Below, piece by piece: positions 1 through 64,000 of a stretch of 64,000 bases of DNA (position 1 is the first letter of the stretch; each line of letters opens with the position of its first letter). The position numbers and the translations under genes are program-made. This DNA comes from Salminus brasiliensis. Its lineage: Eukaryota; Chordata; Actinopteri; Characiformes; Bryconidae. Location of the stretch: contig NC_132878.1 of assembly GCF_030463535.1 (NCBI RefSeq), positions 28,860,261 through 28,924,260 of the forward strand. Reading direction: 5' to 3'. Under the pieces are notes generated by a model. The model saw only the letters and a program-made list of their open reading frames with translations, did no database searches and was not told where the DNA came from.

Positions 1-261
1 GGCCTAAAAGGTTTTTACCTAAGGCTACCACAGACTAACTTAGATAATAGCTAACAGTTAACAGTGTAGCAAATGCCTGAGGGTGTGTGGGAAGTGAAAT
101 CAGAATGAGGATGCAAGATGGGTTTCACACCAGTAGTGTGTGTGTGTCTGTGTGGAGGTGCAGGTTAAACTATTTTAGCTCACTGAAGCATTCAACTGAA
201 CTGGAAACACACACACACACACACACATTCTCAGGATACTAATGTGTTTTAAATAAACAAC

Positions 262-297
<36 letters not shown>

Positions 298-359
298 CGA
301 GGGTCTCTCAAGTAAACATTGGACTCTATTCATAGGAAGCTGAGTCACACCTGAAACCA

Positions 360-360
<1 letters not shown>

Positions 361-406
<46 letters not shown>

Positions 407-412
407 ACACAA
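361..412. repeat. (CA)n microsatellite
   Basis: About 20 perfect CA units then an imperfect tail. Preceded by CA at 207-228 and (GA)n at 264-294. Confidence 0.97.
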
Positions 413-563
413 AGAAGGTTTAAAATTCTATCCTAAAATTTTTTTGCACCTCTGTGTGAGGATCCTGACAGGTGTGAGGTCAGAGGTCAGAGGGAGTGAA
501 GCTATTCCAGGCCGACCTACAAGAGCATTTTCATCTTTAAATGGAACCAAATTCCAGCAGTAC

Positions 564-607
<44 letters not shown>

Positions 608-620
608 ACACGCAGAGCTG

Positions 621-990
621 TCAGTCAGGAACGGTGGCCCAATGTGTAATAATCGAAGGACGGCTGAAGCCCAGCCCCCTCTGATCTGACCTGCTGTAAA
701 CCCCCATAACCTCCTGACTCATGGACTTGTAGAGTGGTGGACTCTGCTCCTCCCACACTACACACTTCTGTCCTGTCATCACGTCATGCCTGCTGGGCCG
801 CAGAGCAGAGCACAGGTATGCAGTGTTCTCCAGTTCCTGCGGTGTAATCTTGACTGATGTAAATAAACAGTTCGAGCAGAACAAAAGCAGCTCAAACTGC
901 TTCTGAACTTCTTCACCACTGCAGCTTCCAGCAGCTATTAGCACCAGAACCACAAGACTGAAATCAGCCTCTTTAACAACTTTTATTATA
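621..990 (-). CDS. Unidentified coding-like exon (hypothetical)
   Basis: On the minus strand an AG acceptor at 991-992 is followed by an open frame of about 122 residues to a TGA at 621-623. The composition looks coding rather than repetitive: VVLVLIAAGSCSGEEV, then ITPQELENTAYLCSALRP, then GQKCVVWEEQSPPLYK. A possible donor (CAG/GTCAGA) near 687 would make it an internal exon instead. I do not recognise the family. No companion exon was found between 1000 and 3700. The plus strand is interrupted here. It may be a terminal exon of a gene continuing past the left edge, or a pseudogene fragment. Confidence 0.35.
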
Positions 991-1004
991 CCTACAAACA
1001 CACG

Positions 1005-1250
1005 TGCTTACATACCAACACTACATAGCAGCATCCTATTAACCACCTAAGATACCATAGCATCCATCTAGCAACACATTCAAAACCTTGGATACCTTAG
1101 TAACTGCAGAGCGACATACTATCAACCCAACAGAGATACTCAAGCAAGAACCTAGCAACCAGCTACAGGAATGCCATATCAACTGCATAGCAACACCATA
1201 TAAACGACCTGAAATACCTTAGCAACAAACTATGACAGCCACTTTGCAAA
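1005..1250. repeat. Degenerate 'tagcaacc' repeat, opposite orientation to 15145-15550
   Basis: Recurrent 'ctagcaac', 'catagcaac' and 'gataccttag' words spaced 20-40 bp. No coding potential. Confidence 0.6.
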
Positions 1251-1302
1251 CACAATGCATCTTATTTACAGGATTGGCTATTTCCTAATTTACACTGCAG
1301 TG

Positions 1303-1581
1303 TAGAGCTGAGCGATATGACATTTTAAAGATATTTTATCACAATACACGATATATATCACAATATTTCATATATGCACAACGTACCAGCAGCGTAAAAT
1401 ATAAAACAATGATATCCAAATACTCTCCCATTCTGAGTACCGTGATTGTTACTCAAAATATGCTGCACGCCATTTAATTAAATAAGACAATATCCGCGAT
1501 ACACTCATAAAAGCATATTGTGTACCACGCTAACAAAATTCATCACGATATGATAAAATATTGTCATATTGCCCAGCTCTA
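1303..1581. mobile_element. hAT-type MITE, copy 1, with 8-bp target-site duplication
   Basis: Termini are inverted: left tagagctgagcgatatgaca, right tgtcatattgcccagctcta. The element is flanked by a perfect 8-bp direct repeat, ctgcagtg, at 1295-1302 and 1582-1589. An 8-bp duplication with this terminus is diagnostic of hAT transposition. The 279-bp AT-rich interior has no ORF, so it is non-autonomous. Related to the element at 35689-36037. Confidence 0.88.
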
Positions 1582-1675
1582 CTGCAGTGGCAATAATTAA
1601 CTATCATGAATGGTTTTGGAACTATGGTAATACCAGTGTGTGCAGAGTGCACTCTGGTGGAGAAACTTAGCAGAT

Positions 1676-1708
<33 letters not shown>

Positions 1709-2309
1709 CAGGACATTTTACAGTACAACAACTTCTATTTTTGTATTCCAACCAAAAATGCTGAGGCCAGAGCGCAGGGTGAGCCATGCTATAGTGCTAT
1801 CTAGCAACCATAAAACTATTATGTACACAAGGTTAGGGCCACAAAAATCAAAACATTTTTTTGGCTGGCAAATGAAGTGTTTTTACTTGGATAGTGGATC
1901 TAATGTAATAGTCAATAATAATCATCTCCTGCTTTCCTGACAGCTCTGTATAGTGTATACTAAGTTGTGGCTACACCTGAGCTAGTTTGACCAAGATTCA
2001 GACAAGCCCAATGGATCACTTTGTACAATCAATCAAAATGTAATTATGTTTAAAACCTGTTAGTATTTTGAAGCAAGCATTGGTTTCAATGGCTGTGTGG
2101 CAGCTTGGGGCAGAGGGAAGACCAGGATGGCTTAAAGGAGCATTAAGATTCAAGAAACACAACCTCTAGCAGTTAGGAAGCGGTAACCACAACAGTAGGC
2201 TCTGCTACACCTGAATTCACCCCCATCCAGTGTCTTTTGTAAATAATGGAAACATTCAGATTATATCAACCTTGCATTTAAACTGCTTTAAACCAGTGCA
2301 ATAGTGTAA

Positions 2310-2402
2310 ATAGTACCACTGTGAGGGATGACGCACCTACGTTTTTCACACCTGTGCAATGTGACGTGACAATAAACTTGATTTGATTTAGTCTGATTTG
2401 CT
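2310..2402 (+). mobile_element. LINE 3' tail fragment
   Basis: The segment tgcaatgtgacgtgacaata followed by 'aacttgatttgattta' is a LINE 3' end of the same general kind as the tails at 3440-3481 and 29220-29241, without coding sequence. Confidence 0.45.
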
Positions 2403-2799
2403 ATGCACTGGATTGACTAGCATCTTACCACTGAAGACTCACATTTTGCACCATGAAAGTACATTTCAGTAAGATTTGCTACAATTAAAATGAAAGTTTT
2501 TAGTAAAAGACCTGTATTCACACATATGTATTTATGCACATATTTGAGCAAAATGCTTACTCATAAAAAATGTATAACTGAGGTTAATATGGGCAGTTTA
2601 TTGTTGATTATTCAGTGCCAGATTGCTATCTGGGTTATTGTGCATTCAGCGGGCACACCATGCTGATGTGATATCTTCTTTTTTTTTATTGGATTTTGGT
2701 CGTGACGTCACATGGAAACGTTGGCCACAAAGATGACGTCAATGTAAAGTTTAAATGCGACTTGAATTGTATTCGTTTTAATATGTTGTTGTTGGCCAA

Positions 2800-3481
2800 G
2801 AAGATTGTGAAGGACCCCAGTCATCCCAACAATGGACTGTTCTCTCTGTTGCCCTCGGGGAAACGCTTAAGAACCCTGAAGGCTAACACAGAGAGAATGA
2901 GGAGGAGCTTCTTTCCACAAGCCATCCGTGCCTTGAATGGGGACAGGGACTTAGGACACTAAATCAAAGTATCTACATACACAAACTGGACCCTCACTCA
3001 CTACAATACACAACCATGGCTCACGGAAAACACACTACGGACAACACTGAAAATATTTCTTTTAACTCACACATACACTCACATACAGATAAATATGTAC
3101 ATATGTATATGTATGTATATATATACACACACACACACACACACAGACACGCACTATTTCATCTCTGTATATATATTTGTATATTTGTATTCTGTATTTT
3201 TTTTTGCTTATATTTCTATATTTTCATATTTTTATATTCTATTCTTTAACTTAAATGTAACTTATTCTATTTTTATTTTCTTCATTTTTATTTTATTTTT
3301 CTTTTGCACTTTTGCACTTTACTTCATTAAGTTAAGGTTTAGTTAAGTTTAAATGTAGATTTTCATTGTATAGCTTGATGTGGGCAGACTGTCAAAAAAA
3401 GCATTTCACTGCAAGTTATACTGTGTATGACTATGTATGTGACAAATAAAATTTGATTTGAATTTGATTTGATTTGATTTG
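2800..3481 (+). mobile_element. 3' end of an L2/Rex-like LINE
   Basis: A short open stretch encodes the C-terminal end of a non-LTR reverse transcriptase (DPSHPNNGLFSLLPSGKR, then RRSFFPQAIRALN). It is followed by an AT-rich 3' UTR and ends in a short tail repeat of 'tttga' units. The element is 5'-truncated, as is usual. Clade assignment is by memory of the tail and RT end only. Confidence 0.7.
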
Positions 3482-3535
3482 TTAGTACTGTTAATGATGG
3501 TTAGGGTTGCAAACAAAAGTTTGAAGGAAAATTTT

Positions 3536-3569
<34 letters not shown>

Positions 3570-3734
3570 AATTATTAGTATATTGTAACATTGTTATCCA
3601 CTTTCCAGACACTGCTGTGCCACTCGCATTTTAAAGTGTCTCCATTCCCTCATTTATAACCACGATGGCAGATCTCATCTTAGATCTGTAAAGCATACAC
3701 ACCACCAAGCAGTGGGTGAAATGAGTTGAATATC

Positions 3735-3895
3735 AGCAATTCTACAGCGCGGTGTTCACGCGCCGCAGTCACAGCTTTTGAATTTAAAGCGCTCGCGAGT
3801 TCAGTTCTGAGGTGAACCGTTGATTTCAGTCCAGGAGCGGTTGTCCCCCGGACGATTTGCCCTGCTTTTGCTTTTGTTCAGGTAAGAGCACTATG
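3735..3895 (+). promoter_or_regulatory. Orphan CpG-rich promoter/5' exon candidate with splice donor
   Basis: A short island of CpGs (GCGCGG, CACGCGCCGC, GCTCGCGAG) sits in an otherwise AT-rich, CpG-poor stretch. It ends in a pyrimidine-rich tract and a near-consensus 5' splice donor, TTCAG/GTAAGAG, at about 3881/3882. This is how a non-coding first exon of a plus-strand transcript looks. No plus-strand coding exon follows within 3 kb. It is convergent to tbc1d8b, so it could start an antisense lncRNA or a divergent partner of the minus-strand block at 621-990. Inference only. Confidence 0.35.
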
Positions 3896-6754
3896 TACAA
3901 CTAGCTAAATGTACGATGAAGAGTCATATTTTATCTATAACTTCTGGAAATTTAATAGGCAGTTGATTTTGTATTTTGAAGGAAACTTTTTTTTTTTTTT
4001 TTTACCGACTGTCCATGTTAGCTAGCGCTAGCTAATGTCAACCAACCTTAAACGTTGGTGTTCGTGTTCGTGTTCACTCTCAGACTCAAAAACCTTCAGA
4101 CTGACTGAACTCATGCATTCAACAAAATCACCTGCAGGTTTTAAGTTTACTTTATTTCACATATATCACATCCAATTTACAGACAGTGGCTTGCGAGAGA
4201 AGCACAAACAAACAAACAAACAAACAAACGATAAACAAAAAGCCACACACACACACACAATACTGAACACAGCATTATCATCCAAATATATGTGTGTGAG
4301 GCAGTCTTGGTGGAATAAGACACAGAAAGAGCTGTGTGTATGTGCACAAAGTAATAAAAATATAAAAAAAACAGCCACAGTCACTGAACATTAAAAAAGA
4401 AAAAGAAAATACAAAATAAAACAGATCAAGGCATAAATCAAGGTTTCCCAAAATCATCTAGCTAATAGTATTAAGATTACATTAACAGGAGGAGAGTGAG
4501 TGTTCAGATTAATACACACTCAGGGATCATTTTGAAAAAAAGAGAATCAAACAAACATGATGAAACTTGATCAGTGACCCGAATGCAGTCGATCAGCCAA
4601 GACATGTTTGGTATCTGATGTGTGCTTCTTTAGTTTACAACGGGAGACGCTAAGCTAACTAACTTAGACTGTCAAGAGTTTCACTTCCATAAACACCCCC
4701 CCCCCCCCGCCCCCCAAAATCTTCATTTACATGCTTCTAAATTCTAATGAAAAGCTAAATTCAGTAAACCAGCATGGACGTCACACCATGTTCTAACTAC
4801 ATTGAAGTGCCAAGTGAAGTGACGTGAAGGTCAGACATAAGATTGGTGACAGTCCCCTGTTTTTTTTTGTGGTTTTGTTTTTAAAGCGTTAGCTTAACAT
4901 CTGGTGTTGTGAACTAAAGAAGCGCAAATCAGATATCAAATATGTCCTGTCTAATCGGCTGCATCTGGGGTCAGTGAATATTCATGTCACTCTGAACTGT
5001 GATTTAAAGAATCATCTTTGTGCTGAGAAGTTTTTGGGAAACCCAGCCCTGATTAATAATGCTGATGTAATGATTCTTCGTTAATTAACATGGCACATTA
5101 TTCTGACATCGTTAAACATTCACATGTCCCGTTTAGAACCAACACTAATCCTAGAGTTCAGTACAATTTTACAACAGAATTCGTTTTTTTGGCCCATTAA
5201 GGTCCTTTACATATTCTATTTACATAGTTCTTAAATTTAATGAGATAAAGATTCTCACTGTGGAGCTGCATCACTGTGTTAACACTTTGTGTTTGTGTGT
5301 GCAATAAATCACTGTATTCAGTACAAGTCACATACACACACACACACACACACATACGTGTGCGTTCTCAGTTCCACTTTGGAATGGCGTTCATAATGCA
5401 TCCGGAAAATATCTGTTTCCCATCCCTGATCTAAATGGACCTTTAAGAGGTTCCTCACTTACTTGTAACAATAAACTATCTTTAATAATACTATAATATG
5501 TAAGAATAATAATAATCTGTAATAGATGCTGCTGTATATGTTCTGTGTGTGGAAGCACTTTATATTTCTCAAAGATTCAGATACACATTAATATTCCCTT
5601 ATTCATTAGATGCTGCAGCAATAATAACATTTATTAGCACATTTCCCTTTATATGTTCTAAAATGTACAAAGCTGTGACCTACACACGTTACATTACAGA
5701 GAAAAGCAAAGAGGTCAGATTCTGTGTGTCCACACAAACTCCATGCTTCTGTCTCATTCAAAAAGAAAGAAGATGCAGCAAAAACAATCCATAAATCAAA
5801 GAACAAATTCAGGTGCATCCTGTGCCAGAAACATTGTAGCGTCTAACTAGATTCCACTACGCCCCTGGAAAGCTTTAGCAACCAACCAAGTTTCACTACA
5901 CTCCAGGAAAGCTATAGCAACCACTTAGGTCCCACATCACTCCAGGAAAACCAGCAACCAGTGACATTCCATTATATCCCGGGACAATCAGCAAACTGTC
6001 CCAGAGAAAGCTTTAGCAACCACTCAGGGTCCACTACACCCTAGGAAAGCTAAATCACTCAATCAGATTCCACTATTCCCCATGAAAGCTATAGCAACCG
6101 ACCAGGTTCCACTTCACACATGGGAAAACCAATTCAATTCCACTACACTCCAGGAATGCTACAATTCCATTTACCAGTTACGTCCCACTACAACCTGGGA
6201 AGGCTACAGCAACCAAGGTAGCAACTCCAGGTTCCACTACACTCTGGGAAAACTATATCAACCAATCAAGTTCCTCTATACCCCAGGAAAATGAACAACC
6301 AATCCGGTTCAGATTTCACTAGACAGAAAAAATCTGTGAGTGTCCTAAAAGAGAATATATGAGTTGTAGAATAGACTCTCTATAACCCTCGATAACTGAA
6401 TGATGTTACCATTAGAACTTTAATATGGATTTTAGTGTTTCACTAGGGTTCTAGGGTGGCGGTACATAATCGGTTCTACACACAGCTGTGGCCTCTGGAA
6501 ATAAAGTTCCATACAATTACAGTTAACCCACTTCAACTGGTCTACACTCTTTTGTTCTACTTTAATTTGCATATCTGAATATGTATGAGTTTAACACAGA
6601 GACTATGTACAAGTTCTAATTGAGTAATGGAGTTCGACAACTAAACATCTTATTACCCTCATTATTAGACAGTGTGTGTGTGTATTTATGGCTTTTGGAG
6701 GGCAGTAGTTTGCTGTGACTTCATGTTTTACTTATGTAGTTTAAGGTGTTGTAC

Positions 6755-6802
<48 letters not shown>

Positions 6803-6813
6803 GGTATGTGTGT
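3896..6813. other. Non-coding stretch, probably partly tbc1d8b 3' UTR
   Basis: No convincing exon on either strand. Holds a (CAAA)n run near 4205-4228, a poly-C run near 4696-4708, and short CA tracts. At about 5840-6310 there is a degenerate tandem repeat whose units combine 'agcaacca' with 'ttccactacac' and 'ccaggaaagct'. Downstream of the tbc1d8b stop, so part is expected to be its 3' UTR. Confidence 0.5.
5630..5635 (-). terminator. Candidate poly(A) signal of tbc1d8b
   Basis: AATAAA on the minus strand about 1.2 kb past the stop at 6814-6816. Another hexamer near 4150 would give a 3' UTR of 2.7 kb. The choice cannot be made from sequence alone. Confidence 0.22.
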
Positions 6814-26784
<19,971 letters not shown>

Positions 26785-27015
26785 GCTGACCCGCTGGATC
26801 CGCCCGTCCCGCCAGTTCCGGTAGATCCTGCAGAGCCCCGGGTTCCTCCGGTTCCTCCGCCGCGTTCCCGCATCACACTCCTAACACACGTCGACACAAG
26901 CCGAGCCAAGCGGAGGAACGTAAACACCGCTGGGAACTGTAGTCCCGCAGATCTCCTCGGCCGCCCAGACACAGCAACTGCGCACTGCGTCTCCCATAAT
27001 ACTTAGCGCTGCCAC
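26785..27015 (-). promoter_or_regulatory. tbc1d8b promoter / 5' UTR, CpG-rich
   Basis: CpG density is high from about 26560 to 27000, spanning exon 1 and its upstream flank (CGCCCGTCCCGCC, CCGCCGCGTTCCCG), and drops sharply beyond 27010. This is the normal position of a CpG-island promoter for the minus-strand tbc1d8b start at 26784. No TATA box was seen. Confidence 0.6.
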
Positions 27016-27688
27016 GTTCGCCACTGTTTATTTAAAGAGCCAGTGCCTCTCACATGGGCTCTGCTAATATAAACAGAGGGCGTTCAGTCGTGTTAATTAG
27101 CGAAATACGACAAGATAAACACTGCATGAGGCTTTGGGTTAAATGGTATGGTGTAATGCAGTTTTAGAGGACTGTGCTGCTCCGCCACAGTATCTGCAGC
27201 TCTGCTTCTGCACTTTAACCTTCACCCTTCACTTCCACAACCACAGCCACAACACCTCGCTTCTGTCCCGTTACAAGGGGTTTTCGTGCAGTGCAAACTG
27301 TATAAATGTAGTAGACATCTGTACAGGTATGTAGAGCACATACACATACAGACCCTCTCTAAGCTCCAAGTGCTGTGGCTGACAGTCATGGAGAACCTCG
27401 GGCCGAACCTGGCCCACATACTGCAGTGACCGCCCTGACACAGTGGCTGGTGCCACATGTCTTGGCCTACCATTGATGAATAATCTTCTGCTGAATAATA
27501 ATGCAATACTTTTTACATCGTATCAGTACCATTACATATAACAATGCAACACAGTAGTATAATAATACTAAAGGGAATGATGCTAAGAGTTATTTGAATA
27601 ATGTATTTAATAGTAAAGCAGTTCTTTACAGCTTTAAACCACCACTGACCACAAGATTAACCACTTCAGCTAGTTTAACAGTTCAGTC
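26985..27688. other. Intergenic, upstream of tbc1d8b
   Basis: No exon recognised. 27000-27100 is the outer edge of the CpG island. 27340-27480 has higher complexity ('ctccaagtgctgtggctgac') and may be an interspersed repeat I cannot classify. Confidence 0.4.
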
Positions 27689-29012
27689 AGTAACTACAAC
27701 TTACCATAAGTGTAACACTAATAGAAACTAAACCTAATAGTCAGTGTAACACTTAGAATAACTACAACTTACCGTAAGTGTAACACTAATAGAAACTAAA
27801 CCTAATAGTCAGTGTAACACTTATAATAACTACAACTTACCGTAAGTGTAACACTAATAGAAACTAAACCTAATAGTCAGTGTAACACTTATAATAACTA
27901 CAACTAACCATAAGTGTAACACTAATAGAAACTAAACCTAATAGTCAGTGTAACACTAATAATAACTACAACTAACCATAAGTGTAACACTAATAGAAAC
28001 GAAACCTAATAGTCAGTGTAACACTTATAATAACTACAACTTACCGTAAGTGTAACACTAATAGAAACTAAACCTAATAGTCAGTGTAACACTTATAATA
28101 ACTACAACTAACCATAAGTGTAACACTAATAGAAACTAAACCTAATAGTCAGTGTAACACTTATAATAACTACAACTTACCGTAAGTGTAACACTAATAG
28201 AAACTAAACCTAATAGTCAGTGTAACACTTATAATAACTACAACTAACCATAAGTGTAACACTAATAGAAACTAAACCTAATAGTCAGTGTAACACTAAT
28301 AATAACTACAACTAACCATAAGTGTAACACTAATAGAAACGAAACCTAATAGTCAGTGTAACACTTATAATAACTACAACTTACCGTAAGTGTAACACTA
28401 ATAGAAACTAAACCTAATAGTCAGTGTAACACTTATAATAACTACAACTAACCATAAGTGTAACACTAATAGAAACGAAACCTAATAGTCAGTGTAACAC
28501 TTATAATAACTACAACTAACCATAAGTGTAACACTAATAGAAACGAAACCTAATAGTCAGTGTAACACTTATAATAACTACAACTTACCGTAAGTGTAAC
28601 ACTAATAGAAACTAAACCTAATAGTCAGTGTAACACTTATAATAACTACAACTAACCATAAGTGTAACACTAATAGAAACTAAACCTAATAGTCAGTGTA
28701 ACACTAATAATAACTACAACTAACCATAAGTGTAACACTAATAGAAACTAAACCTAATAGTCAGTGTAACACTTATAATAACTACAACTAACCATAAGTG
28801 TAACACTAATAGAAACGAAACCTAATAGTCAGTGTAACACTTATAATAACTACAACTTACCGTAAGTGTAACACTAATAGAAACTAAACCTAATAGTCAG
28901 TGTAACACTTATAATAACTACAACTAACCATAAGTGTAACACTAATAGAAACTAAACCTAATAGTCAGTGTAACACTAATAGTAACTACCACTAACTGTA
29001 AGTGTAACACAG
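27689..29012. repeat. 68-bp satellite, about 19 copies
   Basis: Unit from 'taactacaacttaccgtaag' through 'tgtaacactaatagaaacta' and 'aacctaatagtcagtgtaac'. Copies differ by a few substitutions (ttaccg/taacca, aaact/aaacg) that themselves recur in order. The array resumes after the LINE end at 29242-29290. Intergenic, upstream of tbc1d8b. Confidence 0.95.
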
Positions 29013-29241
29013 TATGTAGCAGAGTATGCACATTTTATTGCACAGCTCTGCTTCCCACTACTGTCTCAGTCTCTGTCTTATTAATTTACACTTTCTAATT
29101 TGCACTCTGTGTCTTGTCTGTACTGTCTGCACTTGTGTTTCTGCACTGTGTTGTGTGCACCATGGTCCGGGAAGAACGTTGTTTCGTTTCACTGTGTACT
29201 CTGTATATAGTTGAAATGACAATAAATCCTCTTGACTTGAC
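29013..29241 (+). mobile_element. LINE 3' UTR/tail inserted in the 68-bp satellite
   Basis: A unique-looking block ends 'gaaatgacaataaatcctct' and then 'tgacttgact', the classic fish Rex/L2 3' end. Satellite sequence is present on both sides; it breaks after 'gtgtaacac' and resumes at 'taatagaaac', which are adjacent in the unit. Confidence 0.7.
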
Positions 29242-29512
29242 TAATAGAAACTAAACCTAATAGTAAGTGTAATACTAATATAAACTAACAATCATAATGG
29301 TAATATTCTCATTCTCTCTCTCTCTCTCACCTACACACATACACACACAATCTTACATCAGATACTTTCTTCTTAAAAGCAGTTTATTTTTCACATAATT
29401 ATAATCAACTCCATCGTACATTCAGCCCTTATTTAAATATTCAAATCAGCTTCAGCAAAAACCAGAAAGGTCACACAGTGAAAACACATGCACGCACACA
29501 CATGCACGCGCG

Positions 29513-29561
<49 letters not shown>

Positions 29562-29620
29562 ATATTCATTCATTATGATAAAAAAAATAAATCCAAAGTG
29601 AGAATAAAATGGAAATTTAA

Positions 29621-29664
<44 letters not shown>
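29513..29664. repeat. (CA)n and (GA)n microsatellites
   Basis: CA at 29516-29559 and GA at 29624-29664, intergenic. Confidence 0.95.
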
Positions 29665-29666
<2 letters not shown>

Positions 29667-29811
29667 ACAAACGTGTGAGGTAAAGGCCTGAAGGTCCAGC
29701 AGGGGGCGCTGTAACACAGGGCAGGTGTTCAACTGTTATTGCTGTGCCTGTGGAAGGCCATGTGACTGCTGTATGGTTGCAAGTGAGGCTCAAAATCAAC
29801 TTAATCATTTA

Positions 29812-29846
<35 letters not shown>

Positions 29847-30276
29847 TACACAGCAGAGTTAAAAACTAAACAGATCTATAGAGAAATACAAACTAACATC
29901 AAATAATGAACTGGCTCAGTAAACCGTAATAAACACACCTGAGAACAAAGTGCTTAAAGTCACACCTGTAAAAGTGTGTGTTTGTGTGTATGGTTTAAGA
30001 AATTAACTTAATTATCATTTCTTAGTGTACTCGAATATGTGTATCTATCTCCTCACTGTCAGCAAAAAACTCCAAAATTTCCAAGTGTGTATGTGTGTAT
30101 TGGGCGTGATCTGGAATTTTCTAGCTTCGGGCATCCCTTTCGAAGGCGGGGTTGTCGTAATGAGGCTGCGTCTCCACACATACTACCTCCAAACCTGTGG
30201 ACCAATCAAACAACAGTGCACTTTCAGACACATCGGACACATCAGATAAACGGAAGTTTTTTTCCTAACCAAAACC

Positions 30277-31310
30277 ATGATACACACACACACCACTCAC
30301 AGTACCCACACACTAACCACACACCACCATACAGCCCTCTACACACAGTACTCACAAACTAACCACACAACATCATACAGCCCTCTACACACAGTACTCA
30401 CACTAACAACACACCACCATACAGCACTCAACACACCACCATACAGCACTCTACACACAGTACTCACACACTAACCACACACCACCATACAGTACTCAAC
30501 ACACAGTACTCGCACACTAACCACACACCATCACACAGCCCTCTACACACAGTACTCACACACTAACCACACACCACCATACAGTACTCAACACACAGTA
30601 CTCACACACTAACCACACACCATCACACAGCCCTCTACACACAGTACTCACACACTAACAACACACCACCATACAGCACTCAACACACCACCATACAGCA
30701 CTCTACACACAGTACTCACACACTAACCACACACCACCATACAGTACTCAACACACAGTACTCGCACACTAACCACACACCATCACACAGCCCTCTACAC
30801 ACAGTACTCACACACTAACCACACACCACCATACAGTACTCAACACACAGTACTCACACACTAACCACACACCATCACACAGCCCTCTACACACAGTACT
30901 CACACACTAACAACACACCACCATACAGCGCTCTACACACTAACCACACACCAGTATACAGCCCTCTACACACAGTACACACACACTAACCACACACCAC
31001 CATACAGCCCTCTACACACAGTACTCACACACCACCATACAGCCCTCTACACACAGTACTCACACACTAACCACACACCAGTATACAGCCCTCTACACAC
31101 AGTACTCACACACCACCATACAGCCCTCTACACACAGTACTCACACACTAACCACACACCAGTATACAGCACTCAACACACAGTACTCACACACCACCAT
31201 ACAGCACTCAACACACAGCCCTCTACACATAGTACTCACACACCACCATACAGCCCTCTACACACAGTACTCACACACCACCATACAGCACTCAACACCC
31301 TAGCTCAACA
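30277..31310. repeat. CA-rich minisatellite, unit about 46 bp
   Basis: Units combine 'cacacaccaccatacagccc', 'tctacacacagtactcac' and 'acactaac', with many deletions. Lies downstream of rnf128 (3' side). Confidence 0.92.
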
Positions 31311-32194
31311 ACCCTAACCTAAATAATATATTGTTTTATTATTGGTTTGTAATGAATGTGAGTTAATTTCACTCAATATGATTTCATCTAAAATTTGTTA
31401 TGATCAGTTATACCATTTTAGCTATTAACTATTTAGCCATCTAGACATTAACATGGGTTTAAAAAGCTTTCTCTTTTGAGTAAAAAACATCTACTTGTTT
31501 TTCATATTTACAAGATTTAAATTCTACATTTTTTGTTGTTTTCACTTTATAGAAAAACTCATTGGGATGTACAATATATCCATACAGTGTAATAGTGTAT
31601 TCTGTTAAATCAGTACTGCACACATTATGTAACCAATACATAAATTAATAAACAATGATCAAAACTTATAAAACTCTTCCTAGACATTTTTATGACATTT
31701 GACATGAGAAGAAATTCCTTTATTCTGTAGTTTAAATAATTGTATTATAAATAATGACCATCCTAGTAGTTATGTTACGTAGTTAATGCACGTTATTCAC
31801 TTGATATACAATATGCATTTTTAAAAATAAAGTTCTTATTTCCACAATATTTTTTTGTCTAGTAATACTTTTGTGGTATAATAATAAGAAAAATCATGTA
31901 AATGGATTAGCTTCCGACTGGCGGTGCCTTTCCAGCACAGATGTAGATGCAACAAAGAACTGCTTAAAATTATTTTTTTAGTTTTGGAGACTAAGAAGGC
32001 TTTTGGGAAACAATCACATTGATTTGAGCTCATTGTAAACTTTGGTTGCTAGGCAAACTAAAGTATAATCTATAATTTGATACTTACCACATAGTAAATC
32101 ACACTTACACCACATACCACACACACACACACACAGTACTCATACATCAACCACATAGTAATCACACTCACTACACACGACTCACCATACGGTA

Positions 32195-32228
<34 letters not shown>

Positions 32229-32286
32229 ACATAGTAATCACACTCATACCACTCACCATACAGTACTCACACCCACCACACAGCAA
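31311..32286. other. Intergenic / probable rnf128 3' UTR
   Basis: AT-rich sequence without an exon, then short CA tracts at 32110-32230 next to the rnf128 stop. Contains the candidate poly(A) signal at 31719-31724. Confidence 0.4.
31719..31724 (-). terminator. Candidate poly(A) signal of rnf128
   Basis: AATAAA on the minus strand about 560 nt past the rnf128 stop at 32287-32289. A second one near 31335 is an alternative. The intervening 3' UTR would include CA microsatellite sequence. Confidence 0.25.
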
Positions 32287-35200
32287 TCACACCCAGCGTA
32301 CGGTACTGGTGTGTGTAGGTGTGTGTGTCTCACCACTGTGTGCTTCACCCGCTGAGTTTATGGATTCATATCCTGAAGATGCGGCATCGCTCTGTGTGTT
32401 CGACACATCGTCAGTGAGTGTATAAGACACACTGTCAACATGTGTGTGAGCCACACCGTCGCCATGTGTGTGAGTGTGTGTATGAGAGTCCTCAGTGCTG
32501 TGAGAAAGAAAATCAGGTGGAGACTCTTCCTCCTCCAACTACAGACAGACAGACAGAATGAGAGAGAAAATGTTAAATTTTTGGGGAAAATTTAGAACAT
32601 CCATTTTTTACATTTGCATTAATTACATTTTATAATTTTTTGTGTTCTGAGGTCTTTTCTGTGTACACTCGTGTGCACACACTAACTGACTTCAGTTAAA
32701 TATTTGAAAGGTAAAAAGGTGACGAATCTAATGACTGGCAACTGTTTTGGATGAGAGACGTTCCATAAGAGTAGGAATTATGGGGAATTTATAACGTATA
32801 ACGTTTATTAATAATTTATTCATGCCTTAGAAGACCAACATGTCAGTAGGACTGACTGACAATATAAATGCTTCTTAAACCCGCCCACCAGAAGCAGAAA
32901 CAAACCCTACATATATGCCCAAAATTGTTTAACGGGAAAAGAAACTATTTCTAAAATACTTTAAAAATACTCCAGATAATAAATCTATCAGCCTACACTT
33001 CTCACGGATATTCATGCTGAAGATTTTAGAAAGGTCAGTACAAGGTCTTAAGCTGGCTAACAGCGATGTGCCATTAATCCGGTCATTCTTTTACTGTCTC
33101 TACCCATCTGTCTTTAAGTTGCCAGATATTCTACACCACAATCAATATTCAACCATAAGACCAACCTTTTTTTTTACTGTCAGAAATGAAAGCATCACTT
33201 TTCCAGGTACCTAGAACATAACGCAGCGAAACGCATACAGCAGTTCTCACCTCCACCCCCAGGGCTTTAAGGACATCACACTTGCACATTGGACAGGTCC
33301 TGTGTTCCAACAGCCATGGCTCAACACATACCTTATGGAAGAAATGACTGCACACACAAACACACACACACACACCTTAGTCTCCTTTAGTGACCTTCAG
33401 TCAGTTTCATTCCGAGAACAGTCTCTTTCTTTATCTCTAAACCACATGACCCGAATTGCTGGAGGATGACTGAGTTTCATAGCCAAACATACACACTTCT
33501 TCCTCCACTGTAAACAATACTGATGTCAGTCTGTTAAACTGGTTCAGTGACAGTGCAGTATAGTCTTGTGGCTCATTTATACTCTTTCGTACATAAATGT
33601 CTATTCTAACGTTGTAACCGTCACTGCCTTTACGCTGGAATGAATGTTGAATGAATGAATGTGAACATAGAGGGCAGTACAGAGTCGAATGGTTCTCACA
33701 TCTTCAAACATGGCAGCAGTGGAGGAAGTTGTGATAATATCCATACTACTAAAAAGGGAAGTGGTGTAAGCGTTTGTAAGAGAAGTGTAAAATAGTTCCG
33801 CTATAATAAGTTTCTTTTTTGCCAGAGTTGGGTTTTCATCACGTCCACATGACAGTGGTCGTGTTTCACTGTTAGCTACACTGCCCTGACAATTTCTAGT
33901 GGTACTGCGCCATTCTGCCTGCATCCGCTAGCTTTCAGAGAACGTGCACAAATACAACATGAACACAGAAATGAACACAGAGTACAGGCAGAAGGCACCA
34001 CTGCCCATATCCAAATTTAACATTAAGCACTGAGCAACCTTTAACTACATTAACCTGGGAGCATTAATGCTAATTGGTGGGGTATAAGCTCACATTGCCT
34101 GTTAGCTACATTATCCTCATAGTTTCCAGTGCCAACTTGAGAGGTATAAGCTTTAAATAGCTGTTATCTACATTTGCCATAATGCTATAGTGATTATAGG
34201 GGTCCATAAGCTTCCATTACTATGTAGCGACATTAGCCTCGTAGCACCAGTGCTAACTGGTAGGGTAGAAGCTTCCATTACTGTTTAGCTACATTAGATT
34301 TCAGACCCTAAAGACATACCTGCAGGTGAGGACTGAGAGAACATCTCCAGGTTTATATGCTTCAATACACACTGCACAGGAATCAGCATCAGGCCCAGTC
34401 TCCTACACACACACACACACAGTTATTTTACTTTTCAGTCGTATCCTCGAAAACTGTCAATTCCACTGGCCAATTTATCAATTAAACCAACCACAACCAT
34501 TCTTTGCCCAAACACTGCTATTCTCCACCAAATACCGCCAATTGTTAACCAAACCTCAAATCTCCTTAGTTCTCCACTCAAATAGTCATTCTTCAGCAAT
34601 CGCTATTCTCCACCATTTTTCAAACACCCTCATTCTCTGCCCAAACACCCCAATTCTCCACCAAATAGTCATCTCCACCAACCACTATTATTTTCCACCA
34701 ATCACCACTATTCCTTGCCCAAACTCCTCCATTCTCCACCAATCACTGCTATTCTGTACCATACACTGGTCGTACTCTCTTCCCAGACACCTTCATTCTC
34801 CACCAACCACCACCGCCACCTGAACTCGTCACAGTACATTTATACTGTTTCTGTTTTATGTAAATAAGGAAGACCATTTTAGAGAGGACGACCTTTCTCA
34901 CTTGCACAAATGGTTACCTTGTCTCCGTGTTTGAGTGTGCGGAGCTGGAGATGACCAATCGCCTTCTTAGCCTTTGCTTTCAGCTGTTTCTGAAGAAGAA
35001 TCACACACACAAACATTTGGTGAAAAAAGTAACATGATCAATCTCTGACTGCAGAAGTAGTGTTTCTTTAGTTTACAACAGGAGATGCTCACCATCTTTG
35101 TAAACACACACACACACACACACATTTGTTTACTCATCTCTTATTTATAAATTATAAAACTAATTATGAACACTTATAACGGTTCACTCATAACAATTAG

Positions 35201-38200
35201 CTGCTGTGACCACTGTCAAACGTATCCCATGAGATTATGGGTCACTACCTGTGTCAAATTTACCTGTCTAGGAGGAACGTCACTAATTCTGCATTCAACT
35301 TCGTCCCCTCTGGGTATAAATTTACCATTTTCCTTTCTGGCATTTTTTCCCCCTTTTTACATTTTTGGCCAGCATATTGTGTTTTTTGCCTACAGCTATG
35401 TAGGGCACGTATCCAAGCATCTGGTTTGGGGTGCTATCTGGCACCTAATACACATACTGACGCCATTTCTATTATTTTTAATTATAAACAACACAGTTTT
35501 AAATCAGTAAGGAAGAGAAATTTGACTAATGATCCTTCAACCCCTCAACGTAGAAAGGCTTATTACGCAGTACAGTGTATTACTCAGTAACTACACAACT
35601 TCTACACAACTAACTACAAACTCCTGGGACCATTCTCTGGTAATAGACATTTGTAATTACACTTTTGGCTATGTTAATAAGATGCAGCTAGGGCTGGGCG
35701 ATATGGTAAAAATACTATATCACGATTTTTAAAGACTTTTTTCTCTCCACACGATATTTATCACAATACATGTAATCACAGACTAAACACATCAGTAGCG
35801 ACAGATCCTTATAAACTACTACTCAGATACTCTCCTGTACTGAATACAGTAATTTATACTCAACATCTGCTGCTTTTCCTCCAATTTAAACCAGTCTAAT
35901 TACACTGTTAGTAATGAAGCCTGCAGCTGATCAATGTTTATTAAGCACCAACAGTATCCTCCATGTACTAGCATATTGTTATCATATATAATAATAGAAT
36001 TTATCATGATACAATATTGTCATATTGCCCAGCTCTAGATGCAGCTATGATGTTTTAAAACTTGTTTAGGTAGACAGATTTGACAGACCTCTGAAACAAG
36101 TAAAGGAAGTTTTGGAAGTGTGTTTACTAAGATGAGATTGGTGGTGGTCTAGTGTTTGTTAGCAACGCTTTGATTACTCTCCTAGAACTGTTTCTTTAAT
36201 CCAACACGTGAGAAAGAGAGAGAGACAGAGACAGAGAGAGAGAGAAAGTATATGGTGTTTGTGTTTTCGCTGCTGAGCAACAATCCCAGCACTCAGTGAA
36301 TGTTCAGGGGAATCAGAGCGGGAAATAAACACACACACACACACACACACACACGCGTTAATATTTTAAAAGGGAAACTCAGCATTACAGCCACCAAGCT
36401 ACTCCTGTTACACACAGACACACACTCCTCAGCATTAGCTATGTGACCTCAATGCATGTCCTATTTTATTATGTGTGTGTGTATTAAAGAGTTTAATCAG
36501 TTCTGAAGTGTTTATAAATGTTTTTATTAACCAGCGTTCATCACATTACTTAGCATGCACCACATGCTTTACTGATAGCTTTATGGGCACATCTAGCATT
36601 TCCTACAAGCCCAGGAATGATACCCCAGAAGTAGGGCAGATGCACTTGGCACAAAGAGAAATTTCAAACTAGATGTAGTTTTTAAACTAGTGGTTGAGTG
36701 GTGCGTCAGTTCTGACAGTATTGGTTTAAAGGTGGGTGAGATGCTGTTCCCCTCTCACATCTGTAGCAGACAGATATAGTAGTAAATACTACACAGCAGT
36801 TGTATTGTAATCGATTACTATCACAACTGTATAAACTATATAATAATGTCATTGTTTTCGTTTCCATTATTATGCTATATGGTGCTGTTTATGGGCTCCA
36901 TAAACTGCATCTGGACTACTTCTGGGCCATTCTTCCAAGTGGCATGTGGGAAATGCTAGATAGTACCCAAACTATACAGAGACTTTTAGGAAAATGGGTG
37001 GAGTTCTGGTCATAGTAAAAAAAAAAAAATTGTGTACCTGTTTGCGGTTCTGCATTCTGGTTCTGTACAGTCTTCGAGCGGTGTAGTAGATAAAGTATGC
37101 GACGGTTGCAGTGGTGATGACGATGAAGGACACAGAGATGAGGAAGATGGAGTAATGACTCATCATCGGCTCGTAAACCCGCCCCACCTCTATTGCCATG
37201 GTAACGGGCACACCTTCTCGCAGCAGCTGGGCCAGCACAGTGCCGCCCACATTACCCATCATCACTGCTATGATGCTAGTGCCTGCACACACACACACAG
37301 AACACATAAACCTATGGATATAACCATGGAGATCTTTCTATGAAATGCACTTCTGCTGGTGCTTGATTTTTAATATCCACCTCGCTCACTTCTAATTAAC
37401 ACAGTTTAGTTCATTTGTGTTAATGCAGCATAACTTGTTTGTGTTCGTGTGGAACTTGACAGGCTACAGGCAACAGTGAGCTCCCGTCACTGACCAACAG
37501 CCTGACAGGGTCCGACAGTAGATGACTGTTGTGAGAGCGTTTGTGAGCTGTAGCGTGTGCTCAGTGTTCCTGCAATGTTTGCTGAAGACGAGAGACAGTG
37601 GTGAGGCAATCATCAGTCGGCCGCAGACTGGACCCCTATAGCAACGGCCCCGCTATCCAGAGTGATCCCGGGATCTACTTACTGATTAGCTGACCAGCAA
37701 CAGGTTTCAGTCAAACTGCTGATCAATCTCCCAGAAACTATTCCGTCCTGTTCCTTTAAACATTCAAAATACACACCCTCCACAGCTCCTCAGAGGACTC
37801 ACTGATGACGAATGATAGGATATATGCAAAGTCAGGTCTCTACATGACTCTACATCTGTTAATGCTCCAAGCTAAAAGTGCAGTGTTGAAGGTAAAGTGC
37901 GGCTGTCAGGCCATGTGAACAGAAATGTTTTTAACCTGGATTTTAAAATTTGCTTGCACTACTTTAGTTTGGACTCAAGGCTCAACTAGCTGACCTGTGT
38001 CTGTGAATCTCCATGGATTCCAGATCTCTAAACATATCAGTGATGTATTTTGGGTCTGGATCATTTAGTTACTTATAGACCAGTAGCAGCACTGTAAGAT
38101 CTATAACTAACGAAAGCCAGCGTAGTGATTTCAGAGTGCAGTTGTCCTCGCCATAAACAGTCATATGAAGAGCGAGGAGTGAAAGAGAGAAAGAGCAGCC

Positions 38201-41200
38201 AGGTACGCTGTAATGCTGGAAAAGCTAGAAGCTCTGCATGTCTGAACTGGATCAGGAACAGGGTGTTTCAGCGGATGGAGAATGTAGCATCAGGGTCACT
38301 CACTTTCCCCAGCAGCACTATGTGGTTTTCTGGGTCAGTGGACTTTTTTAGATTGATACTGAAGGAACTGGGGGAATGGAAGAGAATACAGCCCACTTTG
38401 TGTCCAGCAGGGTAGTTGGAACTGGAGGTCTCTGTAGGTACTGGCGGTCATTTAATGACCACAACATGAATGACAACGAAAGAGGCCGGTAAAACGGATT
38501 GTCTCGAAGTGCAAGAGTTGGTGTAAAGACATTGTGTCTTAAAGGGAAACTCCACCCACCAACTCCATCCCTAAAATCCTCTGTGTAATTCAGTGGCTGA
38601 AATGAATGCATTCAGAGTGGGGTTTGGTGTAAAATGGTAAATTGTACCCAATCTCACTGATTGGGTTTTCTTCATAGTGGTAGTGATAAGACTACACAAA
38701 TATAGCCAGTTATTTATAATCCTATATTACCAGTTAACCCACATATCTTCTTAGTAATGATGATGGGGAAAATAGTGGCAAACCTAAACAAACACATTTT
38801 CTTTGGGAACGATTTTTGAGACTGTTTTTGCTGCGTTTACTGCATGTCTCCCTCCACCATTGATGATATGTGATTTATAATAGTGGTGTACTAACTTTGG
38901 TTCCATTCAGCACTGCTGTGAAAAAGGCAGGCTCCTATACATTTCTCTAGAACGGAGTGTTTCACACTAAACCCGCTCAACAAAGATTTCAACCACATTA
39001 AATTCTTACTATTCAACAACAAAGCAAGGTTTTAATCCATTCATGTTGGAACTTGTGTGGCCCCAATTTCATGCCCATGCTGACCCTAAAATGCTGTTGG
39101 CTGGCTCCTGGGCTGACCCATGGTTCCACCGGGGCCAAGCAGATTCTAGAGACTGGAGTTAGGTAGTATTGTTCTTGCAGCTCAAGGGATGTCAGCGCAC
39201 AGAGGTGCAGCTGCTAGGTGCAGCACTGCAGAGCAAGAGAAGCCCCGGGTGGCAGTGTTGTGGGAGGCGAGTTTGAGTGAGTGTGTGACGTCATGTCCAG
39301 CCATCTGAGGATCACACACGCACACCGCTGTACCCGCAGGGAGATTATCTGACAAATACTGGAATGCTGCATCAGTTCTTCGCCACACAAAAACACAGAT
39401 AGAGCTGGACATGCTATGAAGATAGCAGAGCGTGGTTGTGGCAAAGGTGCGATTGAAGTAAATGGTATGGTCAGGGGTGAAGGTGCAGCCATGGTTAAGG
39501 TATGGTGAGGGTGAACGTGGAATTAAGGTTAAGATGTGGTGAGATAAAGGTGCTATCAAGGTTAAGGTGTGGTGAAGGTTAAAGCATAGTGGAGGTGAAG
39601 GTGCGGTCAAGGTCAAGGGGGTTGGCGAGAAGGTGCTGCCATGGTTATGTCTGGTGGGGGTGAAGATGCAGTCAAGGTTATGGTCTGGTGGGGGTGAAGG
39701 TGCAGCCAAGGTTACTGAGTAGTGGGGTGATGGTGCAGTTCAGGTTAAGGTGTGGTGTGGTGTGGTGAAGGTGCAGTCAAGGTTAAGGTGTGGTGGTGTG
39801 AAGGTTCGGTCAAAGTTAAGGTGCGGTGAAGGTTTGGTCAAGGTTAAGACATGGTGAAGTTGTGGTCAAGGTTAAGGAGTCGTAGGGTGAAGGTGCAGTC
39901 ATGGTTAAGGTTTGGTCAAGGTTAAGACATGGTGAAGGTGTGGTCAAGGTTAAGGAGTCGTAGGGTGAAGGTGCAGTCATGGTTAAGGTTTGGTAGAGGT
40001 AAAGATGCGATCAAGGTTAAGGTGTGGTTGAGTTGAAGATGGTTTAAGGTGAAGGTAGAGTGGGGTGAAAGTACAGATGGGGTGAAGGTGTGGGCAAATT
40101 TAAGGTCAGGAAGGGGTGAAGATGCAGTCAAAGTTAAGGTGTGGTGTGATGAAGGTGCAGTCAAGGTTAAGGTGTGGTGGTGTGAAGGTTCGGTCAAAGT
40201 TAAAGTGCAGTGAAGGTTTGGTCAAGGTTAAGACATGGTGGCGGTAAAGGTGCGGTCAAGGTTAAGACGTGGTGAAGGTGTGGTCAAAGTTAAGGAGTCG
40301 TAGGGTGAAGGTGCAGTCATGGTTAAGGTTTGGTCAAGGTTAAGACGTGGTGAAGGTGTGGTCAAAGTTAAGGAGTCGTAGGGTGAAGGTGCAGTCATGG
40401 TTAAGGTTTGGTAGAGGTAAAGATGCGATCAAGGTTAAGGTGTGGTGGAGCTGAAGGTGGTTTGGGGTGAAAGTGCTGTCGGGGGGTGAAGGTGTGAGCA
40501 AGGTTAAGGAGAGATAGGGTGAAGGTACCGTCATGGGGTGAAGGTGCTATCGTGAGGTGAAGGTGTGGGCACATTTAAGGTGTGATGGGGTGAAGCTGCT
40601 GTCGGGGGACGAAGGTGTGGGCAAGTGTAAGGTGTGCTGGGGTGAAGGTGCTGTCGGGGGATGAAGGTGTGGGCAAGTGTAAGGTGGGTTGGGGTGAAGG
40701 TGCTGTCATGGGGTGAAGGTGCTGTTATAGAGTGAAGGTGTGGGCAAGTTTAGGGTGTGATGGGGTGAAGGTGCGATCGGGGGGTTTAGGTGATGTGATG
40801 GGGTGAAGCTGCTGTCGGGGGACGAAGGTGTGGGCAAGTGTAAGGTGTGCTGGGGTGAAGGTGCGGTCGGGGGTGAATGTGCTGTTGGGGGGGTGAAAGT
40901 GTGAGCAAGTTTAACTTGGGGTGGGGTGAAGGTGCTGTCATGAGGTGAAGATGTGGGCAAGTTTAAGGTGTGATGGGGTGAAGGTGCTGTCATGGGTTGA
41001 AGGTGTGGGCAAGTGTAAGGTGGGTTGGGGTGAAGGTGCTGTCATGGGGTGAAGGTGCTGTTATAGAGTGAAGGTGTGGGCAAGTTTAGGGTGTGATTGG
41101 GTGAAGGTGCGGTCGGGGGGTTTAGGTATGATGGCTCAGGTGTGGCAATGACCAACTCATTCCTCTGAACCGAAGTCAGTGTGTTGATGCTCTCAGATGA

Positions 41201-42034
41201 GGTGCAGTCATGTAATTTATTGGGAATTTAGGAACTCATCCGCTTCTGCATCCACTGGACACCAACTTTCTGGTGTTAAAGACAAGGGTCAGTGTTCGAC
41301 AGCAGCCTTTTGGATGCAGATATTTTGATGTGTTTAGGCTGAGAGGCTTGTCAATTTTAAACAGCATAGCATAGTAATGGATGAATAGGGTTTGTGTAGA
41401 TGTATCAGACTGTCCGAAAACAGGCAGAAAAAACAAGCCCACCGATTGAAAAAATTAAAACCCTACGAGCAAAGTAACCACTACATTTGGTAATTTTTCA
41501 GTTTTAAAATAAGGATGAGATTGTATAGGCACTATGTAAATGTAGGACCACCCACAGTAATACTGTGTACTGCAGTATTATTTTGAGACTGTATAATGCT
41601 ACGAAGAAAGCAGATAGAGCCTTGGTTGCACTTGCATTGATTTTGGCTGATGTTCATAAATGGTCGGAACTGAAACATGTTTTTTATGTTTTGATCCACA
41701 GTGGGTTTTATAAGCGGTAGTGTGTGTATGTGTGTGTGTGTTTTGTAACATCTGTAGGTCTATGTAAATTCTCTACTTCTGCCACTGACCGAAATTCCAC
41801 AACCATCGATCAGTCCAGCACTTTAACCCCCACACACCAGTCTGTATAATTACACACACATGCGCATGCGCATGCACACACACACACACACACAAAACCT
41901 CCAGTCCAGCCTGAATCAGGAAACATGATTTACAGGTTTTAACCAGGAAAGAATGCAGCCAAGTCTGCCCTTAACACACAAGCACAAAACAGCAGAGGTC
42001 GGCTTACTGGTTTGGCAGCCTTAAACTTCATTCT

Positions 42035-42114
<80 letters not shown>

Positions 42115-42854
42115 GTTGAGGTACTAGCAGCTCAGGTAATAACGTGAGGGACAGAGTGTAACCTACAAACCATTCAGAACCCAACTGTCATCTTTACCAT
42201 ATATATCAGCCACAGTCACTCATATCCATAGTGCTGAACCGTGTACCTTATCAAACTAAACTGAAATTCTCCATTCGACCTTAAACACTGCGACTGTTCG
42301 ATTAAACATTAACCCTTCTCCTTCATTTTCATACACACACTGATCTCTCTACCTGCAAACTGGAATATCTCATCTTTACTACTACTCCAGCATTTACTTA
42401 CTGCTGTGTGTAGACATTCTACTACTAATACAGTATTATTTGTTAACTATTCGTGATTTTAACTGTCCGTGATATTAAACTTTCTTTTTCATATTTATGG
42501 CATTTATATATGATCTTTTTTTGTTTGATGTTATGTAACATTTAACATTAATATTATTAAATGCATGTAATGGCATAGATAACATACAATAGGTCATTTT
42601 ACATGGATGTGTTGTCTGTGGTATTTAATCTTTAATACTGTAATAGAATTATTAAGAAATATTAACAAATAATATTATTTAAAACTTAATATTGACACTA
42701 AGATTTACTTGTGCCATCTGTAATACTTTACATTCAATATTACATGTATGTAATTACATAATCAATAACTTATTACTATGATTTTCAGTGTGTGTTTACC
42801 TGGATGTAATTAACTGTGTGTTATTAATTGTCTAATATATATTTATAATACCAG

Positions 42855-42890
<36 letters not shown>

Positions 42891-43688
42891 CACTAATAAT
42901 AATGATAATAATAATAATAATAAGACCAATGGTGCCATTATGTACATGTAACAACATTAAATGTATTACAGATGACATACTGGTAAACACACTGCATTAA
43001 AAGTAATAATAATATAATATAATATAATATAATAATAATAATAATAATTAGAAATATCAGATATATAAATCTAAGCAGCATTTAATATATTATAATATTT
43101 ATTTTAAAATAATATTATTTGTTAATATTGGTATTATTTCTAAATACTTCTATCACTAATATTAAATATCACTAAATATTAATAAATGTTATTATTATAT
43201 AATATTTATTATTACATATTATTATTATTATTATTATTATTACCAGCACCAACAGCAATAACAGAGTGTGTATGTTTACCCGGATGTGCCATCTGTATGA
43301 CGGTGTTCTCGGTTCCGTCCTCATTGTAGATCACCGCCGCGGCTGCCCCCTTCAGCGCCGCGCGGTTGATCTTCTCTGTGAACGTGCACCCGTTCCCCCG
43401 CCGTATGAGCGCGATCCAGCCGGGGCCCGCGTGCGCGCCACGGAAGCGCGTGCCGGGGTCGCAGGCGTGCACAGGTTCGGCCAGAAGTACGCGGGCCAGC
43501 AGCGAGCGGTGCGGGGACTCGCGCCCGAACAGCGCCGCCTCGCGCCGCCACACGGAGAGGTTCCCGGGAAGCGCGCCCGAGCTCAGGTTCACCTGCACGC
43601 TCAGGTAGGCCGAACAGAAGGTCGAAGCGCGCGCGCAGCACCACACCTGCGCCAGGCACGCGAAAGCGAGCCACCGCAGAGCGGACAT
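32287..43688 (-). CDS. rnf128: RNF128 (GRAIL)-like transmembrane RING-H2 E3 ubiquitin ligase, six exons
   Basis: Exons on the minus strand: 43688-43280, 37282-37038, 34989-34918, 34402-34320, 33347-33251, 32538-32287. They total 1158 nt with consistent phase, giving 385 aa (human RNF128 has 428). A signal peptide (aa 1 to about 21, [20 protein letters not shown]) leads into a protease-associated (PA) domain across exons 1-2. A single TM segment lies at about aa 181-203, starting [11 protein letters not shown]. The RING-H2 starts at C251-x2-C254, continues C269-S-H271-x2-H274-x2-C277, and ends with CPMC. The linker [17 protein letters not shown] and the block [15 protein letters not shown] are characteristic of the Goliath/GRAIL family. 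GRAIL ubiquitinates membrane and cytoskeletal targets from endosomes and controls T-cell anergy in mammals (established). RNF128 is preferred over RNF130/RNF150 because the downstream neighbour is tbc1d8b in the same orientation, as on human Xq22.3. The C-terminal exon carries a His/Thr-rich run encoded by a CA-like tract. It lacks the distal acidic tail I expect from mammals, so another 3' exon or an alternative donor near 32310 is possible. Confidence 0.88.
34440..34815. repeat. Degenerate 'attctccaccaa' repeat in rnf128 intron 3
   Basis: About a dozen units containing 'ttctccaccaatcac' or 'ttgcccaaacac', imperfect. Begins about 40 bp upstream of the exon 4 acceptor. Confidence 0.75.
35689..36037. 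mobile_element. hAT-type MITE, copy 2, with 8-bp target-site duplication
   Basis: Begins tagggctgggcgatatgg and ends catattgcccagctcta. Perfect 8-bp flanking repeats, gatgcagc, lie at 35681-35688 and 36038-36045. At 349 bp it shares termini and parts of the interior with the copy at 1303-1581 but is longer. It lies in rnf128 intron 2. Confidence 0.9.
39440..41145. repeat. Degenerate minisatellite, unit about 30-33 bp, in rnf128 intron 1
   Basis: Repeats of 'ggtgaaggtgcagtcaaggt' with 'taaggtgtggtg' and derivatives such as 'ggggtgaaggtgctgtc'. Units drift along the array. Open frames here are repeat translations. Confidence 0.9.
42028..42113. repeat. Compound (CT)n(CA)n microsatellite
   Basis: CT units run to about 42079, directly followed by CA units to 42113, in rnf128 intron 1. 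Confidence 0.95.
42853..42893. repeat. (TAC)n followed by AAT-rich triplets
   Basis: About 13 ACT/TAC triplets followed by 'aataataatg' triplets. Rnf128 intron 1 around 42840-43260 is otherwise very AT-rich with TATAAT-like runs. Confidence 0.9.
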
Positions 43689-44040
43689 GTCGCGAGCTCT
43701 GCTTAGTTCACACTCTCTCGCTGAAATACAGACAGAAACACACAAAAATACCAAAACAAACACACACTCCCGCACTGCGAGTACGTGTTCGAGGCTCCAG
43801 ACGCCGCCGCCGCTGCTGCTGCTGCTCACCTGAGCCGTACTGCGCTGATTGGTTCCGTGCACGCAGGTGAGCTCTGTCGTTCGGCAGGACCCACCTACGC
43901 TGTCCCACACGCTGAGGCTCATTGGCCGGCAAAGCGGAAGCGCTATGATTGGACAGTTCTCTTCCAACCGCTGCGATGGGCGGGCCAGATTAGACAATCG
44001 ACGGACTCAGGTCACCATGACAACCACAGGACTCACAGGT
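43689..44040 (-). promoter_or_regulatory. rnf128 promoter / 5' UTR, CpG-rich
   Basis: GC- and CpG-rich sequence runs from exon 1 (43280-43688) upstream to about 44000, including a (GCC/GCT)n run near 43800-43827. It ends before the GT microsatellite at 44096. The position fits a CpG-island promoter of minus-strand rnf128. The exon itself contains strings of CGCG typical of an unmethylated island. Confidence 0.55.
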
Positions 44041-44092
44041 TAGGAAAGTAAACAGGAGAGTCTGACATGAGTTTACACTGAAAACTTGGGGC

Positions 44093-44095
<3 letters not shown>

Positions 44096-44134
<39 letters not shown>

Positions 44135-45180
44135 GTAGCTGCAGTTCAGCCTCATCTTCACTGTTTTTTACACTGTTCTCACATGAAGGAACCCCAAACT
44201 GTGGTAAATAGATAAACTACACGAATACTGTCCTTTAGTCTTATAGATTTGCTTTAGCATTAGCAGTCAAACCCACAGCAGGAACAGCAACAACACTCTA
44301 CTGTTGTTTTATTGATTATGACGGTGTGATCAGAGGTGATTAAATGTTTTTATGGCAGTTTGGTCCAAGGTTCCTCCCAGCCAGCAGTTAACCTCTGAAA
44401 GCTCCCTCACAGAAAGTCATTAGGAGTGTGTTGTCTGATGCCTGAGACATGGCTTTACTATTTGAGATGATGTTGGGTGGAGGGATACATGTAGGGTGGT
44501 AAATAGGGGGTAAAATAGTCCCCAACGCCCCCCCTCCCTCCCTCCCCTCCACTCCAGATGGTGTTGGTGATGTTTTACCATTATCAACATCACATAGGAC
44601 CCCAGAAGACTCATAGTTTTAGATAGTAAATACAATGTATTTGTGTTGTGAAGATTCTCTACATTTAACCATTTCACATGATTCCACTCTGAATCACCTG
44701 ATTTACATATGCATTTAATTCTGAATCAGTTGAGAGCAGATGAGATTTGTATTTTATGATTTTTATGTATCTGACATCTTTTAAAAGATCACTGGTTTAA
44801 AGTCCATAGTAAACACGAACATTATAATTATAAAGTTTACAACTTTACAGGCTTCTTATCACTTCCCATAACCATCCTTTGCCTGGCAACACAATCCAGA
44901 TTAAAGTACATGCGAGTCTATTTTACAGTTACTGTTTCCGAAGGTACACTCTTAATCTCGGCCAGTAACAGGCAATGAGGTATTTTTCTTGTACAGCAGT
45001 GATGTGTTTCCTCCCAGAGTTCTGATTAGGCCTCCTTTTCTGTACGTCACGTGTTCTCGTCGGACTGCTGAAGGCAAATCAGGCAAACGTGAGAGCATGG
45101 TGACCTGTTCTGTGAACTCCTGCAATGTTTGAAGCCACAGACTTGACTTCTGTCTTGTCTGGTGTTTGCATGATACACTA
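44096..45180. other. Intergenic upstream of rnf128
   Basis: A (GT)n microsatellite at 44096-44133 and a C-rich run near 44528-44550. Otherwise nothing recognisable up to the Tc1 remnant. Confidence 0.5.
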
Positions 45181-46048
45181 CAGTGAAATGCAAAAGTTTG
45201 GGCACCCCTGGTCTTAGTCTGTTACTGTGAGTAGGATGATTTCCAAAAGTCACTCTTTCTTTCTTTATTATTTTACCCAATTGTAGATAACAATATAATA
45301 ATTATAAGATTATTTTATAATAATTATAAGATAATAATTACCCAACCCACTCATTTGTACTCCCCCCCACTAGCACTGTAATGCTCCTATAACTGTGAGG
45401 GTGAGGACTGACACATGCCACCGTCTCTATATTCGATCTGCCGCCGATGCAACGTCACCGGGCAACCAACAGGCCCGAAGGAAAGCACCTGGTACCAACC
45501 TTACGCTGAGAGACAGCAAGGCCGAGACTCCGGCTGCTGATGACAGGAAGCATGACCCAGGAATCGAACCAGTGTACCAGGGCACCAGCATTTAGGATCA
45601 TTATTCTGCTGTCGAGGACCTCTAATTATCTTCAGCTTTTTTAACAGACAGTTAATTGAGTCCACTTCCTCCACCAGTGAAATGTTGCCTGCACCACTGA
45701 CTGCAACACAAGCCTGCTTACCAGTTGGATAAGTGTTCTTTTCATGAAATCCTGCACTCTTTTTCCTCCGAACATACTTTTGCTCATTGTGGTTTGGGTT
45801 TTGTAATGAGGTCGAAGGTAAGGCTTTCTTCTTGAGACTCTTATATGGAACAGTGCATCACCCTCAGTGGTCTTACCAGCATATGAGTACTTCCCCCTTA
45901 TGAGATTTTCCTGGTCTTCCTGAACTAATGTTTCCACCCACAGCTTCCCTGAACTGCAATTTCTTAACAACAGTCTACAAACCACAAGCTGAAAATGCTC
46001 AGCTATTTTCATGCTAGCTTTCCTCTGCCTTGTGGGCATTGATAACAT
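45181..46048 (-). pseudogene. Decayed Tc1/mariner transposon
   Basis: The right terminus is cagtgaaatgcaaaagtttg followed by 'ggcacccctgg', a Tc1-like inverted terminus. Inside, minus-strand fragments resemble fish Tc1 transposase: DALFHIRVSRRKPYLRPHYK, SMFGGKRVQDFMKRT. The gene is deleted and frameshifted, the opposite terminus was not found, and a SINE (45385-45597) interrupts it. Inactive. Confidence 0.7.
45385..45597 (-). mobile_element. SINE inserted in the Tc1 remnant
   Basis: Read on the minus strand it carries a box-B-like 'ggttcgattcctgggtcatg' and then 'catcagcagccggagtc'. The same SINE body is seen at 55440-55610 on the plus strand. It breaks Tc1 sequence that ends 'cagaataatgatcctaaa'. 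Confidence 0.55.
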
Positions 46049-46139
46049 TTGTTTGCAGATCTTTGGACACTTAAATAGAGGAGCCTATGGTTGCTGAGTG
46101 TTAGTAAAAGGTCTGAGGCTGGTATCACTAAATGTTTTC

Positions 46140-46284
46140 ACTAAGGAACAGTGGTAAAATGGCAGTGCTGCGGTGCCCAGGGAGCAGAGAGGGTGAAGGT
46201 GTCAGCTTGCCGAGCCCAGGTTTTGAACCCACAACCCTGAGATCAATAGTTTGGAGCTTAAACCGCTGAGCCTCCACTGCCCCA
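46140..46284 (-). mobile_element. tRNA-derived SINE
   Basis: On the minus strand, 'cagtggaggctcagcggttt' resembles tRNA box A and 'gttgtgggttcaaaacctgg' resembles box B. A tRNA-unrelated body follows. A short plus-strand relative lies at 48262-48308. Confidence 0.6.
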
Positions 46285-46910
46285 GTTTTATGCTTAATTG
46301 TACTTCCTAACAATTCTTCTTTCAGACAGTTATTAAGTCCTATACTTTATGTGTGAAGTAATATTGTATTTCACAGGAACTGTGGCCCTGGAGTACCCCT
46401 GCACTGCATATTTAGTGTTTTCACTGATAATCTTGATGCCTTATGCAGCTAACCTAATTAGCAAGCCCTAAGTTAAAGTGGGTGTGTAGGAAAAACATAA
46501 AATATGAGGTGGGACACTGTATTTTAACACAGAGAAATGATTACACAAACTACCTGGTTAGTTTAGCTTTTGAAGTCTTATGAAATATAGCTAGTATATA
46601 TATTCTAGTAAATATCATAGTCTTCATGTAAATTAAGACTTTAAATGTAATGTAAAAAATGAAACTGAGGGAGAAGATGCAGATCAAGGCTGGAGCCATA
46701 CCTGTAATGACCCTTCGTAAAATGGCTCAGAGGCAAATTCAGTTTTACAGACTTGAGACGTAACTTTTTGGTGATTTATACCGACACCCAGACGACCTTT
46801 GCTATCTAAGACAACATCACACAGAACGACGCAGAAAGACAGCAGCTATTACAGTATTACAGGTTTTGTAATTTAATTATTATTCAGTATTTCAGTTAAT
46901 TATAATTCCG

Positions 46911-46916
46911 TTTATT
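46911..46916 (-). terminator. Candidate poly(A) signal of the ARAP gene
   Basis: TTTATT on the plus strand reads AATAAA on the minus strand, about 180 nt past the stop codon at 47097-47099. It is the nearest canonical hexamer downstream of the gene. Confidence 0.4.
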
Positions 46917-47096
46917 AAGGTGGTATTCACTCCTGACGTATAGGCTATTTAACAGTTTAGAGGAAAATATTATAATTATGATAATATTATTATAATTATA
47001 AATGTTAAACCATGACAACCCTAATGTAGATGTTACATATGACTGTAATAATGTTGATTTCATAAAATAGATTCAGTTTGAGCACTTCTAGTTTGT

Positions 47097-49101
47097 TCAT
47101 TTAGGCTCCATCCACAGGTTCCCACCATACTGAAAGAGAGAGAGACAGAATGAATTTAGATAAATTGATGAACAAATGTTATTATTATTATTATTAGTTA
47201 TGAAGTTGAAATGTGTTGAACTGTATGAGGGATAATAGTGCCATCTATTCTCAGTCAGAGATCAGCAGCTTTTCTAACAGCAGCCTTAAACCCAGCAGTG
47301 TGAGTTTTGCCAGGTAAACTGGAGGAAATTAGTTTCAAGGAAATAACTTCCAAGGTAGAAAACACCCTGTAAACAGCGTTATTAATGATGGTGGGTTTGA
47401 AAAGGGGTGCTGTTAGTGCGTTTAGCGATGAGGAACATCAAGTGGAATGATGGAGCATGCTGATATAAATAGTAATAACAAAACATGGGCCTAGCACTAA
47501 ACCCTTTGGGACACCCTGAGACTCTTACAGTGTGGTTTGCGTCTGTCTGTGGAACTAAAGCACATCTACAGAAAGCGATAGTCCAGACTAAAGCTGCGTC
47601 TCAGATGTCCGAACTAGCTTAATGACGTCCGAATCGGAGAAAGGAGAGGGCTTAGTGAAGATCATGTGACCGTGGAGCAGGTAGTTCCTGGATAGAGCGT
47701 TACCTGAAGGCTCAGAAAGGTGGCCATCCACTCGATTAACTCATCCTCATTTTCACAGCAAAAGTACCTGCAGACACACAGAGACTAATCTCACACCTTT
47801 AGACATTATGTGGGGTTTAACAACGACTAGTCCAATGTAACCAAAGTGAAACTCGTTTGGTTTTATATCTTTTATCTCTGATCTATTTATGAGTCTCAGT
47901 CAATCATCCAAAACTCCAGCCAAGCCGTGGAGATAGCGGACTGACCAAGGCGATGTTTTTTACAGCCAAGTCAACAGCTTCCCTCGTTGACTGGCCATGA
48001 TTTTGAGGTCGAGAAGAAGGAAAAGCAGAGCTGGAGGGTTGGTTTAAAAAATATTTAACTAGTAGAGTTCCTACTAAATGTGTGCATGTGTTCTAAATGC
48101 AAGCCCCTCCTACTTGATATGCATTCAATAGAATATTTAAATATAATATAATATATATTATAATATACTGAATATTTCTGCCTGATTTCCAATGTGCGGA
48201 GCTTCATGTAAGATGAGACACACAATGAAAAACAATGCTTTAAGCCGACAGGGGGGGGGGCTATTGATGACAGGGCTGTGGGTTCAATACCCGGCCTCAG
48301 CAACCTCCCCCCCCCCCCCAAAAAAAAGAAAAAAAAAACAAAAAACCTAGGTTCAGTCATTTCCAGGAGAAGCTTTACCGTATCTTTTCAGTCTGCCGCT
48401 AGCATAACACCACTGGAGCTCAACACGCTTGAAGGAGAGCTCTAACTGCTAATTCTCATACATCAGCTAACAGACAATTAGTCTATCTGTATTTATACCC
48501 AGAACAGAAACCACTCACCACTGCTGCTGACCACACACCAGAGTCAGACCCCACCTACATACACACACACACACACAAAACAAGTAAAAAAAAATATGTT
48601 AATGCACTGTTAACACAGGACAGTGTATGTAGAGTTGGGGGTGTAGTGTGATTGCATTACGGTGTTGGCGGGTATAGTTTGCTCCTGTAGCCTTGATAAA
48701 GCTTCGCTTCCTGCACAGACCATTCCCTCTCACACTGCGAGCTCTACATACACACACACAGTTCTTCATGAGCATGTTTATGAGTAAATAAATACAGTAA
48801 AACAATATTATTACACATGATATTATATCTCACACACACACACACACACACACATCCACACCTGCGTCTCTCTGTACAGTCTGAAGGTGGCATTGTTGAG
48901 TTCACAGTGGCGGCTGCTGAAATTCCTGCTTTTGTCTCCTTTCACTTCACACACTCTCAACGTTCCTGTCTTACACACCTCTACTTTACCACCTGAGCCA
49001 CACACACACACACACACAACAGGGATACTGTTAGGAATGTCTGCAATCTAATCATTTCCACCCATGACTGACCCAAGGCCCCTCCATAGTGAGTGAGTAT
49101 G

Positions 49102-49145
<44 letters not shown>

Positions 49146-52100
49146 GGGGGGGGGGGGTGTCATACTGAGGTACTGTGTAATGTCGTTGCTGTACTGGCTT
49201 TTTCTGACCAGGAGGTGGCTCTCTGGACTGAGTGAGAAATACACCGGCAGCACCTTCTCCTCATAATGCAGCTCTCTCTCTGGAAAACACACACCCACAC
49301 AATACAAAGATGTAAAACCAGAATTGGAGGGTTGGGACTGGAAAACGCAATTAACATTTAAAAGAGAAACACAATTCAATTAGGATAACAAAGTTAAAGA
49401 AAGTGCAGCTGTGATTTAAGCAAGGTGTGCCTCACCTAGCTCCTCTTTCTCCTGAACCTCCCAGCAGCTCCACCTTTCTCTTGCAGGGGGGTCTATTCCA
49501 CGCATCTTCAACACTTGCAATACTAGCTCCGCTGCAGTTAGGTTCACACCCATCTAACACACACACACAAATGCATGGGCACATACACTGTGCTATTAGA
49601 TGCTGTGAACTGTGCTGTTTTCTAACACAACAATCACACCAGGTTCTAAAAGCAGTGTTCTCACTTGTTCTAACGAACCACATTAACACAGCAATCACAC
49701 CACAGATCATTCGCCCCCGGGTTCGTATCAATGGAACCAGTGTAAACAGGCCCCTAGATCCCTCAAGTGAAAATTCTGAAGTTAAAAAACATTAAGCTAT
49801 AAAAAAGGCTGACAATCACCTGCACAAGTAGCTCCGCCCCTTCTCCTTTCTTCTCCACATAAACAGTGCAGATGGTGAGGGAGGGAGAGAACTTTGCGGA
49901 CGCCTGTCGCACATCAGTTATCAACAGGAAATGAAGTGTGTGAGAAAATTCAGCCAGTCTCAAATACTACAGGTTCTCAGACGATCTATGCAGAAGTGAA
50001 ATGTTCAGCAATACGAGGCAAATTAGCTCTACATTACCCAATATCCCTTTCACCTCTCACCTGGTCAGCGAGCTTGTTTAGGGCGAGAGAAATTGCATCC
50101 AACTGCTTCTGAAGCTCTGCCTGCGGGACCTGGAGAATGGAATTCATTTAACTGGGATTCTTGACTTTTTTTCTGTCTCTCAAATGTCAATACAATTCTA
50201 CATGAGTCCAACCTTTAAATGTGTAACAACGTGCTTAACACTGTACAGATGTTACAGTAACTCACGCTTAATATTTTAGGGTAACTAACACTACAGACTT
50301 TACAGTAACACATTTGTCATGTTAACTCATTACAGATGTTACAGTAATTAACACTATAGACTTTACAGTAATGCATTTGTCATGTTACAGTAATTTATGC
50401 TAAATATGTTACCCTAATTTGTATTACCAATGTTACAGTAAATGTTACAAATGTTATTGTAACTTATGTTTAAGACTTTACAGTAACTAGCGCTACAGAC
50501 CTTACAGTAAAACATGTATCATGTTACAGTAGCTCATGTTGAAGATGTTACAGGAATTCACATTGCAGATGTTACAGTAACTCATGTTACAGATGTTGCA
50601 GTAACTCACGTTTAAGAATTCACAGTAACCAACACTACAGATTTTACAGTAACACACATTTATTATGTTACAGTGCAACTCATGTTACAGAAAATTCTGA
50701 TGACCAAAAACCCATGTAAAAGATGTCACCGTAACTCACGTTAAAGATGGCACAATAATTATGGATCATTTCTTCCACCACTGTGGAGGCCCTTGGGTCT
50801 GACCCAGCAGTCTGAAAAAGTGTCGGTCCAAACACGATTCCCAGATTCCTCACGGTCATCTGATTGACCTCAGACAAATGCTGCACACTAACACACACAC
50901 AGCAGCGAACAACACAGGTATTCAATCATTACTGCGGAGTTAAAGAGTTGTACAAGGGAAATATTTGCACAGACTTTTCATGTATCTGTGTATGTGTGTG
51001 TGAGTGTGTGCACAGTTGGCCGCAAAACCCTGCATGGTGAAACTGTGTGCGTTTTTGTGTGTCAGATTAGTGGAAGTGAAAATGAATTGAAAACAGTAAA
51101 GAGGGTCTTCTTCCTGTGAATATAAGTGAGATGTTAGCTGGTGAAGGTGCAGCAGTGAGTGATACCAGTAGAGATGGTTCAGAAGAACTTTCAGTGTGTC
51201 TCTGTTGACCTTGGGCAGACCGGCCAGAAGAGCCTGATACATGCTGACTTTAGCACGGTGGTGAGTTACATCTGGAGAAAACAGCACACAACACACACCA
51301 TTTTATCTGATTTAGAGTCTAAATGATTCAGAAGCTCATCTATTCAAGGTTTAACCGGTTTCGATTCTAACTGGTTTAGAGTCAAACTGATTTAGAGTTT
51401 AAACAATTCTATGTCTAATTGATCCAGAGTCAAGCTTTCTCTTCAAAGATTCAACATTTATCTTTCTCAAGGCCTCGCTGATTCAGAGTCTAGCTGATTC
51501 AACGTTTATCTTTCTCAAGGCCTCGCTGATTCAGAGTCTAGCTGATTCAAAGTTTATCTTACTCAAGGCCTCGCTGATTCAGAGTCCAACTGATTTAAGG
51601 TATAAATGGTTCAGTATTTAACTAACTGATTCAGAGTCTAGCTGATTCAGAGTCAATCTGACTCAATGAGTAGCTGATTTAACTGATTCAAGGTACTGGT
51701 TCAGGGCTTTAGTGGCTCAGGTGAAATTGATTCAATGTCTAGCTGATTCAGATGATTTAGTATGTAACTAAGGTCTAACTGATTCAGTGCATGTGTGTGT
51801 ATGTGTGTGTCCTACTAACCTGTTATGTTGAGCCATTTTAGTGTGTTTTCTGCTCCGTTAAACACTCCACCTTTGACCTCTCTAAAGAAGCGTTTAAGGG
51901 TGTTTGCGACATCGTCCACTCCGTACTCATCGGGTACACACACACTCCGCGCGTCCCGCAGGAAACTGTCTAGCAGCGCAGACACTCTAGAATTAACACC
52001 ACACTTCCGATAGATCCCCGCTGACATGAGACCTGGACACACACAGACACACGCACAGTGTTTAATCTGTGAGTGATCCATCTATTGATTGATACTGACT

Positions 52101-54562
52101 ATAGTGTGTGTATTTGGGTACCGTGGCAGATGACGTAGTCAGTGCAGCGCTGGACGCAGATGGGTATTCCTGACTCGGTGAGTTGTTGCTGTGACAGCAT
52201 CTCAGTCCCAGATCCTGCACCCAGCCTGAGCGCGCTTATCCAGCCAGGGAAATGCGGCCTGCGGTCAGAACACACACGCACACTACCACCCCTCCACCCT
52301 AACACCATGTCCCCTGCACCGTTACCTACAGCTGCAAACACACAAACAGACCAACTTGATTAAAAAATAAAAAATAAAAAAAACACACTTCCTCACCGGC
52401 AGACCTCAGTCTGTTAGAATGGGTGACCACACCTTCCCCACCCTCACACTCAGCACAGGATGCCCAGAAGGCTTCATTCTCTCACCCATGCCACCTACAC
52501 TCTGTACACCATTGCAAAATACAGCTCCAACACCATCAAGTTCACAGACGGCATAACAATAATCTGTAACATCACCAACGAAGCTGAGGGACCATACAGG
52601 GAGCTGCTTGCAGAGTGGTGCCAAACCAAGGAGCTGTTTGTTGACTTAAGGAGGGGGAGCATAGTGCACACACCCCTGAGCATCGAGGAGACAGCGGTGG
52701 AGAGATTCAGCAGCTTCAAGTTTCTCTGTGTCCACATATCTGAGGATCTCAAATGGTCCCACTGTGGAGAGCATCCTGGCCAGCTGCATCATGGTCTAGT
52801 ATGGCCCTGCAGAGAGTGGTGAAAACTGCCCAGTACATTACTGCAGCTGCCCTCCCACCCATACAGGACCTCTACAGAGATTCTGGAGGAAAGCCATCTG
52901 AAAAGAGGTACAGGAACATCAGAGCCCGAACCACCAGATTCAAGAACAGTGTCTTCCCACGTGCTTTTAAACTGGTCTCACCTGCAACGCCAACCTCAAC
53001 CTGAACACACACACACTGATTCTGCCAGTCCACTTACCATATCCACACTGAACTCCATTAGCTCAGGGACTGTATGCACTCTGCACTTCAACTGAACTCC
53101 CTCTCTGTACATAAGCTGAGTACTGTTCTCTCTCTCTGAACACTGGCTATGCTCATTACTGTACTGTACACTCTGTTGACATATGTAGTGATGCTATAAC
53201 ACCAGCACCTCAGCATTCACTCCTGAACTCCCTGTTTTACTCTTCATTTACATGCACAGCACATCACTGCTCTACATATTTATTCTATTTTACTATTAGT
53301 ATAGTAACCTAGTTTGAACCTTAATCACCCAGCCTTCATGCAAACATTTGTTCATGCACATATTTGTATATTTTTGTATTTTTTGCCTAACACACACATT
53401 TCACAAACTTATTTCTTCTCATATATTGTGATAATATAATCAGACAACCCACCTCACCCGAAAATTGTGGGTCTCCCTCATGATAGATAGCGGCTACCTA
53501 GTGTACGCAAATTACACACAATGTTCAGAATATAGTTTTCTTAAGCAAGTGAGAGCGAGAGCGAGAGCGAGAGAGAGAGAGAGAGAGAGAGCGGTCCAAT
53601 AGGTGAGACGAAGAGAGAGCCAGTAATAGACGCAGCTAGAGAGGGACACTGATAGGCTACAATAATACCAATCAGCTGTCCATGTGGGTGGGGTTTATAT
53701 TCAACCTCTCTGTCAGTGTCCATCAGTTCAGTTCAGTTCTGCAGCTCCACAGCAGAGTGTTCAAAAACATAATATAGACACACTTCACCCCAATCTACAC
53801 TAACCCCCCCCCCCAACAGTTGTCAAAGTAATAAATGATAGTGACTAAAACAGTGATGTTGGCTCTAAAAGTCATGCTCTGGTGTCATTTCATTAGAACA
53901 ACTAGCTAACTGTCTCTATAGATGATCTCTGTGATAAGGCCAAACTCCCTATAGACTTCATAATCCATATAATAGAGTAAAATGTTTATGAGAGTAGGGT
54001 TTTTTGGGGGCAGGGATAGTGGTGCTACCTACAGGAATCAGTGTGTGTGTGTGTGTGTGTGTGTGAAACTCACTGAGTGTGTGTAGTCGGAGCAGATTGA
54101 TGTCCTGCACAGAGTCCTGCAGAAGCACCTGAAGCCTAGAGCCACTCAGACAGAACCAGCCAATTCCAGAGCTGCCTTCATCACAGAGCAGGCGACCCAG
54201 TCGATCACAGAGTCCACACACACTACTCAGAGCAGTAGGAAGCATAGCCTGAGACACACACACACAAACATATCATTGTGTGTATCTGTTGTATTAATGA
54301 GTTTGGGGGTGTTCAAACTAGAGTAACTGTGGTTACCGTGGCAATAGCTCTGAACCACTCCTTGATTGTGCTGATGTCATCAGCTCCAAACAGGTAGACT
54401 CGCCCCCCATCCGTGTACAGTTCTAAGGTGTGTTCAAACCTGCCGGCCAATCAAATCAAAGCAATAATCTGTTATAAAGCCATAATACCAGTGCCTCCTT
54501 TACATACAGTACAACACACAAACATCCAATAAATGACTATATAATTATAATGCCAATGATGG

Positions 54563-54595
<33 letters not shown>

Positions 54596-54752
54596 TGACA
54601 GGAGATTGACAACATTACCCATGAGTCCCTGGGCTGTTGAAGGTTAGGCAGATGATGTCACTGGTCTTCATACTTCCACACCGGTGAGTGCTTTGCTCAG
54701 TTTTATAGTAGCTGAACACGCCAGCATCAAGGGAACACCACCGCTGAGAGAA

Positions 54753-54788
<36 letters not shown>

Positions 54789-57766
54789 TTTGCTTTCATG
54801 GTATTTCACTGATACTCCAGAGCAACTCACCTTTAAATCATGTTACACAGGTAGGAGAATGCAATGTTAGGAGTCTTGCCCACAAACCTTTATTGGTGTA
54901 CTGTTAAAGTGGTCAGTGGCAGAGTGGTCATTGTTAGAGTGGTCAGTGGTATAGTAATTTTACTGTATCTGCAGCACACTGAGCTAAAGCTGAAACAGCT
55001 GAAAAGCTTAACCAGTTTTAATTGATCAGAGTGTTGAGGAGAAATCATATCAGAACTGTGATGTGTGTGTATGTGTTTGGCCTGTGTGTGTGTGTGTTAG
55101 GCTCCACCCACCTGCCCTAGGTTTGTGTTCTGTGAATGGCCGATTAGAGGAAGCCACTTTGAACAGGTGTCCACTCCGAGAGGGTGTAGAGGTGACCACT
55201 GAACTCACATCATCTGCACATAAACACAATATTACATTATTCTCTCATACCAACATTTCTGAGGCACCTGGGTGGTGCAACAGTCTAAGCGTTAGCTCCA
55301 TCATCAGGTTGTTGCAGGTTTGATGCTTGGTGATGCTCCTGTTCCTGTCTTGAGAAGTGTCTATGTGTTTCTACACAAAGGCGTAGCAGTCTGGCGTATC
55401 AGTCTGGGTCTCTGTATGTGGATAGCAGAACTGACTGTATTTTTACTGCAGGTAAAAGTGGCATACATCTAAATCTGATCCAATGTTTTTTCTTCTGAGT
55501 AGTCCTGTGGACTGCGGTGCTGTCACTATGATTTGAGGATTACTGTTCAAACCCAGGGTAATGCTGCTTGCCATCAGCAGCTGGAGTCTAAGAGAGTTTC
55601 TTGCTGTCTTAAAACTGAAAAACCTGAAGACCATGTCTTTGAAAAGCCTTTAACGGCTTCAATATCCGTAACAATGTGTGTGTGTGTGTGCAGTGTGTAT
55701 GTCTGTATGTAAGTATCAGCAATGATACTCCTGAATGTGCTCAGTGGTGTGTTATCATGTTAAGCCTCGGCCCTTCAGTGTGAGGGTGTGTGTGTACCTG
55801 ATCTCAGGTTGTGTTGCAGTAGCTCCACCTGTTCTGTTTGCCCGCAGTGTTTTGCGAGGGCTAGAGGAGAAGGGAAATCTGGGATACCAGAGTAGCAGTT
55901 AATATCCGCACCCGAAAACAGCAGAGAGAGAGACTCCATCACATCAGCACCCTGTACTGCAACACACAGTGCCTAAGAGGAAGAGACAGAGGGACAGAGA
56001 GAGAGAGACTTTCAGGACTGTTGGATGTCCTGTTGCTTTATTTACAGCAGGGGGGCTCAAAAGGGCCCCCTGTGAGCACTTCAGACTACGCCTTCCTGGA
56101 ACCCACGTTCCACTGCGATCCCTGATACATGCTATCAGTCAGATGTAATTGATACTGGACACAGGACAATATAACCTGAACCCAGTTGTTGCTTTAGTTT
56201 TGGTGTACACAGTCGGTACACAAGGGGTGTGTCCCAATTCTGCCATCATCCCTCCAACCCCTGGAACACTTAAACCCCTTTAGTTCACAAAGGTGTGCAC
56301 TTTAAAGAGTGCCTGAGGTCTTAGGGCACATGTGTATTACTGACATTGTTGAGTGCCTTCTGCTGGCCAGAGAGCTGGTGTTGTTTCTGGAAAGTTCCGT
56401 GCTGGTACTTTGCTGTGACGTGAGCGAGACGCTCGCTGCTGCTGGACTCCACTTTAAGAACCTCATCATTTGGCACATTCGCTGCCCAGAAGGTGTTAAC
56501 TTTACTGTTGCCTAGCAACAGGAACATCTACCAACAACAACAAAAAAATTAAAAAGTAAAAAGGAAACAGTGAATTAGTAACACAGAACTCAGCAGCAAT
56601 GAGCAGCAGCCAATCAGAGTGCCAGAACACACACACACATGGAAACACTTGGAGAAAATTAGTCAGTAGCTGTGTCCTAAATTGTGCCCTATTTACTTTA
56701 TAGTGCACTACCATACTCCATCGTAATTGGCTAGAAGACTTGCGTGCAGCTTCTCTGAGAAACCCCACCGGTCTGACTGTTCATGCGATGCACTCACATA
56801 CATAATGATGTGTCTGAAATCACTCACGACCTTGATGAACTCTGTTCCCTATAACAGTGCTCTATGTGGTGATCTGGATTTTTACATGTAGGGAATAGTG
56901 AATAGGACACAGTTTCAGACACCGCTTGTGTGTTTTGTAGTTTATGGATTACAGTGTAGTGATGTCTAGCACTGTGTAGGGTTGTGTAGTGTTGTGATGT
57001 GTTGTGTAGTGTTGTGAAGTGCTGTGTAGTGATGCAGGATTGTATATTATTAAATGGTGTTGTGTAGTGTTGTGAAGTGCTGTGTAGTGATGCAGGGTTC
57101 TATAATATTAAATGGTGTTGTGTATTGTTGTGAAGTGATGTGTAGTGATGCAGGGTTGTATATTATTCAATGGTGTTGTGTAGTGTTGTGAAGTGCTGTG
57201 TAGTGATGCAGGGTTGTATATTATAAATTGTGTTGTGTAGTGTTGTGAAGTGCCGTGTAGTGATGCAGGGTTGTATATTATAAACAGTGTTGTGTAGTGT
57301 TGTGAAGTGCCGTGTAGTGATGCAGGGTTGTATATTATAAACAGTGTTGTGTAGTGTTGTGAAGTGCTGATCAGTTTTGTAGGGTTGTATATTATAAATG
57401 GTGTTGTGTAGTGTTGTGAAGTGCTGATCAGTTTTGTAGGGTTGTATATTATAAATGGTTTTGTGTAGTGTTGAAAAGTGCTGATCAGTTTTGTAGGGTT
57501 GTATATTATTATTACATGGTGTTGTGTGTTCTAGTGTTATGTAGTGTTGCAAAGTGTTGTGTAGTGTAGTGTGCACTGTATTGTGGCAACCTAACAGCAG
57601 ATCACAGTGATAAGCATCAAGAAGATTGAGCTGAACAGAGACTCTGGAGGAGATAAGAAGAATTTTACCTTCATCAGGTTTTCAGTCCACAGATGATCAT
57701 TCTCTTTCAGACTAAACACTCTAGACACAGAGGGTCCCAAACACCTGTGGGCATCTGTCACCACAC

Positions 57767-57806
<40 letters not shown>

Positions 57807-58617
57807 TGATCTTTATGAAGTTTATTCTGAATTAAAAGATGATTTTGATTCTGTTCTGTCACTAAAAGGGGTTTGTGTGTTTGTGTGTACCTGCACATTG
57901 TTCACATAGCAGCACACACAGGTTGACTGAAGCCCACTCTGGCAAATCAGCGCCACAGTCCGCACACACACGGTTTGACTCCAAACTCCACAGTCTCTCA
58001 CACACTCCAGTAACTGGTGCTGTGCAGTTCACACACTCCGCCAAACACACACGCCACCGCCGCTGCTCAGCTTCAGAGTCCACCACAAAGCTAAACACAC
58101 ACATGTAGAGGAAGTGATGAAATATCGCTTTAATAGTGAAGGGTTAATAGTGGTGGGGTGATAAACTATCGCTTTATTAATGAAGGGTTAATAGTGGTGG
58201 GGTGATAAACTATCGCTTTAATAGTGAAGGGTTAATAGTGGTGGGGTGATAAACTATCGCTTTATTAGTGAAGGGTTAATAGTGGTGGGGTGATAAACTA
58301 TCGCTTTATTAATGAAGGGTTAATAGTGGTGGGGTGATAAACTATCGCTTTAATAGTGAAGGGTTAATAGTGGTGGGGTGATAAACTATCGCTTTAATAG
58401 TGAAGGGTTAATAGTGGTGGGGTGATAAACTATCGCTTTAATAGTGAAGGGTTAATAGTGGTGGGGTGATAAACTATCGCTTTAATAGTGAAGGGTTAAT
58501 GGTACCTGAAGGTCCGGTAGGGGGTGATGATGCTGAAGGATTTGCCGGACTCCCTCAAACTCGCCTTCCGCAGGTCAATATCAGTGATGCCTACACCATT
58601 CAAATACTCCTACACAC

Positions 58618-58648
<31 letters not shown>

Positions 58649-60148
58649 TGGTTTCAGAAAAATGCAGACATAGCGCTGTAAACATAACACTTGCATGGTG
58701 AAACACACTCACCTGCCGAGTTTTGAACAGGTACATTCTGCAGTCTTTGATGACGGTGTAGACTTTAGTGCGAGGGGATGTCATCTCCAGCAAACCCTCA
58801 GTTCTGACTACAGATGATTTAAAAAACACTCCTCCACCACCATTCTGCTGCTGAACATTCAGAACTTGTTGAAGACATTTTATCCAGTCAGCTCGCTTCT
58901 CTATATCTCACACACACACACACACACACACACACGACTTCATTAATGATTAGTGTGAAGGCTTTAGTGTGCAGGGATTTCTGTGTAGGGATTAGTATTA
59001 GTATGTAGAGTTTGGAGATTAGTGTGAAAGGGATTAGAAATTAGTATGCAGGAATTAGAGATTAGTTTGCAGGGATTAGAGATTAGTATGTACAGGTTTG
59101 AGATTAGTGTGTAGGGATTAGAAATTAGTATGCAGGAATTAGAGATTAGAGTGCAGGGATTAAAGATTAGTTTGCAGGCATTAGAAATTAGTATGCAGAA
59201 GTTGGAGATTAGTGTGCAGGGATTAGAAATTAGTTTGCAGGGATTAGAGACTAGAGTACAGGGATTAGATATTAGTATGCATGGATTAGAGATTAGTATG
59301 TATAGGTTTGAGATTAGTGTTCAGTGATTAGTGGTAGGATATAATGTATAGAGAGTGGTGTAGAGGGATTGCTTTTAAGGTTTAGTGTGTAGAGATGAAT
59401 GTAAAGGGATTAGTGAGTTGGGATTAGAAATGAGTTAGTTTGACTCACGATTGGACTCTGCTTTAAATAGAAAAGTTCGACTCTGAGTGATGAGCTCAAA
59501 TCTCTGATCACCCACAGGCTGAACTGCACTCACACACTGCAGAGACACCATGCGCTTAGAGTACACCTCCTACAGAGGGAAAGAGAAAGAGAGAGAGGGA
59601 GATGGAGAGAGACAGAGACAGAGTGGACACTGGAAATGAAACTGATATTAGGTACTGAATGTAATATTATTAATGATGAATAATTGACAGAATAAAAACT
59701 GGTTGCTTGCTTAATCAAACCTTGTTGTTTTGAAAATATCTCAGATATTCAGAATCCACTTGCACCCAGCGTCTCTGAAACCTCTTTGCTCTGAAAATAC
59801 ACATACACTGATAATACAGAACACACCACATACTTGAGTATATTATAAAGAGATTATTAGAGAGTATTATAGGTTATTATTAAAGATTATTAATTTATTA
59901 GAGTGTGTGGCGAGTTTTAAGGCAGATTGTGGCAAGCCAAGGCTACATTTTTATTCAAGTTGGATGTTTTAAAGCAACAGTAACTACTGTTACTTGTCCA
60001 GTGTAAAACTTAAGATGACTTCCGACACCAGAAACACACATACCCTTTAGGGGGGGTTTTATCAAGCCAACCTGATTTAACAGGCTGAGTCTGCAGCTCC
60101 TCGGAATGGTCAGGAAAACGTACACAGGGTAGATCAATGCTCTCATCA
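47097..60148 (-). CDS. arap1: ARAP-family Arf/Rho GTPase-activating protein, ARAP1-like; 26 exons, 5' end outside the window
   Basis: Minus-strand exons: 60148-60044, 59790-59721, 59569-59449, 58900-58713, 58609-58506, 58090-57891, 57754-57669, 56527-56345, 55972-55798, 55213-55112, 54754-54619, 54439-54337, 54248-54074, 52331-52122 (start could be 52326), 52032-51820, 51271-51166, 50887-50740, 50129-50061, 49903-49820, 49553-49436, 49279-49166, 48992-48862, 48743-48661, 48554-48519, 47767-47704, 47129-47097. Phase holds throughout, giving about 1051 residues. Domains in order: PH1 (GWLDKTPPKG), PH2, ArfGAP zinc finger (CADC-x16-CEQC then AHRCLG with its arginine), ankyrin segment, PH3 (FEHTLELYTDGGRVYLFG), a PH4-like segment, RhoGAP with arginine finger GIYRKCG and NQMTVRNLGIVFGPTLFQT, RA domain, and a last PH (EREWSVQEAKLY, QQWYFCCENEDE). 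ARAPs are PI(3,4,5)P3-dependent GAPs for Arf and RhoA at membranes. ARAP2 is excluded because its RhoGAP lacks the arginine. Many blocks match ARAP1 better than ARAP3, but ARAP3 is not excluded. Missing: SAM domain and N-terminus. The C-terminus (GGNLWMEPK) is shorter than mammalian ARAP1. Confidence 0.85.
48240..48310 (+). mobile_element. SINE fragment (box-B region)
   Basis: 'gctgtgggttcaatacccgg' followed by 'cctcagcaacct' matches the box-B region of the SINE at 46140-46284. It is embedded between G- and C-homopolymer runs. Confidence 0.4.
49100..49157. repeat. (TG)n(G)n microsatellite, ARAP intron
   Basis: About 20 TG units followed by a run of about 14 G, close to the donor at 49165. 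Confidence 0.93.
50220..50735. repeat. Degenerate minisatellite reaching an ARAP splice donor
   Basis: Repeats of 'ttacagtaactcatgttac' with variants 'cagtaactcacgtttaag' and 'gttacagatg'. The most exon-proximal unit includes the real donor of the exon at 50740-50887. Confidence 0.85.
51440..51790. repeat. 48-bp and shorter tandem repeats, ARAP intron
   Basis: Units built on 'gattcagagtctagctgatt' plus 'caacgtttatctttctcaag' and 'gcctcgct'. They decay to shorter 'gattcag' repeats towards the donor at 51819. Confidence 0.82.
52403..53400 (+). pseudogene. 5'-truncated LINE with broken reverse-transcriptase C-terminus
   Basis: Conceptual plus-strand translation gives fragments of a non-LTR RT C-terminus in shifting frames: LLAEWCQTKELFVDLRRG, then FSSFKFLCVHISEDLKWS, then RVVKTAQYITAAALPPIQD and RTTRFKNSVFPRAFKLV. 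Frame changes show it is dead. A long A/T-rich 3' UTR follows. It lies antisense in the ARAP intron between the exons at 54074-54248 and 52122-52331. Confidence 0.75.
54856..54902 (-). mobile_element. SINE fragment
   Basis: On the minus strand 'tacaccaataaaggtttgtg' followed by 'ggcaagactcctaacattgc' matches the body of the SINE at 20651-20835. A short remnant in an ARAP intron. Confidence 0.5.
55262..55612 (+). mobile_element. tRNA-derived SINE remnant, possibly two partial copies
   Basis: 'ggtggtgcaacagtctaagc' is a box-A-like head with a degenerate box B. From about 55535, 'gttcaaacccagggtaatgc' and 'catcagcagctggagtctaa' repeat the body seen on the minus strand at 45385-45597. Confidence 0.5.
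56940..57560. repeat. 57-bp minisatellite, ARAP intron
   Basis: Units from 'gttgtgtagtgttgtgaagt' through 'gctgtgtagtgatgcagggt' and 'tgtatattataaat'. Starts about 110 bp downstream of the donor at 57668. Confidence 0.9.
58113..58502. repeat. 44-bp minisatellite abutting an ARAP splice donor
   Basis: About nine near-identical units ('gaagggttaatagtggtggg', 'gtgataaactatcgcttt', 'aatagt'). The last unit ends at the intron side of the donor at 58505. Confidence 0.95.
58975..59330. repeat. About 22-bp tandem repeat, ARAP intron
   Basis: Units such as 'gggattagagattagtatgc'. Starts about 120 bp downstream of the donor at 59448. Confidence 0.88.
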
Positions 60149-60177
60149 CTAACAAACACACATTAAAAGACATAGTT

Positions 60178-63100
60178 GAGTTCAGACAGAACTGTGTTAG
60201 GCTGCAGTCGGGCTACAGTCGGGTTCAGACAGAACTGTGTTGGGCTGCAGTCGGGTTCAGACAGAACTGCGTCTGGCTGCAGTTGGGTTCAGACAGAACT
60301 GTGTCGGGCTGCAGTCGGGTTCAGAGAGAACTGTGTTGGGCTGCAGTCGGGTTCAGACAGAACTGCGTCGGGCTAGAGTCGGGTTCAGAGAGAACTGTTT
60401 AGACTACAGTCAGGTTCAGACAGAACTGTGTCGGGCTGCAGTCGGGTTCAGAGAGAACTGTTTAGACTACAGTCAGGTTCAGACAGAACTGTGTCGGGCT
60501 GCAGTCGGGTTCAGACAGAACTGTGTCGGGCTGCAGTCGGGTTCAGACAGAACTGTTTAGACTACAGTCGGGTTCAGACAGAACTGTGTCGGGCTGCAGT
60601 CGGGTTCAGACAGAACTGTGTTGGGCTGCAGTCGGGTTCAGACAGAACTGTGTTGGGCTACAGTCGGGTTCAGAGAGAACTGTTTAGACTACAGTCAGGC
60701 TCAGACAGAACTGCGTCGGGCTACAGTCGGGTTCAGAGAGAACTGTGTTGGGCTGCAGTCGGGTTCAGACAGAACTGTGTTGGGCTGCAGTCAGGTTCAG
60801 ACAGAACTGTGTCGGGCTGCAGTCGGGTTCAGACAGAACTGTTTAGACTACAGTCGGGTTCAGACAGAACTGTGTTGGGCTACAGTCGGGTTCAGACAGA
60901 ACTGTGTCTGGCTACAGTCGGGTTCAGACAGAACTGCGTCTGGCTGCAGTCGGGTTCAGAGAGAACTGTTTAGACTACAGTCAGGTTCAGACAGAACTGC
61001 GTCGGGCTACAGTCGGGTTCAGAGAGAACTGCGTCTGGCTGCAGTCGGGTTCAGACAGAACTGCGTCTGGCTGCAGTTGGGTTCAGACAGAACTGTGTCG
61101 GGCTGCAGTCGGGTTCAGAGAGAACTGTTTAGACTACAGTCGGGTTCAGACAGAACTGTGTCGGGCTGCAGTCGGGTTCAGAGAGAACTGTTTAGACTAC
61201 AGTCGGGTTCAGACAGAACTGTGTCGGGCTGCAGTCGGGTTCAGAGAGAACTGTTTAGACTACAGTCGGGTTCAGACAGAACTGCGTCTGGCTGCAGTTG
61301 GGTTCAGACAGAACTGTGTCGGGCTGCAGTCGGGTTCAGACAGAACTGTGTCGGGCTACAGTCGGGTTCAGAGAGAACTGTGTCGGGCTACAGTCGGGTT
61401 CAGACAGAACTGTGTTGGGCTGCAGTCGGGTTCAGACAGAACTGTGTCGGGCTGCAGTCGGGTTCAGAGAGAACTGTTTAGACTACAGTCGGGTTCAGAC
61501 AGAACTGCGTCGGGCTACAGTCGGGTTCAGAGAGAACTGTGTCGGGCTGCAGTCGGGTTCAGACAGAACTGTGTTGGGCTGCAGTTGGGTTCAGACAGAA
61601 CTGTGTTGGGCTGCAGTCGGGTTCAGACAGAACTGTGTTGGGCTACAGTCGGGTTCAGACAGAACTGTGTCGGGCTACAGTCGGGTTCAGACAGAACTGC
61701 GTCTGGCTGCAGTCGGGTTCGGAGAGAACTGTTTAGACTACAGTCAGGTTCAGACAGAACTGCGTCGGGCTACAGTCGGGTTCAGAGAGAACTGCGTCTG
61801 GCTGCAGTCGGGTTCAGAGAGAACTGTTTAGACTACAGTCAGGTTCAGACAGAACTGCGTCTGGCTGCAGTTGGGTTCAGACAGAACTGTGTCGGGCTGC
61901 AGTCGGGTTCAGAGAGAACTGTTTAGACTACAGTCAGGTTCAGACAGAACTGTGTCGGGCTGCAGTCGGGTTCAGAGAGAACTGTTTAGACTACAGTCGG
62001 GTTCAGACAGAACTGCGTCTGGCTGCAGTCGGGTTCAGACAGAACTGCGTCTGGCTGCAGTTGGGTTCAGACAGAACTGTGTTGGGCTGCAGTCGGGTTC
62101 AGACAGAACTGTGTCGGGCTGCAGTCGGGTTCAGACAGAACTGTGTCGGGCTACAGTCGGGTTCAGAGAGAACTGTGTCGGGCTACAGTCGGGTTCAGAC
62201 AGAACTGTGTTGGGCTGCAGTCGGGTTCAGACAGAACTGTGTTGGGCTGCAGTCGGGTTCAGACAGAACTGTGTTTGGCTACAGTCGGGTTCAGAGAGAA
62301 CTGTGTCGGGCTACAGTCGGGTTCAGACAGAACTGCGTCTGGCTGCAGTCGGGTTCAGAGAGAACTGTTTAGACTACAGTCAGGTTCAGACAGAACTGCG
62401 TCGGGCTACAGTCGGGTTCAGAGAGAACTGTGTCGGGCTGCAGTCGGGTTCAGACAGAACTGTGTTGGGCTGCAGTCGGGTTCAGAGAGAACTGTTTAGA
62501 CTACAGTCGGGTTCAGACAGAACTGTGTCGGGCTACAGTCGGGTTCAGAGAGAACTGTGTTTGGCTACAGTCGGGTTCAGACAGAACTGTGTCGGGCTCC
62601 AGTCGGGTTCAGACAGAACTGTGTTGGGCTGCAGTCGGGTTCAGACAAAACTGTGTTGGGCTACAGTCGGGTTCAGACAGAACTGTGTTGGGCTACAGTC
62701 GGGTTCAGACAGAACTGTGTCGGGCTACAGTTGGGTTCAGACAGAACTGTGTCGGGCTACAGTCGGGTTCAGAGAGAACTGTTTAGACTACAGTCAGGTT
62801 CAGACAGAACTGTGTTGGGCTGCAGTCGGGTTCAGACAGAACTGCGTCGGGCTAGAGTCGGGTTCAGAGAGAACTGTTTAGACTACAGTCAGGTTCAGAC
62901 AGAACTGTGTCGGGCTGCAGTCGGGTTCAGAGAGAACTGTTTAGACTACAGTCAGGTTCAGACAGAACTGTGTCGGGCTGCAGTCGGGTTCAGACAGAAC
63001 TGTGTCGGGCTGCAGTCGGGTTCAGACAGAACTGTTTAGACTACAGTCGGGTTCAGACAGAACTGTGTCGGGCTGCAGTCGGGTTCAGACAGAACTGTGT

Positions 63101-64000
63101 TGGGCTGCAGTCGGGTTCAGACAGAACTGTGTTGGGCTACAGTCGGGTTCAGAGAGAACTGTTTAGACTACAGTCAGGCTCAGACAGAACTGCGTCGGGC
63201 TACAGTCGGGTTCAGAGAGAACTGTGTTGGGCTGCAGTCGGGTTCAGACAGAACTGTGTTGGGCTGCAGTCAGGTTCAGACAGAACTGTGTCGGGCTGCA
63301 GTCGGGTTCAGACAGAACTGTTTAGACTACAGTCGGGTTCAGACAGAACTGTGTTGGGCTACAGTCGGGTTCAGACAGAACTGTGTCTGGCTACAGTCGG
63401 GTTCAGACAGAACTGCGTCTGGCTGCAGTCGGGTTCAGAGAGAACTGTTTAGACTACAGTCAGGTTCAGACAGAACTGCGTCGGGCTACAGTCGGGTTCA
63501 GAGAGAACTGCGTCTGGCTGCAGTCGGGTTCAGACAGAACTGCGTCTGGCTGCAGTTGGGTTCAGACAGAACTGTGTCGGGCTGCAGTCGGGTTCAGAGA
63601 GAACTGTTTAGACTACAGTCGGGTTCAGACAGAACTGTGTCGGGCTGCAGTCGGGTTCAGAGAGAACTGTTTAGACTACAGTCGGGTTCAGACAGAACTG
63701 TGTCGGGCTGCAGTCGGGTTCAGAGAGAACTGTTTAGACTACAGTCGGGTTCAGACAGAACTGCGTCTGGCTGCAGTTGGGTTCAGACAGAACTGTGTCG
63801 GGCTGCAGTCGGGTTCAGACAGAACTGTGTCGGGCTACAGTCGGGTTCAGAGAGAACTGTGTCGGGCTACAGTCGGGTTCAGACAGAACTGTGTTGGGCT
63901 GCAGTCGGGTTCAGACAGAACTGTGTCGGGCTGCAGTCGGGTTCAGAGAGAACTGTTTAGACTACAGTCGGGTTCAGACAGAACTGCGTCGGGCTACAGT
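60178..64000. repeat. 31/32-bp satellite array with 2479-bp higher-order duplication, running off the window
   Basis: About 120 head-to-tail units. The common 32-bp unit starts 'gttcagacagaactgtgtcg' and ends 'ggctgcagtcgg'. A 31-bp variant carries 'gtttagactac' in the middle. Positions about 60326-61521 recur at about 62805-64000 with an offset of 2479 bp and appear identical by eye. The unit is nearly stop-free on the plus strand, so it gives long artificial ORFs. It fills the ARAP intron upstream of the exon at 60044-60148. Confidence 0.97.

Follow-up and report, generated by a model that had tools for sequence, protein, structure and literature searches.

A 31/32-bp minisatellite adjoining the 3' splice site of the PH1 exon in a fish ARAP gene

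Introduction

The minisatellite of IFI6 (6-16) is said to carry repeated splice donors, the use of which has reportedly been observed. In intron 18 of ABCA7, a VNTR with a 25-bp unit contains the donor within the array, one cryptic donor borne by a unit is used, and VNTR length correlates with skipping of exon 19 (PMC5954066). The CeRep25B minisatellite of C. elegans lies in introns beside alternative exons, a link that is statistical and holds across the family (PMC4039745). Two further papers provide rules for placing a branch point relative to neighboring AG dinucleotides: of the branch points predicted in humans, about 96% lie at -15 to -55, and the branch zone extends 7-8 nt beyond its bounding AG in the upstream direction (PMC2991248); AGs closer than 12-15 nt to a branch point can be skipped (PMC1431707).

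Here we describe a minisatellite that ends beside the acceptor of an ARAP exon. All coordinates are positions in the window, which is the whole 64,000-nt stretch of DNA analyzed; the exon and the intron are read on the minus strand, and negative numbers count back from the exon.

Results

The exon next to the array (minus strand, 60148-60044) encodes DESIDLPCVRFPDHSEELQTQPVKSGWLDKTPPK and a split G codon, with ttag before it and gtatgt after it. It joins five more exons in frame (59790-59721, 59569-59449, 58906-58713, 58609-58506 and 58090-57891), giving an open product of 264 aa in which Pfam recognizes a PH domain (2.1e-14) and the start of an ArfGap domain (8e-09). The best PDB matches of this six-exon product are PH domains, those of centaurin-delta 1 (2cod, 2.1e-24), which we take to be ARAP2, and of ARAP3 (7yir, 2.1e-15). 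A second PH domain ahead of the ArfGAP was recognized by eye, without a Pfam call, and the product has consecutive PH domains followed by ArfGAP, as in ARAP genes. Colinear frames at 55972-50680 look, by eye alone, like ankyrin, further PH and RhoGAP. The 34-aa exon on its own matched nothing in Pfam or PDB. Exon 60044-60148 is the PH1 exon of an ARAP (ArfGAP-RhoGAP-ankyrin-PH) gene, as an earlier note on this DNA had recognized; its in-frame joining, the Pfam PH call and the PH matches to centaurin-delta 1 and ARAP3 all bear that identification out. Elsewhere in the window, minus-strand frames at 32287-44006 look by eye like a PA-TM-RING ubiquitin ligase, presumably one resembling RNF130/RNF150.

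Upstream of this exon, head-to-tail units within the 10-100 bp range of minisatellites form an array whose 3' end adjoins the acceptor and whose other end lies outside the window (Table 1). The 120 anchors define 119 intervals (91 of 32 bp, 27 of 31 bp and one of 43 bp) with 26 distinct sequences. TRF gives a period of 32, 119.4 copies and a start at 60207; because TRF trims degenerate ends, we followed unit homology by eye, which reaches about 60178. This leaves 29 nt of intron, AG included, before the exon, in line with the same note's placement of the array start and its estimate of about 29 nt of remaining intron. The terminal stretch is identical to a canonical unit at 19 of 26 positions, and the 6/11 match of its 11-nt tail is also reached in 1686 of 59989 windows from the rest of the strand. 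The observed/expected ratio of CpG is 0.65 in the array and 0.40 in the remaining window.

At a lag of 2479 bp, all 107 mismatches within the array fall at 60178-60326; the 2479-bp repeat represents either a very recent amplification or an assembly duplication. Rfam returned nothing at the gathering score for 50000-64000, and a 36-letter unit pattern had no exact match in viral contigs, an unlikely place for relatives. Literature searches listed no paper on the array or on a repeat in an ARAP intron, which does not prove that none exists.

Table 1. Positions of the exon, its splicing signals and the repeat features in the window
Feature	Position	Strand	Basis
ARAP exon, start of first PH domain; first exon base 60148	60044..60148	minus	Frame, splice phases, Pfam/PDB matches of six-exon product
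3' splice site AG (TTAG)	60149..60150	minus	Sequence, in-frame joining
29-nt remnant outside recognizable unit homology; U/UG-rich tract with TTTAAT	60149..60177	minus	Sequence
AG exclusion zone, 43 nt, from A of preceding AG (ACAG, 60193-60192) to A of acceptor AG	60149..60193	minus	Sequence
CCTAAC, strongest branch-site-like motif; candidate A 60197 (-49); the array's single CTAAC-type YTNAY	60196..60201	minus	Sequence
Terminal degenerate unit with 11-bp extra stretch inside; last part CTCAACTATGT without the AG of canonical units (CCCGACTGTAG)	60178..60227	minus	Sequence
31/32-bp minisatellite	60178..64000, past window end (TRF start 60207)	minus	119 unit intervals, 26 unit sequences
2479-bp block repeated within array; 60327-61521 = 62806-64000	60327..64000		1195 bp, no mismatch

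Minisatellites are common in the window: those with a period of at least 10 and a length of at least 100 bp form 14 intervals covering 11052 of 64000 bases (17%), or 12% outside the last array. Three of the 16 ARAP acceptors have an array ending less than 100 bp upstream (59, 81 and 24 bp according to TRF), so arrays at acceptors are habitual in this gene or genome, not peculiar to one intron. The shortest of these distances belongs to intron 58505-58091, whose 415 nt are almost entirely a 44-bp array that begins a few bases from the donor and stops about 24 nt short of the exon. From intron base 6 on, ATTAACCCTTCA starts nine times at an exact 44-nt spacing; eight of the units have GATAG, and the terminal one has GATAT instead. 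All YTNAY candidates in the permitted zone of this intron (-47 and -28) lie inside the array.

Turning to the splice-like words in the units, the earlier note had described an exact 21-nt word ending in CAG as present in most of them. This word occurs only 29 times; roughly one word in two ends in TAG, so that "most units" fails for the exact CAG form (GACTGCAG occurs 52 times, GACTGTAG 56 times and GACTG(C/T)AG at 108 array sites). Its figure of about 120 is correct as a count of one AG at a fixed place per unit. The part of the intron within the window contains 261 AGs, spaced 4, 6, 9, 10, 11 or 22 nt apart with the sole exception of the last gap, which measures 43 nt and ends at the real acceptor; elsewhere on the minus strand, AGs lie a median of 10 nt apart and gaps of at least 30 nt make up 14%. 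If the 13 array AGs nearest the exon were used, three would extend the exon in frame with a stop and ten would shift the frame, nine of the latter meeting a stop within the extension or the exon. None of the 13 gives an open in-frame extension.

We compared the array AGs with 16 acceptors of the ARAP gene, six of them verified by in-frame joining; the other ten were set by eye from reading frame and AG, a choice that may favor T-rich tracts. Between -20 and -4, the T fraction of 258 array AGs averages 0.18 and never exceeds 0.29, compared with a mean of 0.51 and a minimum of 0.35 for the 16 acceptors. The 60149/60150 acceptor has pyrimidine and T fractions of 0.65 each over the same interval (16-acceptor means 0.63 and 0.51), and is thus pyrimidine-rich. 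With its AG, its AG-free zone and a branch-like motif inside that zone, it has the makeup of a standard U2-type acceptor. At many ARAP acceptors (50800-60200) the tracts are UG repeats rather than plain pyrimidine tracts.

We scored the array AGs with splice-site models, as the earlier note had suggested. A pooled model, built on pooled tract composition plus three positions and leaving out each real site in turn, places real sites between -2.4 and 12.9, with 60149/60150 at 2.8 (11th of 16). Array AGs reach at most -3.5, so that none of the 258 attains the score of any of the 16 real acceptors; the array has no AG scoring at least 0, and window positions 1-60000 have 6.95 of them per kb. In a 16-site positional matrix, by contrast, 60149/60150 scores -2.52 (15th of 16); of the 258 array AGs, 31 score at least as high as this site and 156 at least as high as the weakest real site. 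We judge this matrix unreliable because TG repeats in differing register dominate it, and retain it as a contrary result. By pyrimidine fraction only, 37 of 255 array AGs reach the 0.65 of the 60149/60150 acceptor. Masking of unit acceptors by RNA structure was considered and rejected: three stretches, each compared with 150 shuffles, were unexceptional (z of 0.37, -0.39 and -1.45). In a folded 429-nt stretch the real AG is itself predicted to be mostly paired (0.10 unpaired), so accessibility decides nothing.

Branch zones were defined following PMC2991248, applying human rules to a fish gene. For the 60149/60150 acceptor, TNA occurs at -49, -34, -29, -16 and -15, and YTNAY at -49 (CCTAAC) and -15 (TTTAAT). 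The branch point had been expected in either the 29-nt remnant or the array, which is right as geometry, and candidates are present in both. In the remnant, TTTAAT at -15/-16 sits at the short limit and CTCAAC, with its A at -29, is borderline; in the terminal unit are CTGAAC at -34 and CCTAAC at -49. The next AG after CCTAAC is 4 nt downstream, and the -49 site agrees with the bypass and distance rules of PMC1431707 and PMC2991248.

The unit motif ctgaac, which the earlier note had regarded as branch-like, has its A 13 nt ahead of CAG. This is too close, leaving it poorly able to serve that CAG and better placed for the next AG. Among the 115 TGCAG/TGTAG sites, no YTNAY falls in the permitted zone and 25 sites have a relaxed TNA. 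For all array words, YTNAY at a permitted distance was counted at 15 of 255 (13 of 26 AACAG and two of 68 CACAG) and TNA at 161 of 255; most CACAG, CGCAG, AACAG and GCCAG sites have a relaxed TNA candidate. The branch-like motif CCTGAC occurs 15 times in the array with an AG following 14-15 nt later, and the YTNAY density of the array is 4.2 per kb, against 21.7 in the rest. Among the 16 real acceptors, A2, A3, A5, A8, A9, A10, A13 and A15 are without YTNAY, and two of them (A3 and A13) are without even TNA, so the absence of this motif proves nothing by itself. The case against array acceptors rests instead on tract, spacing and branch geometry combined.

Discussion

The array is probably an ordinary minisatellite that expanded in an ARAP intron up to the intact splicing signals of the next exon, a reading drawn from its sequence. 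Expansion would have halted near those signals, with splicing proceeding to 60149/60150 from a branch point located within the AG-free zone. The likeliest candidate, at slightly less than even odds, is the terminal unit's CCTAAC with its A at -49, in which case the AG 4 nt past it would be bypassed; otherwise, -29 or -34 could serve, and -15/-16 would be less likely. The AGs of the array make poor acceptors because their tract is C/A-rich, because AGs recur every 4-22 nt and because the A of ctgaac is 13 nt from CAG. Since the repeated CAG words do not have what an acceptor requires, the real splice site probably works normally.

The earlier note envisaged about 120 acceptor-like words competing with, masking or reinforcing the real site. 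Composition, AG spacing and branch geometry speak against this, with the positional matrix (31 of 258) and pyrimidine fraction (37 of 255) as contrary results. It is accordingly improbable that the units act as weak decoy acceptors, competing by copy number and so lowering or regulating how often the PH1 exon is included: the AG found at a constant position in each unit, the 31 AGs that match the real acceptor in the matrix and the 15 CCTGAC motifs would suit such a role, but the pooled model places none of 258 array AGs among real sites, none of 115 TGCAG/TGTAG sites has a YTNAY candidate and the tracts are C/A-rich. Alternatively, by analogy with the ABCA7 VNTR, the array could affect splicing by holding a reserve of bound factors or by way of the intron's length, such that longer alleles would skip the PH1 exon. 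The ABCA7 precedent (PMC5954066) and the statistical link for CeRep25B (PMC4039745) favor this idea, which we nevertheless consider very unlikely; the three folded stretches show no structure above chance.

It is somewhat unlikely that duplication of the 2479-bp block during assembly created part of the array. The copies at 60327-61521 and 62806-64000 have zero mismatches even though units differ elsewhere, and PMC6868369 describes assembly errors at tandem repeats; however, a very recent unequal exchange would look identical, and the array edge at the exon is independent of the duplication. We are also doubtful, and rather more inclined to disbelieve than to accept, that repeat arrays took over the branch-point role in two ARAP introns and that the splicing machinery sets the end of the minisatellite and shapes its last unit. 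The unit closest to the acceptor carries the strongest branch motifs in each intron, namely CCTAAC at -49 for the 32-bp array and TTCAC (-47) with TTCAT (-28) for the 44-bp array, and neither terminal unit has the AG kept by canonical units. We rejected this shared AG loss as proof of selection, since end units degenerate anyway and n = 2.

As an ordinary expansion, the array offers a clean case of how closely a minisatellite can approach a splice site before disturbing splicing. It also illustrates that counts of CAG words overstate cryptic acceptors, as tract composition, AG spacing and branch distance leave hardly any of these words standing. Should the terminal repeat supply the branch point, a tandem array would have captured a splicing signal, and one could ask whether the AG-exclusion rule limits how far an array grows.

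Among known systems, IFI6 and the ARAP array both repeat splice-like words within a minisatellite, though these are donor words in IFI6 and acceptor words without support in ARAP. With the ABCA7 VNTR (PMC5954066), the ARAP array has in common a tandem array, presumably intronic in ARAP, touching a splice site and splice-like words in its units; the ABCA7 array holds the donor, whereas the ARAP array adjoins an acceptor and is known here from sequence alone. CeRep25B (PMC4039745) is an intronic minisatellite, as the ARAP array presumably is, and a possible carrier of splicing elements, but it is a family and the ARAP array is single. Exons with AG exclusion zones (PMC1431707, PMC2991248) resemble the ARAP exon in having an AG-free zone between branch site and acceptor, with the branch site close to where the zone begins on its 5' side. 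Compared with exons that have distant branch points, the ARAP zone measures 43 nt, its candidates fall within -55, which is the usual range, and its 5' end is made of repeat.
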